From positions 1 to 64,000 of IMG/VR virus record IMGVR_UViG_3300021074_000002: a stretch of DNA of 64,000 bases, one strand, 5' to 3'. Below the pieces are notes generated by a model that was not told the origin of the DNA, did no database searches, and saw only the letters and a list, made by a program, of their open reading frames with translations. The position numbers and the translations under genes are program-made. Below are positions 1 to 64,000 of the stretch, piece after piece. Within the stretch, counting starts at the first letter, position 1. Every line of letters begins with the position of its first letter. The stretch is from a virus.

Positions 1-2872
1 TTTCTACAGGAGCACCAAATATTATAGTGTTATCTGAAGAGTATTTAACAAGATTAGCTGGATTTCCAGCATAATCATATGTAGGCAACCATTCATCGTT
101 TAATAAAGGAAACACTGACATCCCACTGGTTCCAGTTGTACCAGAGGTTCCTGTTGTTCCACTTATTCCAGATGTTCCTGAAGTACCTGTTGTGCCTGAA
201 GTACCTGAAGTGCCAGACGTAGCACTTGTTCCTGATGTACCTGATGTAGCACTTGTTCCTGAGGTAGCAGAAGTACCACTTGTTGCAGAAGATCCACTTG
301 TACCAGCGGTAGCTGATGTGCCACTGGTTCCTGTTGTACCACTTGTACCAGAAGTAGCTGATGATCCTGACGAACCGCTTGTACCTGTAGTACCGCTAGT
401 TCCTGATGTTCCATTTATCCCTAATACAACAAGGGTAGTATCAACATATGAAGGATCTGTAGTTCCTTGATATTGCCATTGCATGTTACGAGCTGTGCCA
501 CTACTATTTATACCAACTGCTCTTATTATAATTCTATCTGTACTGAGAATCGCTATATTTGATGTTATTACCCATTGTGTATCATAAGCAGTTATGGTAC
601 CACTTAAAGCAGGAGTTACACCTACAGGATTTGCTCCAGATATAACTGTTGTGGTTAATCCATCCTGAGATCTTGTTAACACAACATATCCTGCTGTACA
701 ACTAACGTTTGTAGCAGAAAATCTACCATGAAATTTCCATATTCCTGCTAGAATAGTAGCTACTCCTGGATAACCTACCTCTGTACAATAACTATCAAAT
801 GCAACAAAAGCAGACGCATTTGTAATTCCAGTTAATGATTCTGTTGTTACTACCCCTGTTGATGGAATCCTGGTAAGTTTTTCATTATCAATGGTTATAG
901 TAGCAGCACTACTATTTGTTAAATTAGTTAAAGATCCATAACCATTGGTTACAGTAATGACAGTTGCTGTTACTATTCTTATACACCAAGAGTTATTGTC
1001 CATAGCAGTTCCAGAGTTGGTCACTGTAAATTTCTGACCTACTACAAATCCATCTGTTATAAAACTGCCTGGTGATGCTCCTGATGCTGTGAGTGTTCCT
1101 GCTGCTGCTGAAAATGTGAATAATCTACTTGCAGACGCTTGGGAACTAGGAACTAAAAAAGTATCTGATCCAACATCATAATATAATCTTTGTCCTGTTA
1201 TCTGTCCAGCAGAACCATCAAGCCCACTTGTTCCACTTGTACCAGTTGTACCGCTTGTTGCTGAAGTTCCAGAACTTCCTGATGTACTGCTAGATCCTGA
1301 ACTTCCACTTGTACCACTAGTTCCATTTATACCACTTGTACCTGATGTACCTGAAGTACCTGTTGTACCACTGGTACCATTAACACCGCTTGAACCTGCA
1401 CTTCCTGATGTACCAGAAGTAGCAGAAGTCCCTGATGTGCCAGTAGTACCAGAAGTTCCACCAGTTCCGTTAGTACCTGAAGTTCCACTAGTGCCTGATG
1501 TACCAGATGTAGCAGATGAACCGCTTGTCCCAGAAGTCCCACCCGTTCCATCTGTTGCACTTGTCCCAGATGTACCTGTAGTTCCAGATGTACCTGTAGT
1601 TCCACTCGTACCTGATGTAGCACTAGATCCCGAAGTACCAGAAGTACCTGTAGTTCCACTAGTTCCTCCAGTTCCATCCGTACCACTTGTACCTGATGTT
1701 CCTGTTGTACCAGACGTCCCACTAGTTCCTGTAGTACCACTTGTACCCGAAGTTGCTGAAGTTCCACTAGTCCCTGATGTAGCAGAAGTGCCACTAGTTC
1801 CACTAGTACCACCAGTAGCTGAAGTTCCAGAAGTACCTGTGGTACCACTTGTGCCTGTGGTACCACTAGTACCAGTTGTACCTGATGTACCTGTGGTTCC
1901 ACTAGTCGCAGATGTACCACTAGTACCTGTGGTTCCACTTGTTCCACTAGTTCCATCAGTACCCGAAGTTCCACTAGTAGCTGATGTACCGCTTGTACCA
2001 GATGTTCCACTAGTCCCATCTGTACCAGATGTTCCACTAGTCCCAGATGTTCCACTTGTACCACTTGTGCCAGTAGTTCCAGAGGTCCCTGTAGTTCCAC
2101 TTGTTCCAGAAGTTCCTCGTGTTCCAGAAGTTCCTGAAGTTCCAGGGATACCTAATATATTAATTGTGAATATATCATTGAGATTTGGATCTGTTCCTCC
2201 TGATGCTATTTGAATTACATTATAATTCTCAAAGCCTGGGACTATTGGGGTTACAGCAGTAATTTGTAACATTTTAAATGTAGCAGAATTATTAGCCTGA
2301 ACTAATTTGATTATACTACCGATAGTCATTGAATCTAAATATGCAGCAAATGATACACTTGGACTATAAGAAAAGTTATCTATGGCAATGGATGTAGTTG
2401 ATACTCCCCAACTAGGAGAATCAAGAGTGAAATAACCATTTCCTGGATCTACGTTAGTATCTGTATTATCAGAAAATCTCCACATTGCAAGATTACCTTC
2501 GTATCCTGATGTACCACTTGTTCCCGTAGTACCAGATGTTCCTGTTGTTCCACTAGTGCCTGTTGTACCAGAAGTGCCTGTTGTTCCACTAGTACCTGAT
2601 GTACCATCTATGCCAGAGGTTCCATCTATACCTGTTGTACCAGATGTTCCAGATGTTCCATTAGTACCTGATGAACCCATACCACTAGTTCCACTTGTAC
2701 CATTTGTACCACTAAATCCACCATTTCTAACAACATCATTCAAATGTTGAAGGGCCTCTTCTATTGTATCATTGGTATTAACTCCTATATAGACTAGCCT
2801 TTCTCCTTCATAGAATACACAGGCAGAACTTAATGTTATAGGACATGGGATTGCATTACATCTTACATCCAT
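1..2872 (-). CDS. Collagen-like tail fibre / adhesin, C-terminus beyond window
   Basis: An open minus-strand frame runs from ATG at 2872 off the left edge (957 codons seen). I checked that it has no in-frame stop, including the non-repetitive parts. The order is: a ~55-residue N-terminal head with Cys residues, a Gly-Thr-Ser collagen-like stretch (about 2712-2504), a ~110-residue globular domain, a long Gly-X-Y stretch (about 2152-1225), a ~260-residue globular domain, a third Gly-X-Y stretch (about 418-129) and the start of another domain. The repeats are GTSGTTG-type triplets without proline. Phage proteins of this build form trimeric fibres that display receptor-binding domains. Two globular domains end alike (TDPNLNDIFTINILGI and TDPSYVDTTLVVLGI, each just before Gly-X-Y), so the protein looks built from duplicated modules. 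It is the last late gene seen, 82 bp after the 1696-aa gene. The receptor is unknown. Confidence 0.85.
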   Translation of the reverse strand, partial: MDVRCNAIPCPITLSSACVFYEGERLVYIGVNTNDTIEEALQHLNDVVRNGGFSGTNGTSGTSGMGSSGTNGTSGTSGTTGIDGTSGIDGTSGTSGTTGTSGTTGTSGTTGTSGTTGTSGTSGYEGNLAMWRFSDNTDTNVDPGNGYFTLDSPSWGVSTTSIAIDNFSYSPSVSFAAYLDSMTIGSIIKLVQANNSATFKMLQITAVTPIVPGFENYNVIQIASGGTDPNLNDIFTINILGIPGTSGTSGTRGTSGTSGTTGTSGTTGTSGTSGTSGTSGTSGTDGTSGTSGTSGTSATSGTSGTDGTSGTSGTTGTSGTSATSGTTGTSGTTGTSGTTGTSGTTGTSGTSATGGTSGTSGTSATSGTSGTSATSGTSGTTGTSGTSGTTGTSGTSGTDGTGGTSGTTGTSGTSGSSATSGTSGTTGTSGTTGTSGTSATDGTGGTSGTSGSSATSGTSGTSGTSGTNGTGGTSGTTGTSGTSATSGTSGSAGSSGVNGTSGTTGTSGTSGTSGINGTSGTSGSSGSSSTSGSSGTSATSGTTGTSGTSGLDGSAGQITGQRLYYDVGSDTFLVPSSQASASRLFTFSAAAGTLTASGASPGSFITDGFVVGQKFTVTNSGTAMDNNSWCIRIVTATVITVTNGYGSLTNLTNSSAATITIDNEKLTRIPSTGVVTTESLTGITNASAFVAFDSYCTEVGYPGVATILAGIWKFHGRFSATNVSCTAGYVVLTRSQDGLTTTVISGANPVGVTPALSGTITAYDTQWVITSNIAILSTDRIIIRAVGINSSGTARNMQWQYQGTTDPSYVDTTLVVLGINGTSGTSGTTGTSGSSGSSATSGTSGTTGTSGTSATAGTSGSSATSGTSATSGTSATSGTSGTSATSGTSGTSGTTGTSGTSGISGTTGTSGTTGTSGMSVFPLLNDEWLPTYDYAGNPANLVKYSSDNTIIFGAPVE
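129..418 (-). repeat. Gly-Thr-Ser collagen-like coding repeat, tract 3
   Basis: Degenerate 9-bp-based repeat that reads as Gly-X-Y triplets (mostly GTS and GTT) in the fibre frame. The other two minus frames and the plus strand also stay open across it, giving false ORFs. Confidence 0.85.
1225..2152 (-). repeat. Gly-Thr-Ser collagen-like coding repeat, tract 2
   Basis: About 0.9 kb of Gly-X-Y triplets in the fibre frame, with occasional substitutions (GTR, GTD, GTN, GSS). It is the main stalk of the fibre. All frames are open because the repeat lacks stops. Confidence 0.88.
2504..2712 (-). repeat. Gly-Thr-Ser collagen-like coding repeat, tract 1
   Basis: About 70 residues of Gly-X-Y triplets next to the N-terminal head of the fibre, including GMG, GID and GTN variants. 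Confidence 0.85.
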
Positions 2873-2954
2873 TGTAGTAGTATTAGAGATATGTAAAATT
2901 AATTATTTATACCTTAAGTTTTTATATTTTAGAAAGATAAATGACATAATATAG

Positions 2955-5900
2955 CTATCTTATACCATAGTTTGCTTGAATCTTAACTCCCATGTCTTTA
3001 GCTAACTCAGGATAGAACATTGGTAAATATCCTATCATTTGATTTGTAAATGGAAAAACCTTCATCCAGTATTTAATTACTTGATTACTTTTTTCAAGTT
3101 TTTCATTACCTGTAGAAATTGCCCAGTTTTCTATCATGAAATTTTTTGTTCCTTTTGTCATATTATCTAACAGTGATATAGATGGAAATATACCTTTAGA
3201 TACTAATCCTAAGAAGCTTGTAGGATCATAAAAATATGAAAGTTCATCTTTAAATTTATCAAAGGTCCTCACCATAAATCTATATTGACTCTTTACTGCA
3301 GGATCTTCGTCATCTGGTGGTGCATAAGCTTTTAAAGCCATAACCATACCTATCATTATACTCATAAATATAACATCGATTAGTTGAGCCTTAATATTAC
3401 TTCTTACAAGATCCATAAATTGAGTCTCAGTCATGTTGAGAGTTTTACCTGTATCTTTTTTATACTCAGCTTTTTTCTTTTCAAAAAGTTCTCTCATGTA
3501 ATCTACACCTTTTTCATTTGCTATCAATGAATTTTTAAGATTACCAATTGATCCAAGAAAATCATCAGATAAGACTTTAAATACCATTCGCATTCTACCC
3601 CATTCATAAGCATCAGAAGCAGAATTATATTTCATATTTCCCATACGAACATCCACAAGACGAGGGATCCAGTTCTTAAAGACCATAAAACTCTTACCAT
3701 AGATCTGCATGTTAATAGTTCTAAGATCATCTTCACTAAGATTACCTAATGCATTCTTACTTATTTGTTGCACTTTTCTTCTAAGTTCAACAACAGATTG
3801 TGATTTTTGATCTACTCCAGGAATAGTAAATTTATCATCTACTACTGTAGCTAATTTGAGAACTCCTTGAGTATCAATAAGATCATTTACATCTTTTTCA
3901 AATTCATCTTTGAGGGCAGATCGTTGTTCAGAAGTAACTTGATATTTATCTTTGTATTTATCAGTTGTTCTAAGATATTCTCTAACATTTAATACTTGAC
4001 CATCTTGAACAATTGTATTCTTTAAATATGCATAAAAGTTTGATGTCTGAACATTCCAATCTGATTGTCTCATAAAATACATAAGACCATCTTGAAGACT
4101 CTCTGCAGTTAATTTATTTAAACTCAACCTTTTAGCAACTTCTCTATTATAGTTTTCTGTTAATGGAAGAAAGTATTCAAGAGCTCCAAGCATTAGTTTA
4201 TGATTAGTGCCATTAAACTTATTTATTACAATCATTCCTTCAGCAGCAATGTAGTCAGTCTTGGTAAAATATGTTCCAGCATTAATCATAGAGTGGGAAT
4301 TACCACCAAAAAGGTTTGACGATGCTGATAACAAATTAAGACCTAATGTACTTAATTGAAACGTATTGTTTAATTGTGAAATAATTTTATTAACAGATAC
4401 TTGCCTTCCTTCAAGATCCTCAGGGAATATCTTTAGGCCAAGTTTTTTATTAAAAGTAGTTCCCCAACTACCCATTTTAAATAGTAATTGATCAAAAGTC
4501 TCACTTGTAATATATCTTTGACCATATATAATAGCCTTCATCATATCTTCAACAAGTTTAGAATTCTCATTATTATCAGGAGTAGTTTGAAGTTCTCCAG
4601 TAGTTTCATTATAATCAGTTTTGCCAAATATTGATGTAGCGATAGCTTTCTTAGTTTTTTCTACAGCAACAATTGCTTTAATTTGTTCTTCAATTTGAGA
4701 TAGATATTTATATCTAATAGCAGCTTCATTATAAAAAGCCATTGTTCTAAACAAATCAGTACTAAGTTCACCAGTTATATCGCTCGTAAAATATTTAGGA
4801 ATAACATTCACAGTTTTACCAGTGAGAGGATCAATCTGACCATAACCTATATCACCTTCATCTATGGATATATCTCTAAAGAACTGTTCTCCAAGTCTAA
4901 CCTGTCCACCTGTAATAAGTTTCTCTGTTAGTCCTTTTCTTACGAATGGAAGAAATACTCTGGCTTCTAGTTTATTAATATATCCCAGATCTTGATATTC
5001 ATTATTTTTCCTAATGATGTAGTCATAGAAATCTTTTGCAGCTTCGTTACCTTTAATATTTAATTGTTTCCATTCATCAGATATCCAAATATCCTTTGGA
5101 AACTTTTTAATTTGATCGTTCAATAGCCATCCTGGAGAGTTATCATATGATATTGAATATAGTTCTTCTGCATTTGCGATCTCTTTTTTAATAGTAGATG
5201 CTTCATCTGCAGCAGTTCCAACTCTATGTCTTTTTTCTATTCTATCTATTTCTTCTGCTAGTTTAACTTTAAGATGTTCTCTATAAGCTTCTACATCGAT
5301 ATTAGCTTTAATCCACGTACTATCCTTTTCTTGGATTTTCTTTCTGAGAGTCTTGTAAAATTCAGGTTTGTGTTCATCAATAAGTTCATTCTTATCTTTC
5401 TTTTTTATTAGATCAAAGAAAGTTTTCTTGTTAAGTCCTTTCTTAGCAGCTAATACTTCATAATTTTTCTTTAACTCTTCAAGTTCTTTACTTTCAGCTA
5501 GTGTATCTACTCCTGAATAGTAAAATGCTTTATTAGCTTTCTTATAGAGAAGTTCAATACTTTTTAATTGTAGAGTGGCAGTTGATGAGAATAATTTAGT
5601 GATACCTTTTATAATCTTTTCAGGAGATAATAAATTGTCAATACCTTCACTTTTAGCAATTATATCTGAAACATAATCGTTTAATACGTGTTCCATTTTC
5701 TTTTCAAGAAGTCTGGCAGCATACACTGTATCTTTTAGATCTTGTTGTAATGCTCTATTCTCTGGGGTATCTTCTTCAAACAATGATGCAAGACCTGTGT
5801 CAAGATCAGTATATACTTGAATAGCTTCCTGTGCAGTTTGTAATTCACCAGCAAAGTCATTTATTTCTTTTTCTGTAAACTTTAAAGGATCTTTACCTTT

Positions 5901-8045
5901 AAAATCAGTATTGTACTTTTCAATAGTAGCTTTGATTTGCTTATTCAAGATCTTTGATTGATCTAACAATGGCTTTAAATCACCTTTGATCTGTAGTTGT
6001 CTGATAGCAGTAAATAATGTATTTAACTGTTCAGCTTTAGTTTGTTTATCTGAAGGTAGCACTTTCTTTTCAGAGAATCGCCTATACATAGCATTCAACT
6101 TCTCAATCAGTATATCTACCTCTTTGATCCCTGTTTTCTCTGATTCAAGTCCTACAGGAAGTAAATAGTTCTGTGAAATCTTTTTAACATCAACATCACC
6201 AATTACTATATCAGTTAGTTTTGGAAGAATATTTAATTTGGCATTTGCTTCACTGTAGTTAGCTTGAATAGGAATCATTCGTGTCTGACCAAAATCCTCA
6301 GACTTAATACCATATGCATTCTGAAGGATAAGTTTATATTGTGTCATTTGATTATTCCAGGCAGTTACTTTATACCAAGGAACATCTTCATATTTCTTAC
6401 CCAGATTCATAAACTTCCAATCCAAAATATGTGTTTTCCCAGATTGTTCAACTGCTAAAAAGTCTATTGTTCCAGCAACTCCACGAGTAGGATCATGTAC
6501 AATAACCTCTGATTTAAATCTAGTACCATCTTTGAATGATTTTAAACGTGCTTCGAGATTGTCTCGTAATATCTCATATTTATCTCTTTCGAAAGCTTCT
6601 TTAAAATTTTTGAATACAGCATCGTAATCACTATCATCCTCAATGGAGACTCTTAAATATCCATTAGTATCAACAAGTTTATGAAATGCAAACTCTAGAG
6701 CAGCATGACCAGCTGTTCCTTTCTCAGCTTTAAGATCATCAATTGCTTTTTGGAAATCACTCTTAGTTAGATCTTTATCTTTGAAACGTCTTTCATACCA
6801 ACCTTTAATTAGATCTGTTACTCTACGAGGAATTTTAATTTTTCCTATATAGTAACCATTATCGTCCTCATTAGGTTGATCTTCTTTTTTAATGATTGAA
6901 TTTGAAACAGTATCCAGTTTATCAAAAATCATAGTTTGAGCATCCTTCTGAAGAAAGACTTTATCACTTTCTTCTCTAATGTCTTCAGCTGTACCTATGT
7001 CTTTACCAGATAGGATATCCATAGCAGCTTGATCAAACCCACTAGTTATAAACTTTTCTTTAAACCAATCGATTATAGCTCTCCACCATCCACCCACCTT
7101 ACTTAATAGTTCAGGTCTTTCTGTTACTCCTTCAGATTTATTGATAATAATTTCTGCAAGAATTTTTGCTATGGCTTCTTCTTTAAGTTTATTTACATCA
7201 GGTTTACCATCTTTACCTCTATATAATGGATCTGTTCCATATACCTTATTTATATTATCGAGAAGTTTAAATCCATTAACCTCACTTAGTAATTTCTTAT
7301 ATAAAGCAGGATTAGTTTGTTTAATGATGGCTACAGCAAAGTGCATTGCTTCTTCAGGAAGAACACCAACTTCAGCTCCCTGTACTACTTGAATTAACTT
7401 CTGCATAATAAATGCAGCACCATTAGCATCTTGCTTTATACCATTTACACTAATCTGTTCCAGACTTTGAATATTTACACCAATACGTTTCAAAAAATCT
7501 TTTACTGCAGAGACTGTTTTAGTAGAAGCTCTTGAGCTTGATGTAGTCCCAGACTTTGAGAATAGCACACCTTGTTGATCTACTTCTTGAGGACGTATTT
7601 CTATAATCTTCCTATATGTATTATTAGTCTCCCTAATACTAATTATCTGAGGGAACCTATCAGCTAACTCTCTTATGATTTTAACATGAGGATTAAAAAT
7701 TGTATCCCTTACCTCAGGTCTGATCAACAAAGGAGATACAGTAGGACCAGTAGTTATAAACAATGTATCATTGAAACTATGTATTACTCCACTCAATAGA
7801 CCCTTTATACCTTCTGCTGAGAGTTGAGGATTTTCTTCTAATGCCACTGAGACATTATTAACAATTCTTGATTTATCAACTGTTAACCAATCCTTAATTT
7901 CAGTAAGATTAGGATAGTAAAAATCATCAGTTAGTCCTTTGACATTTTTACTATATCCTCTTACAAACCTTTCAGCCAGAGATTTGCCATATACATCAGC
8001 AATCTTTTTAAATCCAGGAGTATTTGTATTTATACAGCCCATCAT
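2955..8045 (-). CDS. Giant virion-associated protein with PD-(D/E)XK nuclease domain
   Basis: 1696 aa. A RecB/Cas4-like PD-(D/E)XK nuclease core is visible at about residues 440-575: H447 in GTAGHAALEF, D528 in AGTIDFLAVE, D542-W-K544 in HILDWKF, and a QMTQY helix at 566-570. Earlier, LPEEAMHFAVAII (EEAMH at 231-235) resembles a zincin HExxH helix with the first His replaced by Glu, so protease activity is doubtful. The middle third is Lys/Glu-rich and probably coiled coil. A hydrophobic segment near the C-terminus (VIFMSIMIGMVMALKA) could be a membrane segment. The ATG overlaps the stop of the 5107-aa gene by 4 bp (ATGA), so the two are translationally coupled. Family context puts such proteins with the crAss cargo that enters the cell with the DNA. 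A DNA-processing role after entry is inference. Confidence 0.75.
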   Translation of the reverse strand: MMGCINTNTPGFKKIADVYGKSLAERFVRGYSKNVKGLTDDFYYPNLTEIKDWLTVDKSRIVNNVSVALEENPQLSAEGIKGLLSGVIHSFNDTLFITTGPTVSPLLIRPEVRDTIFNPHVKIIRELADRFPQIISIRETNNTYRKIIEIRPQEVDQQGVLFSKSGTTSSSRASTKTVSAVKDFLKRIGVNIQSLEQISVNGIKQDANGAAFIMQKLIQVVQGAEVGVLPEEAMHFAVAIIKQTNPALYKKLLSEVNGFKLLDNINKVYGTDPLYRGKDGKPDVNKLKEEAIAKILAEIIINKSEGVTERPELLSKVGGWWRAIIDWFKEKFITSGFDQAAMDILSGKDIGTAEDIREESDKVFLQKDAQTMIFDKLDTVSNSIIKKEDQPNEDDNGYYIGKIKIPRRVTDLIKGWYERRFKDKDLTKSDFQKAIDDLKAEKGTAGHAALEFAFHKLVDTNGYLRVSIEDDSDYDAVFKNFKEAFERDKYEILRDNLEARLKSFKDGTRFKSEVIVHDPTRGVAGTIDFLAVEQSGKTHILDWKFMNLGKKYEDVPWYKVTAWNNQMTQYKLILQNAYGIKSEDFGQTRMIPIQANYSEANAKLNILPKLTDIVIGDVDVKKISQNYLLPVGLESEKTGIKEVDILIEKLNAMYRRFSEKKVLPSDKQTKAEQLNTLFTAIRQLQIKGDLKPLLDQSKILNKQIKATIEKYNTDFKGKDPLKFTEKEINDFAGELQTAQEAIQVYTDLDTGLASLFEEDTPENRALQQDLKDTVYAARLLEKKMEHVLNDYVSDIIAKSEGIDNLLSPEKIIKGITKLFSSTATLQLKSIELLYKKANKAFYYSGVDTLAESKELEELKKNYEVLAAKKGLNKKTFFDLIKKKDKNELIDEHKPEFYKTLRKKIQEKDSTWIKANIDVEAYREHLKVKLAEEIDRIEKRHRVGTAADEASTIKKEIANAEELYSISYDNSPGWLLNDQIKKFPKDIWISDEWKQLNIKGNEAAKDFYDYIIRKNNEYQDLGYINKLEARVFLPFVRKGLTEKLITGGQVRLGEQFFRDISIDEGDIGYGQIDPLTGKTVNVIPKYFTSDITGELSTDLFRTMAFYNEAAIRYKYLSQIEEQIKAIVAVEKTKKAIATSIFGKTDYNETTGELQTTPDNNENSKLVEDMMKAIIYGQRYITSETFDQLLFKMGSWGTTFNKKLGLKIFPEDLEGRQVSVNKIISQLNNTFQLSTLGLNLLSASSNLFGGNSHSMINAGTYFTKTDYIAAEGMIVINKFNGTNHKLMLGALEYFLPLTENYNREVAKRLSLNKLTAESLQDGLMYFMRQSDWNVQTSNFYAYLKNTIVQDGQVLNVREYLRTTDKYKDKYQVTSEQRSALKDEFEKDVNDLIDTQGVLKLATVVDDKFTIPGVDQKSQSVVELRRKVQQISKNALGNLSEDDLRTINMQIYGKSFMVFKNWIPRLVDVRMGNMKYNSASDAYEWGRMRMVFKVLSDDFLGSIGNLKNSLIANEKGVDYMRELFEKKKAEYKKDTGKTLNMTETQFMDLVRSNIKAQLIDVIFMSIMIGMVMALKAYAPPDDEDPAVKSQYRFMVRTFDKFKDELSYFYDPTSFLGLVSKGIFPSISLLDNMTKGTKNFMIENWAISTGNEKLEKSNQVIKYWMKVFPFTNQMIGYLPMFYPELAKDMGVKIQANYGIR

Positions 8046-11000
8046 AGTTTACATTTTAAATCTTCGATAAATTCTGATTGAGTATAATCATGTATAGGAA
8101 CACTTTCAAAATCTTGATTTAATTTTTCAAGGGTTCCTAATCCAAGAGCTTCTAATTTAGATAATTGCTCAGCAGTAAGACTGTTGTAGAATCCTTTTAT
8201 TGTGTCTTGTCCTTGTAAAGATACAGATTTTTCTTGTCCAGGTATATAGAAATGTTCAGGGTTTTCTTTGTTAATAAACAACGAGCCTGATGCCCTGGAC
8301 ATTCCTACATATAACAATGCATGTTTCTCAGTGGAGATCTGTTTACCGTTACTGTATAGTTTAGAACTATCATATCTTGGTAATGTAGATGCATCAAAGA
8401 ATACATTCTTTATAGTAGTACCTTGACTCTTGTGAATCGTTACAGCATAGCCATAATCAATACCTTTCTCTACAACCATCTCTGGGAAGTCTTTCTTGAT
8501 TTCAGCATGTCCTGATGTTTTATCTTGCAAATTAAGAGATTCCATACTTCCTGTTTCAGGATTAAAAATATAATCACCTCCTAAATTAGTTTCCATAAAA
8601 TATGCACCAACTGATTCAAGTTTATTATAGAATTGTGCCCAGGCAGCACCAGTCTTAGAACTTATTGCATATTTCTTTGCAGCAAGTAGATCTACCATCA
8701 TTCTACTAATGGTTGCGTTATTCTCATCGAAATCTGCTTGTGTCAATTCTTGAAAAGTTAACGCATCACTATTACTAAGTTGTAAATATCTAGAAGTTGC
8801 TTTCTCAGATACATTTACACCAGCTTTCTTTAGCATTCCTAACTTCTTAGATTTAGCAACAATATTATACTGCGAACCATTTTTGGTTACACTAGTAATA
8901 ATATATCTAATACTGTTAGCAATATTTTGATTCTCAATCTGTTTAGTGTTATATCCACCATATCCTACAATAGCAAGACCCTCTTTAGGATCACCCTCGA
9001 AACCTAAGGCTTTCTTAATCTTGTTATTAACAGCTTTAACTGAAGCATTCGTATAAGAGATTAACATTGTATCCTCTGGTTCTTCTTGTATTTTCTTAGC
9101 TAAAGCCCTATTAAATTCCATCTCATTAAGATATTGGATATCATCACTGCCTTCTACTACAGGAATTTTACCATTAGGGTTCTCTCTAATATATCCCAGG
9201 GCTTTTAACATTGTATCGTTTGAAGTTCTTTTTACCTCTGTTAACGTTACTTGTTTATTATCAGTGAATGCTTTTGATACAAGTTTCTTCTCTGGATTTG
9301 AAATATTTACTTCAGGAATCTGCATAATATCTCCCATGAAGATAATCTTCAAATCCATACTTTCTGCTACTTTCTTAATTCTATCATAATCTTTACCTGA
9401 TAACATAGATGACTCATCAATCACTATTACGTTATTACTCAAACCTAATCTATCTTTGAATTTTTTAGTAGCAATCGTTGTGTAACTCTGCTTGATAGGA
9501 TCATATTTCTCAGTAATAGAAGATTGTACAGTGAAAGGTAAGCTTCTACTACCAGTTTTGATAGTAGCAAAACCTAATTCTGCTACAGCAGCGTGAGTAG
9601 GAGCTAAATAAACAAAGTTATACCTACCTCCTAAATAATTCTGAAGATAACCAATCACTGAAGTCTTGCCTGTTCCAGCAGCTCCTTGTAATGTAATTAC
9701 TCTCTCATCTTGTGTAGTAGCAAAGTCTGACAACGCTTCCATGGCCTTTTCCTGGCTACCAGTTAACGTGAATTGTGTCTTGATAGTCTTGCCTTTATAT
9801 GAGAATGTTCCTTGATGATTTGTCTCAGGATTGTCTTTCTCTGCCCTATCATCAATAGATTCTTCCTCGTCTGATTTATACTCTGATCGATTATATAAAT
9901 CTTTCATATCTTGTCCAAGATCTGGTAGTTGCTGGAAAGGTTTATTATTCTGAGGATCGATGTTAGGATCTTTATTGAAAGCATCCATCAATTTCTGCTT
10001 GTCAACATTCTTACCCTTATATCCTTCGACATCAATAGCTTTCCCATCTAAAGTGTGAATAAAGTATTCTCTACCATAGTATCTATATACAGCATCACCA
10101 GCTATACCAGTCTCAACTGGCTCTGAAGGAATTTCTTCTTTCTTTTGAATAGGAACTTCATCTCTTACTTCATATTCCTTAGGAAGAATTATATTATCTG
10201 CAATACCTTCATATTCGTTAAGTTCTTTAAATAAATTTTTTATTTCAGATATACTATATCCAGCAAGAGAACTTCCTAGTTTTGTAACCAACAACTTTTT
10301 ATCAGGATGTTTATAAGCAAATTGATTCATTTCTTCTAATTCAGCTAATATTTCCTGAAGAGTGGATGATTTTTCAACATCCCAATGTTTCTTAGTAACT
10401 ACTGCATAAGACTGCCCTTGCAAACCTCTAGCCTGTCCCTGTATAGCTCCAAACTTTTGTTTAGCTAATAAAGCAGCTCCTTTACCATGAGTTTGTGGTC
10501 CTCCTTTCGAAGTACCTTCATTACTACCAAATACAAACACTTCATTAGATTTCAATGATGTGATGTTCTCTGGAGTATATTCTCTTTGACCAGACTGTTG
10601 TGGAGTAGGAGTAGCTACAGGTTCAGGTTTAGCAACAGATGTTGTATTATTGATTATAGCATTCTTAAATGCTACATAGACATCATTGTTAAACTTGGTT
10701 TTTAATTGATTATTATAAACGTCCCAAGCATCTACTATTTCTGCCTTTTTAGCATAGAGATGGATCTTTTTGTACTCTACTGCAAAAGAAACATAGGTAT
10801 CTTTTTGCAATGCATCATATCGTTCTTTAAATGATGCTATGATAGGAAGTTTAACACTATCATCCAGAAAATCTATAGGAAGTAACGCATTTGCTTTTTT
10901 ACTTTCTTTAGCCCAATCTAATAACTTATTCAACTTATCTTGAACTTCTTTATTATCTTCATACGTTTCAGAGATCTTACGTTCAATATCCAATTCGTAT

Positions 11001-14000
11001 GTAAGTTTGCTATTAACATTAGCAATTACAGCTTTATCAATAGCGTCACCAGTTTGACCTACTTTAGCTGTACCATTGTCAATGACAGATGCTCTATCAT
11101 CAGGATAGAATTCTGTTGTAAGATTACCATCACCTAGAAGATTAACCTGCTTGTAGATAAAAGAGCCTTCAGCATCAACAACAGGATTTCCTTGGAGATC
11201 TCTAAGCTTCTGATAGCCATAGTATTCTTTGATTGAAAGATCACCTTTGGCCTTCATCTGTCCAAACTCATATCCAGTGATAGTCCAATTATCTAAGAAG
11301 TCAATATAATTGTCATCTGAAATAGCTATCTTCCTTGGGATCTTGATAAAGTCATGCTTACTCTCTAGGAAGTTGTATTTTGGATTAATCAATATGATAC
11401 GTCTATCACGACTGAGTTTGTGATTTTCTTCTTTACGTTGTTGTTTTTCTGCTTCACTAATTCCTTTTGGTATCTTTGGTATTTTAGGAAGATTGTATGT
11501 GAAATAATTAGTTAAAAGATTACCATAATCATCCTCATCACTATGTTCTTCGAAATATTTTGGAACGAATATTGGAACAATATCATCATCTTTCCAATTA
11601 GCTCTCTGGAATACACCATTTGCAAATGCTTCCAATTCATCAGAAATATTTAATCTATCAATGATAGGTTTGACCTTTGCTGCATAATCTTCCAAAGGAA
11701 TGATGTTTTTGAAACTCATAGATGTTTGATATGTTCCTTGAAGAAGAGCATAATCAACTAAGTTGTTATATAACACAGGATCTATATCTCTCAACTCTCT
11801 CATGAAGTCAGTGTACATATCCTCATCATATGCTTCCTTGAGATTGACTTTTAATTGTACACCTTTAGCTCCATCAGCTCTTTCAGATGTTCTAGTTTCA
11901 AAATCTTGTAATATCTGAACATCAGGATATTTTAATTTAGCAGCTTCAATTTGATTAGCTATAGAGTTTGGTCCCACTGTAAGTTCGTAAATTTTATCAC
12001 GCAAATTAAGAGTGGGGTCCATTTGTATAATATAATCCAGGAATGAAGCTTTAACCTTGCTGGCTATTTTATCAAAACTATCAGCACTTATGTACTTCAT
12101 ATGTTCATAAGTCCTCATTACTTTCTTAGTAATCTCTTTGAAGCGATTTTCTTCTAGTTTAAGTATAGCTCCCATACTTGACATAGCATAGTCTAACAAT
12201 TCTTTTTGTTTACCTATGTGACTATATTTCATCATATTCTCTACATCTGAGAATATGTTTATCTCCTTTGCTATTTCTGTCTTTGTCTTCTTCCTTGAGA
12301 ATGAATCAGAGTTAGTAAACCTCGTAGTGTCATAGTTTGTGGCTTGAGTCATTTCAAAACTGAACTCAGCCATTTTAGCATACTTCAAGAATTCAGTAAG
12401 GATCACACGCTGTTCAGCATTTTCTATATCATTAGCTACAAAACCTTTAGCAGCAAACTTTTCAATATTACTCTGAAGACTATTTATAGCAACAGTTGCA
12501 TTCTCTAATGCTTTCTTACTAGTTGGATAGTTAAGTTTAAGAAAATCATCCTGTACACTACTATTAAATAAAAATCTAGATCCTTTACTATCAAGATGTG
12601 CCAGATAGTTGAGAATTACTGGCTGATTCATAAATAATACAGTATTCTTACCACAACCAATTCTCTCTAAGAACATAAATGTACCAAGTGCAAGATCAGA
12701 ACTAATAATCTTCATGATGTATGGATCTTTAGCTACATCAACAAATGCTGTAGCATATCCAGAGAGTCTATCAGAAATGTATTGATCTCTTCCATCTTGT
12801 GTCTTTGTTCCAGACATAGATATATAACCATTAATTGTATTGTGAGGAAGCAACACCTTTCCATCACCTAATACAACTCTATCTGATTCATCTAAAGCTT
12901 TGAATCTTTCTGGATCAATAAATGCTCTAAACTTCTGTGTAAGACTTTGACCAGTAATATTTACAGCAGCAATACCAATCCACTTCTTAGCCATAACAAA
13001 TGAGTTCCTTAAAGAAGTCATATAGTTTCTGTTAAGCAGTCTATTCTTGATTCCAGACTCAGATTGATTTCTCCATGTATCTAAATCAGCTGCATCCTGT
13101 TTTAAACCAGCATCATCAACAGGAGCCATAAGTCTATCAAAGTTTTCAGGAAGAGTTATTAATTTCTCCAGAGAATCATAATATCCATTCTCTAAAGATT
13201 TTCTATACATACTTTCAACAAACTCTTCTCGTAGTGCTGCATCAAGTAGTTCTTCTGTTAACTCTTTCCTTTTTCCTAATAATCGATTAATCTGTGCAGT
13301 GATATATTCAGATGGTTTAAGATCTTGCTCATTAGCTTGATTGATGATTTCATTGATCATCCTTTCATGATTTTCATAAAAATCATAATCTTCATCTTCC
13401 AGAAGATCTATATTGTCTTCAATGTTAATAGTTTCAGATGATTCAAGCAATTTAAAGATATCCAACAATGTACCTCTAAACTCATCATATTTCATTATCT
13501 TTTTGATATCAAATAGAATAGTACGAGAAAATACATCACTAAAGAATTTCTTAGTTTCTTCTTCAGATCCTTGATATTCAACAAGTTTTACATCTCCCCT
13601 CTCATCAACATAGACTGATTTGAGATAGGTGTTCATTTTGTCAATATCGAAGTCAGATCCAGCCTTTGCTACAATTTCTGAAGGAACTACAATAGTATCT
13701 CCCATAGATTTATCTAAGAACCCTTTAACCCTAAACACTTCAATAGATGACATGGATTGTGTAGGAATACGAAATCCTATACCTGTTAAAATCTTCTGTC
13801 CTTCTGGTGTATTCAGATAATTAAGAATAGATTCATCTGTAGGAAATCTCTTTTTGTTAAAACTATCTTTAAACCAGTGAGGTAACAAGACTTCGCAATA
13901 ACGATCTTCTCTGGTATAAAATTTAAGAGTATCACTAGTAAGTCTTACATTCTTTTTATCTGCAGCAGACATTGCTTCGTATACTTCCCTGGTAACTTTT

Positions 14001-17000
14001 TCATAACCTGTTTTAGTCTTTTTAACAAGTCCTCTTCCTTCTTTAGCATTCTCCCAGAGAGTAACAGGTACTTGAACTTTAGGACCTCCACTCGTCTTTA
14101 AAGAAATTAGATTTTTGTTGATCATTGAATATAGAATATCTCTGATCTGTCTATATGCAGGAGAAGCTTCAAAAGGCATTGCAAATTGATCATTCTTATC
14201 TAAACGAATAGTATCTTTTACATTTTCAGATACTTTCCTTCTTAACATTTCATATTCAAGAGATTCTGAAATAGCTTTAGGATCTTCAAGTCTAAATTGT
14301 CCTTTACCTTCATCAATGATTCCTAATTTTTTGAGTAATCTTTGATATGCATGTTCATGTATTTTATTAAGAAAATCTACATTACGATCATATTCAGCTT
14401 GAGCTTCAGGAGAACTGGCAACACCATTGTTGAAAAAATCAAGACTGGCTATTTTAGTAATCTGAGATCCTCTGGTTTGTTCATGCGAATGTTCATAACT
14501 ATTTTCCACTTGAATACCATAAGCTTTCCAAGGTACTTGGATGATTGTATCATCTGCAAACTCTTCTTCATTAAATTGTCCATTCTTATAAAGACTATGT
14601 ACATTCTCAGCTCCTACCTTTCTGGCACTTGCAAATACAACATAGTCAATACTCTCTTTCCACATCTTTGTATAAAGTTTCTCAAGATTGGTTCCCTGGA
14701 CCATCTTAAAGTAAACAGGCATCTGAGACATTTTATCTAAGACTAGATTGATCTGTGTTTCATTGGCTTTTACACCTGATACAATAGGTTTCATTACCTC
14801 AGTGACATAATTAGGTTCAGGTCTTTTTAAGAGCTGTATATCGTGAGCTTTTAACGCTTCACTGATATATTTATATCCTGGTATATTCTGTCTTGTGTAA
14901 GCCATTTGCCACTGATGCCATATTTCAGCTTTAGTAGTCCATTGACCATTCTTAGTCTTAACTTCTCTATATGTATTATCCATTATAATAGAAAAACCAT
15001 CAGTCTCATCATAAGCTTTCTGATAAAACTCATGCTTTAACTTTATATCTGCCACTGTAACAGTAGTAGCATAATTCTTATGTAAATGATAACCTAATTC
15101 TCCAGGAGTATTATAATCAGAAGCTTGAAGATGAATTCCATCTACAGTGTTGTATTCTTGATTTAAAAATGTATTAAACTCATCAGTATTGAATGTTGTA
15201 CGTCTTGGGGATAAGAATGATTTGATACGTTTTGTCTCATCTAATCTACCATCAATAACATCAAACTGATAAGGATCACCAAACATGATCTTATGAAGTT
15301 CAATGTTGTTGATTATATAATTTGTATTTACAAACATTAGAATTTGATTCAATTCTTCTTGAGATAGTTTGAGTTTATTAATCTTATTATCAAGTCCTTG
15401 AAAGTTTGTAGTCTCTAAATTTTTATAACTGTATGTATCACTTTTATTGTCAAATGTAATCTGACCAGTTTTGATTAACAACTCTTTAGTCTCACTAACT
15501 GTATCATTAATAAACTGATCAACAGCACTATTTATATCTTTGATGTGTTCATCAACGTATGCTTCAATTTTAACTTGTGTAGAATTATCATGGATTAAAG
15601 CATTGATACCTTCAAGTGTTTTAGGAGAATAGTTACCAAGTATATCCTTGAAGAAACGAAGTTGTTTAGCCTTATCACCAACAGCTTTTAAAGACTCCCT
15701 ATTATCATAGTCAAGAGCCAGAGCAATCTCATCTGTTAGATATCCTCTAAAAGTAGAATGAATACTTTTTGAAGCTTTTTTATTCTGTATCTGTGAGAAG
15801 AGAATAGAATTACCAAGATTGATCATCCATTCCGTAGATGTATCAGCAGGAACAAGAACGTAATAGTTACCATTTAAGTTCTGGTTTATTTCCATACTTA
15901 TTCTATCTCCCAGACCAACTTTAGCTATACTAGTTCCTTTATTTTTATCAACAATTTTTCTACCCTGTATATATGATATATTAAGGTCTTTGATCTGAAC
16001 ACCTTTTTCATTAAAGAACAATCCTCCTTTTTTCAGAACAATGCTATTCCTTGAGAATACATCATTAAGTTCAGGTTTTGATTCAATGAGTTTATCACGA
16101 CTACCTGATTCATTGAAGTCATTAGCAAATACAGAAGCTACATTGTTCTCAGCATAATTTTGACTAACTGTACCATCAACATTAATGTGTGTGTTTTCCT
16201 GATGAGGATCATTGATATTAACCCATATGTTAGCTAAGATATTAAGAGGACCATTGATTCCTAAAATTTTACCCTTGATAGATCCTATCTCTGGAACTTT
16301 TTGAATATATTCTCTAATCCGTGAAGTAGCTATTTCAAAACTTTTTTTCTGATCAGCATTCATTCTAAAGTAGTCCTGCAACGTAAGTCCTATACCAATA
16401 GCATTGAGAAAGTCAATCATCTCGTTAGCTGTTTTTACAGGAAAACTTAATCTGATAGCAGCAGCTTTTGCTTCTTTCTCTGTCTTATAATTAAAGACAT
16501 CGCCAGCATAATCTACTACATCAAAAGTTCCATTCGCAAGAGGATTAATTTTTGCATCAAGTTTTTTAACCTTGTATACAGCTTTTACTCTTGTAAGTAT
16601 GGAAGTAGGTTCTGCAGCAATACTCTTCATCATTTCAAACCATCGCTGTTGGATTTGCTTAGAAGCACGAAATTGATCAGCACGAGCTGTATATACATCA
16701 CCATCACTAACAAATTGTATAAGAGCCTCAGGATGTTGCTTAGTAAAAGTTTGATAGAAATTAACAAATAGTCTCCAATCTTCTGCTTTAAAATCCTGAA
16801 AAGGAATAGTACCACTCTTTAAATCTCCACCTAAACGTGTAAATAATCTGATATAATTTGAATCTTTTCTTGCCAGTGCTTCTAATTTTTGGGTAACTCG
16901 TTTTACACTTGAAGTGTTTGAAAATCTATCTAACAGTGTTGCAAACACTTTACTAAAATTATTTATAAGATAACCATCTGCTATACTTGATCTTAGCAGT

Positions 17001-20000
17001 TTAGGAAGATTCATCGGTTTATCACCTTCCTGATTTAATGCTTCAGCTTGAGGAAGCGTAGCACTCACAATTCTAATAGCATAGGGAGAATAGGTTTTCC
17101 AATCTGTACTAAATGGTTCTGGAGCATAACTTCTATTCTCTGTACCACCATCGTTTATATCTGTAAAGTTTTCCTCATTAAGATTTATTCCTAATGTACG
17201 AATGATATCTTTAGTTCTAAGAAAGATCTGTTTGAATCTAGCAGGAGTAAGTTCCTCATAATATATTTCATCATCAATGTATTGTTCCTTAATTACATCA
17301 TATATTTGCTGACCAGTAACTTTTTCTGGATCAAACAATGCTTTCTTATTGTTACTGCCAAAGATAGCTTGGATAGCACGTATGGTCATATCCTGGACAT
17401 ACTGAGCTACAGCAGTATCTGACATATTTTCTACTTTACTATATTCAGCAGTTTCTAATTTTGTTTTCTCAGATATAACTCTATTCTTAAATTCACCTGT
17501 ATTAATTGCTTCAAACAGACTGGTCTTTAATGAAGGGTCTTTACCAAAGGTTTTAAAAAAATCTATTATAGCTCTAAAGAATCTAAGAACTCTTTCTCCC
17601 AAAGATCTTGCAGGAAGTTTACCAAGTTGAAACTCAGCAAAGTCATCCATAATTCTTTCTTTGATCATGAAATCACTAACCTGAGGATCATCTTTTTTAT
17701 AAGTCTTACCACTCTGTCTATCTACAAAAGATCCTGCACTGTTTCTAAATTCATCAATCAAAGCTTGTCGTTCCTCAGGAGTAAGAAAAGCTTTCCAAAT
17801 ACCTTCTCCTACTTCATGATATTCAGTTCCTCTGATTGATTTTTTATAGAACTTTATGACACCATTTTCAAATACACCCCAGGCTTCCTCATCATCAACG
17901 GTATTGATGATATTGTCCAAGACTTGATATGGCATATTAGGAAGATATGCTGCCATCCATTGCTTAAATAGTTCAAGTTCTTTATCTGTTAACCTTTGTT
18001 TACCAGCTTCAAGGGTTCCTACTTTTCTAAATTCACTATCAGGTTTACTATCTTTATCTCTTGTTACTTTTCCTGTAATCTTAGATGTTTTCGTAGGTGT
18101 AAGATGGGGAAGTGCTTTAAATATCTCTTCAGATAGATACTTTGCAGTTGATAATCCTTCAACATCGGGAAGAATAGTTATAATCTCTTCAGGATCAACT
18201 TTACCATTAGGCATCACTGATGCAAGTAATTGATTAATTTGAGTAGGTGTATATTCATCATCTACAAAATCTTTAAGAACCTTAAGTAAGGCAACCTCAG
18301 TTGATACAATAGGTTTTTCAGAAATTTTCTGTTTGACTTCTTCTTTAACTTCTTCTTTAACTTCTGGTTGAGAAAATGTAGCTAAATATGCATTGATCTT
18401 TTTTGTAATTTCTGCTATATTACTTGTAATCTTTAATTCCTTTTTTACATTAACTTCTGTAACAGTACCATCTTTCATAGTTGCCAACAATGCTTTAACA
18501 CCTCTTGTAGATATTACTGTTCCTAAACTATTTATAAATGTTTCAACAAGTGCAAGATCAATTGTACTTTCTACTTTTTGTTCTGGTTGTTTTACTTTTT
18601 CTTCTGGTTTAGCTGCTTTCTCTTTTTGTAATATAATTAAATTGGCCTCAATATAGTTCTTCATGAACTGTTTAACAAGCTTCTTAATAATAACATCTCT
18701 TTCAACTTGTGGTTTAGTCATATCTGACGCTCCAGATACATCTTCACCTTCTTTGTCTAATGTTGTAATAGCTATTCTTACAGTAGCAGGAGTATCAATA
18801 AGTTCTTTAAGTTTATCATTATCAATAATCTCAACTTCAATTTTTCCATTTTCAACAGTTCCTTTAAAATCCAAAGACTTATTATTCGCAAGAGGATAAT
18901 TATTTACTGAATTATCAAGTATGTAATTTCCAATTCTAACAGTTGTAGATTTAACATCCTTCTTAACAACCTTGACAGGAATATCAAAATCAACCATTGT
19001 AGCATATTTCTGCTCAAATGAATAAGGTACTAATGTTGTAGGTTTGGCAACACTAGTTGTAAGAGGAGTATTATCTATATTCCTTACAGTACCATCAGGA
19101 TTCTTAGATGACAATAGATAAATTTGATAATTAAACCATATTCTATCACTTTTTAAAATACCATTCTCAACATAATACTCTTTAAAAGAATTATTAAATT
19201 CATCTTTTAATGTTTTACCATTGACATTGTGATATGCTTTACCAATGAGATCAAGTATTGCATCTTTGTTTTCAGCTAGTTTTGTTAAGGCAAATGGTTT
19301 CTTTCCTATAGAAATAGTCATATCAGATGTATTGACAAAGAATTGATTATTTGAATCATTCTTGGCAACTGTACTGAAAAACAACACATTCTTTAGAAAA
19401 TTTGTATATTCTGTGTTAAACTTTATTTTTGTACCAGCTTTACTTTGACTAATAATATCATTAGTAAACTTTTGAATTACTTCAAAAATAGCCAGAGCTT
19501 GGTTTGATGAAAACTTATTATTGTTTAAAAACTGTAGAGTATCTCCATCCTGCAACACAGGTCTTCCATCTGAAAAAGGAATGTTCTGTCCTTGATGGTT
19601 AACTTTTCCTTCAGATGAAATAGCAATCAATATAACATTTGTTGCTATGTTATCTTCATCAACTAAAATTCCACCTACATGATTCTTTTCATATATAGTT
19701 TTACCAGCAACTAGTGTTATATTTTGTTTAGGAATTCCTCTTGATATAACAAATTTCTCAATTTTATATTGATCATTATAATTAAAAATGTCTACTCGTT
19801 TAGCAGCCCAAGCTTTAGCATTCTCTTCAAACTGTGCTTCCTGTCCAGTTCTTGCTCTATTGCCACCTTTAGAAGTTATTAATGAAGTGCTAGGCATTGT
19901 TTGAAAGATGACTCTATCTAAAATGCTATCAGTACGTGGACCTATTGGTGTATCAGTTAATTTGTCACCATTTATATTGACAAAGTAATCCTTAGATTTA

Positions 20001-23000
20001 CCCTCGCTATCTTTTTCTGTAATAACAAATACCTGTGCTATAAAACCTTTTTCTAAATTTCTTACAATTGCTTTAAATTCAGCTGTAGCAGCTTCTGCAT
20101 CAGTGGCCTTATATGATAATTGAGTAAGTCCTTTAAGTCCTAGTGCTTCTTCATTATTAGGAGTAACAAGAATAACTCCCATATTATTTCTATTCTTGAA
20201 CTTCTTTGCATTATTCAGAAAGACTCTACTTCTGGTTACATGAGGTTGTGATTTAGTAGGATCTTCATATTGTTCAGATTCTGTTATGCCTGATTTATGA
20301 AAGATCCATACATCCTTACGTAGACCTTCTTCTCCAGTTGATTCATTGGTAGGATCTCCTGCATTGATACCTCCAGAAGCAATATTCAAGTTTTTCAGTT
20401 CATTATCAATGCTCTCCTTATCCTTCATTAATTTCTCTTGCTCTGTCTGAATCTTTGCAAAGCCTTTCAGTTTATCTAAAGAAATATCACGAATGATTCC
20501 ATCCTGATCTTCTACCTTTACAGTACCATCAGGATTGAGTTTTATGATCTTTACTTTAGATGCAGCAGTTGCTTTTTCATTTATATCATTAGCAGCATCC
20601 TGAGCATCTTCTTTAGTAGGATAAACTAATGCTACTCCTGTAATAGGATTAGTAACTTTCCATTGTTGTCCTGACTTAACAGGTTTAACCTCTTTAGGTT
20701 TTTCTGCTTCATACTCTCTATCAAGTGATAACTCTTCATCTTCTCCTGCTCTATTTTTAAACACATGTTTAATAGGAACAACTTCTGCTTCTTCTTCTGG
20801 TACTTCTTGAGCCATCTTTAAAGCCTGCTCAAAATATTTGTCAAGTCCTTCACTATTAGATAGTTTATCATATATATCAGAAGCAGTTTCTCTCTGATAA
20901 TTAAGTCTATTAATATCCTTACCATAGATCATTAAATCAAGAGCCTTGTCAGTAGAAATAACTGGAGGTTGTGTAGCATCTTGATTATTCAGTTCAAAAT
21001 TTAATATCTTAGTGAATGACTCTACATCATGATCTTTTTCTAAAGCAAGACCAATTCGCTGAGCCATACTACGAAATGCTTCACTTTTTTTGATAAGAAC
21101 TTTTTTGTCTTTATAGATAGTAGTTAAAGCAATTGCTTCATCTAATTGTTTAGCTTGCTCTTCATAATCTTTGATTAAGTCTTTCAAAGATTCAGCGTTC
21201 ATAACTTTAGAAAGAATCTCTGTATTAAGTAAAGGATCTACTTTAATTAATTCTTGACCAATTGATTCAATTCTACTTTTATTATTTGGAGCAACACTTG
21301 CATAATATGCAAGATCTGTTTTCCAGGAATTAAATGTATTGTATTTTTGATTTTCAATCCATGCAAGTGAACCACTCTCAGCTTTCACATCATAATTAAA
21401 TGGATTTATAAATGTAGCATTCAAACTATCAACAGTCTTTTTAATATTATTCGCTTCATTTATAAGTGAGTCTACATAACTATCTACACTTTTCTTACTT
21501 GACTGATTAAAATCCATTCCAAAGGTCTGTTCAAAATCTTCTTTCTTAAGATCTTTGAGCATGTTAAGTTGATCTATTGTTATATCATGCATTCCTGAAG
21601 GAATACGTGAGGTTACATAACTGAAAAATAGATCTTGTTTTAAATTCTTATACTTATAGATATCTCCAGTTTTGACAGCATCTTCCATATCTTTTGTTAT
21701 CCCTACTGTAGTCAGAGTATCTGTATATTTATCACCAAGAGTTCCTGTAAGACCATGTTGATTTAACATATTTACAGTGGCATCAAGTCTTTTACTTGGA
21801 CTTTTACCTGCCATACGATCTATGACACTCATTCCAGCACCAGTTATCATAGCTGTAATAGCACCAATGAACATATTTTGAATACCTTCTGTAGTACCAA
21901 ATTGATCAGCTAGTCCAGTTAATGTAGAATTAACTGTTTCATTTACTGAGTCCCAATTTGTTCTATTGTTTGGATCTTTTAAATCTTTATATTTTCTTGT
22001 GTAATAATTATAAGTTCCACGTTCAGCAGCATACTGTCCACCTTCTTCATATACTCCTTCAGAAAACATAGTGGGTAGGGCAGGCTTAACTGTATCCCAC
22101 AACTTACCACCTACTGTAGTAGCTACTTTTTTCTCAAATGTATCTATTGAATCTTTTACAAGTCCTATCTTACCAGCATCAGCTATCTTCTTACTTAGTG
22201 TACCAGTAATAGTTTTAGGAGATACTTTATTAAATGCCCTAAATAGATTATCAAACTGAATAGCATTAGATACAGTGAGTAGAGCCATGTTAATACCAAA
22301 CCTGGTATTCATACCATCTGTAGCATAATTTTCTATTTCCTGAAGTTCTTCAGGAGTCATATCCTCGCCAGGATGTTCAAGTTGATACTGTTGAACTAAG
22401 TTCTCTTTAATTTGACGATATCCATCTCTAGCTTCTACACCAGCTTCTGTTCTGGCTGATCCATATATATTTAATCCCCAACGTAATGCACTACCTACTT
22501 TTACAACAGCAGCCATTTCTCCAAGTCTTTGAACAGTAAGTAGTTGTTGTGTTCCTTTGGCAAGATTTGCTCCTACCTCAAGAGCTTTCTCAACATCATT
22601 GGTTCCTGTAAAGAGTTTGTTTAAATACAAAGAAGCTTTTCCTACTTGAGAACTAATTGTAGCAGGAGTTCCTATTCCTGATGTCAATGCTCCAATAATT
22701 GCATCCTGAGCTAAAGCTCCACCAATCGCACCAATTGTAAAACCTAGATTCTTAATAACCATATCTCCCCAGAAATTAGCTGATCCTTCTGTAAAAGGTA
22801 CAGCTGATTTAAAAGGATGTAGTTTTTCATATCTGGTATAATAGTTAGGAAACTTATTCTCAATATTTTTTAACCAGTTATCAATAGATCCTTCAAATCC
22901 ATCAGGATCTCCTGATAGTTCTGAGAATTTACCATTCTGAATTGCTGATATAGTATTTGGGATTGTAGCAAAACTCTGAGCAAATGTACCAATTCCAGTA

Positions 23001-23365
23001 GCTGCCATTTTAACAACACCATTCCCTAGTTTAGAAGTCCAACTTTGTTGTAGTCCATAAATATTTTCAAGATCTACACCTCTTTGATATATTGGATATT
23101 TTTGATTAGCAAGAAGTTCAGACCTTGGAATTACTTCCATAGGAGAATTAAACGTAGGAGCTTTTTGTGGAGTGTTTGTATTTGACATCTCATCAATAGA
23201 CATACCTTGTCTACTAAGAGTGTCTGTTTGAGTAGACATGCTACCTTCTACTGGATTAAGATTAAGATTAACTTCCAATGTATCAGGTGATCCTAAATAA
23301 GGTGTTTCAGGAGCAGCTCCACGATTCGAAACATTATTTATAAGTTCATTGTCAAAGATTGGCAT
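8042..23365 (-). CDS. 5107-aa polyprotein: crAss virion RNA polymerase + macro-like domain + SF1 helicase
   Basis: A single 15.3-kb open frame. The N-terminal part has hydrophobic segments near residues 210-245 and 505-525, as in ejected virion proteins. A zincin-like helix with the second His lost (YHEVGEGIW, HEVGE at 1850-1854) follows. AGSDFDIDKMNTYL places the DFDID metal-binding signature of crAss-like virion RNA polymerases (the phi14:2 gp66 family, single-chain with two double-psi barrels) at 3238-3242. FVFGSNEG (from 4277) through GLQGQSYAV is a macro-like domain found in phage proteins. The C-terminus is an SF1B helicase of the Dda/RecD2 type: Walker A GAAGTGKT 4561-4568, Walker B VIVIDESSML (DE 4650-4651), GDIMQIPEV from 4678, LTEVKRTS, and late motifs YAVTIHKSQGT and LLYVGMSRA. 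All helicase motifs look intact. It lies 2 bp after the 871-aa gene. Early transcription by the packaged enzyme is family knowledge. Whether the chain is cleaved is not visible. Confidence 0.9.
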   Translation of the reverse strand: MPIFDNELINNVSNRGAAPETPYLGSPDTLEVNLNLNPVEGSMSTQTDTLSRQGMSIDEMSNTNTPQKAPTFNSPMEVIPRSELLANQKYPIYQRGVDLENIYGLQQSWTSKLGNGVVKMAATGIGTFAQSFATIPNTISAIQNGKFSELSGDPDGFEGSIDNWLKNIENKFPNYYTRYEKLHPFKSAVPFTEGSANFWGDMVIKNLGFTIGAIGGALAQDAIIGALTSGIGTPATISSQVGKASLYLNKLFTGTNDVEKALEVGANLAKGTQQLLTVQRLGEMAAVVKVGSALRWGLNIYGSARTEAGVEARDGYRQIKENLVQQYQLEHPGEDMTPEELQEIENYATDGMNTRFGINMALLTVSNAIQFDNLFRAFNKVSPKTITGTLSKKIADAGKIGLVKDSIDTFEKKVATTVGGKLWDTVKPALPTMFSEGVYEEGGQYAAERGTYNYYTRKYKDLKDPNNRTNWDSVNETVNSTLTGLADQFGTTEGIQNMFIGAITAMITGAGMSVIDRMAGKSPSKRLDATVNMLNQHGLTGTLGDKYTDTLTTVGITKDMEDAVKTGDIYKYKNLKQDLFFSYVTSRIPSGMHDITIDQLNMLKDLKKEDFEQTFGMDFNQSSKKSVDSYVDSLINEANNIKKTVDSLNATFINPFNYDVKAESGSLAWIENQKYNTFNSWKTDLAYYASVAPNNKSRIESIGQELIKVDPLLNTEILSKVMNAESLKDLIKDYEEQAKQLDEAIALTTIYKDKKVLIKKSEAFRSMAQRIGLALEKDHDVESFTKILNFELNNQDATQPPVISTDKALDLMIYGKDINRLNYQRETASDIYDKLSNSEGLDKYFEQALKMAQEVPEEEAEVVPIKHVFKNRAGEDEELSLDREYEAEKPKEVKPVKSGQQWKVTNPITGVALVYPTKEDAQDAANDINEKATAASKVKIIKLNPDGTVKVEDQDGIIRDISLDKLKGFAKIQTEQEKLMKDKESIDNELKNLNIASGGINAGDPTNESTGEEGLRKDVWIFHKSGITESEQYEDPTKSQPHVTRSRVFLNNAKKFKNRNNMGVILVTPNNEEALGLKGLTQLSYKATDAEAATAEFKAIVRNLEKGFIAQVFVITEKDSEGKSKDYFVNINGDKLTDTPIGPRTDSILDRVIFQTMPSTSLITSKGGNRARTGQEAQFEENAKAWAAKRVDIFNYNDQYKIEKFVISRGIPKQNITLVAGKTIYEKNHVGGILVDEDNIATNVILIAISSEGKVNHQGQNIPFSDGRPVLQDGDTLQFLNNNKFSSNQALAIFEVIQKFTNDIISQSKAGTKIKFNTEYTNFLKNVLFFSTVAKNDSNNQFFVNTSDMTISIGKKPFALTKLAENKDAILDLIGKAYHNVNGKTLKDEFNNSFKEYYVENGILKSDRIWFNYQIYLLSSKNPDGTVRNIDNTPLTTSVAKPTTLVPYSFEQKYATMVDFDIPVKVVKKDVKSTTVRIGNYILDNSVNNYPLANNKSLDFKGTVENGKIEVEIIDNDKLKELIDTPATVRIAITTLDKEGEDVSGASDMTKPQVERDVIIKKLVKQFMKNYIEANLIILQKEKAAKPEEKVKQPEQKVESTIDLALVETFINSLGTVISTRGVKALLATMKDGTVTEVNVKKELKITSNIAEITKKINAYLATFSQPEVKEEVKEEVKQKISEKPIVSTEVALLKVLKDFVDDEYTPTQINQLLASVMPNGKVDPEEIITILPDVEGLSTAKYLSEEIFKALPHLTPTKTSKITGKVTRDKDSKPDSEFRKVGTLEAGKQRLTDKELELFKQWMAAYLPNMPYQVLDNIINTVDDEEAWGVFENGVIKFYKKSIRGTEYHEVGEGIWKAFLTPEERQALIDEFRNSAGSFVDRQSGKTYKKDDPQVSDFMIKERIMDDFAEFQLGKLPARSLGERVLRFFRAIIDFFKTFGKDPSLKTSLFEAINTGEFKNRVISEKTKLETAEYSKVENMSDTAVAQYVQDMTIRAIQAIFGSNNKKALFDPEKVTGQQIYDVIKEQYIDDEIYYEELTPARFKQIFLRTKDIIRTLGINLNEENFTDINDGGTENRSYAPEPFSTDWKTYSPYAIRIVSATLPQAEALNQEGDKPMNLPKLLRSSIADGYLINNFSKVFATLLDRFSNTSSVKRVTQKLEALARKDSNYIRLFTRLGGDLKSGTIPFQDFKAEDWRLFVNFYQTFTKQHPEALIQFVSDGDVYTARADQFRASKQIQQRWFEMMKSIAAEPTSILTRVKAVYKVKKLDAKINPLANGTFDVVDYAGDVFNYKTEKEAKAAAIRLSFPVKTANEMIDFLNAIGIGLTLQDYFRMNADQKKSFEIATSRIREYIQKVPEIGSIKGKILGINGPLNILANIWVNINDPHQENTHINVDGTVSQNYAENNVASVFANDFNESGSRDKLIESKPELNDVFSRNSIVLKKGGLFFNEKGVQIKDLNISYIQGRKIVDKNKGTSIAKVGLGDRISMEINQNLNGNYYVLVPADTSTEWMINLGNSILFSQIQNKKASKSIHSTFRGYLTDEIALALDYDNRESLKAVGDKAKQLRFFKDILGNYSPKTLEGINALIHDNSTQVKIEAYVDEHIKDINSAVDQFINDTVSETKELLIKTGQITFDNKSDTYSYKNLETTNFQGLDNKINKLKLSQEELNQILMFVNTNYIINNIELHKIMFGDPYQFDVIDGRLDETKRIKSFLSPRRTTFNTDEFNTFLNQEYNTVDGIHLQASDYNTPGELGYHLHKNYATTVTVADIKLKHEFYQKAYDETDGFSIIMDNTYREVKTKNGQWTTKAEIWHQWQMAYTRQNIPGYKYISEALKAHDIQLLKRPEPNYVTEVMKPIVSGVKANETQINLVLDKMSQMPVYFKMVQGTNLEKLYTKMWKESIDYVVFASARKVGAENVHSLYKNGQFNEEEFADDTIIQVPWKAYGIQVENSYEHSHEQTRGSQITKIASLDFFNNGVASSPEAQAEYDRNVDFLNKIHEHAYQRLLKKLGIIDEGKGQFRLEDPKAISESLEYEMLRRKVSENVKDTIRLDKNDQFAMPFEASPAYRQIRDILYSMINKNLISLKTSGGPKVQVPVTLWENAKEGRGLVKKTKTGYEKVTREVYEAMSAADKKNVRLTSDTLKFYTREDRYCEVLLPHWFKDSFNKKRFPTDESILNYLNTPEGQKILTGIGFRIPTQSMSSIEVFRVKGFLDKSMGDTIVVPSEIVAKAGSDFDIDKMNTYLKSVYVDERGDVKLVEYQGSEEETKKFFSDVFSRTILFDIKKIMKYDEFRGTLLDIFKLLESSETINIEDNIDLLEDEDYDFYENHERMINEIINQANEQDLKPSEYITAQINRLLGKRKELTEELLDAALREEFVESMYRKSLENGYYDSLEKLITLPENFDRLMAPVDDAGLKQDAADLDTWRNQSESGIKNRLLNRNYMTSLRNSFVMAKKWIGIAAVNITGQSLTQKFRAFIDPERFKALDESDRVVLGDGKVLLPHNTINGYISMSGTKTQDGRDQYISDRLSGYATAFVDVAKDPYIMKIISSDLALGTFMFLERIGCGKNTVLFMNQPVILNYLAHLDSKGSRFLFNSSVQDDFLKLNYPTSKKALENATVAINSLQSNIEKFAAKGFVANDIENAEQRVILTEFLKYAKMAEFSFEMTQATNYDTTRFTNSDSFSRKKTKTEIAKEINIFSDVENMMKYSHIGKQKELLDYAMSSMGAILKLEENRFKEITKKVMRTYEHMKYISADSFDKIASKVKASFLDYIIQMDPTLNLRDKIYELTVGPNSIANQIEAAKLKYPDVQILQDFETRTSERADGAKGVQLKVNLKEAYDEDMYTDFMRELRDIDPVLYNNLVDYALLQGTYQTSMSFKNIIPLEDYAAKVKPIIDRLNISDELEAFANGVFQRANWKDDDIVPIFVPKYFEEHSDEDDYGNLLTNYFTYNLPKIPKIPKGISEAEKQQRKEENHKLSRDRRIILINPKYNFLESKHDFIKIPRKIAISDDNYIDFLDNWTITGYEFGQMKAKGDLSIKEYYGYQKLRDLQGNPVVDAEGSFIYKQVNLLGDGNLTTEFYPDDRASVIDNGTAKVGQTGDAIDKAVIANVNSKLTYELDIERKISETYEDNKEVQDKLNKLLDWAKESKKANALLPIDFLDDSVKLPIIASFKERYDALQKDTYVSFAVEYKKIHLYAKKAEIVDAWDVYNNQLKTKFNNDVYVAFKNAIINNTTSVAKPEPVATPTPQQSGQREYTPENITSLKSNEVFVFGSNEGTSKGGPQTHGKGAALLAKQKFGAIQGQARGLQGQSYAVVTKKHWDVEKSSTLQEILAELEEMNQFAYKHPDKKLLVTKLGSSLAGYSISEIKNLFKELNEYEGIADNIILPKEYEVRDEVPIQKKEEIPSEPVETGIAGDAVYRYYGREYFIHTLDGKAIDVEGYKGKNVDKQKLMDAFNKDPNIDPQNNKPFQQLPDLGQDMKDLYNRSEYKSDEEESIDDRAEKDNPETNHQGTFSYKGKTIKTQFTLTGSQEKAMEALSDFATTQDERVITLQGAAGTGKTSVIGYLQNYLGGRYNFVYLAPTHAAVAELGFATIKTGSRSLPFTVQSSITEKYDPIKQSYTTIATKKFKDRLGLSNNVIVIDESSMLSGKDYDRIKKVAESMDLKIIFMGDIMQIPEVNISNPEKKLVSKAFTDNKQVTLTEVKRTSNDTMLKALGYIRENPNGKIPVVEGSDDIQYLNEMEFNRALAKKIQEEPEDTMLISYTNASVKAVNNKIKKALGFEGDPKEGLAIVGYGGYNTKQIENQNIANSIRYIITSVTKNGSQYNIVAKSKKLGMLKKAGVNVSEKATSRYLQLSNSDALTFQELTQADFDENNATISRMMVDLLAAKKYAISSKTGAAWAQFYNKLESVGAYFMETNLGGDYIFNPETGSMESLNLQDKTSGHAEIKKDFPEMVVEKGIDYGYAVTIHKSQGTTIKNVFFDASTLPRYDSSKLYSNGKQISTEKHALLYVGMSRASGSLFINKENPEHFYIPGQEKSVSLQGQDTIKGFYNSLTAEQLSKLEALGLGTLEKLNQDFESVPIHDYTQSEFIEDLKCKL

Positions 23366-23367
23366 AT

Positions 23368-25983
23368 CTATTGTTTTAATACATAATTAACTATCTCCAT
23401 TCCAATACCATTAATCTTCTCTTGTATTTGAGTATCTGTTAAATATCCTCGTTGATTTATAACACTCTGATGCCAGAGTCCTTTATCATCTACTACATAT
23501 ACTCTTATCTGATAACTATCGATAGGTCCTCCAGGAAAACTAGTTGCTCCTTCTACATCATACCTTACTTTTGATTCGTAGTTAGTACCTTTTAACATAG
23601 GAAGATTACTTCCTGTAAATGCTGCATTAGTAGGATCTCCTTTTCGCATAACATTTGTACTACTTGTAGGGGATTTGGTAATTATGCTTTTAATTTGTGT
23701 AACAGGATTTATCTCAGCATATTTTGGAAAATAGGCATTGAACTTTTCAGCAGTTAATGGTATTATCTGTTGTTCTTTTCCATGTTGAACTATGAATTGA
23801 CCAGAGCCATCATAATTTTTAACTATCCTATAGTCTAAATCTTTAATCTTAGGATCATTCTTCCACGTTGTAACTGTGGCACCATTCCAATCTGTCATAC
23901 GCTCACTATCTAATCCCCCCTCTTTAGGATTTATTGAATCAGATATTAAAGCATCTATTCTACGCATGTCATCTTTATTATTCTTATCTAATGTGCCTGA
24001 CCAAGTTTGATAATCTGGAGTCTTCGTAGCCAGATAATCAGATTCTATTTGAAATTTCTGATCAACTAATTTACCAACAGTTCCACCAAAATGATTTGAA
24101 AGACTTAATGCTCTATTTAAAATTAATTTTTCTTGTGCCGTAACTGGTTGATGATCTCTGTATTTAACAAAAGCTCTTGCCAGAGATTCATATTTTGTAC
24201 CAGCAAACTTTTTCATAACACTTGCTTCATCATAGGAAAATGCTGGTAAAGGAATATTTGTACCAGGAATATTTCTTTCAAAACTTTCAAGATCTTTCCC
24301 AAGAGTATATAATTCCTCAGCAGTATATATCTCTCTACCATTACCATCTACAATACCTACTTCAGTTTTTAAAATTCTATCAATTTGTTCATCAACTCCA
24401 GCACTTTGGTCTAAAGCTCCCTTTCGAAGTTGAGCATCACGCATCATCTCATGATCCAGATTTCTTCGTCTCTCTAAATATATCCTTAGATCATTATCTT
24501 TTACATCAGCAGTGTTTGGATTTTTATCAAAGTTGGCTGCAATAACATCTAATTGTGCTTTAGTATACTCTTTGTTTTTACTAAGAAAATCAGCATCTTG
24601 TATTTTTCTTGCTTGTTCAGTAGCTAATATTCTATCAGTTATTGTAACAGATGTAACTGGTGCTACATCTGTACGAACTCCCCCAGGAATTGTGATAGGT
24701 TCACTTCCTCCTTTAGATAGTCTAATTTTTTCTTTCTGTTCATAGTTTTGTTGAAATTTAAACCCCTCCCATTTAAGAGCAGCATTTTTTTCAGCAATCC
24801 TAGTATTTTCCTTATTAATATCAAACTGAAACTTTTGTTTCTCCATATTCAGTTGAGCATATGGATTATTTTTTAATTCTTCTTTATATGATTGAGTAGA
24901 ATTATTTTGTGCAAGATCAGTTAAATATTGTTGAGTGTATACTTTATTTTTAAAACTTTGGAAAGTGTTAGGATCTTGCAATTGTCTTAATTGAGTTTCC
25001 ATTTCTTTCTCAAGTTCACCACTACTAAGTTTAGCAGTTAGTGTGTTATATTTTGCTTGTACAGTTGCTTTGTCTGTATCAGAAAGTTTTGGAGATTTTA
25101 ACATTACTCCAAGTTCTGTAATATGTGCATTTAGTTGTTTCTTCTGAAGATCATACGTTGAAGTAACTACACCCTTTAAACTATCTGGAGTAGCATTCTT
25201 ATAATGATAAGCTGCATCAATATTTAATTGAACTTCATCATCTGCTGTGAGATTTGTATAAAAAGCATTAAGAATAGTCTGAGCAGACTTACCTTTCGTT
25301 GTAATACTTTTCATAGCATCATCAATTATAGGTGCTCCTTTAGTATCATCTTTAGTAGTCTCAGTTCTATTTCCATTTTTATCTGGAGGAAGAAAATATC
25401 TTAGTGATCCATCTGCGTTAGTTTTATATGGTTGATCGTAACTATATTCGATACTCTCCATATCTTTAGCAAGTTTGTTAAGCTTTGCTGAAATATCTGT
25501 ATATGGTACATATCTACCATTAAACGTTGCTTTTAAATCAGGATTGTCTAAGAAACTAGAAACTTTACTATTCCAATCTGTCTCATTGTTAATAGAAGAT
25601 TTTCCTTCTTTTCTAGCAGCTTCTAATTCTTTTTGACCTTTCCTAATTATTTGAGTAGAATATACAGCACTTTGAATAACAGGATCTTTAACAATTTGAG
25701 AAGTCATTCCTGCTACAGAATTTGTTAATTGATAGTTGGAAAAATCTCCAGCTGCTACTGTTTTAAGGTTATCACCTAACTCATTAAGTTTAGACTGTAG
25801 ATATTCTTTATGCGAATCTTTTGCAATATCAAGACCAGCAACATTATCTATCTGAGTTTGTATCTTTTGAACACCCTCATCATAACGTCTCTGTTTCTCC
25901 ATACCAACTTTAACCATAGCATCAACAGGTAACTGTTGTATGTATGGATTGAACGGAAGCATTTTATCTGTGTAGGAAGCCAT
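23368..25983 (-). CDS. Conserved crAss-like virion/cargo protein (871 aa)
   Basis: Soluble, with much predicted helix and many Lys/Gln/Asp. The N-terminus (FNPYIQQLPVDAMVKVGMEK, then RRYDEGVQKIQTQIDNVAGL) is a signature I recognise from structural proteins encoded just before the giant polymerase genes of Bacteroidota phages. No catalytic motif is evident. It is the first gene after a well-formed promoter (25997-26027) and is followed 2 bp later by the 5107-aa polyprotein, so it heads the ejected-protein operon. A cargo or internal-tail role is inferred from position and composition. Confidence 0.7.
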   Translation of the reverse strand: MASYTDKMLPFNPYIQQLPVDAMVKVGMEKQRRYDEGVQKIQTQIDNVAGLDIAKDSHKEYLQSKLNELGDNLKTVAAGDFSNYQLTNSVAGMTSQIVKDPVIQSAVYSTQIIRKGQKELEAARKEGKSSINNETDWNSKVSSFLDNPDLKATFNGRYVPYTDISAKLNKLAKDMESIEYSYDQPYKTNADGSLRYFLPPDKNGNRTETTKDDTKGAPIIDDAMKSITTKGKSAQTILNAFYTNLTADDEVQLNIDAAYHYKNATPDSLKGVVTSTYDLQKKQLNAHITELGVMLKSPKLSDTDKATVQAKYNTLTAKLSSGELEKEMETQLRQLQDPNTFQSFKNKVYTQQYLTDLAQNNSTQSYKEELKNNPYAQLNMEKQKFQFDINKENTRIAEKNAALKWEGFKFQQNYEQKEKIRLSKGGSEPITIPGGVRTDVAPVTSVTITDRILATEQARKIQDADFLSKNKEYTKAQLDVIAANFDKNPNTADVKDNDLRIYLERRRNLDHEMMRDAQLRKGALDQSAGVDEQIDRILKTEVGIVDGNGREIYTAEELYTLGKDLESFERNIPGTNIPLPAFSYDEASVMKKFAGTKYESLARAFVKYRDHQPVTAQEKLILNRALSLSNHFGGTVGKLVDQKFQIESDYLATKTPDYQTWSGTLDKNNKDDMRRIDALISDSINPKEGGLDSERMTDWNGATVTTWKNDPKIKDLDYRIVKNYDGSGQFIVQHGKEQQIIPLTAEKFNAYFPKYAEINPVTQIKSIITKSPTSSTNVMRKGDPTNAAFTGSNLPMLKGTNYESKVRYDVEGATSFPGGPIDSYQIRVYVVDDKGLWHQSVINQRGYLTDTQIQEKINGIGMEIVNYVLKQ

Positions 25984-25996
25984 AGCGTTTAAATTT

Positions 25997-26027
25997 CAAA
26001 TTTAATAGAAATTGTTAAGAGTTGCAA
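25997..26027 (-). promoter_or_regulatory. Bacteroidota-type promoter of the giant-protein operon
   Basis: On the minus strand TTG (26027-26025), then exactly 20 bp, then TAAATTTG (26004-25997), matching the Bacteroidota -33/-7 pattern with TAnnTTTG. The ATG of the 871-aa gene is 14 bp beyond the -7 box. It lies in one of the few real gaps of the late block (25984-26073). Confidence 0.7.
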
Positions 26028-26030
26028 GAG

Positions 26031-26047
26031 ACTTAATCAGTTTAAGT
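26031..26047. other. Small inverted repeat after the 1224-aa gene
   Basis: ACTTAA-TCAGT-TTAAGT, a perfect 6-bp stem just upstream of the promoter. A second palindrome, AATCAA-G-TTGATT, follows at about 26059-26071. They may be weak terminator or operator elements. AT-rich sequence makes chance possible. Confidence 0.3.
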
Positions 26048-26073
26048 AATTTAATATAATCAAGTTGATTAGA

Positions 26074-29000
26074 TTATTTAAACAATTTTACGATTGATCC
26101 ATTTTTACTTTTTTCTTTTTTCTTTGTATACTTATCTACTTCATAACTACCATCAGGGAGTTGTTTATATGTAGCTTCGAATCCTTGAGGAACAGCAGTA
26201 TTATTTCTAGCATTTCCTGCCATATTGAATTGAGCCATAGGATTCCAGTTTTGAGCCCTTTGATCATTACCAAATCGATAGTTGTAGAGATTCTCGTAAG
26301 TCTTAAGTTCTTTATTCTTAGCTTCATTCTCCAACATCTTAGCACTAATAGATTGCAGGGCAGCCTGTATTTGAGCTTTTGTATTACTCTTAGCCTGGGA
26401 TTGCTTATCTGCCTGTTGAGAGAATATTCCAAGATTGGTCATTTGAGCCTGATCCATCAATTGTCTATTCTGAGCATATGTTTTATTCTGCATCTCCTGG
26501 TTTGCTCTAAATTGATCACCTAACACCCCTTGATTAGCCTGATACTGTTGAGCAGCAAGATTGGCCTGAGCTGCTGGGTTATATCCCATAGTTCTTTGGG
26601 CAGCTCTAAAATCAGCTTGATTCTTATTTAGAACATCCTGCATAGATATATCATAAGGAGTAGTTAATTGAGGATTGAATCCTTGTGCATAAACTGGTTC
26701 CTGTTGATTATTAGAAAGAGCATACATTTCTCCCATCAATTGTCTTGGATCTAACTCTTCATCATCACTTGGTCTGAGATAAGGTAAAACCTCACCCATT
26801 AATTGCTGCCAAGGAAATTCTTTACGAGTTTGTTTATAAGGTAAATATTCAGGATTCATACCAGAAACATCAAAATCATATTGAGGAAGATTAATGTCTT
26901 CTCCTAATGGATTAATTACTCCTGCTAATGGATCAATTACTGGTAATGGATCAGCTTTTTTTATAGTTGTAGCTTTTTTACCACTAGGTTTAATTGATTG
27001 CTTTTTTTGAGCAGCAGCTATTTCAGCATCTGTCATTTTTTCAGCATCTGTTAATCCTGGTATTCTTGAATTGGTACTTTGATCCCAAGGTAAATATATA
27101 GGGGTAGTTGCCCAAATAGGTTTCCATGCAACTGAGTCACCACCTTGAGCAATTTCTCCACCATATTCAAATCCTTTTCTCTCTTGATTAAATGTATCTT
27201 GCATACGATTATATAAAGGATTACCCTTATTAGTAGAAGGAACAGAAGAAGGTTTAATTGAATCATTATATGTTGGAAGAACTGCACCAGGAATTGTATA
27301 TTTACTAGGATCTTTACTTAAAGGTTTTGATTGTTCATTTTTCTTATTATAATGTGATCCTATGCCAATGACAGATGCAACACCTGCACCTTTTAATATA
27401 CCTTTTGTTATTGGACTCATTGAAGAACGATTTTTTACTGTTGAAGATTTTCCCTCTAAATTTACTCCTGGAGTAAGTCCTTTGGCTTTTACTTCTGCTG
27501 CTCTTGCTTCTGCTGCTAATTTCTCTGCTGCTGCTATAGCTTTTTTACTTTTTTTACCTACTCTAATTGCTTCTGCTGCTAGTTTTGCTTCTGCTGTTAA
27601 TTTCTTTGCTGCTTCCATAGCTTCTGTTACTTCTGTTGCTACTGCAGTTGCTGCTTTACCTCCTTTAACTACTGCTAATGCTGGTGCTGGAGCAACGCCA
27701 GTATACATAGGACGTTCTGCATATACAGAACCTGGTCTCGCAGTTCTATCTACAGGAGCATTATTTAAATCGCTTAAGAATTGTCCTATTGAACTAATTG
27801 CATTTCTAGTATTTTCAGAAGTATTGTTTTGATAAAATTCACCAAGTTTATTACCAATTGGATTAAATATATTTTCATCAGTCCAATCTCCAATTCTTCC
27901 AGGAATATCCCAAGATGCTCTATCACCATTTTGTGCAATAGTAATTCCTTTCTTAGCATATTTAATCTGACCTCTTGCAAGAGCATCAGCTTCATATCCA
28001 TTCTCTTTAGCTGTATCATTAATGGCCTGTTGAAGATCTGCAGCTTTTTGTTTCTTTCCTGCAATATCTTTTAATGTCATGTTAGCACCTAATATATTTG
28101 CTTGTTGAGATGCCATTGTAAGTTTTTCGAAAGATGATCTTGGATCAAAATCCTCTAGATAAGACGATGCTTTGTCAATAGTCTTATTTTGCTTGGCTTC
28201 TGTCTTGGACAAATCTGTCACATAACTTTTAAACTTCATACCTTTAGCTTTATCATCTCCAAGTATAGACACATATTCATTTGGTATCTTCAAATTACCA
28301 AATACTACAAGACTAGAATCTGGGGATCCACCATCTTGTAACTTCATAGCAGGCTCACCTCTTTCTACTTCTACAGGATTATCACCATAAGTTACACCAA
28401 TTCCTGTATTACCTCTTCCATCAGACTCATCATGAGAGTTTCCTCTAAACATGACTGTCTCTCCTCCTTCAGGTAGATAAGGATTTTGTGACATAGTTTC
28501 TGCATGTCCTCCCCAGTGAGTTTTAAGATCACCACCCATAGCATAAGTCTGCATAGCTTCTTCTGAAGGAGGAGTATATCTTTGTAAATGTCCACCAGCT
28601 CTCAATGTATCCATTGTAGGATCTGGTCTCATCAGAGATCTCATTGAATGTTCACCAAAATTGGTAATCACTTGTGGAAGCCAATCATGAGATACCCATC
28701 CACCATCTTCCATAAATGATGAATTCTGTTGTTGAATCCCTTTACCCATTCCTTGCATACCCATCATCCCTACATTTTGATCAGTAACTTTATTAGCTTT
28801 TTTAATCTTTCCTGCAGGACCCCACAATTGATCAATACCTCCACCAATTGCACTAAGTACTGGAGCAGCTAATGCTCCTGCAATAGGACCTATTCCAGGA
28901 ATCATTTTTGCTGCATCTCCTAGACCTTTTCCCATTTGTGAACCAGCATTATTACCAAAAGCCATACCAGCTGCCTGACTAAGATCAGCACTTCCAGCAC

Positions 29001-29748
29001 CTTTTAAATAACTCATAAATCCAGCCTGTGCTTTAGGTATACCTCCTCCATAATAGTAGTTTTTAATTTGACTATCATTGAGTGGTTCAAAACCCCCATC
29101 TGAGTATATATCATTAGGATAATATGTGTTTTGAATCTCTGTAGGATTTCCTCCTACTCTATTTAACAATGCACCATCTTTAGCAAGAGGATTTGTTCCT
29201 GCTCCATAGATAGGAAAAAACTCTTCACCTGTATTTACAGGCATCATGGCTTTTCTTTTTTTAGTCATGTTGTCTGCCATTTGACGATTGATGTCAATGT
29301 CTTTTGTTCTGGAAGCATCTAATTGAACATTACTAACAGCAAGACTTTGTTCTGCTCTATCCTTTTCATCTTGTTCTTCTTTGAATGCCATAACTCCTTT
29401 TACTATTCCTGAGGCAGGTCCAGCTAACATACTAAGATCAGGTCCTCCTTTAGATGTAGGAGAAGTCGAAGAAGCAAGTTGCTGGTTTTGAAGAGCTGAT
29501 ACAGATATAGGAGAAAATCCTTTACCTTGCATCATTTGTAGATTATCTTGTCTAGTAAGATCACCACCAATGTTACGTGCTTGTCCAGATACATCCTGCA
29601 AAGCTCCACTCATTATGTTTAAACCTTGTTGAGCTTTTTTGAACTCTTTACCATGAACTTTCATAAATGCTTCTTCTGAAGGATATTTCTTGTAGAAGTC
29701 ATTGATATCTTTAGCTTTAGATATCTTAAGAATCATATCTTTAGTCAT
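26074..29748 (-). CDS. Large cargo-like virion protein (1224 aa)
   Basis: Starts MTKDMILKISKAKDINDFYKKY, followed by a low-complexity Gly/Gln/Ala-rich chain with several Gly/Ala hydrophobic stretches (for example PGIGPIAGALAAPVLSAIGG and SMLAGPASGIVKGVMAF), an Ala/Lys-rich helix at about residues 700-760, and a C-terminus rich in Gln/Asn. Short motifs of the form AQxG recur (KKAQQG, PKAQAG, TIAQNG, EIAQGG), usually after a Gly-Gly or Lys-Gly. The neighbouring 922-aa protein has the same motifs. In crAss-like phages such proteins between the muzzle and the polymerase genes are virion cargo. I see no enzyme motif. The HNH gene upstream overlaps its start by 8 bp. Confidence 0.65.
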   Translation of the reverse strand: MTKDMILKISKAKDINDFYKKYPSEEAFMKVHGKEFKKAQQGLNIMSGALQDVSGQARNIGGDLTRQDNLQMMQGKGFSPISVSALQNQQLASSTSPTSKGGPDLSMLAGPASGIVKGVMAFKEEQDEKDRAEQSLAVSNVQLDASRTKDIDINRQMADNMTKKRKAMMPVNTGEEFFPIYGAGTNPLAKDGALLNRVGGNPTEIQNTYYPNDIYSDGGFEPLNDSQIKNYYYGGGIPKAQAGFMSYLKGAGSADLSQAAGMAFGNNAGSQMGKGLGDAAKMIPGIGPIAGALAAPVLSAIGGGIDQLWGPAGKIKKANKVTDQNVGMMGMQGMGKGIQQQNSSFMEDGGWVSHDWLPQVITNFGEHSMRSLMRPDPTMDTLRAGGHLQRYTPPSEEAMQTYAMGGDLKTHWGGHAETMSQNPYLPEGGETVMFRGNSHDESDGRGNTGIGVTYGDNPVEVERGEPAMKLQDGGSPDSSLVVFGNLKIPNEYVSILGDDKAKGMKFKSYVTDLSKTEAKQNKTIDKASSYLEDFDPRSSFEKLTMASQQANILGANMTLKDIAGKKQKAADLQQAINDTAKENGYEADALARGQIKYAKKGITIAQNGDRASWDIPGRIGDWTDENIFNPIGNKLGEFYQNNTSENTRNAISSIGQFLSDLNNAPVDRTARPGSVYAERPMYTGVAPAPALAVVKGGKAATAVATEVTEAMEAAKKLTAEAKLAAEAIRVGKKSKKAIAAAEKLAAEARAAEVKAKGLTPGVNLEGKSSTVKNRSSMSPITKGILKGAGVASVIGIGSHYNKKNEQSKPLSKDPSKYTIPGAVLPTYNDSIKPSSVPSTNKGNPLYNRMQDTFNQERKGFEYGGEIAQGGDSVAWKPIWATTPIYLPWDQSTNSRIPGLTDAEKMTDAEIAAAQKKQSIKPSGKKATTIKKADPLPVIDPLAGVINPLGEDINLPQYDFDVSGMNPEYLPYKQTRKEFPWQQLMGEVLPYLRPSDDEELDPRQLMGEMYALSNNQQEPVYAQGFNPQLTTPYDISMQDVLNKNQADFRAAQRTMGYNPAAQANLAAQQYQANQGVLGDQFRANQEMQNKTYAQNRQLMDQAQMTNLGIFSQQADKQSQAKSNTKAQIQAALQSISAKMLENEAKNKELKTYENLYNYRFGNDQRAQNWNPMAQFNMAGNARNNTAVPQGFEATYKQLPDGSYEVDKYTKKKEKSKNGSIVKLFK

Positions 29749-30382
29749 TGTGTTTTAGTATTAAATTACAAAAATGTTTTAGTTCAGACATTGATAGATT
29801 ACTTTTCATAATATTGATTATAACACAAAGTAACTGTACATTATCTTTTGTATATCCTAAAGAAGGATTAATTTTATCGACACTTATATTAGTTTGTATT
29901 CTTCCTTTAGATCTAATGTATGTCATTTTTTCTTTTGAAATTGCACATTCTCCATTTTGATTATTGAACATATCTATTAAAAATTCCACAGTTAGCTCAA
30001 ATTTTAAATTTTTAGTTCGAGATCTTGATTTGATTCCATTTAATATATCTTTTATATAAAGTTGTAAATTTTCACTATCACTATATCTATTATATCTAAG
30101 AGGGTCTTTCATTACACACTTCTTACATCTATGTTGAAATCCTGTACTAGAATCATTTCTTTTATGGAAATTTTCAATAGTTAAAGGAAGTGTAATGTTA
30201 CATGTAGAACATGTCCAAAGATTATCATTTAAATATTTTTGTTCTTTTAAAACGTTTATATTTCTTATTTTAGCAGCACATATTTTACATTTATTAAAAT
30301 AACCATCTTTAATACTTGGATTCTTCCAAAAACTATCAATTGATAAATTTTTCTTACAAAGTTTACAAGTTTTAAAATTCAT
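29741..30382 (-). CDS. HNH homing endonuclease with zinc-ribbon N-terminus
   Basis: 213 aa. Two CxxC pairs (CKLCKKN...CKICAAK and CSTCNIT...CKKCVMK) form N-terminal zinc ribbons typical of phage HNH proteins. The nuclease core is at the C-terminal half: GECAISKEKMTY, then SVDKINPSLGYTKDNVQLLC, where the Asp-Lys-Ile-Asn segment stands in the usual place of DRID and Asn closes the HNH finger. The usual Cys/His before the first strand is partly degenerate, so activity is uncertain. It sits between two cargo genes, starts 1 bp after the 922-aa gene ends and overlaps the next start by 8 bp, as expected for a free-standing mobile endonuclease gene. Confidence 0.8.
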   Translation of the reverse strand: MNFKTCKLCKKNLSIDSFWKNPSIKDGYFNKCKICAAKIRNINVLKEQKYLNDNLWTCSTCNITLPLTIENFHKRNDSSTGFQHRCKKCVMKDPLRYNRYSDSENLQLYIKDILNGIKSRSRTKNLKFELTVEFLIDMFNNQNGECAISKEKMTYIRSKGRIQTNISVDKINPSLGYTKDNVQLLCVIINIMKSNLSMSELKHFCNLILKHND

Positions 30383-30383
30383 G

Positions 30384-33152
30384 TTATTTATATTTTTCTA
30401 GCCATTTAGAAGATTGACCAAAGTTATTAAAATTAGTAAGTTGATCCAATTTTTGTAATTGATTTCCATTTTTTGACACAGGGAATTCTTGTACCTTTTT
30501 ACCCTTAAATTTATAGTCTTTTCCTGGAAGCATCATTTTCTTGTCTCCAGTATCAGATACTCCTAGAAGAGGTTGATTAACCCCTTTCATGGTAATATAT
30601 GGGCTATCTATCTCTACAGGATTTCCCCAATTATCAGGATTCCAATAGCCATTATTATCTTGAACTATTCCTCCTAATTGCATACTTCTAGGCAACCAAT
30701 CTAGTCCCTCTTGATAGAATGACATTTCTTGTCCATTCTGTGCTATAGGAATTTCTCCACCATTCTCTTGTTTAGGAATTTCTTTATATCCTTGTAACCA
30801 ATTTTGTTTATAAAAAGTATAATTTGGGTTTAACATATCTAAAGATTCGTTAGGGGTAGCAATCATTAAATCTTTATCGTTTGCTGTACTTCCTACACCT
30901 TTCATTTTTGCTTTTGACTCCACCATATATGGACCCCCATATCCTTTAGATACATATTTTTCTCCTGTTTGAGGGTTTCTTCCCCCACTACCAGGTGTAG
31001 AATAATCACCATCTAATATTCTACCTTTACCAAAATAAGGTTCTGGATAAGCATGTGGTTTTTTAGATTTAATTACACCACTTTGCAATGCATCATCATA
31101 TCCTTTTTCTCCAAGCATTCTATAATATGCTTCAGGATTTGCTTTAAACGCTAAAGGATTTATTTTATAAGTATTCTTTAAAGCTGTCTCTTCTGTAAGA
31201 TATTTCCCTATTTTTTTTGCTCCTTGTTTAATTGCCTGTTTTCCTACTGTACCAGCAATTCCTGCAAGAGGAAGAGCAATATCTGTTATAGGATCAATAT
31301 CAGAATAATCAACTCTTCCAGAACTCTTCTTAGCAATTCTATTACGTTCCATGTTCTCAAATTGGAATTTACCTTCTGGAGAGTTTCTGAATTCTTCAAA
31401 ATTCTGTAGAATTTGTGGTTGAATTTGTTCCCCACCTTGAGCAGAAGGCATTGTCTTCTTTGCATGTTTTCCTTCAGATGGTGTTGATCCTGTACGTGCG
31501 TATGTGAATCCTACAGATCCTGGCATACTACCACCCATCTGCATTGTAGATTTACCAGTATTTATATAGTTTTCTAGTTTACCAAATGATTCTTTTATTT
31601 TAGGATCTTGTAGATATGTTTTTCTTGCATCTGGCCAGTAACGTGATTTTTCAAATTCTTCAGGGGTACCTTTAAATAGTAATCCTCTTATCTGACCATC
31701 AACCCAGTTACTCCATGCTTGATCTTTTCCATCTTTACTTCCAGCATCTCCTGCACCAGTTTTATAATCATGTTCAAATTCATTATTGAAATCACTATTT
31801 TTATATGCATTTGCTACATTTTCTCGTAATTTAGAATAAGTAGAATCAGAATTTTTCATTCCATGAAGCATATCTAACATGATACTCTGTTCATTATTAT
31901 CTTTTGGATTATATATAATACCATGAGTACCTAGTTTAGGATGTCCTACAGTATAATTATCATATCTAATTGAATCTTGTTCTGGAGAAAAGTATTCAAT
32001 ATCTCCTACACCAGTTTTTTCTCTTGTAAATGTAGTATCTGGTTTTATTGTAACATCTCCTAAATTCTTTAATGCAGGATATTTATTAAAGATAGATTCT
32101 TTAATACTATCTTGAGGCATACTACCACCATTTTCAAACTGGCCCCCCCATGCAGGAGACCAATTCCTACCCTTTGTATTGTATCCTTGTCCTACAAAAT
32201 CCTTAGGAATAGACACAGAGGAGTTATTGAAGTTTGGTTGATGCTCATGCATCTTACCACCAGAATTAAGTTTACTTAATTCTTTTCTTTTTGAATCTAT
32301 TGCTAATTTTATTTTATCTATTGGTATATTCCCTTGAAAATAATCATTAAGAATTGGAGCAACAGCTTTGTGTGTGTCATACTCCATTTGTCCAGGGATG
32401 TTATATGTTTCCTGTTGTCCTTTGGCTGTAAAATATGGATGTTTAATCCAACTAGATATCCCAGAAATAATCTCAGAACCTTCTTGTTTATTTCTATAAG
32501 CATGGCTATACTCACTTATATCTGGAGGAATCTTATTTAACCCAGCCCCCCTTTTACTATCTTGTTCATGTAAACCTATTTCATTAAGCATTGGGTTAAA
32601 ATATTCTCTATTAGATACACCTTGTGTTCTAAATTTTTTTCCATAGGAAGAGTTCTGTATTTCTTTAAACTTCTGATCCCTTAACTTACGTATTTCAATA
32701 GGGGTAAGCCCTCTCTCTGCACCAATCTTTTTTGAAGATTTATCTGCCATTGCTATTGGGGATTCATGAACCCATTCTTTATCTATATTTTCATAATTTG
32801 GGTTACCTCCTAACTGATTTAAGTTTATTAATTTTAATAACTTAGTAGAGTCAGTTATGTTAGTTTTATTAGCAGTAACTCTTTTAACCATTTCAGATTT
32901 GGTGTAATCAGAAACATCTAAATCGTCAAGTGTTTGTTTTATTGATTGTTTTTTAGGATTTAAACCAGCATCGTGCATTGCAAAATATTCTTGACCTTGT
33001 GGAGTTGTTGTAAGCCACTTGTTTAAATTATTTATTATTGCAGGACTTTCGTTAGTGTTTAATCCAATAGTACTATTGGCTACCCCAATATTATTGTAAC
33101 TCTCTTGAAGAATCTTTGGAGACTCTTCATAAGCATCTAACCAACCTTTCAT
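30384..33152 (-). CDS. Cargo-like virion protein with WLDxY and AQNG motifs (922 aa)
   Basis: Begins MKGWLDAYEESP and ends SSKWLEKYK, so a W-L-(D/E)-x-Y motif stands at both ends. The middle holds several Gly-rich segments (MQMGGSMPGS, ENGGEIPIAQNGQ, MQLGGIV) of the type seen in the 1224-aa protein. A region of about 120 residues (YYRMLGEKGYDDAL ... EPYFGKGRIL ... GYGGPYMVES) looks like a compact domain. Its spacing of YR, Gly and YF(x)KG resembles ADP-ribosyltransferase-like folds, but I cannot confirm this. One Ala/Gly-rich hydrophobic stretch is present (DIALPLAGIAGTVG). The start overlaps the upstream HNH gene by 4 bp. A second packaged cargo protein is the likeliest role. Confidence 0.6.
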   Translation of the reverse strand: MKGWLDAYEESPKILQESYNNIGVANSTIGLNTNESPAIINNLNKWLTTTPQGQEYFAMHDAGLNPKKQSIKQTLDDLDVSDYTKSEMVKRVTANKTNITDSTKLLKLINLNQLGGNPNYENIDKEWVHESPIAMADKSSKKIGAERGLTPIEIRKLRDQKFKEIQNSSYGKKFRTQGVSNREYFNPMLNEIGLHEQDSKRGAGLNKIPPDISEYSHAYRNKQEGSEIISGISSWIKHPYFTAKGQQETYNIPGQMEYDTHKAVAPILNDYFQGNIPIDKIKLAIDSKRKELSKLNSGGKMHEHQPNFNNSSVSIPKDFVGQGYNTKGRNWSPAWGGQFENGGSMPQDSIKESIFNKYPALKNLGDVTIKPDTTFTREKTGVGDIEYFSPEQDSIRYDNYTVGHPKLGTHGIIYNPKDNNEQSIMLDMLHGMKNSDSTYSKLRENVANAYKNSDFNNEFEHDYKTGAGDAGSKDGKDQAWSNWVDGQIRGLLFKGTPEEFEKSRYWPDARKTYLQDPKIKESFGKLENYINTGKSTMQMGGSMPGSVGFTYARTGSTPSEGKHAKKTMPSAQGGEQIQPQILQNFEEFRNSPEGKFQFENMERNRIAKKSSGRVDYSDIDPITDIALPLAGIAGTVGKQAIKQGAKKIGKYLTEETALKNTYKINPLAFKANPEAYYRMLGEKGYDDALQSGVIKSKKPHAYPEPYFGKGRILDGDYSTPGSGGRNPQTGEKYVSKGYGGPYMVESKAKMKGVGSTANDKDLMIATPNESLDMLNPNYTFYKQNWLQGYKEIPKQENGGEIPIAQNGQEMSFYQEGLDWLPRSMQLGGIVQDNNGYWNPDNWGNPVEIDSPYITMKGVNQPLLGVSDTGDKKMMLPGKDYKFKGKKVQEFPVSKNGNQLQKLDQLTNFNNFGQSSKWLEKYK

Positions 33153-33808
33153 TTGTATGATATTTGAGAAGTGAATGTCTTTTCAACACCCCAATTATTT
33201 AATCTATACATTAATATATTGTATGGAATATTTAAAGATTCTGACCACTGTTTCATATTTTTTATTACTCCTTTATATTCGATTATTCGATTACTTCTTC
33301 TATTGTTACAATTTTCTTTTCTTGTTATCCATCTACAATTAGATAGTTCATAATTTCCAGCATTATCTATTCTATCTATTTCTAGCCCTGGACTGTATGT
33401 TAAATACATATCTTCAATAAAATTATTAATATCACACCATCTTTCACACAATTTGATTCCTCGTTCTCCATAATCTTTATAATGTTTATTTTTTACATTA
33501 TTACATCTGTGCAACATTGCACACCAGATATAATACAAGGGATGTTTATGTAAACCATGTGTTGTATTCTTAAGTCCTTGTTGCCCTGTTTTCCATCGCA
33601 TGTAGCATCCACAAGATTTAGTATTTCTATTCTTTAAACTACATATAACTGCCTTAAACTCTTTTCCACATACACATTTAAACAATCCCTGTCTTCTATA
33701 TAAATATCTTTCTTTACTCTTACTAAAATAAATTTGAGGTTCTATGTCCTTAATAAATAAACATTCCCCAATTTTACTACCTTCTACATAAGCGATCCTT
33801 GTTTTCAT
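33149..33808 (-). CDS. HNH homing endonuclease (219 aa)
   Basis: Typical phage HNH layout: an N-terminal strand-rich domain with a Cys cluster (KCVCGKEF ... SCGCYMRW), then HPLYYIWCAMLHRCNN, YKDYGERGIKLCERW, the catalytic LEIDRIDNAGNYELSNCRW segment (His equivalent followed by Asp/Arg/Ile/Asp and Asn), and TRKENCNNRRSN. A C-terminal helix-turn-helix-like DNA-binding part (MKQWSESLNIPYNILMYRL) follows. It lies between an appendage gene and the 922-aa cargo gene, with its own 54-bp AT-rich leader upstream and a 4-bp overlap downstream. It is probably an intact mobile gene. Confidence 0.88.
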   Translation of the reverse strand: MKTRIAYVEGSKIGECLFIKDIEPQIYFSKSKERYLYRRQGLFKCVCGKEFKAVICSLKNRNTKSCGCYMRWKTGQQGLKNTTHGLHKHPLYYIWCAMLHRCNNVKNKHYKDYGERGIKLCERWCDINNFIEDMYLTYSPGLEIDRIDNAGNYELSNCRWITRKENCNNRRSNRIIEYKGVIKNMKQWSESLNIPYNILMYRLNNWGVEKTFTSQISYK

Positions 33809-33862
33809 ATATTTATAAATTTAAATCTATAAATATACGTTTTTTTCTTATAATTATCTAAT

Positions 33863-34726
33863 TTATTTATAACTAATTTGACTTGAAGTTATAATAAGTT
33901 GAGATACAATGTGAATCGAACTATCGTTGTCAAGAGTCCATCTTATTTTACAATCTTTCGCTCTAAGAGGACTTTTTACAAAACTTCTGTTTCCATATTG
34001 CATATTTGCCTGGTTTAATATTCCATCGTAGGAAAGGCTCTCACAACTGGTTATGGCAATTGGAACACTTCTGTCTTTTACTGCATCTACAAAATTATTC
34101 AGTTGATAGAAATCATCGCTTTTTGTGTATATAATAACCTTGCTATTAGCTTTATAGATAGGATATGCATTGTACGCCTGCAAGTTATTTTTTGGTTTGG
34201 GAACCAATTCTAATAGTCCTGTACATTGTTGACTATTATAAATTATTAATTTATTAAAGTATTGATTATCAATGAGAACCTTGCTGGTATAAGAAAATAC
34301 CCCTGTCGTATCAGGTATATATTTCCATACTTTATCATAACTTTTGATGTTCTGAAGGATCTCTGTATTGGGTAAAGTGGAGATAGGATATTCAATGATA
34401 TAAGGAGCAATGACACCATAATAAGAATTAAAAGAGTTACTAACTAAATGCCTCCACAGACAAGCTGTTCTAGTTGATACAAATGGTGTGTTAACCATTT
34501 CTAAAGGAGATATTGTAGTAATACTCATTGTTTTTACTGTCTTACAATCTCCTGTAGAAGTTAATGTAATTAATTCAACATTATCGTTTACCTCATAACT
34601 TATACCTTGAATAAGAGTGTGTATAGATACATCAGTAGCTATGATAATTCCCCATTCATCATTTATTGTGAAAGGACCAACTTTAGTACTTGCTTTTGTA
34701 AGCTTTATAATTATCGTCTTTGACAT
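33863..34726 (-). CDS. Appendage/tail protein sharing an N-terminal module (287 aa)
   Basis: The first ~70 residues (IIIKLTKASTKVGPFTI, LIQGISYEVND, LTSTGDCKT) match the N-terminus of the 283-aa Thr-Ser-repeat protein at 43648 in pattern: a beta-rich unit with GPF/GPTF, a Ser-Leu-Ile turn and a terminal S-x-G-x-C. The remainder is unlike other proteins I know, beta-rich with Cys, and lacks the Thr-Ser repeat. It follows the muzzle gene after 11 bp. The shared module may anchor different tips to the virion. That is inference from similarity and position. Confidence 0.55.
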   Translation of the reverse strand: MSKTIIIKLTKASTKVGPFTINDEWGIIIATDVSIHTLIQGISYEVNDNVELITLTSTGDCKTVKTMSITTISPLEMVNTPFVSTRTACLWRHLVSNSFNSYYGVIAPYIIEYPISTLPNTEILQNIKSYDKVWKYIPDTTGVFSYTSKVLIDNQYFNKLIIYNSQQCTGLLELVPKPKNNLQAYNAYPIYKANSKVIIYTKSDDFYQLNNFVDAVKDRSVPIAITSCESLSYDGILNQANMQYGNRSFVKSPLRAKDCKIRWTLDNDSSIHIVSQLIITSSQISYK

Positions 34727-34737
34727 ATCATATTAAT

Positions 34738-37700
34738 TTAGATCTCATCTGCTACACCAATTATTTCACACATTGGTATAGATGTTGTAGTACTTGTACT
34801 GGTTGATGTTGAGGTACTTGTACTGGTTGATGTTGAGGTAGATGTACTAGTTGATGTTGAGGTACTTGTTGATGTTGAGGTACTTGTTGATGTTGAGGTA
34901 CTTGTTGATGTTGAGGTACTTGTTGATGTTGAGGTACTTGTACTAGTTGATGTTGAGGTAGATGTACTAGTTGATGTTGAGGTACTTGTTGATGTTGAGG
35001 TACTTGTTGATGTTGAGGTACTTGTACTAGTTGATGTTGAGGTAGATGTACTAGTTGAAGTACTTGTAGTAGTAGTAGTAGTAGTATAACAGTATCCAAA
35101 AGAATTTGCACGACTCTGACCATTTGTAGCAATATCTATCCAAGCTAGAGCATCTGCATCTGCCTGAGAAGTAATTGATGTATATATACATGGTGGAATG
35201 GTATAAGTATATAGACTACCAATTTCTGGTGGAATACAATCATCCTTCTGAAACTCTTTAGATGCTTCTACATTACAATATATAGTTGTAGTTGTGGTAG
35301 TAGTACTACTTGTTGTACTAGTACTAGTAGATGTGGTAGTAGAAGTAGATGTAGACGTAGAAGTAGAAGTGGTAGTAGAAGTACTCGTTGTTGTTGTCGT
35401 TGTTGTAGTGGTATTAGGAACAGGAATTCCTGTAATGAATTCAAATTCAAAATCATCACAACAATTATTAAGACCAGAATAGAAGAAATTATTCTCAGCT
35501 ATATACCAATTAGGAATATAAGAGTGAAATGAGATCCAACTCTTAGTATTCATATTATATGAAAGTGTCCAACTCTTATTACAGAAATATGTACCATCTG
35601 TTAATTCTACAGGAGTCTTTCTTACAAAATTTATAACATTTTCCTCCAAATAGAAAATACGTGTTATAGCATTATACTTAATACTACTGGCATATTCAGG
35701 ATGGGGAATATAATCTAACTTAGTAATAATAACCCTGTCATATTTTGAATCGTAGACCCCATGAAGACCTACACCAGTAAAGTTGTTGTCAACATCCACT
35801 TCTGGATAATACCTTAGGATTTCAAACGCTAGGTGGTCTGTAAAGAATCTATTCATTCCTGATCCAAATCCAGCAAGATCTACAGCTTCTCTACCAGCAA
35901 TTAAAAAGATCTGACCTCTCTTAGCATCTAATGTTATCTGTCCCTGTGGAATCTTTAATAACATTTTATGTTGAGCTCCAATATATCCAAGGTCTGTTTC
36001 AGCAAAATCAATAGGAGGATTCTCAAATAATCTTGGATTTCCTACATATGCAGCTTGTGGATTACTAGTATCGATTGTTAACAAGTTATCATATAATAAT
36101 GTCTTGTTTTCAAATCTTGCCAGAATAGCTCTATTCTGTATTCCATCTAAAGATGTAAGTTTTCCAAAGTTTTGTGGAAAGTCATATAAAGAAGTAGCTC
36201 TGTAAGACAACCAGGCATTAACTTTCAAATCAGCGTTTCCTTCCTGATGATCAGAATAGACAGCTCTAAATGGATAATATGTATGACAAGGTTGGTTCCA
36301 ATCTACAGGAAGATGTGTAAATATATTCTCTTTATTTTGTTTGGAGAAAGTAGTATTATAGTAATATGTATTATCCTGAACAATTGGAACAAATGTTTCT
36401 TGTACCCAATTATCAGGAATACCAGAACTTACATGTGGCCAGAATTCACCTTCTCTATTATTGAATGCCTGACGAAGATCAAGATTATAAGAACTCTCAC
36501 AATAGAAACTTGGAATACCATATGCAAACATATAGAAATATCCATCGTAGTACATCAATGTATTACTGTTTGTAGTTTCTCCTGATAATATTGTAGATGT
36601 AGTACTTGTTGTAGAACTTGTACTGGTAGATGTACTAGTTATAGGTTGAGCTATAAGATTATTAGGGCAATCAAAATTGTGAGCTTTGTATGAAATGATA
36701 TTTGATAATAGTCCACCATTTGACATATAATCCTTTTGAATAGACCTAGCTGAGTGCCAATATTTTGGATAGGCAATATTACCAATCTCATCATAAAATA
36801 TATCACTATCATCAGCTGCATTAACTCTATTGCCAATAAAGAATGGAAGTTTAGTTTTAAATGTAAATCTTCCAATAAATGTATCACCACCAAATACTGT
36901 ACCTCCTCCTGAATTAGCTAAGAGTTTTTGAAACCCTGTATCAATAGTGTTATATGAATAGATCTGTCCCCATTGATTAACTATCTGATTCTTGATAGAA
37001 GCATAATAGGAGATGACATTAATATCTGTATCATTTCCTGGAATACTACATTTACCTATTTCAGATATAGTAAATCTGGAATAGTCTGTAACTATAGGAA
37101 TTCCTGAGGAATTAATACTAGGACTATCACTTGGAAAAGGAGTATCCTTTACTGTTTTTAAGAATATAGAACTTTCACGATTGTAATTATTAATATCATG
37201 AATATCTCCTACATTCTGCACTCCTGGGATTAAGTATCTTGCTATATCAAGAGTTCTTTGTTTTACTCCAATATTATTTTGAATACTTGAATTGTAATTA
37301 TAATCAGCTATTGAATTAAATGAATATGCAAAGTTTCGTCTGGTAATACCATTGATATATATCTGAAGATATGCTTGATAAGTAGTAAACATAGCAGTAC
37401 CATCAAATGGACTTGTTAGATTACCTATGGTATTAGAACTATCAAGAGCTTTTCTTTGAGCATCTTCTGTGATAAGTCTATATCTAGCATTATCTTTAAC
37501 CTCTGTAAAGTGAGCTCTACCAGATCCATATATAACACTTTCTAATTTAAGAATATCTCCTAGAAAAGGTTGTCCAAAGGAAGTCTCTGGAGAATTAAAA
37601 ATTTGTCTAAGTTTATCAGATACTGCAGGCTGTTGAGAAGCTGTTCCACAATTAATAGAAGAATTAACTGCACTAATAAATGAAGAATCAAAAGTTGCTG

Positions 37701-39924
37701 CTCCTGCTACCCGTTGAGGATAAGTACCTCTAACAACATTAATTGTTAAATTCTTATTACATCCTATTCCAGTAGAACAAAGTTCATATGTTGTGTATCC
37801 TATAATAGGATCTTCCCATCCTACAGTAACATTTCCAAAAACACTACTATTATTAATTCTCCATATATCATAATTAGCAAGTCCTACTATACCAGTAGCT
37901 GGACTTAATATAACAGGAGCAGATGTTGAACAAATTTCAATAGTATCAATAGATGTAAGTCGTTTTACACCTTGGATGTTTGTATTACAATCCATGTATT
38001 GATAATCCAAATAGTTAGGACCACCTAAAGGATCTGTTACAAGTAGTGTAGGTTGTACATTGTATACATTGCAGAGTTGAGTATATGCATTGTTTGTCTT
38101 TGTCAAGAAAGGATCTTCTCTAAGATCATTGTATGGATAGTTAGGATAATAATACTTCTGTTGATCTCTTTCATATTCTCCAACATTTCTTAAAATACCT
38201 TTTGCTACAATAGATTTATTGGTTCCTCTATCCCCTCTTACAATTTTAAACTCTACAATCTGATCCTTCTGATCATCTGTTAAGGATGACATTTGGATGA
38301 GTCTGATAATTTGAGTAGCGTCAACATGTACACCAATGGGAAACATTGCATCATTTCCCATAGTCATAGTACTAGCAGATACGAATGTTTTTGTCTCAAA
38401 AATAGGACTAACAAGTACATCAGGAAATTTATGATGTCTAATCTTTTGACCAGCAAGATCTCCCCATAATTCTATATTACAAGGATATTCTTCTGTTGAT
38501 TCCCAATATGCAAATTCACCAGTTTGATAGGGTCCTTTATAACTAGCAGAATTTGTATAAGTTGGTGAATAACCTATAGTAGATGCTGTATTATATATTT
38601 TCCAATATGGAGAATATCCTACTCCTCCACTAATATAATCAGGATTTCCAATAAAATCAGAATTTGTATCAGGAACATCAGGTAGCATTTCATTAAGACC
38701 TTTGATTCTTCCAGGAATATGAAATCCATCTGTCTGTTTTCCATTCTTAAGTAAAAAGACTATTTCAAAAGGATAGATTTCATCTCTAAGATATCCTCTA
38801 AGATTTGTAGCATTTTCTTCATTAGCATAACTTTCTGTAGCTGGGATTCTCCATGTTTCCCATTGTAGAGTAATCTGACTTGCAATTTGTTGATAGTTGA
38901 TCCTGTCGATAGAAATAAGGTCATCCCAAATAAGAATATCTTGAGCAGTAGTTACATCTCCAGCAATATCATAATATGGATACTTTTCAAAGATATCATT
39001 GATTGCTAACTTGATAGTACTAACATCTTGTCCTGTGTAGGTAATTTGTTGTGAGATGGCATCAATATAATATGTACCAACTAGTTCTACAGAAGTAATC
39101 CCATTAATAGTTTTAAGAACAGCAAGATTAAAGTATTGAAATTGTCCTGTACCATCTAGATTAGTTACATCAATTATAATAGACTTTCCAACAGGATAGT
39201 TAAAATTTACGGAAGTAATATGAATGTCTACAATAGGTGTAGGATTTGTAATTGAATAGTATGATGTATATGGATTACTCTGACCATCACAATATTGTAT
39301 AGCAAATTGATATGTTCCAGAGATTAGATTACCACCAGACACAATATTAGAAACTAAAAGTGAAGGAATAGAGAAATTAGGTTGAATCTTCAATTGATTA
39401 CAATCTACATCATCTGTAAATTCAGGATTACAAAAAGGACTTCCTGATTTTAGTATTTTAGGAATATCATCAATGTCCAGATATCTTCTAGGATTAAGTG
39501 CATCTGTCCAATATATCTCTGTACCACAATTTGTAATCTTGTGAACACACTTTTGAATAGGATAGTTAATATTAAAATTGAGACATGGTGCATTTACTAA
39601 AACATGATAGCCACAATCATTATGATCCATATATCCAATCTGACTAGCTCCTGTATAGGGATTAGTTAAAAAGAAAATATGCTTGTCTTTCTCTTGAATA
39701 AAATGTTCACCAATTAATACAAGATCTTTAGGAAATGAAAGACAAAATTCATTACCTTCTTCATTTTGATAGTTAACAGCGTTAGCATCAAAATTTTCAA
39801 CAGCAGCATTTAACGCATATGTGAGACTCCCTTTCTTAATTTGATTAGGAGTTTGGTCCATGTTAAGACCAACTGTAGCATTATTATACTCTTGTTTTAT
39901 ATTACCTTGTTCCTGTTCAGCCAT
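34738..39924 (-). CDS. Muzzle / tail-stabilisation protein with Thr-Ser C-terminal extension
   Basis: 1728 aa. The N-terminus (NATVGLNMDQTPNQIKKGSL, YALNAAVENFD) and the long beta-rich body (YWTDALNPRRYLDID; SFISAVNS) match the large P22 gp10-like tail-stabilisation/muzzle proteins of crAss-like phages, which form the distal tail tube. Unusual for the family are a Thr-Ser insertion inside the body (about residues 1093-1112), then a C-terminal extension: Thr-Ser linker (about 1500-1547), a DUF5977-like domain (about 1548-1612; FQKDDCIPPEIGS, TYTIPPCIYTS, SQADADALA, NGQSRANSFGYC) and ~100 residues of Thr-Ser repeat ending in IPMCEIIGVADEI. It is encoded 9 bp after the connector protein, as usual for the tail module. 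Confidence 0.85.
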   Translation of the reverse strand: MAEQEQGNIKQEYNNATVGLNMDQTPNQIKKGSLTYALNAAVENFDANAVNYQNEEGNEFCLSFPKDLVLIGEHFIQEKDKHIFFLTNPYTGASQIGYMDHNDCGYHVLVNAPCLNFNINYPIQKCVHKITNCGTEIYWTDALNPRRYLDIDDIPKILKSGSPFCNPEFTDDVDCNQLKIQPNFSIPSLLVSNIVSGGNLISGTYQFAIQYCDGQSNPYTSYYSITNPTPIVDIHITSVNFNYPVGKSIIIDVTNLDGTGQFQYFNLAVLKTINGITSVELVGTYYIDAISQQITYTGQDVSTIKLAINDIFEKYPYYDIAGDVTTAQDILIWDDLISIDRINYQQIASQITLQWETWRIPATESYANEENATNLRGYLRDEIYPFEIVFLLKNGKQTDGFHIPGRIKGLNEMLPDVPDTNSDFIGNPDYISGGVGYSPYWKIYNTASTIGYSPTYTNSASYKGPYQTGEFAYWESTEEYPCNIELWGDLAGQKIRHHKFPDVLVSPIFETKTFVSASTMTMGNDAMFPIGVHVDATQIIRLIQMSSLTDDQKDQIVEFKIVRGDRGTNKSIVAKGILRNVGEYERDQQKYYYPNYPYNDLREDPFLTKTNNAYTQLCNVYNVQPTLLVTDPLGGPNYLDYQYMDCNTNIQGVKRLTSIDTIEICSTSAPVILSPATGIVGLANYDIWRINNSSVFGNVTVGWEDPIIGYTTYELCSTGIGCNKNLTINVVRGTYPQRVAGAATFDSSFISAVNSSINCGTASQQPAVSDKLRQIFNSPETSFGQPFLGDILKLESVIYGSGRAHFTEVKDNARYRLITEDAQRKALDSSNTIGNLTSPFDGTAMFTTYQAYLQIYINGITRRNFAYSFNSIADYNYNSSIQNNIGVKQRTLDIARYLIPGVQNVGDIHDINNYNRESSIFLKTVKDTPFPSDSPSINSSGIPIVTDYSRFTISEIGKCSIPGNDTDINVISYYASIKNQIVNQWGQIYSYNTIDTGFQKLLANSGGGTVFGGDTFIGRFTFKTKLPFFIGNRVNAADDSDIFYDEIGNIAYPKYWHSARSIQKDYMSNGGLLSNIISYKAHNFDCPNNLIAQPITSTSTSTSSTTSTTSTILSGETTNSNTLMYYDGYFYMFAYGIPSFYCESSYNLDLRQAFNNREGEFWPHVSSGIPDNWVQETFVPIVQDNTYYYNTTFSKQNKENIFTHLPVDWNQPCHTYYPFRAVYSDHQEGNADLKVNAWLSYRATSLYDFPQNFGKLTSLDGIQNRAILARFENKTLLYDNLLTIDTSNPQAAYVGNPRLFENPPIDFAETDLGYIGAQHKMLLKIPQGQITLDAKRGQIFLIAGREAVDLAGFGSGMNRFFTDHLAFEILRYYPEVDVDNNFTGVGLHGVYDSKYDRVIITKLDYIPHPEYASSIKYNAITRIFYLEENVINFVRKTPVELTDGTYFCNKSWTLSYNMNTKSWISFHSYIPNWYIAENNFFYSGLNNCCDDFEFEFITGIPVPNTTTTTTTTTSTSTTTSTSTSTSTSTTTSTSTSTTSSTTTTTTTIYCNVEASKEFQKDDCIPPEIGSLYTYTIPPCIYTSITSQADADALAWIDIATNGQSRANSFGYCYTTTTTTTSTSTSTSTSTSTSTSTSTSTSTSTSTSTSTSTSTSTSTSTSTSTSTSTSTSTSTSTSTSTSTSTSTSTSTSTSTSTSTSTSTSTSTSTSTSTTTSIPMCEIIGVADEI
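34780..35090 (-). repeat. Thr-Ser coding repeat at the muzzle C-terminus, with 18-bp minisatellite
   Basis: About 310 bp of hexamer-based repeat coding for (Ser-Thr)n. It includes four perfect tandem copies of the 18-bp plus-strand unit ggtacttgttgatgttga at 34861-34932 and imperfect copies around them. Unit length is a multiple of 6, so gains or losses keep the frame. Confidence 0.92.
35283..35413 (-). repeat. Thr-Ser coding repeat before the DUF5977-like domain
   Basis: Degenerate gta/gtt/gaa-rich plus strand coding for Thr/Ser runs on the minus strand. It separates the muzzle body from the DUF5977-like domain. Confidence 0.88.
36589..36644 (-). repeat. Short Thr-Ser repeat inside the muzzle body
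   Basis: Codes for about 19 Thr/Ser residues between QPI and ILSGETT, within an otherwise non-repetitive beta-rich region. Confidence 0.8.
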
Positions 39925-39933
39925 TTGTCTTAA

Positions 39934-40899
39934 TTAATTACGTCTTCTACCATATCTGTTAGTACGATTTGGTAGTTCATACATATTGAAACGATTTAGA
40001 TCTTGTCTGATCCTTCTTTGCTTTGCATATACATCTTGCTTCTTAATCTCAATCATGGCCATGATGAAAGCTTCATCAGAAAGTTGTTTGTAATAAACTA
40101 ACTTCTGTTGTAGTTGTTGAAAGGTTTCATCATTTATTTGATTTGTAAGAGTCTCAAATACTTTGTATTTAATGAATGCTTCTACATATTCTCTAACACG
40201 ATAGTTGTCTGGAATCATTTGATTACCTACCTGATCATATTCTGTTGCATAGAATACAAGATGAACTATTCCAGATCTGAAATTTGTGACAAACTTATTA
40301 TCTCTAACATCAAATGAATCACGAGCAGCACCTCCAGGAGTAAACTCATTAATAACAGGAGCTGGTTGATAAAACTGCCAAGCATTATTATAATCTACAT
40401 CACAATGTTTTCTTGCAGAGAGATTTCCTGGTTTAAGTAAATACTGTCTTCTATAAGATCTTGGGATTGAGTGATTTGTCTTGTATACAGCTTGTATTAT
40501 CTCTGGCATACACTCTACACAATTAGGATCTGGGCAACGATGACTATTGCAAGGTTTACCACCTATTGTTAATGGAGATACCTGAATAGTAGTAGAGAAA
40601 GTTTGTGAATAAAAAGAATTTGGTGTTTGGTAAGGTCTACCTTGTTCTTCAGTACATGCCCAAGCTTCTCTTACAGCATGAAAATTATCTGGAAGTCTAG
40701 CTTCAAAGTCTTCAATGCATAAAGCTCCTTCAGATATTACATAGGAGGATCTACCAAGTTTCCTCAAGCACTTATCTAAGTAGGTAGGAAACATAAGATC
40801 ATCTACTGCTCCCGAATCGAAGTAGCTTTTTAACTCTTCTTTAACAGTTGAATAAACAATCTCTGGTGTTATAAATTCGTAGCGATAGTAGTATGACAT
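39934..40899 (-). CDS. Head-tail connector / tail tubular-like protein (321 aa)
   Basis: The N-terminal segment (FITPEIVYSTVKEELKSYFDSG, LDKCLRKLGRSS) is helical and like the P22 gp4-type adaptor proteins that crAss-like phages encode next to the muzzle. A Cys/His cluster (CNSHRCPDPNCVECMPE) could bind a metal. The C-terminal third is helical, ending in an Arg/Asn-rich tail (ELPNRTNRYGRRRN). The gene lies directly between the IHF-like gene (3 bp) and the muzzle gene (9 bp), the expected site for the ring proteins that join portal to tail. The precise ring is not assignable from sequence alone. Confidence 0.6.
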   Translation of the reverse strand: MSYYYRYEFITPEIVYSTVKEELKSYFDSGAVDDLMFPTYLDKCLRKLGRSSYVISEGALCIEDFEARLPDNFHAVREAWACTEEQGRPYQTPNSFYSQTFSTTIQVSPLTIGGKPCNSHRCPDPNCVECMPEIIQAVYKTNHSIPRSYRRQYLLKPGNLSARKHCDVDYNNAWQFYQPAPVINEFTPGGAARDSFDVRDNKFVTNFRSGIVHLVFYATEYDQVGNQMIPDNYRVREYVEAFIKYKVFETLTNQINDETFQQLQQKLVYYKQLSDEAFIMAMIEIKKQDVYAKQRRIRQDLNRFNMYELPNRTNRYGRRRN

Positions 40900-40902
40900 A
40901 GC

Positions 40903-41379
40903 TTAATGTTTCCATTCATTATATAGATGCTGATACTGATCATTAGTTTTTAAATAGTGCGACAAAAGTCTGGAAGTATTTCTACAAGCTTTAAAATACC
41001 AGAAATTAGCATGTTTAAATCTTGCAGTTTGTCTAAACCACATCCATCCAAAGAAAAATCCCTCTGTATGGTAGTTGAAATTGTATATAAGTTTACCTTT
41101 TGCTTTTGTTTTTTGCCAATCGACAGGAAGATTAAGCTTCTCTTTTCCATCGTGAGTAACTATTTTTTTTCTTTTCTTTTTATTAATAGAAAACTCACCA
41201 ATTCCAAAAGGAAGTTTAGCTTTGTCTCCTGTCTCTAATATGTATTCTCTAAATGATTCATTAAATGTATAAACAATATTTCTCCATTCATCATATGTAA
41301 GTCTTATGAATATATTATTCTTACAGAAATTAATGTAATTATCTCTACTTCCACTTCGCCAACCAACCTTAGTTCTCAC
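40903..41379 (-). CDS. IHF/HU-like or ring protein of the connector module (158 aa)
   Basis: The central segment YDEWRNIVYTFNESFREYIL ... KLPFGIGEFSINKKKRKK recalls the IHF/HU pattern in which two helices precede LP-x-G-x-G-x-F-x-(I/V)-x-K. crAss-like genomes carry an IHF-like gene in this part of the tail module. The rest is basic and aromatic (GFFFGWMWF, HANFWYFKAC). It is adjacent to the 241-aa gene (no gap) and 3 bp before the tubular-like gene. It could bind DNA, or be a virion ring component that uses this fold. I cannot separate the two. Confidence 0.5.
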   Translation of the reverse strand: MRTKVGWRSGSRDNYINFCKNNIFIRLTYDEWRNIVYTFNESFREYILETGDKAKLPFGIGEFSINKKKRKKIVTHDGKEKLNLPVDWQKTKAKGKLIYNFNYHTEGFFFGWMWFRQTARFKHANFWYFKACRNTSRLLSHYLKTNDQYQHLYNEWKH

Positions 41380-42105
41380 TTATTTTAAATTTGGTGTATT
41401 GGGGGCCTGACCATCAATGTTATCCTGAGTAAGATCTGACTTAATTCTAAAATATGTGCTAAGTAATTTTTGTGAAGTAAGTTCTAGTACTTGCTTCTCT
41501 AGATATCCAGGAACAAATGATTCTCTATCTAAAGGATTTTTACACCAATCCTCATCTGAAACACTAGGAATTCCACATCCACATTCAGGATACCTAAGTT
41601 CACTTGGAATATCTTCCTCAAATAAAGCTGCAATTCTTACAGCTTGTATCATTGGATTAGTAATATATAGATAGTCATTACTAACCCAGAAGTATTCTTC
41701 CTTCTTGATGATAGGAAGTTTTAGAAGATTGGCATATCTATTAATAGTGATTTCTTTAACCTTCTTTCCTTGACCACTCATTGCATTTATAGAATATACA
41801 CCTTGAATGACATATTGATAGTTTCCTTCAGATATACGTGGTAGTTTGTATTTGCTACGTGCTATGGAACAGGGATCTACATAATCACAACATTCAGAAA
41901 TAGAGACTTCACACATCTCTAAGCAAGGTAGAGTGGTAAACACTGTATCAGTGGCCCAGAGTTTTCTTTTATCTAACTCTCGTTTTATTAATAACATTGC
42001 ATTTTGTTTACATTCTGCAAAAATTGCCCGATCTGTTATTAATGTGTCGGTGGAGATCAACTTGTGCATTGATCTTACACTACTTACAAGTTCTCTACCT
42101 GTCAT
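41380..42105 (-). CDS. Connector/ring-type structural protein (241 aa)
   Basis: Helical N-terminus (SSVRSMHKLISTDTLITDRA, IKRELDKR), a Cys-containing beta part (LPCLEMCEVSISECCDYVDP), and a segment reading YVIQGVYSINAM. This build is typical of the adaptor proteins that sit between portal and tail in crAss-like genomes. It is followed without gap by the IHF-like gene. The upstream GIY-YIG gene overlaps its start by 11 bp, so the endonuclease was probably inserted directly in front of it. Function is inferred from context. Confidence 0.5.
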   Translation of the reverse strand: MTGRELVSSVRSMHKLISTDTLITDRAIFAECKQNAMLLIKRELDKRKLWATDTVFTTLPCLEMCEVSISECCDYVDPCSIARSKYKLPRISEGNYQYVIQGVYSINAMSGQGKKVKEITINRYANLLKLPIIKKEEYFWVSNDYLYITNPMIQAVRIAALFEEDIPSELRYPECGCGIPSVSDEDWCKNPLDRESFVPGYLEKQVLELTSQKLLSTYFRIKSDLTQDNIDGQAPNTPNLK

Positions 42106-42601
42106 TTTTTTTTGTTTTATATTTACCTCTTTTTCTACCTAAAAGAGAACTACTTATTTTATCTTTTATTTCTTGAGGATGAGTTAATCCTATATGAGAT
42201 TTATTTCCTATTCCATAACTATTACCCTTCATTTTTATAGACATAGTATCGTGTTGATTACTATTCCATTTTCTACCAACTAGTCCATCTCCGCCCAAAG
42301 TCTGATTATATCCAGTATAAAAACTATCAAATATTTCTATATTATAAACTTCTCTACTATTTAACTCAACTTCTTCACATTCTTCAAGTATCTGAAATTT
42401 AAAACATTCCTTACCATATTTATTAAATGCTCTTTGTAAATGTTTATTATAATGACAATCTTCTTCTAACATTTTAAAATGAGAAACTTTTCTTTTAAAT
42501 ATATCTACAGCTTGTCCAATATATACTTTACCATCTATAATGTTGTAGATTTCATATATGCCACAAATAGCATTCTTTTCTCTCTCGTAAGGTTTTTTCA
42601 T
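42095..42601 (-). CDS. GIY-YIG homing endonuclease (168 aa)
   Basis: The catalytic core is clear: CGIYEIYNIIDGKVYIGQA gives the GIY...YIG pair, followed by the conserved Arg region (IFKRKVSHF), HLQRAFNKYG and a Glu (LNSREVYNIE). The C-terminal part (TLGGDGLVGRKW, SHIGLTHPQEIKDKISSSL, GRKRGKY) is a basic NUMOD-like DNA-binding module. Length fits the family. It follows a strong double-hairpin terminator and a 140-bp AT-rich leader, and overlaps the next gene by 11 bp. It is probably active. The mobile gene may have brought its own expression signals. Confidence 0.92.
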   Translation of the reverse strand: MKKPYEREKNAICGIYEIYNIIDGKVYIGQAVDIFKRKVSHFKMLEEDCHYNKHLQRAFNKYGKECFKFQILEECEEVELNSREVYNIEIFDSFYTGYNQTLGGDGLVGRKWNSNQHDTMSIKMKGNSYGIGNKSHIGLTHPQEIKDKISSSLLGRKRGKYKTKKNDR

Positions 42602-42615
42602 CTTACCAGTTTAAT
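42602..42615. other. 14-bp palindrome just before the GIY-YIG start
   Basis: AGTTTAATTAAACT is a perfect palindrome within about 20 bp of the ATG (roughly 42608-42621 region boundaries within the leader). It could be an operator or a chance AT palindrome. A possible -7 element one base off consensus (TATCTTTA on the minus strand) lies about 40 bp farther upstream. Confidence 0.25.
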
Positions 42616-42740
42616 TAAACTAAAAATTTTAGATCAATTTGCAGTAAAGATATATTTTTATAAAGACTTTATCAATAGTGTATTAATCAAATTGGTTATT
42701 TACAACAACTTATTATAATCAGATTGATTAGAAAGAAGAA

Positions 42741-42792
42741 CTCCCCCAAGCTTACACCTGGGGGAGACATCTTGGAAACCAACAAACCAAGA
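42741..42792 (-). terminator. Double-hairpin terminator after the appendage array
   Basis: On the minus strand, 4 bp after the stop of the 283-aa gene, TCTTGG...CCAAGA (6 bp) is followed by CTCCCCCA-10 nt-TGGGGGAG (8-bp perfect GC stem, 42766-42741) and the pyrimidine-rich tail TTCTTCTTTC. It probably ends or attenuates the appendage transcript before the connector genes. Confidence 0.75.
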
Positions 42793-42796
42793 CGTT

Positions 42797-43648
42797 TTAA
42801 ACTGGATAATCAAACGTAGAGGCTGCTGATAAGTATACTATCCCACCCCATGTAACACCACCATCTATACTAAATTCAACAAGAAAAGTATTTCCAGGTA
42901 TATTTGTTACACCAAATGTAGATGTTATACCTGTATAGTTTTGTACAGTTCCTGCAGTAGAAACAGAAGGAACTAAATTTATAAGAGTCGTTCCTGATCC
43001 TAAGGTAACATTAGAAACTCTAACTTTAATATTCTCATTACTAGCAGTACCATTCTTAACATCAAAATTATAATTAGCTCTATCAGTTAATGGATTTCCA
43101 ATAGTGAAAGAGTTAAGATATAACGCTACTTCATTAGGTAAAGCAGTCGTAGTTGTACTTGTTGTTGTACTAGTAGACGTTGATGTACTAGTAGAGGTAC
43201 TTGTACTAGTGGAAGTACTAGTACTTGTTGATGTGGAAGTACTAGTACTTGTTGATGTGGAAGTACTAGTACTTGTTGACGTAGAAGTACTTGTACTAGT
43301 GGAAGTACTTGTTGACGTAGAAGTACTTGTACTGGTTGATGTACTTGTACTCGTTGATGTAGAAGTACTGGTTGATGTACTTGTACTAGTTGATGTACTG
43401 GTACTGGTTGTAGTACTATTTATAGGTAAATCTATAAGAGTTGTACAAACTCCTATGGAAGTTATTCTAACAAACGTTGCAGTGGTAGGAATTGCAGGGT
43501 AATCTACTCCAGCTATAGCAATTAATGATGCTTTACTTTGAGCAGGAGCAAGTACTGTAAAAGTAGAAGTGTCAGTATCCCAATATTTTACTTCAAAGGT
43601 AGGTCCTGTATCTACACCAGTAGCTGTTAATCTTACATTTATATCCAT
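42797..43648 (-). CDS. Appendage protein: N-terminal module + Thr-Ser linker + C-terminal beta domain (283 aa)
   Basis: Three parts. Residues 1-77 are a beta-rich module related in pattern to the N-terminus of the 287-aa protein at 34726. Residues about 78-170 are almost pure Thr-Ser. Residues about 171-283 are a beta-sandwich-like domain (VALYLNSFTIGN, NIKVRVSNVTLGSG, FLVEFSIDGGVTWGG) that looks like an extracellular adhesion domain. It is the last gene of the appendage array and is closed by a strong terminator. A flexible linker carrying a terminal binding domain is the likely design. The binding target is unknown. Confidence 0.6.
   Translation of the reverse strand: MDINVRLTATGVDTGPTFEVKYWDTDTSTFTVLAPAQSKASLIAIAGVDYPAIPTTATFVRITSIGVCTTLIDLPINSTTTSTSTSTSTSTSTSTSTSTSTSTSTSTSTSTSTSTSTSTSTSTSTSTSTSTSTSTSTSTSTSTSTSTSTSTSTSTSTSTSTTTSTTTTALPNEVALYLNSFTIGNPLTDRANYNFDVKNGTASNENIKVRVSNVTLGSGTTLINLVPSVSTAGTVQNYTGITSTFGVTNIPGNTFLVEFSIDGGVTWGGIVYLSAASTFDYPV
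43146..43424 (-). repeat. Thr-Ser coding repeat in the 283-aa appendage gene
   Basis: About 280 bp coding for roughly 93 Thr/Ser residues. Mixed 6-, 12- and 18-bp units appear, for example gtactagtacttgttgatgt and variants. Confidence 0.92.
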
Positions 43649-43682
43649 TTTGTTATTTTTTAATAATGTTAACTATATTAAT

Positions 43683-44081
43683 TTAGAGTTCATTTGCATT
43701 ACCCTCTATCCCACACACTGGTATAGGTGTTGTAGTACTGGTTGTTGTAGAACTAGTTGATGTAGAAGTACTGGTTGATGTACTTGTAGATGTAGAAGTA
43801 CTGGTTGATGTACTTGTACTTGTAGATGTACTTGGTATTTCTGAAACACTTCCTTCAAGTGTGCAAGTGAGACTATGATACATATCAAATAGTTCACATA
43901 TTTTAGCATCTATTTTCTCAAGAGCCAAAGTTAGATTACTATTATTTCGTATATCTGTACATGAAAGATTTGGTCCAACATATGTTACATTATCAGATAT
44001 AATACAATGAGTACTACATGGATCATTACATCCACATGCCTCAGTGGGGACAGCAAAAGCACCTATTATATTGTATTTCAT
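43683..44081 (-). CDS. Small Thr-Ser-tailed virion protein (132 aa)
   Basis: A ~80-residue N-terminal part with Cys pairs (ACGCNDPCSTHC) and the segment VTYVGPNLSCTDI ... LTLALEKIDAKICEL, an oligomerising helix pattern that I recognise from Bacteroidota phage appendage proteins. Then about 35 Thr/Ser residues follow and the terminal tail IPVCGIEGNANEL. That tail closely resembles the muzzle's terminal IPMCEIIGVADEI, also at DNA level. It is 3 bp after the collar-domain gene. It may be a minor fibre or a linker subunit. Function is not known. Confidence 0.55.
   Translation of the reverse strand: MKYNIIGAFAVPTEACGCNDPCSTHCIISDNVTYVGPNLSCTDIRNNSNLTLALEKIDAKICELFDMYHSLTCTLEGSVSEIPSTSTSTSTSTSTSTSTSTSTSTSTSTSSTTTSTTTPIPVCGIEGNANEL
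43729..43832 (-). repeat. Thr-Ser coding repeat in the 132-aa gene
   Basis: About 100 bp coding for about 35 Thr/Ser residues. Its terminal end is nearly the same at DNA level as the end of the muzzle repeat (cacacaYtggtatagRtgttgtagtact in short overlapping pieces). Confidence 0.9.
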
Positions 44082-44084
44082 AAT

Positions 44085-45239
44085 TTACGGAATATACATA
44101 ATGTAGTAAGAAGCAATACTAGGTTGAATATTTGAATGAGCATTTCCACCATTAATTGTAGGAGCAATAGTTATGCTATTTACAGTGATTGCAGGAATTT
44201 CAGTATTAGTTTTTCCTATACTAGCAGTTGTAATATTGCCTTCTAATTCATATGATGTAGGACCATTCCAACCTTTAGAAACAGTTACATATGTACTAGG
44301 TGTAGCTTTTGCATTTGTACCACCATAAGCATTAGTAGCAAATTCATAATGAGAGTGAGAAGCTTGTGAAGCTGTGGCTGTAGCTGTATGTGTATGATTT
44401 GGAACTGTAGTGGCATCAATAATTATAGAATTAACACCATACAATGGTCCTCCTACTATATAATTAGGATTAAATCCTCCAGGAAGAACAACAGGATCTG
44501 TAATTGGTGTACCAATACTAGTATATGTTGCAGATACAGGAACTCTTCCTCTCATATCAGGAGTCTTACCAAGATAACCATTGCAGAGATAAACTTTTAT
44601 CCAATCTCCTGTTCCTTCACCATTTGCATTGAAATTTGTAATATTTCCAAAATAAGGATATGCTACATTAGGAATCATTTTATTACTCATCAATGTTGTA
44701 CTAGCTCCATGAGTAGCTAAATAGTTAGCAATATATGCATCCAGTTCAGCACCATTACTTGAATAATTTGTAGAGAGACTTAACGAAAGAGCTGTCAATG
44801 TAGCACTTGTTGCACAAAGTTTTACAATTACTGCTTGAAGAATGTCATGTGTGCCTGAAGAAGGAATGACTGCTGCCAAACAATTTACTGGAAGAGTATA
44901 ATCTGCTTCAATTGTAGCAACTGCTTCATCAAGTACTATAACTTGTTCCTGTAGATCACATGTAGCTTTAATTAGTGCATTTATAAAATCTACAATTGTG
45001 GGATCTTCACAAACTGGAAGGTATCCTCCAACCAGATTGCAAATTATATCTGGATCGATTACAGGATGTATGCCTGTTCCATTGAGGGCACTTATCAAAA
45101 ATGTAGAAAGAGATTGCTCAATACTAGAAAGAGGATCTCCTGTACTTATTCCTAAGGAAGGGATATCAATCCCTGTATATCTAACACATCTGTCTGAGAC
45201 TATCTCAGCACATCCATTAAAACAATTTTGACAGCTCAT
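44085..45239 (-). CDS. Tail-collar-domain fibre protein (384 aa)
   Basis: The N-terminal segment (CVRYTGIDIPSLGISTGDPL, SSIEQSLSTFLISAL) has the same V-x-Y-x-G/oligomerising-helix pattern as the 132-aa protein. The C-terminal half is a phage tail-collar fold: DWIKVYLCNGYLGKTPDMRGRV near its start, an NHTHTATATASQASHSH His-rich loop in the middle and NIQPSIASYYIMYIP at the end, the standard collar-domain close. Such domains cap short tail fibres and contact the host. It has no Thr-Ser tract, unlike its neighbours. It starts 18 bp after the FISUMP gene and ends 3 bp before the 132-aa gene. Confidence 0.82.
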   Translation of the reverse strand: MSCQNCFNGCAEIVSDRCVRYTGIDIPSLGISTGDPLSSIEQSLSTFLISALNGTGIHPVIDPDIICNLVGGYLPVCEDPTIVDFINALIKATCDLQEQVIVLDEAVATIEADYTLPVNCLAAVIPSSGTHDILQAVIVKLCATSATLTALSLSLSTNYSSNGAELDAYIANYLATHGASTTLMSNKMIPNVAYPYFGNITNFNANGEGTGDWIKVYLCNGYLGKTPDMRGRVPVSATYTSIGTPITDPVVLPGGFNPNYIVGGPLYGVNSIIIDATTVPNHTHTATATASQASHSHYEFATNAYGGTNAKATPSTYVTVSKGWNGPTSYELEGNITTASIGKTNTEIPAITVNSITIAPTINGGNAHSNIQPSIASYYIMYIP

Positions 45240-45257
45240 TTTTATATCAGTTTTAAA

Positions 45258-46553
45258 TTATGTAGCATAATAACATCTTGCTGGAGTAGTCATTGTAATC
45301 CAAGTAGGTCCATCCTGAACTAATGGAATTGGAGTATGATCTATCAATTCTGTTTCTTTTAATTCTTGGGATAACCATTCTTGTGTACCAATACAAATTG
45401 TAGCATAAACTTGACCATCGTTACCTACATATGTACTTGTTTCTCCTGGATTTAATATTGTAGAATCTTTTACTAAACGTATACCTAAACCAGTATCATA
45501 TGATGCCCCTCCAGTAGTAGTTACCTCTGGATTAAAATCATCGTAACTCATCGCATATTGACTTGGTCCATTTGGATCAGAACACCAAAGTATACCTATT
45601 TGTTTAATATTTGCAAATTCAGGAGTGCTATTACGATAGCCTGTTCCTCTACCATTAAATCCGTAAGTATTTAGACCGTTATTAGTATTCCAATAAATAG
45701 TACCTGATTCTTTTAATTGTATAGCAGCTGTAGCAGCTCCACCCACAGCTGTACATAATGCATCATATTCTAAATGAGTAGGAACATGCCAATCTGTATT
45801 AGCGATTGTAGGCAGAGCATAAGCATTATACAATCCAAATTCAGTAATTAGAAGTGTAGTGGTAGTGCTAGTAGTAGTGGTAGAAGTACTACTAGTAGTT
45901 GATGTACTTGTACTAGATGTAGAAGTAGAAGTACTTGTAGACGTTGATGTACTTGTACTAGATGTAGAAGTGCTTGTTGAACTACTTGTTGAACTACTTG
46001 TTGATGTTGAAGTACTAGTGCTTGTACTAGTAGAAGTACTAGTTGATGTCGAACTACTTGTAGAGGTTGATGATGTACTCGTACTTGTAGATGTACTAGT
46101 ACTTGTAGATGTGCTTGTAGATGTAGAAGTACTAGTTGATGTAGATGTACTAGTAGATGTAGAAGTGCTTGTTGTTGTACTTGTACTTGTTGATGTACTT
46201 GTACTTGTGCTGGTAGATGTACTAGTACTTGTTGATGTAGATGTAGATGTTGTTGTAGTGTTAGGAAATGTTGTTACTGTATGTGTAGATCCTGATGTAT
46301 ATCGTCTTACTTTACTGGCAATCATGGGAATTGTAAACTCTCCAGCATACTCAGGATTACAATATTTATATATTAAAATTCTTTGGTAGTTCAAAAGATC
46401 AAACATACCAGTGCTATCTATTTGTAGATTAAGCATAAAGATTGTATTGTTATATAATCTCTTTGCCATACTAGTTATAGTACAACTAATCTCTTCCAAT
46501 AGAGTAGGAATACTATCACACTCTATACAATTTGTAAGCCTTGGAGTTAGCAT
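45258..46553 (-). CDS. Appendage protein with Thr-Ser linker and permuted FISUMP domain (431 aa)
   Basis: An N-terminal ~95-residue base (CIECDSIPTLLEEISCTI; LYNNTIFMLNLQ), a Thr-Ser tract (about residues 100-245), then a Fibrobacter succinogenes major paralogous (FISUMP) domain. The elements are in altered order: first those normally C-terminal (GLYNAYALP, DWHVPTHLEYDAL, TYGFNGRGTGYRN, GLGIRLVKDS), then those normally N-terminal (YVGNDGQVYATICIGTQEWL, PTWITMTTPARCYY). The chain ends where the normal domain would run on into GxLYNWYAV, so it reads as a clean circular permutation. FISUMP domains are surface/adhesion modules in Bacteroidota and their phages. The start is 2 bp after the 34-aa zinc-ribbon gene. 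Confidence 0.8.
   Translation of the reverse strand: MLTPRLTNCIECDSIPTLLEEISCTITSMAKRLYNNTIFMLNLQIDSTGMFDLLNYQRILIYKYCNPEYAGEFTIPMIASKVRRYTSGSTHTVTTFPNTTTTSTSTSTSTSTSTSTSTSTSTSTSTTTSTSTSTSTSTSTSTSTSTSTSTSTSTSTSTSTSSTSTSSSTSTSTSTSTSTSTSTSTSSSTSSSTSTSTSSTSTSTSTSTSTSTSSTSTSTTSSTSTTTTSTTTTLLITEFGLYNAYALPTIANTDWHVPTHLEYDALCTAVGGAATAAIQLKESGTIYWNTNNGLNTYGFNGRGTGYRNSTPEFANIKQIGILWCSDPNGPSQYAMSYDDFNPEVTTTGGASYDTGLGIRLVKDSTILNPGETSTYVGNDGQVYATICIGTQEWLSQELKETELIDHTPIPLVQDGPTWITMTTPARCYYAT
45852..46262 (-). repeat. Thr-Ser coding repeat in the FISUMP appendage gene
   Basis: About 410 bp, the longest Thr-Ser tract in the window, coding for roughly 135 Thr/Ser residues. It is less regular than the muzzle minisatellite. 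Confidence 0.92.
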
Positions 46554-46555
46554 GA

Positions 46556-46660
46556 TTATTTATTGTTTTGTTGTGCTGCTGCATTACAAGCAGAACACAT
46601 ACCATTTACTAATTGGCATCCACAGCCCACACGTATATTACATATTTTACAAGTTGCCAT
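46556..46660 (-). CDS. 34-aa zinc-ribbon microprotein
   Basis: ATG at 46660-46658, TAA at 46558-46556, too short for usual gene cut-offs. The product is 34 aa with CKIC (residues 4-7), CGC (13-15) and CSAC (22-25), then a polar AAAQQNN tail, a compact Cys-rich layout that could bind one zinc. It is packed exactly between neighbours: 2 bp after the 188-aa gene's stop and 2 bp before the FISUMP gene's ATG, with no other frame using the space. That tight fit is the main evidence that it is expressed. Role unknown. A structural or regulatory zinc protein is possible. Confidence 0.65.
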   Translation of the reverse strand: MATCKICNIRVGCGCQLVNGMCSACNAAAQQNNK

Positions 46661-46662
46661 GA

Positions 46663-47229
46663 CTAATGAAAGTTAACAAGATAATTATTACCAGAGCATC
46701 CACAATTGTTATTTATGAACTGATCTAGCATCTTATTTGCCTGAGCATACAATTTGTTAGCTTCAACAATTGCACAGTTATTTGCTGCTGCTATAGCCCC
46801 AGAAATGAAGAAATAGATTGTAGTGAGATCAACCTTTGATTGCATCTTAATTGCCCTGTCACATTCCATCATATCAAGCTTCATAAATGCATTATCAAAC
46901 TTCTCCTGTAATTGTTCAACTCTCATAATAGATCTTTCTACATAATTCTCATATGCAGGAGCAACTGAGTATTTTATGAAATAAACACCATCAGGAAGAG
47001 GTAAGTAAGGATCTAGTGGAGAGGTTAGTTCTAATGTACTGGATGTATATACATTAAAATCCTGAGGAACAAATGGAAGAACTACAGAATTAAATCCAGG
47101 AACTGTTATCTCAATAGTAGGAGCACTTACAACAGGAGGATCTGTAGGATATACTGAAGCATCAGCTATTCCTAAAGTCTTAGTGTTATATGTAGGAACT
47201 ACAAGTATATCTAATTTAAGAGTTGTCAT
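46663..47229 (-). CDS. Conserved virion/appendage-associated protein (188 aa)
   Basis: I choose the ATG at 47229 (MTTLKLDILVVP), not 47286, because the 57 bp between are a perfect 11-bp terminator hairpin of the previous gene. The N-terminal half is beta-rich (PTIEITVPGFNSVVLPFVP; LPDGVYFIKYSVAP). The C-terminal half is helical (RSIMRVEQLQEKFDNAF; KVDLTTIYFFISGAIAAA) and ends in NNCGCSGNN. This two-part build recurs in Bacteroidota phage capsid/tail modules. The gene opens the appendage array. The function is not known. An adaptor holding appendages on the virion would fit. Confidence 0.55.
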   Translation of the reverse strand: MTTLKLDILVVPTYNTKTLGIADASVYPTDPPVVSAPTIEITVPGFNSVVLPFVPQDFNVYTSSTLELTSPLDPYLPLPDGVYFIKYSVAPAYENYVERSIMRVEQLQEKFDNAFMKLDMMECDRAIKMQSKVDLTTIYFFISGAIAAANNCAIVEANKLYAQANKMLDQFINNNCGCSGNNYLVNFH

Positions 47230-47245
47230 ATTATTTAAAATAAAT

Positions 47246-47286
47246 ATGCCAGAGGATCTTGAGTTTATCCTCTTTTCCTCTGGCAT
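47246..47286 (-). terminator. Intrinsic terminator after the 381-aa virion protein gene
   Basis: ATGCCAGAGGA...TCCTCTGGCAT, an 11-bp perfect stem with a 19-nt loop, followed on the minus strand by the T-rich tail ATTTATTTTAA. It starts 23 bp after the stop of the 381-aa gene. The stem contains an ATG that opens a false N-terminal extension of the next gene. Confidence 0.8.
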
Positions 47287-47309
47287 AGGTTTATATTTAG
47301 ACTCTTATA

Positions 47310-48455
47310 CTAGGCTCTTCCAGTAGTCGTAGTAGAAGTTGTAATACAAAGACTGTCATCAAGAACAGTACCAAGGGCAGCTTCTAATACAAGTTCAATA
47401 GCGGTAGCAGCTGCACTTCCTGAAATAGCAGCAATAATCACTGTGCTGTCTTCGATGATATAGTCACCCCAGGTTTCAGCAGATACATCCATATCTTTGA
47501 ACTTAATATAGTATGTATCATAAGCTGAATTGGCAGCAACCCAACTTTCAAAGTTAGGATTATAACCAGCAATCCTGTACAGATGTTTCAGGTAACCAGC
47601 TTGATAACTGTAGAAGTTCTTCTCAAGTTGAGCAATTTCTGCAGAAGTACCAGTGGCATAAGATGACTGCTGGGTGATAGTTGCCTCAGCAACGATGTTG
47701 CAGTTGTCATCAACAATGAAGTCAGCTGTAGTTGCAGGACCAGAATATACAAATGTTCTGAATCTCAACTTATCATATTCCCAAGGAAAAGCAGCGACAT
47801 CACAAGGTTGGCCATACTTAGTTAAAGGTTTCCCTTCGATACGAAGAATAGTTCCTCCTACATTTGTGAATGTGTAGAACTGGCTCAAACGAATGTTGTC
47901 TGGGTTTGTACCAGTGGTATCTCCACCTAAGAAGTCAGGAGCAGCAGCATTCAACTTAAGAATCAAAGCATCAATAAGATCACTCTCATCAACATTGATA
48001 CATGGGTTACCATCACAATCACAGCAAGGAGCCTGAACAGTTACTGAACGTGTAAAACCATTGAAATACAATGTCTCCAAGTAACTAGAGAATCCACGAA
48101 TTGTAAGAGTGACCACATCACCACATTTAACATTCCAATCAGTTACATCAGTAATCTGATTAATAGGAGTAGGACAACCAGAGACTTTGTACCATTCAAC
48201 TACATTGGTTTTGCAACCAGTTGTGGCACAGCCTTTGATTTTGTCAGAGCGTTTACTACCTTGCAGATACGTGTTTACACGACCTTGAGCAATGTAGAAA
48301 TAAGGAGCAGCAGCAATATTCATTGTAGTTGCTACAGCATAGGTGTTAAGAAAGATCCCCACTTGACCAGCAAGGAGATCTTGTGTAGAGTCAGAGCTAG
48401 GGAGGGTGTTCCCCACTGGCACTACGAACAGAGTAGTCTTTGAAAAATCAGACAT
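47310..48455 (-). CDS. Abundant virion protein candidate, Cys-rich (381 aa)
   Basis: Starts MSDFSKTTLFVVPVG after a purine-rich leader. Beta-rich with Cys clusters (KGCATTGCKTN; APCCDCDGNPC), and a short Thr-rich tail TTSTTTTGRA like a minimal Thr-Ser appendix. It is bracketed by its own leader and a strong terminator, so it is probably made in large amount, as capsid-decorating or major tail/head-fibre proteins are. Codon use is rich in C/G-ending codons compared with the appendage genes, as in the capsid gene, another sign of high expression. The exact virion position cannot be read from the sequence. An auxiliary capsid or similar protein is my best inference. Confidence 0.55.
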   Translation of the reverse strand: MSDFSKTTLFVVPVGNTLPSSDSTQDLLAGQVGIFLNTYAVATTMNIAAAPYFYIAQGRVNTYLQGSKRSDKIKGCATTGCKTNVVEWYKVSGCPTPINQITDVTDWNVKCGDVVTLTIRGFSSYLETLYFNGFTRSVTVQAPCCDCDGNPCINVDESDLIDALILKLNAAAPDFLGGDTTGTNPDNIRLSQFYTFTNVGGTILRIEGKPLTKYGQPCDVAAFPWEYDKLRFRTFVYSGPATTADFIVDDNCNIVAEATITQQSSYATGTSAEIAQLEKNFYSYQAGYLKHLYRIAGYNPNFESWVAANSAYDTYYIKFKDMDVSAETWGDYIIEDSTVIIAAISGSAAATAIELVLEAALGTVLDDSLCITTSTTTTGRA

Positions 48456-48494
48456 TTTGCGTAATTTTTAAATTTATAAAAAAAGAAAAGAACA

Positions 48495-49226
48495 TTATTC
48501 ATTTGTTTGTATCCTGAACTGAGCACTTTGAACTGCTGAAGCATTTTCTGTATACATTGCCAGATTTTGTACTGTCAAATCCAGAAGTTCATCTTCTAAG
48601 TAGTTTTTTAGTTCACAGTCTTGATTTGTAGAAGGAGTGCCATCAAATTTAACATACCCTACTTTATCTATGTATACAGGATATCGAACATACGATAAGT
48701 ATAAGGCAGTTGGTATGAAGGTTCCATCTGTAAATATTGCAAGTTCATTAGAAGAAATAAAGTTGAAAGTCTCTTGATATTCAAAGGAAGGTTTGTAATG
48801 ATCATTGTTCAGTAAAAACTGAAGATCTCCATGACCAGCCAGATCCCTGTTTATCCATATTCTTCTATTCTTACATCTACCTTTATCAGCCAATAAGTAA
48901 CTGTCTACATAGAACATGTAGGGTGGAAAGATGTTTACAATTGATGTTGTCCACTTGTGTAGTTCAGGATTGTCCAAAGTTAATAAAAGTGGATGATTTT
49001 CATACAATTCTATTAAATTTTGTAAGTCTTCATATCTTTTTTTAAAAGAGTCCATTCCAAGACCAGAAGCTGTTGGTGTGCCATCCATCTTCTGTTTGAT
49101 CAATTTGAGTTGAGCTTCGTTAAGAGCTAATATTTTATCCTCAAGTTGAATCTGCTGATGCTCATTAGTAGATAGCTTATTTAGTTTCTGGTCAATCTTA
49201 TATAATAAACTATCTACTTGTATCAT
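48495..49226 (-). CDS. Capsid-module structural protein (243 aa)
   Basis: A helical, coiled-coil N-terminus (YKIDQKLNKLSTNEHQQI; LEDKILALNEAQLKLIKQKM) followed by a mixed alpha/beta domain (WTTSIVNIFPPYMFYVDSYL, RRIWINRDLAGHGD, PTALYLSYVRYPVYIDK). The last segment is a typical connector-protein signature in phages of this group. It overlaps the 322-aa gene by 4 bp (ATGA). Position between capsid and connectors suggests a head-completion or ring protein. I cannot name the ring. Confidence 0.5.
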   Translation of the reverse strand: MIQVDSLLYKIDQKLNKLSTNEHQQIQLEDKILALNEAQLKLIKQKMDGTPTASGLGMDSFKKRYEDLQNLIELYENHPLLLTLDNPELHKWTTSIVNIFPPYMFYVDSYLLADKGRCKNRRIWINRDLAGHGDLQFLLNNDHYKPSFEYQETFNFISSNELAIFTDGTFIPTALYLSYVRYPVYIDKVGYVKFDGTPSTNQDCELKNYLEDELLDLTVQNLAMYTENASAVQSAQFRIQTNE

Positions 49227-50191
49227 ACTGCAGCTATTTTCTTAGTTTTTAACTTACCTTCTAAAATTATTAACTCATCTTGATGATCTTCATCTATGAG
49301 AAATCTTACAAGATCATCTTCATCTTTTGATATTTCAAACTCCCCTTCATACACTTTACCATTTGGTTTGATCCTATAGATAGAATGTGATACAGCTTGT
49401 TTAACAAGATCTTTTATATGGAGCAAGTCATCTTTCATATCAGCAAACCTAGAGAACACTTCAATTGGAGAGAGTCCCTGGTATTTACCAGTTTTGAATT
49501 CTGTTTGTTTAAGCACATTATCTACCAGATTGTATACAGAGTCTTCTTTTGAATCTTCTGTAACTGGTAGTCCCAGTAATCTTGCCACCTTACGTTTCTT
49601 CTCATTACTAAGTCCATCGAATTTTGCAATAGCCTTATTAACCAGTTGTTTCTTCTTGTATATAATAGCAGTTTCAATCTCGTCATCAGCTACATAATAT
49701 TGTGTATCTGCAGGATATTCACCACGTTCATACGCTTGAAGACTTGAAGCAATAGTAGGATGTACCCTAAGCCATGAAAAAGCTAATTCTTGAAAAGGAA
49801 CAGAGAGATCAAATATATTATCACCATCTATTAGTTTAACAAGTTGTACATGTTGTTGGTCTTCAGTAGAAGTTGATAATCCATAGTTCCAGAAAGTTGA
49901 ACGAGGACCTAGATCAATATCTCCAAGAGCTTCTTCAAGTCTTGCACGTAATGCTTTTACACGTTCTATTTCAAGTTCCTTTTCTAAAGGATCCCCAATT
50001 CGTCTGATGTAAGCAGCATCCACATCTAATCCTGTCCTATACTTACCATCTAGTTCCTTATAAGGAAATTTAAAAACTCCTGTTCCAGGAACTCTTGTCA
50101 TACCTCTAGCTGCAAGTCCACCTTGCATAGTTTGTAACTGAGAGTTGTTGTAATCTCTTTTGATTACTGAAATCTTGCCAATCTTGCCCAT
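49223..50191 (-). CDS. Capsid-module protein of unknown role (322 aa)
   Basis: Begins MGKIGKISVIKRDYNNSQLQ, then TRVPGTGVFKFPYKELDGKY. It has a Glu/Arg-rich helix (LEKELEIERVKALRARLEEA), and a C-terminal part with a DSVYNLVDNVLKQ ... RIKPNGKVYEGEFEISKDED segment. No enzyme motif. It is the first gene after the capsid gene's hairpin and overlaps the 243-aa gene by 4 bp. Proteins of this size and position are conserved in crAss-like capsid modules, where a minor structural role is usual. That is family context, not a sequence-proven function. Confidence 0.45.
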   Translation of the reverse strand: MGKIGKISVIKRDYNNSQLQTMQGGLAARGMTRVPGTGVFKFPYKELDGKYRTGLDVDAAYIRRIGDPLEKELEIERVKALRARLEEALGDIDLGPRSTFWNYGLSTSTEDQQHVQLVKLIDGDNIFDLSVPFQELAFSWLRVHPTIASSLQAYERGEYPADTQYYVADDEIETAIIYKKKQLVNKAIAKFDGLSNEKKRKVARLLGLPVTEDSKEDSVYNLVDNVLKQTEFKTGKYQGLSPIEVFSRFADMKDDLLHIKDLVKQAVSHSIYRIKPNGKVYEGEFEISKDEDDLVRFLIDEDHQDELIILEGKLKTKKIAAV

Positions 50192-50271
50192 ACGTAGTTT
50201 TATTATGTTGGTTTAACCAGTGAGATGTGGAGAACGAACTCCTCTAAGCTTTTACCTTATCATCCCTATTT

Positions 50272-50316
50272 TTCAAGAAGAGTTCCCTTAGCAATCTAAG
50301 GGAGTCTCTTCAAGAA
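50272..50316 (-). terminator. Terminator-like / processing hairpin after the capsid gene
   Basis: TCCCTTAG-CAAT-CTAAGGGA (8 bp, 4-nt loop), extended across a 1x2 bulge by GAAGAG/CTCTTC and then TTC/GAA. It stands 31-75 bp after the capsid gene's stop. No clean T run follows on the minus strand, so it may be a partial terminator or an RNA-stability element instead. Confidence 0.55.
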
Positions 50317-50346
50317 AATCACAAATATATGAACCAAAAAAGAATC

Positions 50347-51909
50347 CTAGAACTGTGGTACTTCTTCAATCAAGACTGTACGAGACAAATCTTCAATGAA
50401 TACATCACAACGGTCTTTCATCCAGATCTCGTATCCTGGGAATTTGTTAGCAGAACTCATACCCTGAGATTTAGCAAAACCTAAGTGGTGACGAGTACCA
50501 TCGATATAACCCCAAGTCATAGAAGGAGCACCTTTGAGTCTTACTTCTCTGATGTTATTCACCATTGAACCATCGCTCATAGGAGATACATCAAATACCA
50601 TAAAGACAGGAGTACTTTTCTTATTCTGACCAAACTCAAGATTGGTTTGTGGCAGATCAAGTTCTTTCAAGTGGATCAGTTCAATACGACCAGTTTCACG
50701 AGTAACCATTGCATCGAATGCAAAGTTATATGTGATGTGTTGGCCTTCTCCCTGCATGTAACGATTTCCAGAATCAGCCATGAATGTCAGACCACTGTTG
50801 AGAGCGTCATTCTTCAAAGCCTGTTGGAATACATCAAACCCAGCTTCATTGGTGTACATTTTGACCCTACGATCTTTAACATCCACCCTTCTATAGAAGA
50901 GATCACCAAATACAGAACGAAGTAAGTTAGCACTAAACTCACCACGATTGTAAGGAGTATAGTTACCATTGAAACGCATACGATGATAAACACCAGCAGA
51001 TGTACGTTTCAATTCTTGCTTGCTACCAGCTGTTTTAACAGTACCTGGTTTAGACCAGATCATACGTTTAACTTTCAACTCAAGCATTGATTTACGCATC
51101 CAGAACTCAATAAATGGCTCCCATTTAACATCGTTCCTTGTGAGTGGAAGTTGATTCCTGCGCTGAGGAGCATAAACCAAGATATCAAGAGGTTTTCCTG
51201 ATGCATCTCTCATAGTCCTATCATCAGCCCACTCAGTAATTTTGTGCTCATATCCATATGCAGAACCAAGAGATTCAAACATAGTGATCTGCTCACCCAA
51301 ACGAGGAAGACCTAAAAGGTTCTGATCGAATTCACCAATAGCTGCATCAACAAGTTCCAGCTCAAGACCAACTTTCAGGAATGTGGAAGTTACAAAGTCT
51401 ACGATAGGATTGTCAGATACAAGTGTGAACGAATAAAGATACCCTGCATTCCAAGGAACTGGATCTTTAATAACGTAGAAACGAGGGCCATACTGACGAG
51501 AACCTACAGCAACAATAGCGTTCTGAGAGAACTCATTAGTATCTAAGATTAATGAAAATTCCTGTCCATCAATACCTACCTTACCATTGTCCATTGTGTT
51601 CTGTGTAGACAGAGGAATGTCAATGATTTTAGGAAATTTGTAAGGAACAGCAATTTGCCATTTCCAAGCATCACTATTATTATCGATATAATAAGGTGTG
51701 CTTTTGTTGATCATGTCCAGGAAGTCATTACTGTACAAAGAACTCTGAGTGTACAAAGAGATGATCTTCTTGTCATAGTCAGCAGGTTCTGTGCTGTGAA
51801 ATGATTCCAGGTGGTTCGTGTCAGTAAGTTTACCAACAGCTCGCTTATCCATTGAAGCGATACGAGCATACGTGAATCCAGTTACTCCTGGGATTGTTTG
51901 AATAGGCAT
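50347..51909 (-). CDS. Major capsid protein (520 aa)
   Basis: Length and landmarks fit the crAss-like HK97-fold major capsid protein: start MPIQTIPGVTGFTYARIASM, TPYYIDNNSDAWKWQIAVPY, SFTLVSDNPIVDF, EQITMFESLGSAYGYEH, and a C-terminal half with WEPFIEFWMRKSMLELKVKR, FRDLF-like RSVFGDLFYRRVD, SSANKFPGYEIWMKDR. It lies after the scaffold-like gene (20 bp) and before a large hairpin. Its codon choice (many C-ending codons) differs from the A/T-ending preference of the appendage and cargo genes, consistent with high expression. Hexamers/pentamers of this protein form the shell. Confidence 0.92.
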   Translation of the reverse strand: MPIQTIPGVTGFTYARIASMDKRAVGKLTDTNHLESFHSTEPADYDKKIISLYTQSSLYSNDFLDMINKSTPYYIDNNSDAWKWQIAVPYKFPKIIDIPLSTQNTMDNGKVGIDGQEFSLILDTNEFSQNAIVAVGSRQYGPRFYVIKDPVPWNAGYLYSFTLVSDNPIVDFVTSTFLKVGLELELVDAAIGEFDQNLLGLPRLGEQITMFESLGSAYGYEHKITEWADDRTMRDASGKPLDILVYAPQRRNQLPLTRNDVKWEPFIEFWMRKSMLELKVKRMIWSKPGTVKTAGSKQELKRTSAGVYHRMRFNGNYTPYNRGEFSANLLRSVFGDLFYRRVDVKDRRVKMYTNEAGFDVFQQALKNDALNSGLTFMADSGNRYMQGEGQHITYNFAFDAMVTRETGRIELIHLKELDLPQTNLEFGQNKKSTPVFMVFDVSPMSDGSMVNNIREVRLKGAPSMTWGYIDGTRHHLGFAKSQGMSSANKFPGYEIWMKDRCDVFIEDLSRTVLIEEVPQF

Positions 51910-51929
51910 TGTGTAAAATTTTTAATTAA

Positions 51930-53138
51930 TTATTGAAACCATGAATTAGCTTTACCTTGAACAGGTTTTTCTTTCGTTGTCTGTCTTGCAAACTCTGTAA
52001 ACAACTTATCAGACTTCTTAGTTACGCCTGATTGTTGAATAGTGGATAACGTAGGATCTTTTTCAAGGAGCTTAAGAAGCAATGCAACCTTTATTTTTTG
52101 TGCATGGTTCTCAGGTCTTTTCATTTCTAAGATGGCACGATCAAAATCTGTTAAGGTTTCACCCGATGCTGTCTTATATTTATCAACCAGGAGGAAGTCT
52201 TGTAGTTCATTTACTAATTTGGGATTGATGGGGATACCATCAAACTCTTTAGTTTTCAGTTTCTCTTGAAGAATGGTATTGACATTCTGGATGTACTGAT
52301 TTTTAATTGCATTTTTTTGTTGTAATTCTTGCCCTGCTTGTTGTTCTAGTTCTTGAAGTTTCACTGCTTCTCGTTTTACCAAGACTTTGTGATGCTTTGC
52401 AGCTACTGTTTCAAGATCACCATAATTCTTAAGTCTGTCAACTTCTGTTGTAACATCTTCAGGTTCAAACCCTTGATCAGTTAACGCTTGTCTCATTACA
52501 GCTACTTGATTGTCTTCAACAGATAGATCAAGTTCAGCAAAATTTACTATTTTATTATATGTTCCAAAATATTCTTTTGGATCCACACCATTCACATATA
52601 TGGCATTGAATGCTTTCTGATAATCTTCTCCAAATTGACCAATGAAGTTGTTAACAATTTCTCCTGCACCTTTCTGTTTTTCAGTTTTAAACCTTTCCAG
52701 AAATTCTTCAGGAGTCTTGATCTCAACATCTTCAACACCTTCTTCATTTGTAAATACCCCAAGTCTTAATAAGTCTCGTGATAATGCACTAAATTGAGAA
52801 GTGGGAGTGTCATCATCCTCCTCTTCTTCTTCATTGACCTTTTCTTCTTTAATAGGTTCTGTCTTAGTCTCTTCAGATTCTTCTAAAAATCCTGCAATAA
52901 GATCTTGATCAACAACCTCTTCTTCTGGTTCTTTGGGAATCACTGTCTTTGGTGCAGCTTTTTTAGAAGTAGGAGCAACAGGTTCTACTTCTTTTACAAT
53001 TGGTTCAAGATCCTCAGGATTAGATGTTGCTGTTTCAGATCCAAGAAGATCACTTAAAAGTTCTGCATTTCCCATTCCCATCTCCATAGTATTTTCAATA
53101 CCAAAGTTGAATGATGGACTATCAAAATTATCTGCCAT
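51930..53138 (-). CDS. Acidic scaffold / capsid-assembly protein (402 aa)
   Basis: Very acidic N-terminal third with Glu/Pro runs (EPEEEVVDQDLIAGFLEESE; VNEEEEEDDDTPT), then helices (PEEFLERFKTEKQKGAGEI; VAAKHHKVLVKREAVKLQEL; Gln-rich QAGQELQQKNA) and a C-terminal KKSDKLFTEFARQ. This composition and the position between portal and capsid genes are typical of phage scaffolding proteins, and a similar acidic protein precedes the capsid gene in crAss-like genomes. No protease motif is visible. The 128-bp gap upstream, after the portal, is AT-rich with no clear promoter. Confidence 0.68.
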   Translation of the reverse strand: MADNFDSPSFNFGIENTMEMGMGNAELLSDLLGSETATSNPEDLEPIVKEVEPVAPTSKKAAPKTVIPKEPEEEVVDQDLIAGFLEESEETKTEPIKEEKVNEEEEEDDDTPTSQFSALSRDLLRLGVFTNEEGVEDVEIKTPEEFLERFKTEKQKGAGEIVNNFIGQFGEDYQKAFNAIYVNGVDPKEYFGTYNKIVNFAELDLSVEDNQVAVMRQALTDQGFEPEDVTTEVDRLKNYGDLETVAAKHHKVLVKREAVKLQELEQQAGQELQQKNAIKNQYIQNVNTILQEKLKTKEFDGIPINPKLVNELQDFLLVDKYKTASGETLTDFDRAILEMKRPENHAQKIKVALLLKLLEKDPTLSTIQQSGVTKKSDKLFTEFARQTTKEKPVQGKANSWFQ

Positions 53139-53266
53139 ATGTAGTTTATTATGTGGTTATAGAGTAAAAGTAAATTAAAGATCATTAGAATACAACATAT
53201 TTTAGCATATTTTATAAACTTTTGTACATAATATAGCTTTAATATTTGCCTTTTTAATTAAATTGA

Positions 53267-55846
53267 TTATTTTTTAGTTTTGTTAGCTCGATTACTTGCA
53301 TTAATTTTTGCTATCTGTATATCATTTTGCATATTCTCACGAGTCACTTGAAGTTTTTCTCTCTCCACTTGAAGTTTTTGCATACTCTGAGAACTTTTAC
53401 TTGCTATATCTGCCATCTTGAGACTATAATCTTTAGAAGCTTTACTTTGTTCATGTGCAAGTTTACTAATTTCAAGTACATCAGGAACTTGGTTTTGATC
53501 AATATCTGCAAGAGCTCCTTTTGATTCAGCAGCAATAAGAGCAATCTCTTTTTTGTTAATTCTATCAAGTTCCTTCTGATAATCCTCATGTGCAAGATCT
53601 GACTGATGTTCTTGTGCAGCCTGTTCCATTTGAGCCTGAGCCTGCTGTTGTTGTTGTTGCAACTCTTGTTGTTTCTGTTGCATCTGTTGATCTTGCATAG
53701 CCAACTGTCTATCTCTCTGCTCTTTAAAGGTCTTCTGCATTGCTCTAATACTCTTTGTTGTATAGAGTTCTGTAACCTCATATAGACTTCCACCATTCTG
53801 CATGAAAGGTTGAGCAAGCTGACGAAGTTCATTAAATACTTGTGTATCCTCTGGACGATTTGTTGGAAACACTTTTAAATCCCTAAATCTAAGATCAGAA
53901 CCATTCACCTGTACAAATGCAGATTCTCCTTCAGATGTTACATAGGCAAGCGTACTCTGTGGTTTTGCACTCTCTATATATAAGGCAGCATCAATGATGG
54001 CCTGATATAGTTGTAGGGAAACATATTCATGTGCAATGAATAGAGGTTCTGTTTGTGAATAGGATTGTGAGACAGCATTGTTTACTCCTGTTGCAGATTC
54101 ACTGGCAGCTACAGATCCCATTCTTTGTTTGGAAAGACCTACTAGTTCCCAACATTCATTCTTTAGTTGTTGTGCTAATGTGTATCTAGCTTGTATCTCC
54201 TGTGTACGTGTGAGATCAAGAGCTGTAAACTGATTAAAACTTGAAGGAGCTTTTAAATTCTCTGGAGAGTCATCTATAAATACCACTCCCCTCTTACGTG
54301 CTTCCAATTCCCATATATCCAAAGCATCTTGTGCATCACCATCTTTAGGAATAGGAATGTGTCTGAGTGACATCAGTTGTACCTTACCTATCTCTTTCTC
54401 AAGGAGTTGATATAGTTGATTCATGCAGACATTGTACAACACCTGGAAAGGTTTCATCAGATCTACAAGACTCTTGGCTTCTGTATTCTTTACCTCATAT
54501 GTTATTCCTATGATGGGACAATATGGTAGAAGGTCATAGGGTTTTAGATGATAGATATCTGGGCCAATCTTATTTCCCTGATACCATTGATTTATCCATC
54601 CCCATTCAAGAGATTGTTGTGTAGGAATAGTCTTGCTTTTATAATTCTCATCAACAAGCATAGACTGATCATTGCCCATCTCATCTATATATATGATCTT
54701 ACCAATCTTTTTCTTAGAGATCCAATATCCCCTAACCACCACATACTTATATCCAAAGGAAGAGACATTAGATGTAAGGCCAAGAAAGTCTTTTAGTCCA
54801 TCATTGTTCTCTTTCATTTCACTCTCAATCATCATCCTTGTTTGGAGAATGGCTGGATCATATGTATCATATTGTACAGAGTCAATACCCTCAGGTGCAT
54901 TAGGATTACCAAGATTAGATTCACGCACATTGATCAATCCATAATCCTGTAGAGAACTTCTTAGATGATCTATCTCTTCTTTTGTAAGATCTGGGAATGT
55001 CTCAATAATCTCTGAGAGTTCCATAACTTGCACTGTTCCAGCAGCATATGCTCCCTGTGCCCTACCTGTTGTATCTGAAATAAACTTCCTGTCAGGAGTT
55101 GTTAAAAACCATGTGTTCTTAGGATTAGCCACCTCAATATTAAATCCTGTCTTAGAGTTGTCTTCATATATATGATAGAACTCTCTGGCAGATATGAGCA
55201 TATCTCTAAAAGCATCTTCACTCTTCTCTTTAATATTAAACTCTACCTTAGCACATGTGAGTTGATGATTACTCCATTTCTCAGCAATCGATGTGTAAGA
55301 ATCAAGTTGATCCTTCACCTCATCCATAGACATTTTCTCAAGATCTTCATCATTGATCTCCTGGCCTTCCATTGCAGCTTTCTCCAAGATCTTTTGCTTG
55401 GCCTGCTGTAATACATATTTCTGAAGGAGATCTGTTTTAAACTCTAACTCTTCTGCCTTGGAATTATCATCATAGGCTTTTACCTTAATGCTATCAGGAC
55501 GTTTAGAGATCTCTCCTATAAGTTCATTAACAGGAGTGGTAACAATAGAATACATCTTTACATAGGAAGGAAGGCTAAGATCTGCTTCCAGCATTTCTGT
55601 AAAGTTTTTTACATCACGTTCCTGATAGAAATCCTCTGGACGAAGGATACCCTTCATAAGATCATAGTTCTTTACAAACGTATCACGATTCTTTACATAC
55701 TCAGAATATGCCTTATTAGCAAAGTAATCCATTGTGTTCTTCACCCAACTTTCATCCATCTTTTCTTTCTCTGTTTTGAACTGATCTGGAAAGATGTTAA
55801 GGTATGCATATCTAATAGTGGCATCCTTTGTGTAGCGAATTATCAT
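53267..55846 (-). CDS. Portal protein (859 aa)
   Basis: Recognisable crAss-like portal: LRPEDFYQERDVKNFTEML, SYVKMYSIVTTPVNELIGEI and SKRPDSIKVKAYDD near the N-terminus; YWISKKKIGKIIYI, LPYCPIIGITYEVKN, PFQVLYNVCMNQLYQLLEKE in the stem/wing region; GSVAASESATGVNNAV and SQTEPLFIAHEY further on. Residues about 715-760 are a Gln-rich coiled coil, and the C-terminal 140 residues are highly charged helix (QKLQVEREKLQVTREN), longer than in most portals. Twelve copies form the DNA gate in the capsid vertex. An HNH gene lies between it and TerL, 11 bp upstream. Confidence 0.9.
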   Translation of the reverse strand: MIIRYTKDATIRYAYLNIFPDQFKTEKEKMDESWVKNTMDYFANKAYSEYVKNRDTFVKNYDLMKGILRPEDFYQERDVKNFTEMLEADLSLPSYVKMYSIVTTPVNELIGEISKRPDSIKVKAYDDNSKAEELEFKTDLLQKYVLQQAKQKILEKAAMEGQEINDEDLEKMSMDEVKDQLDSYTSIAEKWSNHQLTCAKVEFNIKEKSEDAFRDMLISAREFYHIYEDNSKTGFNIEVANPKNTWFLTTPDRKFISDTTGRAQGAYAAGTVQVMELSEIIETFPDLTKEEIDHLRSSLQDYGLINVRESNLGNPNAPEGIDSVQYDTYDPAILQTRMMIESEMKENNDGLKDFLGLTSNVSSFGYKYVVVRGYWISKKKIGKIIYIDEMGNDQSMLVDENYKSKTIPTQQSLEWGWINQWYQGNKIGPDIYHLKPYDLLPYCPIIGITYEVKNTEAKSLVDLMKPFQVLYNVCMNQLYQLLEKEIGKVQLMSLRHIPIPKDGDAQDALDIWELEARKRGVVFIDDSPENLKAPSSFNQFTALDLTRTQEIQARYTLAQQLKNECWELVGLSKQRMGSVAASESATGVNNAVSQSYSQTEPLFIAHEYVSLQLYQAIIDAALYIESAKPQSTLAYVTSEGESAFVQVNGSDLRFRDLKVFPTNRPEDTQVFNELRQLAQPFMQNGGSLYEVTELYTTKSIRAMQKTFKEQRDRQLAMQDQQMQQKQQELQQQQQQAQAQMEQAAQEHQSDLAHEDYQKELDRINKKEIALIAAESKGALADIDQNQVPDVLEISKLAHEQSKASKDYSLKMADIASKSSQSMQKLQVEREKLQVTRENMQNDIQIAKINASNRANKTKK

Positions 55847-55857
55847 GGTAGTGAAAT

Positions 55858-56433
55858 TTAAGTTATTTCATAATTTAATAAAGCATCATAAGTAGCATTT
55901 GAAATTACATATTTGTATTTCATTGCCAAATTTAACAGTTGTTTTTCCTTTTCTCTCTTATAACATTCTGCTGCTTCTGTTATTGTTGAAAAAATTCCTT
56001 TATATGTAGATACTTTATTTACCTTAATATGACTAACAAATTTATCACGATGTTTATATACACCTAAAGGATATTCTCTTTTATTCATTGGTTTTATAAG
56101 TGCAAGATTAATTTCTTGTGGAACAAAACAACAAGTTTCAGGAGAGTAAATTTTATTTCCTTTTATGAGTAAATCTTTATCTAATTGGCAACCTTCTATA
56201 TTATTAATAGTAAACCATTTAGCAAAATTTTGGAAATTTAACCATTCTTCACACATTGTACAATCTTTATAAGAAGGGTGTCTTATATGAAGTTTATCAT
56301 CATAACACCTTTGTAACATAGCTGCCCAAGCATTATATTCTTTTGTGTGTCCTGTTTTATTTCTAGATTTATACTTTCCCGTTCCCATAAAACCAACACC
56401 ATATATCTTTTCTTCTGATCCTGTTTTTCTCAT
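55858..56433 (-). CDS. HNH/AP2-type homing endonuclease (191 aa)
   Basis: EYNAWAAMLQRCYDDK, then HIRHPSYKDCTMCEEWLNF and FAKWFTINN are the standard opening of a large phage HNH-like family. GCQLDKDLLIKGNKIYSPET and CCFVPQEIN hold the degenerate catalytic centre (LDKD in place of LDRI). The C-terminal part (REYPLGVYKHRDKFVSHI, KVSTYKGIFSTITEAAECY) is an AP2-like DNA-binding domain. It starts within the TerL stop (TAATG, 1-bp overlap) and ends 11 bp before the portal. Insertion at the terminase-portal junction is common for mobile endonucleases. Activity is uncertain given the altered motif. Confidence 0.85.
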   Translation of the reverse strand: MRKTGSEEKIYGVGFMGTGKYKSRNKTGHTKEYNAWAAMLQRCYDDKLHIRHPSYKDCTMCEEWLNFQNFAKWFTINNIEGCQLDKDLLIKGNKIYSPETCCFVPQEINLALIKPMNKREYPLGVYKHRDKFVSHIKVNKVSTYKGIFSTITEAAECYKREKEKQLLNLAMKYKYVISNATYDALLNYEIT

Positions 56434-58463
56434 TATGAAAATAGTTTATGTTTTGGTCTGTTAAATATTCCTCTGGATTCTGCGAATAATTGAGCCTTTG
56501 GTCTTTTTGTAAACATCGAGGTTACCCTTGGATCACTTGATCCCCCTACTCGTCCCATGATTGGATCCATTCTCATAGCTTGAGCAATGGCAAGTTCAGC
56601 AGCAATGATTCTATCAAAGTTACCATCCTCATCATATTGAATTACTTCCTCAAGGAGAACAGGATCAAATATTTTAGTTATGCCTGTGAGTTCTCGTACA
56701 ACTACTCCATTGTCATCTTTTTCTGTGTATATGATCTCTTCCATATACTTCTTAAAACAGTTGTGAAGGTAATCAATTATTTTCTGTGCGCTACGATGTA
56801 TACCATATTCTCTTTTAACAGTTGTATTAGGAACAATTTCCATTAACCACTGAGGTTGTTTCTCCAGATAATGTCCATCTCCTTTGGCTTTCATGTATTC
56901 TATGAATGAGATATCATCATTCTCACAGAGAGTACGAGCATTATAATACTTAATTAAATATCTGGCCTGTTCTTCCCATGTATCTTTCTTCTCTGGCCTG
57001 GCACAATAAGAAGCCACAAACATATCCTGATACTTCTCACCAGCAATATCATGCATCCTCTTATATATGTATACAGATCCTAAGGAAGAACTATAGGCAC
57101 TCTGTCCTTGTCTGTAAGGGTCAACTCCTGCAACATACAATCCATAAGGAGGAGATTCTACAGGGAACTCATAAATAATAACAGGAGCATCTTTCTCATC
57201 TGAACTTCGTAATGGAAAATTACTTATGGGTTGTTTGTCTGTAAACTCGTGTATAATTTTTTCTCCATCATGTAAAAGAATAACAGGAGTTCCTGTTCTT
57301 TCTCTTTCCTGAAGTCTAAACTTCTGACGCTTAGCAGCTTCTGTATCAAAGATATTATTCTGATCTCTTAAGAAACATTCCTCAACTGTCAGAGGATAAT
57401 ACATTTTCTGTTTTAAATAGAGAGCTCTGTCAGGATTTGTCTTTGCTGCAAGTCTTTCCTGTTCTATTAATGCTGTAGCTTTCTCTTTATCAGAAGCATA
57501 TATCAATATTTTTGAAAGTTCACGATGATCTGGTATTGTTATTCCACGTTCCTGTTCAAGCCATTGATATAAAGGAATCTCCACTTTACAATCCTGTCTG
57601 TAAAGTCCTGACAAGAACAATGCACTCTTTGTTTTTGTTCCTTCATATTCATAAGCCAAAAAATTATTGGCATCTGGATTGTAGAAGAAGTTTTCTGCAT
57701 CCCTGCCATTTTCAAATGATCCTCCTGTTCCCACAAGAATAGGAACAGCTCTCCATCCAAACTTTCCTTTAAACGCAGGTTCAGCTGCTTTAAAAGAAGA
57801 AGCAAATGGATACTTCCCTACCTCATCCATTATAAATGTCCTTGCTGTGGTACCAGCTGCAACCTCAGTGTTGCGACCATCGTTTGCATTACGAATAACA
57901 ATGTAACTCCACACCTCATCATCTCCACTAGGTTTCTTATATCCCAGCCTAATCTGGTTGAGTCTCCATGTCTTATCTAAACGTGGTATATTAATTCCTT
58001 CCCACAAATTTTTTAATCCAAAATCCACTTTATCCTTTAAAAGGGAAAGGTCATTGTCATTTCCACATACAATAACATTCTGTGTATTGGCAAACATTAT
58101 GGCATTCATACCAAAATAGGAAGCTTCCATCTCACTCTTGCCTCCCTGTCTACCTCCAACCTCCATATATCCCTTCTTCTCTATCCTACACTGCTCCAAC
58201 GCTTCTGCTCTAATCCACTCATTGTCACGTAAATCTGGATAGCTTTCCACCCTAATATCATTTCCATGCTCATCCTGTTGATCAAGCCTTATCTTCCAAT
58301 GATTCAAATGCCAATACAACCATCCACTAAAGAAAATCCCATTGACAGAAATTCCTCCTTTAATCTTTTCTTCCTCCCATTTAATAAGTTGATTAAACTC
58401 ATTAGTTCCTGGAGGAGGAAGACTCTTCATATTCCTGAAGAATTCTGTACTCTTGATTTCCAT
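56433..58463 (-). CDS. terL: Terminase large subunit
   Basis: 676 aa. ATPase: Walker A-like GGRQGGKS at residues 103-110 and Walker B TFIMDEVGKY with DE at 213-214. RNase H-like nuclease: D448 in YVAGVDPYRQG, an acidic pair near E514 in LCENDDISF, and D617 in NFDRIIAAELA. These are the expected two halves of the packaging motor that cuts concatemers and translocates DNA into the portal. Typical crAss details are SGWLYWHLNHWKI near the N-terminus and YPLTVEECFLRDQNNIFD. The start touches the stop of the 104-aa gene (1-bp overlap). No truncation is seen. Confidence 0.95.
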   Translation of the reverse strand: MEIKSTEFFRNMKSLPPPGTNEFNQLIKWEEEKIKGGISVNGIFFSGWLYWHLNHWKIRLDQQDEHGNDIRVESYPDLRDNEWIRAEALEQCRIEKKGYMEVGGRQGGKSEMEASYFGMNAIMFANTQNVIVCGNDNDLSLLKDKVDFGLKNLWEGINIPRLDKTWRLNQIRLGYKKPSGDDEVWSYIVIRNANDGRNTEVAAGTTARTFIMDEVGKYPFASSFKAAEPAFKGKFGWRAVPILVGTGGSFENGRDAENFFYNPDANNFLAYEYEGTKTKSALFLSGLYRQDCKVEIPLYQWLEQERGITIPDHRELSKILIYASDKEKATALIEQERLAAKTNPDRALYLKQKMYYPLTVEECFLRDQNNIFDTEAAKRQKFRLQERERTGTPVILLHDGEKIIHEFTDKQPISNFPLRSSDEKDAPVIIYEFPVESPPYGLYVAGVDPYRQGQSAYSSSLGSVYIYKRMHDIAGEKYQDMFVASYCARPEKKDTWEEQARYLIKYYNARTLCENDDISFIEYMKAKGDGHYLEKQPQWLMEIVPNTTVKREYGIHRSAQKIIDYLHNCFKKYMEEIIYTEKDDNGVVVRELTGITKIFDPVLLEEVIQYDEDGNFDRIIAAELAIAQAMRMDPIMGRVGGSSDPRVTSMFTKRPKAQLFAESRGIFNRPKHKLFS

Positions 58464-58777
58464 TATCTCTGCATTCTATGTGGTACTTCACCTTTACCTC
58501 TGGCCTCTTTTTTGGCTTCCTCTTTTTCACGAAGTGTATTCACTACTTCCAAAAGAGAAAGATAGTTCTTCATTGTATCCTGAATAAACTTTCCCTGTTG
58601 CTCTATAGAAGCAACAACCATAGGCATTGTTCCTCCCCTGGCTATTGGTTTCCACTCTATCCTATCCTTCAGATGTTCAAAAGGATTGGCATTGATATAT
58701 CCTCTCCATGTCAGAAGTTGTTGTTCGGCCCAATCAAGCTCCGTAGAAATAAATATACTTTTCTTTGCTACTGCCAT
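58463..58777 (-). CDS. Possible small terminase subunit (104 aa)
   Basis: Directly upstream of TerL and coupled to it (1-bp overlap). Helical: STELDWAEQQLLTWRGYI ... FEHLKDRIEWKP, then GGTMPMVVASIEQQGKFI and a long basic helix (LEVVNTLREKEEAKKEARGK). Position and size suit a small terminase subunit, or an assembly factor. I see no clear helix-turn-helix DNA-binding motif, so the assignment is from context only. Confidence 0.4.
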   Translation of the reverse strand: MAVAKKSIFISTELDWAEQQLLTWRGYINANPFEHLKDRIEWKPIARGGTMPMVVASIEQQGKFIQDTMKNYLSLLEVVNTLREKEEAKKEARGKGEVPHRMQR

Positions 58778-58779
58778 GA

Positions 58780-58965
58780 TTATAGTTTTAATCCTGAAGA
58801 GGCAGCTGTCAACTTCTGTACAGCTGGGGCAACAATCTTTGTCAGCAAATTGTTGATTAGCTCATTTACCTTCTCTCTATTTACTTGTGCAATGTTCTCT
58901 GTAGCAGCCAAAGCTGCAAGTTCCCTAATGGTTGCAAATGCATCCTGTGTTTGTGAATTGTTCAT
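58780..58965 (-). CDS. Small helical protein of the pre-terminase operon (61 aa)
   Basis: MNNSQTQDAFATIRELAALA, then an Asn/Val-rich second helix and VAPAVQKLTAASSGLKL. Ala-rich and probably a helical bundle. 2 bp from the next gene on each side, so it fits the operon. Unknown function; I do not recognise a family. Confidence 0.45.
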   Translation of the reverse strand: MNNSQTQDAFATIRELAALAATENIAQVNREKVNELINNLLTKIVAPAVQKLTAASSGLKL

Positions 58966-58966
58966 A

Positions 58967-59203
58967 TCAATTTAATAATTGGTTTATATCATCATCTGTA
59001 ATATTCTTATTCAGGAGTTTTGGATCATCCATATATTCATCCTTAACATATATACCAACCCTATCTATGTTTTCTCCAGGATCTCCTATAATATCAACAT
59101 ACAAGACCCCATTTTCATAAAGATCAATCAATGTATCAATGAATGATTCCAGAGGAATCTTCCTCAATCTAATCTGTTTCATCGTCTTATTTCGAATTAA
59201 CAT
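58967..59203 (-). CDS. Small acidic protein (78 aa)
   Basis: Starts MLIRNKTMKQIRLRKI. A second ATG (MKQIRLRKIPLESF, 7 codons later) would remove most of the 17-bp overlap with the zinc-ribbon gene and is a good alternative start. Acidic body (VDIIGDPGENIDRVGIYVKD, ITDDDINQLL). Unknown function, in the tight pre-terminase operon. Confidence 0.45.
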   Translation of the reverse strand: MLIRNKTMKQIRLRKIPLESFIDTLIDLYENGVLYVDIIGDPGENIDRVGIYVKDEYMDDPKLLNKNITDDDINQLLN

Positions 59204-59477
59204 GTTCTTCCTGCTCTTCTGTCAGCACAGCCTTCCAACTTTTTATTCCACATGAACAAGACAAACACTTTGTCTTCTGCATAAGAGGACATCCACACTC
59301 TGTACAATGTTCATACATCTGTAAGAGCCAACTAGCCTGTGGATTGTTAACAGAATTAAGTGGACAAATCTTACATACCTCCATCCTCCTAATATGTATC
59401 CTCTCTATCTTATCCTTTAGAATAGAAGGAGGAATCAAATGATTACGCCAACCTTCATATATCTCAGAGAGTTTCAT
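59187..59477 (-). CDS. Zinc-ribbon protein of the pre-terminase operon (96 aa)
   Basis: I choose ATG 59477 (MKLSEIYEGWRNHLIPP) over 59516, since it matches the usual start of this protein type and cuts the overlap with the previous gene from 53 to 14 bp. CKICPLNS, then CTECGCPLMQKTKCLSCSCG supply seven Cys, enough for one or two zinc sites. The end is SWKAVLTEEQEEHV. Similar small Cys-rich proteins stand before terminase genes in Bacteroidota phages. The role is unknown. Confidence 0.6.
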   Translation of the reverse strand: MKLSEIYEGWRNHLIPPSILKDKIERIHIRRMEVCKICPLNSVNNPQASWLLQMYEHCTECGCPLMQKTKCLSCSCGIKSWKAVLTEEQEEHVNSK

Positions 59478-59814
59478 TGATCTTTTCATTAAGATTTTTA
59501 ATAATACATGTAACATTCTTAAGCTTCGCCTCTATATTATTTCTTCTCTGTGTTGAGAGGGTCTGTAACAGAAGCCCTTCATACAACTCTTTATTCTCCA
59601 AAGATCTCTTTAACATCCTCTTAGCTTTTATATCACTAAAGAAAAATCTACCAAACCCAGAAAGCTCCATACTATTCACCATCTTTGTAGCTTCCAGCAT
59701 TGTATTAAACTGATGATTAATCACAGCCTCAATTGTCTTCTCAGGAGTCATCAATGAAACAGCCATCTTGCGAATAATAAACTGTTTTACAGAAAGACTA
59801 ACAGGCTTATCCAT
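59464..59814 (-). CDS. Helical protein of unknown function (116 aa)
   Basis: MDKPVSLSVKQFIIRKMAVS, then a charged helical chain with FGRFFFSDIKAKRMLKRSLE and LQTLSTQRRNNIEAKLKNV. No motif recognised. It overlaps both neighbours slightly (8 bp and 14 bp), so translation is probably coupled with the winged-helix gene upstream. A DNA-packaging accessory is possible. Confidence 0.45.
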   Translation of the reverse strand: MDKPVSLSVKQFIIRKMAVSLMTPEKTIEAVINHQFNTMLEATKMVNSMELSGFGRFFFSDIKAKRMLKRSLENKELYEGLLLQTLSTQRRNNIEAKLKNVTCIIKNLNEKINETL

Positions 59815-60157
59815 GTGTAAGATTTATTTCCAACTTAATATTCAAAGCAAAATTTAACTGTATCATAGGAACCACCTTTATCTTCCCTCCCTCCTTAATA
59901 AAAATTCCCATCTTCTTTAGCTTGGAAACAATATTGCTTATCGTAGGACTAGAGCTCTCATACTTCTTACAAAACTCCTCCTTAACATTAGCATACGACA
60001 TGTTCCCACGTACAGCTGTAAAAGCTATGAGTTGCACCTCTCTCTGTGTAAGCTTCAAATTATTCAAAGCAGAAAGCACATTATAATACCTCTCCGCTAA
60101 TACATAATTGTCCTCATTCTGGAAGCTTAACTTTTGTAAAATAATCTTGTTGGCCAT
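59807..60157 (-). CDS. Winged-helix DNA-binding protein, first gene of the late block (116 aa)
   Basis: Residues about 35-90 read as a winged helix: LTQREVQLIAFTAVRG (helix 1), SYANVKEEFCKKYESSSPTI (helix 2/turn), SNIVSKLKKMGIFIKEGGKI (recognition helix and wing). It is the first leftward gene, 20 bp after a TATCTTTG box, so it is a fair candidate regulator of the late operon or a packaging-recognition protein (small terminases may use such folds). The C-terminal strand MIQLNFALNIKLEI may dimerise. Function is inferred from fold and place. Confidence 0.6.
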   Translation of the reverse strand: MANKIILQKLSFQNEDNYVLAERYYNVLSALNNLKLTQREVQLIAFTAVRGNMSYANVKEEFCKKYESSSPTISNIVSKLKKMGIFIKEGGKIKVVPMIQLNFALNIKLEINLTHG

Positions 60158-60176
60158 TATTTAGTTTTATCTCTTA

Positions 60177-60184
60177 CAAAGATA
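60177..60184 (-). promoter_or_regulatory. Leftward -7 promoter element of the late block
   Basis: TATCTTTG on the minus strand fits TAnnTTTG exactly and stands 20 bp before the ATG at 60157. No TTG is found at the usual distance upstream, so activity may need a phage or host factor. Confidence 0.5.
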
Positions 60185-60212
60185 TAACAAATTTAATTAT
60201 TTTTTACCATGA

Positions 60213-60220
60213 TAAATTTG
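60213..60220 (+). promoter_or_regulatory. Rightward -7 promoter element
   Basis: TAAATTTG matches TAnnTTTG. It points to the plus-strand genes, 227 bp before the ATG at 60447. The -33 TTG is not evident. With the leftward box 29 bp away it forms a divergent pair. Confidence 0.45.
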
Positions 60221-60288
60221 GGAAAAAGAATTTATTCCTGGAGATAAGAAATAGTTTTTTGATTTTTTAATCTTCCTGGTTAGAAACT

Positions 60289-60407
60289 CCCCCCTAAGAC
60301 TGTAGGGGAAAATGACTCCCCTCCTTCCATATTATTTGTGTGAGTGTTGATTGGGACTACACCATCAAAAAACCCCCCCAACGATTTACCAGTGTGGGGT
60401 ATTCCCC
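60289..60407 (+). promoter_or_regulatory. Leader with alternating C and G tracts
   Basis: In an AT-rich genome this 5' leader carries C6 (60289-60294), G4 (60305-60308), C4 (60318-60321), C7 (60373-60379), G4 (60396-60399) and C4 (60404-60407). Each G tract can pair with the C tract before or after it (for example CCCCTA/TAGGGG or GGGGA/TCCCC), so at least two mutually exclusive folds are possible. Confidence 0.45.
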
Positions 60408-60446
60408 TTGGTCATCATTATTAATAAACAAAAAACAAAAAACAAA

Positions 60447-60809
60447 ATGAAACGAGTAACGATTCACAGAGGGTTATTTTCAGCAGAGGGTAGATTCACA
60501 GGCTTCAACGCTGCAGGCCAAAAGTTTTTCATTGGGGAGAATATGCTAAAGAGTCTTGGCATTGACAAGGACACAGAGGTAGACAAGATCCCAAAACTGT
60601 TTGCATTATGCGATGAAGAGACACGCACAGACAAGAATGATCAGGAATATCAGCGTTGGGAAGCCAAATCAGCATTCCTAACATTACAGGATATGCTAAT
60701 GGCAAGCCTTGAAACAGAGATTGCAGACAAGATGGCAGAAGAGCTACTTGCAAGTTATAGCAGTACAACCACACTTGATCCATTAGCAAGAGCAAAGACA
60801 ATTGTCTAA
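60447..60809 (+). CDS. Small plus-strand protein of unknown function (120 aa)
   Basis: I choose ATG 60447 (MKRVTIHRGLFSAEGRF) rather than 60351, whose extra 32 residues come from the structured leader and an A-rich spacer. GFNAAGQKFFIGENMLKSL and LFALCDEETRTDKNDQEYQR suggest a small beta-barrel-like domain, then a helical end (DMLMASLETEIADKMAEELL). It is followed by a strong terminator and is probably a monocistronic, well-expressed early gene. I do not recognise the family. Confidence 0.65.
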   Translation: MKRVTIHRGLFSAEGRFTGFNAAGQKFFIGENMLKSLGIDKDTEVDKIPKLFALCDEETRTDKNDQEYQRWEAKSAFLTLQDMLMASLETEIADKMAEELLASYSSTTTLDPLARAKTIV

Positions 60810-60820
60810 ATGGTGACCAC

Positions 60821-60856
60821 AGCAACATTCCTCGCAAGGGGAGTGTTGCTTTTTAA
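60821..60856 (+). terminator. Strong intrinsic terminator with GCAA loop
   Basis: AGCAACATTCCTC-GCAA-GGGGAGTGTTGCT, 13 paired positions (two or three G-T) closing a GNRA-type tetraloop, followed by TTTTAATT. 11 bp after the stop of the 120-aa gene. Confidence 0.88.
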
Positions 60857-60884
60857 TTGATCATTCGTGCAAGGGAAGCACAAA

Positions 60885-60914
60885 GCTAACGCAAACACAT
60901 TGCTTACGCAAACA
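60885..60914. repeat. Pair of iteron-like direct repeats
   Basis: GCTAACGCAAACA (60885-60897) and GCTTACGCAAACA (60902-60914): 12 of 13 identical, 17 bp start to start, followed by an A-rich, easily melted stretch. Could be protein-binding sites. Only two copies are seen. Confidence 0.4.
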
Positions 60915-60997
60915 AAAAAATATATGTAAGGGTGGGTAAATAAACGAAGAATTCGTACAGTTGGGTGGGTTATCTCAGCAATTATATAGCAACTAAT

Positions 60998-61196
60998 GAT
61001 ATATTAACCCAAGAGTATGACTTTTATCATATAAATAAAAGTTCACCCCGAGAATTTTAATATATCGATGTCAAGATTCCGTTAGTCTTGAGGGTCAAAA
61101 GAGGGGTAGAAGTACACGTCATAGCCTATTTATTGACTCTTGGATATCCTCAAAATCTTAAATCATGCAATAAATATAGCTTTCCAATGCTATATT
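60998..61196 (+). ncRNA. Candidate structured RNA 1 in the gene-free 60.86-61.39 kb stretch
   Basis: No gene between 60810 and 61393. Nested stems: GATATATTAA (60998-61007)/TTAATATATC (61057-61066) enclosing ACTTTTAT/ATAAAAGT (61020-61042); then a long bulged arm AAGATT (61073)/AATCTT (61154), TTGAGG (61088)/CCTCAA (61148), GTCAA (61094)/TTGAC (61133); then AATATAGC-8 nt-GCTATATT (61173-61196). A competing pairing exists, CCAAGAG (61009)/CTCTTGG (61137), and a local TCAAGA/TCTTGA, so alternative folds are possible. Strand is assumed from the neighbours. The rest (61197-61393) is AT-rich with no gene. Confidence 0.4.
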
Positions 61197-61282
61197 AACA
61201 TATTATGTATGTATATGTCATTATAGTATCATTGATATATTTTGTGTAATATATGCATATGTATTGCATAGATGTCCTTTAG

Positions 61283-61345
61283 ATAAGGAATAATGGTTAT
61301 GCATTCATTAGAGTGTATGTGAGTTCGATTCTCATGTTTTCTACA
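61283..61345 (+). other. tRNA-like fragment (canonical T arm, no full tRNA)
   Basis: GTGAG-TTCGATT-CTCAT (61319-61335) is a perfect T arm with canonical loop residues, preceded by a D-loop-like GGTTA (61295-61299) and a hairpin ATGCATTC-ATTA-GAGTGTAT where the anticodon arm would be. The D stem is missing, the acceptor strands do not pair, and no CCA follows. Relic or mimic; not a functional tRNA as seen. Confidence 0.3.
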
Positions 61346-61393
61346 AACCCAAAGCTTTTAGAGCTCCTCAAGTGTGGAACTCTTACAATTATT

Positions 61394-61795
61394 ATGAAAA
61401 ATATTCTTTGGTTATCAAGACATGCAATGAGCCAGGCTCAATTGGATGCATTAGCATTAGTATTTGGAAAAGTTCAGATCACTCAACTATCAGCTTCACC
61501 ATCTAACGTGCATGTAGCTTTTGAAGCTGTAGCACCAGAACAAGGTGAAACTGTTGCAGATCATATTCTTGAGGGACATTGGAGTTCTTTGAAGGAGCTT
61601 GTCTCCAAATATGATGAGATAGCTATTGTCTTACCAATAGGGATGATACAACAATTACTTCCATTTGCACCAGCTAAAAGGCTGTTACAAGCTAAGAACA
61701 AACGTATTTTACTTGAAGAAGGTAAAGTTCAATTTGTATTTGATGGCTGGGAAGCTATTACAGAGGTGACTATTGTAACATCACCTTTAGTATAA
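61394..61795 (+). CDS. Plus-strand protein of unknown function (133 aa)
   Basis: I choose ATG 61394 (MKNILWLSRHAMSQAQLDAL), since the upstream extension to 61313 overlaps the tRNA-like fragment and has no protein-like character. The fold is probably alpha/beta: LWLSRHAMSQAQLDAL then VFGKVQITQLSAS, then LKELVSKYDEIAIVLPIGMI and LLQAKNKRILLEEGKVQF. I have seen the ISRH-type opening in small proteins of Bacteroidota phages, function unknown. It is followed by a terminator-like hairpin. Confidence 0.65.
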   Translation: MKNILWLSRHAMSQAQLDALALVFGKVQITQLSASPSNVHVAFEAVAPEQGETVADHILEGHWSSLKELVSKYDEIAIVLPIGMIQQLLPFAPAKRLLQAKNKRILLEEGKVQFVFDGWEAITEVTIVTSPLV

Positions 61796-61807
61796 AAAAA
61801 AAACACC

Positions 61808-61875
61808 AAGAGAGAATAGTCCTTATGAGGGATGAAGGTTGTATGAGCAATCGTTCTCTTTTGTTATTTGTTTTA
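61808..61875 (+). terminator. Terminator-like hairpin
   Basis: AAGAGA (61808-61813) pairs with TCTCTT (61855-61860), enclosing a shorter CCTT/AAGG stem, and is followed by TTGTTATTTGTTTTA. Long loop, so moderate confidence. Confidence 0.45.
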
Positions 61876-61895
61876 CTTTTTAAACTTAATGCTTT

Positions 61896-62546
61896 ATGGC
61901 AATAATAGTAAAGAAATTGAGGCTTATCTCTTCAGAGAAAACCTCTATGCTGCAAGATCCTTATTGGACGGCAGGTAGTTTCTTCTTACAGAAGAACTAC
62001 AAATATGTAGTTTCCATATGGTCAGATGGATCTACAACTAGAGAATTTAATTCTTCTGAAGATATTTATCTGAAAGAAGAAACTAAAAAAGCTGTTGAAA
62101 TGTTAGCAGCAGCTGGATATAATCAATGGCATCATAGAGTCCTTGATACATATCAAGAAAAGGTGTTGGTTAGTAATACCTTTTCTAACTCTGTTAATTT
62201 TACATTGTCTTCAGACAATAAGACTTTGACAATAACTAATAACTATGATAACAAAACTATTGAGGTAAGAGAATATATTCGTGTATCTCTAGTTGATGGA
62301 AATGTTATTTTAGGTGAAACAAGGACTGAAAATATGTCAGTCAAATCTGAGTATCTCAAGGAAACAGAAACTTTAGCAATTAAAGCTATCGAAGAGAAGT
62401 TTCTATATACTTGGAAACAAAGTTGTGGTAAGGAGGAGAGTGATGACCAAAGACGTATGTCCACTGTTTACCATACAGCAAAGCGTTACAGAGTTAGTGT
62501 AATGCTGATGGATGATTCTCTGATCGAATGGGAAGAATCCAGATAA
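61896..62546 (+). CDS. Plus-strand protein of unknown function (216 aa)
   Basis: MAIIVKKLRLISSEKTSMLQ, then a segment VVSIWSDGSTTREF and a beta-rich middle with Asn/Thr repeats (FTLSSDNKTLTITNNYDNKT), then a helix (LKETETLAIKAIEEKFLYTW) and HTAKRYRVSVMLMDD. No known motif. Preceded by a T-rich 100-bp gap containing the previous hairpin. Likely an early accessory protein. Confidence 0.6.
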   Translation: MAIIVKKLRLISSEKTSMLQDPYWTAGSFFLQKNYKYVVSIWSDGSTTREFNSSEDIYLKEETKKAVEMLAAAGYNQWHHRVLDTYQEKVLVSNTFSNSVNFTLSSDNKTLTITNNYDNKTIEVREYIRVSLVDGNVILGETRTENMSVKSEYLKETETLAIKAIEEKFLYTWKQSCGKEESDDQRRMSTVYHTAKRYRVSVMLMDDSLIEWEESR

Positions 62547-62614
62547 ATCTACAACACCTAAGTATGTGTAAAACTGCTTAATTTTATATTTATTTATCCA
62601 TTAAAATAAGAATT

Positions 62615-62845
62615 ATGAAGAAGATATTTGTATTGTGTTGGGGAACTATTCATGATGAGAATCCATTTCAAATGGTTCATCATAGGTATTATTCTACTCA
62701 GAGACTTGCTTTTGAGGCTATGCATCGACTTATATTAGCTGATACAAGAGGAGAATCATTCATTGACATAGATAAAGATCACAATCATCTCATTAACATT
62801 GTTGAGTATGAGATGGATGATCTTAGCTTTGAAGAGGATGATTAA
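62615..62845 (+). CDS. Small acidic protein (76 aa)
   Basis: MKKIFVLCWGTIHDENPFQM, His/Tyr-rich (VHHRYYSTQRLAFEAM) with an acidic end (YEMDDLSFEEDD). Short, single-domain. 68 bp after the 216-aa gene with an A-rich leader. Unknown function. Confidence 0.55.
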   Translation: MKKIFVLCWGTIHDENPFQMVHHRYYSTQRLAFEAMHRLILADTRGESFIDIDKDHNHLINIVEYEMDDLSFEEDD

Positions 62846-62863
62846 TGTAATAAGGTGCTACAA

Positions 62864-62956
62864 ATGTCATACGATGAGATGAACATAGAAATATGTCGTG
62901 CTCATTGTGGATGGACAGCCTTATTTTATCTTAATGCATCAAAACTCACTTCCTAA
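62864..62956 (+). CDS. Possible 30-aa ORF
   Basis: ATG 62864 to TAA 62956: MSYDEMNIEICRAHCGWTAL and ten more residues. 18 bp after the previous stop. It runs into a CTCAC/GTGAG hairpin and the structured RNA 2, so it may be a leader peptide or only part of an RNA element. Confidence 0.25.
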   Translation: MSYDEMNIEICRAHCGWTALFYLNASKLTS

Positions 62957-62963
62957 GGGTGAG

Positions 62964-63111
62964 CAGTTGTAATATTTCCATAGACTCAGTTGAAACCTGT
63001 CGAGGAGTTAGCATCGCTTTGACGATCCCCGAATTAAGTATCGACTAAATACTGTTTAAGATGGTGTGGATAACATATCCTGAGAATATAAGGATATCAA
63101 TATTACAATTG
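62964..63111 (+). ncRNA. Candidate structured RNA 2
   Basis: A 13-bp closing stem CAGTTGTAATATT (62964-62976)/AATATTACAATTG (63099-63111), one G-T, encloses three hairpins: ATCG-CTTTGA-CGAT extended by TCGAGG/CCCCGA (63000-63032), AGTAT-7 nt-ATACT (63037-63053) and ATATCCT-9 nt-AGGATAT (63075-63097). That is a multi-branch junction of about 148 nt. Outside it, ATCCTG-AATTAA-CAGGAT (63138-63155) and a possible long-range TTAGCAT (63008)/ATGCTAA (63182) follow. There is no gene from 62957 to 63258. Local G+C is higher than in nearby spacers. Confidence 0.55.
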
Positions 63112-63258
63112 AATGCATAAGGAGATTTAGAAGAATAATCCTGAATTAACAGGATGTGTGAGCCCCTCAATCAAATGAGCAATGCTAAACAGTAAAGTGG
63201 CATGGAATACGTTCCTATTCTTCTTTTATTTGTAAACCCATTTAAACATTTATTTATT

Positions 63259-63558
63259 ATGAATGCAAAAGAAGAATTTCTGAGACACACAGAAGGTAAA
63301 GCAGTTAAATGTGCCATTATTTATTGTGGAATGGAGTACCATGAACAATTTATTCTCAAAGTTGGTTATCATGGACCAAATCTTGCTTTCTTTTTGAATA
63401 AGCTTGATGGTTATGGTGACAAGAGTCTAATTGGTATAATTTGGTACACTGATGGTACATGGTCTGATCGTGATAGATATGATGGATCAGAATGCTGGGA
63501 ACATAAGTTTTGTCCTGAAATACCTGAAATATTAACTCTATATCCTAAAGAATTATGA
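63259..63558 (+). CDS. Plus-strand protein of unknown function (99 aa)
   Basis: I choose ATG 63259 (MNAKEEFLRHTEGKAVKCAI) over 63202, since it follows an AT-rich leader and the extension overlaps the structured region. The chain contains KCAIIYCGMEYHEQFILKVG and GTWSDRDRYDGSECWEHKF. Three Cys and several His could bind metal. It overlaps the lipoprotein gene by 4 bp (ATGA), so the two are coupled. Confidence 0.55.
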   Translation: MNAKEEFLRHTEGKAVKCAIIYCGMEYHEQFILKVGYHGPNLAFFLNKLDGYGDKSLIGIIWYTDGTWSDRDRYDGSECWEHKFCPEIPEILTLYPKEL

Positions 63559-63857
63559 ACAGAAATTTATTTGGCCTATTGGTCATTGTGTTTTGTATTG
63601 CTCTTGTTGTATTAACATCATGTGAGAGCCCTAGTAGTAGAAGGTTAAGAGATGTTACAATAACATCTAAACCAAAGTTACAAACGCTTTTAGTTATACA
63701 AAGCGTAGAGATTAAGGACTATCGTCCTGCAATATCATTATTCAAGGTGAAAATAGTAGATTCACCAGGTGTGTATCTGTATCAAGAGTCATTTATGTTT
63801 ACTAAAGGTGACACTATTGTGCAATTGAGACCATTCTATAATACATTTGTACAATGA
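63555..63857 (+). CDS. Small lipoprotein (100 aa)
   Basis: Signal peptide MNRNLFGLLVIVFCIALVV, then lipobox L-T-S-C with Cys at residue 23: a positive N-end, one hydrophobic core and LTSC fit signal peptidase II processing. The mature part is ~78 residues, Ser/Arg-rich at first, then beta-like (TLLVIQSVEIKDY, SLFKVKIVDSPGVYLYQESF). A phage-made lipoprotein may block receptors against superinfection or act in lysis as an outer-membrane spanin. Neither is shown. Coupled by 4-bp overlaps to the 99-aa gene before it and the 33-aa membrane protein after it. Confidence 0.75.
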   Translation: MNRNLFGLLVIVFCIALVVLTSCESPSSRRLRDVTITSKPKLQTLLVIQSVEIKDYRPAISLFKVKIVDSPGVYLYQESFMFTKGDTIVQLRPFYNTFVQ

Positions 63858-63955
63858 AAAAGAAAATAGTTCAGGAGATCTTAATGTGGATCTTCATAAT
63901 AGGATGGTGTGCATTTATTGTAGGAAGTACATTTATGATATTGTTACATAAATAA
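63854..63955 (+). CDS. 33-aa single-span membrane protein
   Basis: ATG 63854 overlaps the lipoprotein stop (ATGA). MKKKIVQEILMWIFIIGWCA then FIVGSTFMILLHK: a basic N-end, one ~20-residue transmembrane segment and a short basic end. Too short for usual gene cut-offs, but the coupled start, the clear membrane segment and a terminator right after the stop support it. It may work with the lipoprotein (inner/outer membrane pair) or be a small holin-like protein. Confidence 0.6.
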   Translation: MKKKIVQEILMWIFIIGWCAFIVGSTFMILLHK

Positions 63956-63958
63956 AAA

Positions 63959-63988
63959 ACATTGTCGCTTCAATGTATTTTCTGTTTT
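63959..63988 (+). terminator. Terminator after the lipoprotein/membrane-protein pair
   Basis: ACATTG-TCGCTT-CAATGT (6-bp stem, 6-nt loop) followed by ATTTTCTGTTTT, 4 bp after the 33-aa gene. Confidence 0.65.
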
Positions 63989-64000
63989 CATCTGAGGGTA

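Follow-up and report, generated by a model that had tools for sequence, protein, structure and literature searches.

Organization of the locus

The window, a 64,000-nucleotide stretch of the viral record IMGVR_UViG_3300021074_000002, contains a Crassvirales structural module in which MCP, TerL, portal and muzzle/tail proteins are present according to PHROG head-and-packaging matches. Its TerL is closest to that of Leptolyngbya phage Lbo-JY46 and next to those of Epsilon crAss phages. An earlier note on this DNA described a single open frame of 15.3 kb, and an uninterrupted frame of 5107 amino acids with an ATG start was indeed found at positions 8042-23365. The residue positions given there were also correct, namely 3238-3242 for DFDID, 4277 for FVFGSN and 4561 for the helicase, where its Walker A motif, GAAGTGKT, is located. 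The frame lies on the minus strand, which is absent from that note. From sequence comparisons, the protein is a fused form of the A and B cargo proteins of crAss-like phages, and its parts and neighbors are as follows.

8042-23365, minus strand: fused cargo chain, 5107 aa, with an N-terminal half (A), a virion RNA polymerase (B), a C-terminal payload and a lone terminal cysteine
17477-23365, minus strand: A part, residues ~1-1963, cysteine-free; residues 98-510 match phi14:2 gp67 (E = 1e-6)
17477-17998, minus strand: terminal zincin-like domain of A, residues ~1790-1963
17804-17818, minus strand: HEVGE, residues 1850-1854, a degenerate version of the HExxH of relatives
11054-17476, minus strand: virion RNA polymerase (B part), residues ~1964-4104, with an approximate lower boundary
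13640-13654, minus strand: catalytic DFDID, residues 3238-3242, in a GSDFDIDK context that is invariant by sequence comparison
10169-10573, minus strand: payload domain 1, A1S_2505 family ("macro-like"), residues 4265-4399
8261-9775, minus strand: payload domain 2, Dda-like SF1B helicase, residues 4531-5035, without cysteine
8051-8053, minus strand: lone C-terminal cysteine, residue 5105 of 5107 (..EDLKCKL)
2955-8045, minus strand: C, the next cargo protein, gp65-like, 1696 aa, with a start codon that shares nucleotides with the AB stop codon
8034-8036, minus strand: residue 4 of C (MMGCINTN), the one cysteine in this protein, which faces Cys 5105 of AB
23368-25983, minus strand: presumed cargo protein, 871 aa, no cysteine, in the position of crAss001 gp46
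26074-29748, minus strand: presumed cargo protein, 1224 aa, no cysteine, no PHROG match
30384-33152, minus strand: presumed cargo protein, 922 aa, no cysteine, no PHROG match

The polymerase and the fused chain

The earlier assignment of the B part to the single-chain polymerases of the phi14:2 gp66 kind, which enter the cell together with the DNA, is supported by phmmer, tblastn and a fold match. The region surrounding DFDID matches phi14:2 gp66 (PDB: 6vr4) with a phmmer E-value of 5.8e-18, and tblastn (E = 1e-16) matched 103 phage records, those among the matches listed being crAss-like phages. The DxDxD catalytic loop is present and GSDFDIDK is conserved across 40 diverse alignment rows. 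Residues 2600-3799 were modeled with AlphaFold2 (pLDDT = 85.9, pTM = 0.81), and a Foldseek search with this model gave 6vr4 as the sole strong PDB match (E = 3.8e-29, TMq = 0.65). Through 6vr4, the predicted model supports a fold of two double-psi barrels, considered together and not delimited individually. Homologs of the gp66 family are packaged in the virion with a known role in early transcription (PMC10172136, PMC7886860), and mass spectrometry of crAss001 virions detected the homologous large proteins gp47, gp49 and gp50 (PMC10172136).

In the Steigviridae phage phi14:2, the A and B parts have homologs by sequence, and for B also by predicted fold, in gp67 and gp66, followed by gp65; unlike the window, these are three separate genes with no helicase or A1S_2505 payload. 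The annotations of gp67, gp66 and gp65 derive from virion proteomics. A double-barrel polymerase fused into a virion protein of ~5000 aa is also found in P23-45 gp96, the authors of which mention fusions in crAss-like phages; however, gp96 is fused to a tape measure and belongs to a long-tailed phage (PMC10770324).

A frame or assembly error, raised in the earlier note as a way in which separate genes might have been joined, is an unlikely source of the fusion and was rejected on the basis of independent contigs and deposited genomes. The independent contig L150 carries A1S_2505 and the helicase in the same order within one 5027-aa frame. Likewise, the deposited genome cr50_1 (Cohcovirus hiberniae, GenBank NC_055868) presents, in the order of the window, a zincin-like domain, a DFDID polymerase, A1S_2505, an SF1 helicase and a C-terminal cysteine in one frame of 4774 aa, although identity in the polymerase core is ~22% and the zincin motif is intact (HEAFH). 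This protein is annotated "DNA helicase", the polymerase having been missed. The 4946-aa protein of cr118_1 (Besingivirus coli, NC_055872), annotated "exonuclease V", combines zincin-like domain, polymerase and C-terminal helicase on a single chain but is without the A1S_2505 domain. The fusion is thus not unique to the window, being present in cr50_1, cr118_1, L036, L148, L150 and others, nor is the chain of record size, since the annotated A+B frame of cr7_1, which is TAG-recoded, measures 5443 aa.

The payload slot

As the earlier note claimed, a complete SF1B helicase is found on the polymerase chain, with motifs I, II, III, V and VI intact. It matches the Dda-like PHROG 325 (E = 2.8e-61) and its model matches the folds of DSH9 and T4 Dda (E ~1e-19), so that payload domain 2 is a predicted helicase of the Dda/RecD2 type. 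The "macro-like" segment corresponds to a known phage family, NCBIfam A1S_2505_Nterm (NF049995), with a score of 100.5 bits (cut-off, 45 bits). A search of this segment against Pfam gave no macro match and a sequence search of the PDB gave no meaningful match, while the fold search mainly reflected the helicase. The ADP-ribose role proposed for the domain is a guess; handling of NAD or ADP-ribose by the payload is nonetheless plausible because NADAR and SLOG domains are found in the same slot of related chains.

The slot behind the polymerase varies among relatives, where it may hold a helicase, A1S_2505, NADAR, SLOG (including cpYpsA/SLOG), DprA-like, AlkB-like, RNase H or DUF7831 domains, or nothing. 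A search of viral contigs for the helicase payload gave nothing with a single sequence and succeeded with an alignment. Disparate enzymatic domains thus lie on one chain and are exchanged among relatives, as in polyvalent proteins, with the virion location assigned by homology. The likeness to polyvalent proteins and to the N4 virion RNA polymerase (vRNAP) extends to a giant injected multi-domain chain with a polymerase, a zincin-type domain and varied effectors (PMC5512222, PMC12633501); N4 differs in that its polymerase is T7-like, not double-barrel.

There is an even chance that the slot delivers anti-defense or DNA-repair effectors of the polyvalent kind, acting against host NAD/ADP-ribose signaling or against DNA or RNA damage during genome entry. 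The contents of the slot listed above, DUF7831 and the empty state aside, argue for this reading, as do the proposal that Macro and NADAR proteins carried in virions, together with SLOG combinations, counter NAD-derived signals of the host (PMC9503650) and the description of polyvalent proteins as injected multi-domain effectors (PMC5512222). Against it, the payload is without a conserved partner and its activity is putative.

The earlier note had instead proposed that the fused helicase opens promoters or unwinds DNA for first transcription. Its motifs are complete, fusions of this kind appear repeatedly (in 15 of 109 polymerase lineages), and helicase and polymerase would arrive together; however, the other 94 lineages are without it, unrelated enzymes or an empty slot are commoner, and the N4 vRNAP, which needs unwound promoters, reportedly uses host gyrase (PMC12633501). 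Across the polymerase tree, the helicase has been gained or lost at least 11 times, which indicates that it is not needed for transcription; the proposal is improbable.

Cysteines at gene boundaries

The main point missed by the earlier note is the pattern of cysteines at gene boundaries. The cargo proteins A, B and C are nearly free of cysteine, lone cysteines face each other where one gene product ends and the next begins, the outer ends have none, and gene fusion removes the pair. At the boundary of B and C, cysteines occur on both sides in 97 of 98 cases, the remaining one being a mis-called start, and a single cysteine is present in 82 of the 98 C proteins. Between A and B, 76 fused chains lack the cysteine and 19 split ones have an N-terminal cysteine on B, with no exceptions; this state changes six times on the tree and all five independent pairs agree. 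Every evaluable split A protein (18/18) ends with a cysteine. None was found at the N-terminus of AB (0/84) or at the C-terminus of C (0/130). A general bias of these phages toward terminal cysteines was ruled out with control ORFs, 19 of 175 of which have an N-terminal cysteine and 22 of 175 a C-terminal one, the latter count still including several split A proteins.

In phi14:2, the A-B-C logic is represented by four lone terminal cysteines in 5398 residues (gp67 residue 1797, gp66 residues 3 and 2179, and gp65 residue 3) and no others. The same pattern is present in crAss001, p-crAssphage and cr127_1, and the rule held in three phages examined later, namely Lbo-JY46, phi17:2 and csAssE-Sib. 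Lbo-JY46 and phi17:2 carry the pattern without a DxDxD match. The window fits as well, with Cys 5105 of AB, Cys 4 of C and no further cysteine near any terminus. Boundary states of the block include A/B/C, AB/C, A/BC and ABC; additional splits bring new cysteine pairs (L167, L153, L030, L098 and L152), and the fully fused 5005-aa chain of L121 contains no cysteine. Departures from the pattern, which count against the train proposed below, are a lone near-terminal cysteine with no obvious facing partner in p-crAssphage gp47 and crAss002 gp30, a cysteine 15 residues before the end of A in L188, and more internal cysteines in Intestiviridae chains and in the TAG-recoded chain of cr7_1 once read through.

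Gene order is not the cause of the pairs because crAss001 gp47 lies on the opposite strand from gp49 and gp50 with its pair still present, and pairs persist in L152, L167 and L030 despite intervening endonuclease genes. A nucleotide-level cause, such as the overlap of start and stop codons, was ruled out by the same cases.

The payload is under the same constraint. Fourteen fused helicase domains have 0-1 cysteines and 50 standalone homologs 1-11 (p = 1e-8); therefore, the captured helicase obeys the rule of the cargo. The ejection proteins of N4, T7 and P22 are also cysteine-free or nearly so, the N4 vRNAP having none in 3500 aa, and a cysteine-free N4-like vRNAP has already been tied to passage through the tail and periplasm (PMC3715699, PMC3915230). 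In contrast to the crAss-like cargo, these proteins have no facing pairs of terminal cysteines.

A proposed train of ejected proteins

We suggest, with a probability of roughly 70%, that the ejected cargo forms one continuous train held together by disulfides between lone tip cysteines, in which gene fusion and cysteine pair are interchangeable and other cysteines have been purged. Somewhat more probable still is the general reading in which consecutive cargo polypeptides are joined end to end, either by fusion or through their tip cysteines, most likely as disulfides. The 5107-aa chain would be one carriage of the train A-B-C, injected ahead of the DNA. Each coupling would consist of a peptide bond or of single cysteines at the two facing ends, probably as a disulfide, judging from the sequence pattern. 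A, B and C would then leave the virion from N- to C-terminus as one continuous thread, and internal cysteines would have been purged because the chain crosses tail and envelope unfolded. The reducing cytoplasm would open the disulfides and free the carriages. The exchangeable payload between the polymerase and the chain end, here the A1S_2505 domain and the Dda-like helicase, would ride into the cell because it is carried on the same chain, and may function in early infection; the anti-defense or repair reading of the payload is compatible with the train. The data directly support the homologies of the polymerase and the helicase, the exchange of payloads, the depletion of cysteine and a boundary rule that is lost on fusion.

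Phage assembly occurs in a reducing cytoplasm; therefore, oxidation would have to come late. Other disulfides are contained in crAss001 virions (PMC10172136). No case of ejected proteins concatenated tail to head by disulfides was found in the literature searched.

The giant chain might alternatively be a polyprotein that cleaves itself, with the zincin domain releasing A, B and payload. A zincin-like domain is located at the A/B junction in 103 of 126 complete polymerase ORFs, and zincins have been proposed as processors of polyvalent proteins (PMC5512222). Distant relatives have HEAFH at this site; however, the window has HEVGE in place of HExxH and most of its clade has HExxE, which makes catalysis doubtful. 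A proteins encoded separately from B also retain the domain at their end, and phi14:2 gp67 is without the HExxH motif. Processing of this kind is unlikely.

The terminal cysteines could also dock to a third partner (portal, C1/C2 cargo or scaffold) as separate docking or packaging tags and not pair with each other. Docking does exist, since gp45, a cargo protein resolved by Bayfield et al., is bound to the portal and the tail (PMC10172136), and the partnerless cysteines of p-crAssphage gp47 and crAss002 gp30 would fit. However, tags would have no need to be confined to the upstream C-terminus and downstream N-terminus, and their absence at both outer ends, loss on fusion and return on both sides of new splits would go unexplained, leaving this alternative improbable.

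Significance

Phages with short tails face the problem of moving megadaltons of folded protein, in the right order, along a tail of 3-5 nm and across two membranes. If true, the cysteine-coupled train would explain both the ordered exit and the togetherness of the polymerase and its partners, as well as the fluid gene boundaries from A/B/C through AB/C and A/BC to ABC. The model is testable on the cultured phages phi14:2 and crAss001, and perhaps with existing data from reduced and unreduced virions. Cysteine-free chains with a cysteine at the tip may serve as a sequence signature of ejected cargo lacking a recognized function, and the payload slot would represent a natural list of enzymes worth delivering with the genome for phages of Bacteroidota.

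The fused chain and its relatives

The window covers 64 kb of an IMG/VR virus record that is 66 kb long, and the MCP, TerL, portal and tail proteins encoded there match PHROG head-and-packaging families. The TerL is nearest to that of Leptolyngbya phage Lbo-JY46 (41%), followed by those of Epsilon crAss phages. Coordinates within the window:

8042–23365, minus strand: open frame of 5107 codons
17804–17818: zincin-like motif (in the window's clade mostly HExxE; in L013–L016, L028 and distant relatives HExxH)

An earlier note had proposed the single open frame, and it was confirmed together with the three motifs placed within it. The assignment of a gp66-type virion RNA polymerase (vRNAP) also held, since the middle of the chain matches phi14:2 gp66 (PDB: 6vr4, phmmer E = 5.8e-18) with GSDFDIDK aligned. 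A model of residues 2600–3799 (pLDDT = 85.9, pTM = 0.81) had 6vr4 as its only strong PDB match (E = 3.8e-29), and 103 phage records match the polymerase part. The C-terminal enzyme is, as claimed, a complete SF1B helicase, Dda-like in type, and the piece termed macro-like is a member of the A1S_2505 family.

The fusion is not unique to the window. In phi14:2, its counterpart is divided among gp67, gp66 and gp65. With the gp67-like N-terminal half denoted A, the polymerase B and the gp65-like protein C, a joined A and B of roughly 3,600–5,000 aa is the rule in close IMG/VR relatives. The exact order polymerase, A1S_2505, helicase recurs in cr50_1, where the protein is annotated only as "DNA helicase", and in the contig L150. 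Polymerase–helicase chains are found in cr118_1, L036, L148, L151, L092, L094, L162 and others. L038/L039 (6472–17259) is probably a fused chain whose frame has been disrupted: several overlapping frames share the polymerase region, and a 1186-aa helicase ORF with the end ..DPCNK comes after them. Fused vRNAPs of crAss-like phages have been remarked upon (PMC10770324), and the annotation of p-crAssphage gp44 calls it a fusion. As types, the polymerase, the giant fusion and the zincin-like domain it contains were already known. The helicase–A1S_2505 fusion is present in deposited genomes, yet had gone unremarked.

A variable payload slot

Between the end of the polymerase (about residue 4104) and the last residues of the chain lies a slot whose contents vary among relatives.

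Contents of the payload slot in related contigs (other relatives carry a helicase or A1S_2505)
Empty: L023
NADAR: L013, L122, L123, L188
cpYpsA/SLOG: L082, L122
AlkB-like 2OG oxygenase: L020, L147
RNase H: L068, L076, L082
DUF7831: L048, L054, L187
DprA-like (under the Pfam cut-off): L068

In a tree built from 109 polymerase cores, the distribution of the helicase requires 12 changes, 11 of them forced by well-supported branches, and that of A1S_2505 requires nine. The A1S_2505 domains of the window and L076 share 59% identity although the two polymerases fall in opposite main halves of the tree, a pattern that favors horizontal exchange. Such exchange is the behavior of polyvalent proteins (PMC5512222). 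For Macro and NADAR proteins packaged in virions, as well as for SLOG combinations, a role in countering host signals derived from NAD has been proposed (PMC9503650). With slot exchange and so many helicase changes, a role of the helicase as an essential transcription factor does not fit.

In cr112_1, the polymerase protein has an A1S_2505 domain close to its N-terminus (L041:2090–2506) that is missing from the crAss001 gp50 homolog; from sequence, this position is a second variable site. Many polymerase chains (L008, L018, L020, L029, L134, L155 and others) end in a common segment of ~35 aa, with the rough consensus DGKEYxISDINxxLLExIGYxPxEIGKILKSIC, that looks like an exchangeable coupling end.

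Cysteine depletion of the cargo

The 5107-aa chain contains three cysteines (3157, 3571 and 5105). The adjoining presumed cargo proteins have none in 871, 1224 and 922 residues, and the one after the chain has one in 1696; many other window proteins contain 1–5%. Across 113 non-redundant chains, internal cysteine occurs at 0.0003 per residue, and 107 chains have a cysteine within their last eight residues. Cysteine is absent from N4 vRNAP (3500 aa), N4 gp51 and gp52, T7 gp15 and gp16, and P22 gp7, gp16 and gp20, while T7 gp14 has a single one at residue 2. The cysteine-free ejected polymerases of N4-like phages were already reported and ascribed to transit of the tail and the oxidizing periplasm (PMC3715699, PMC3915230). 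Fused helicase domains (n = 14) have 0–1 cysteines and standalone homologs (n = 50) have 1–11 (p = 1e-8). The fused helicases thus share the constraint of the cargo, and the sequences provide evidence that the helicase is carried along with it.

Cysteines face each other across gene boundaries

Where A, B and C are separate genes, a lone cysteine closes the upstream protein and another opens the downstream one; where they are fused, both are absent. At the B|C boundary (the bar marks a gene boundary), cysteines occur on both sides in 97 of 98 loci, the remaining locus having a mis-called start, and 82 of the 98 C proteins have no other cysteine. A and B are fused without cysteines in 76 cases and split with them in 19, with no exceptions. 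This junction changes state six times on the tree, and five of five independent pairs agree. Split A partners carry the cysteine within 16 residues of the end (18/18 evaluable).

The outer ends of the A-B-C series almost never carry cysteine: 0/84 at the N-terminus of fused AB chains, and at the C-terminus of C 0/130 (last eight residues) or 2/87 (last nine, another set). Among control ORFs taken from these loci, 19/175 have an N-terminal cysteine and 22/175 a C-terminal one, the latter count still including several split A proteins. The window phage is AB|C, with Cys 5105 opposite Cys 4 of C. The rule is also kept in p-crAssphage and cr127_1 (both A|BC) and in the TAG-recoded cr4_1 and cr7_1 (AB|C); in crAss002, A keeps it and the start of BC is uncertain.

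Lbo-JY46, phi17:2 and csAssE-Sib were inspected only once the rule had been written down, and all three fit. Extra splits add a piece with a cysteine at each tip, and the ABC-fused chain of L121 (5005 aa) has no cysteine. In L152, from the window's own fused-chain clade, a GIY-YIG endonuclease gene separates A (..EKQCS) from B (MSC..).

Cysteine positions in split series
phi14:2: gp67, 1797 of 1797; gp66, 3 and 2179 of 2180; gp65, 3
crAss001: gp47, 2339 of 2341; gp50, 5, 1334 and 2404 of 2412; gp49, 5
Lbo-JY46 (L278): 1552 aa, only 1552; 2748 aa, only 4
phi17:2 (L281): gp39, only 1957; gp38, only 4 and 516; gp36, only 3
csAssE-Sib: ..KEC; MGVKC..LECR; MTSTC..
L167, extra C piece: 421 aa, only 3 and 420
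L030, extra C piece: 700 aa, only 4 and 699
L153, extra C piece: 534 aa, 3, 366 and 534
L098, split A: ..NCI; 1281 aa, only 3 and 1281; BC beginning MSSC

Several side observations were made. Small Cys-rich genes lie exactly between genes of the series at L152:471–1136, L034:18891–19556, L167:15337–16029 and L030:17123–17908; by sequence, those of L152 and L034 look like GIY-YIG homing endonucleases. Small Cys-rich endonuclease-like genes also lie among the structural and cargo genes of the window (29741–30382, 33149–33808 and 42095–42601). The large cargo proteins of Lbo-JY46 and phi17:2, whose series are Cys-tipped, gave no DxDxD match. The adjacent, overlapping csAssE-Sib genes WOZ57322 and WOZ57323 (L282/L283), of which only the first has an N-terminal cysteine, look like a single protein broken by a frameshift or mis-annotation. 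In Intestiviridae, a further presumed cargo protein carries a single cysteine, close to its C-terminus (L273 gp47, BK010471, 856 of 857; L274 gp30, NC_055828, 550 of 557), and no clear partner lies opposite.

Neither the facing terminal cysteines nor a payload slot as such was found described in the searchable literature, with two key papers lying outside its coverage.

A proposed model for linked ejection

Since the cysteines are opposed only where the chain is interrupted, and are dispensable where a peptide bond exists, the most economical interpretation is that they connect the proteins. The sequence pattern, the homologies and the exchange are direct observations; from them we infer a bond, an order, a release and a job for the payload. 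The facing cysteines would couple A, B and C, most likely by disulfide, into one thread that would be pulled N-to-C through the tail. For the crAss001 cargo protein gp45, N-to-C is the presumed direction of ejection, and other disulfides are present in crAss001 virions (PMC10172136), which makes oxidized thiols in the particle credible. Reduction in the cytoplasm would then part the linked proteins.
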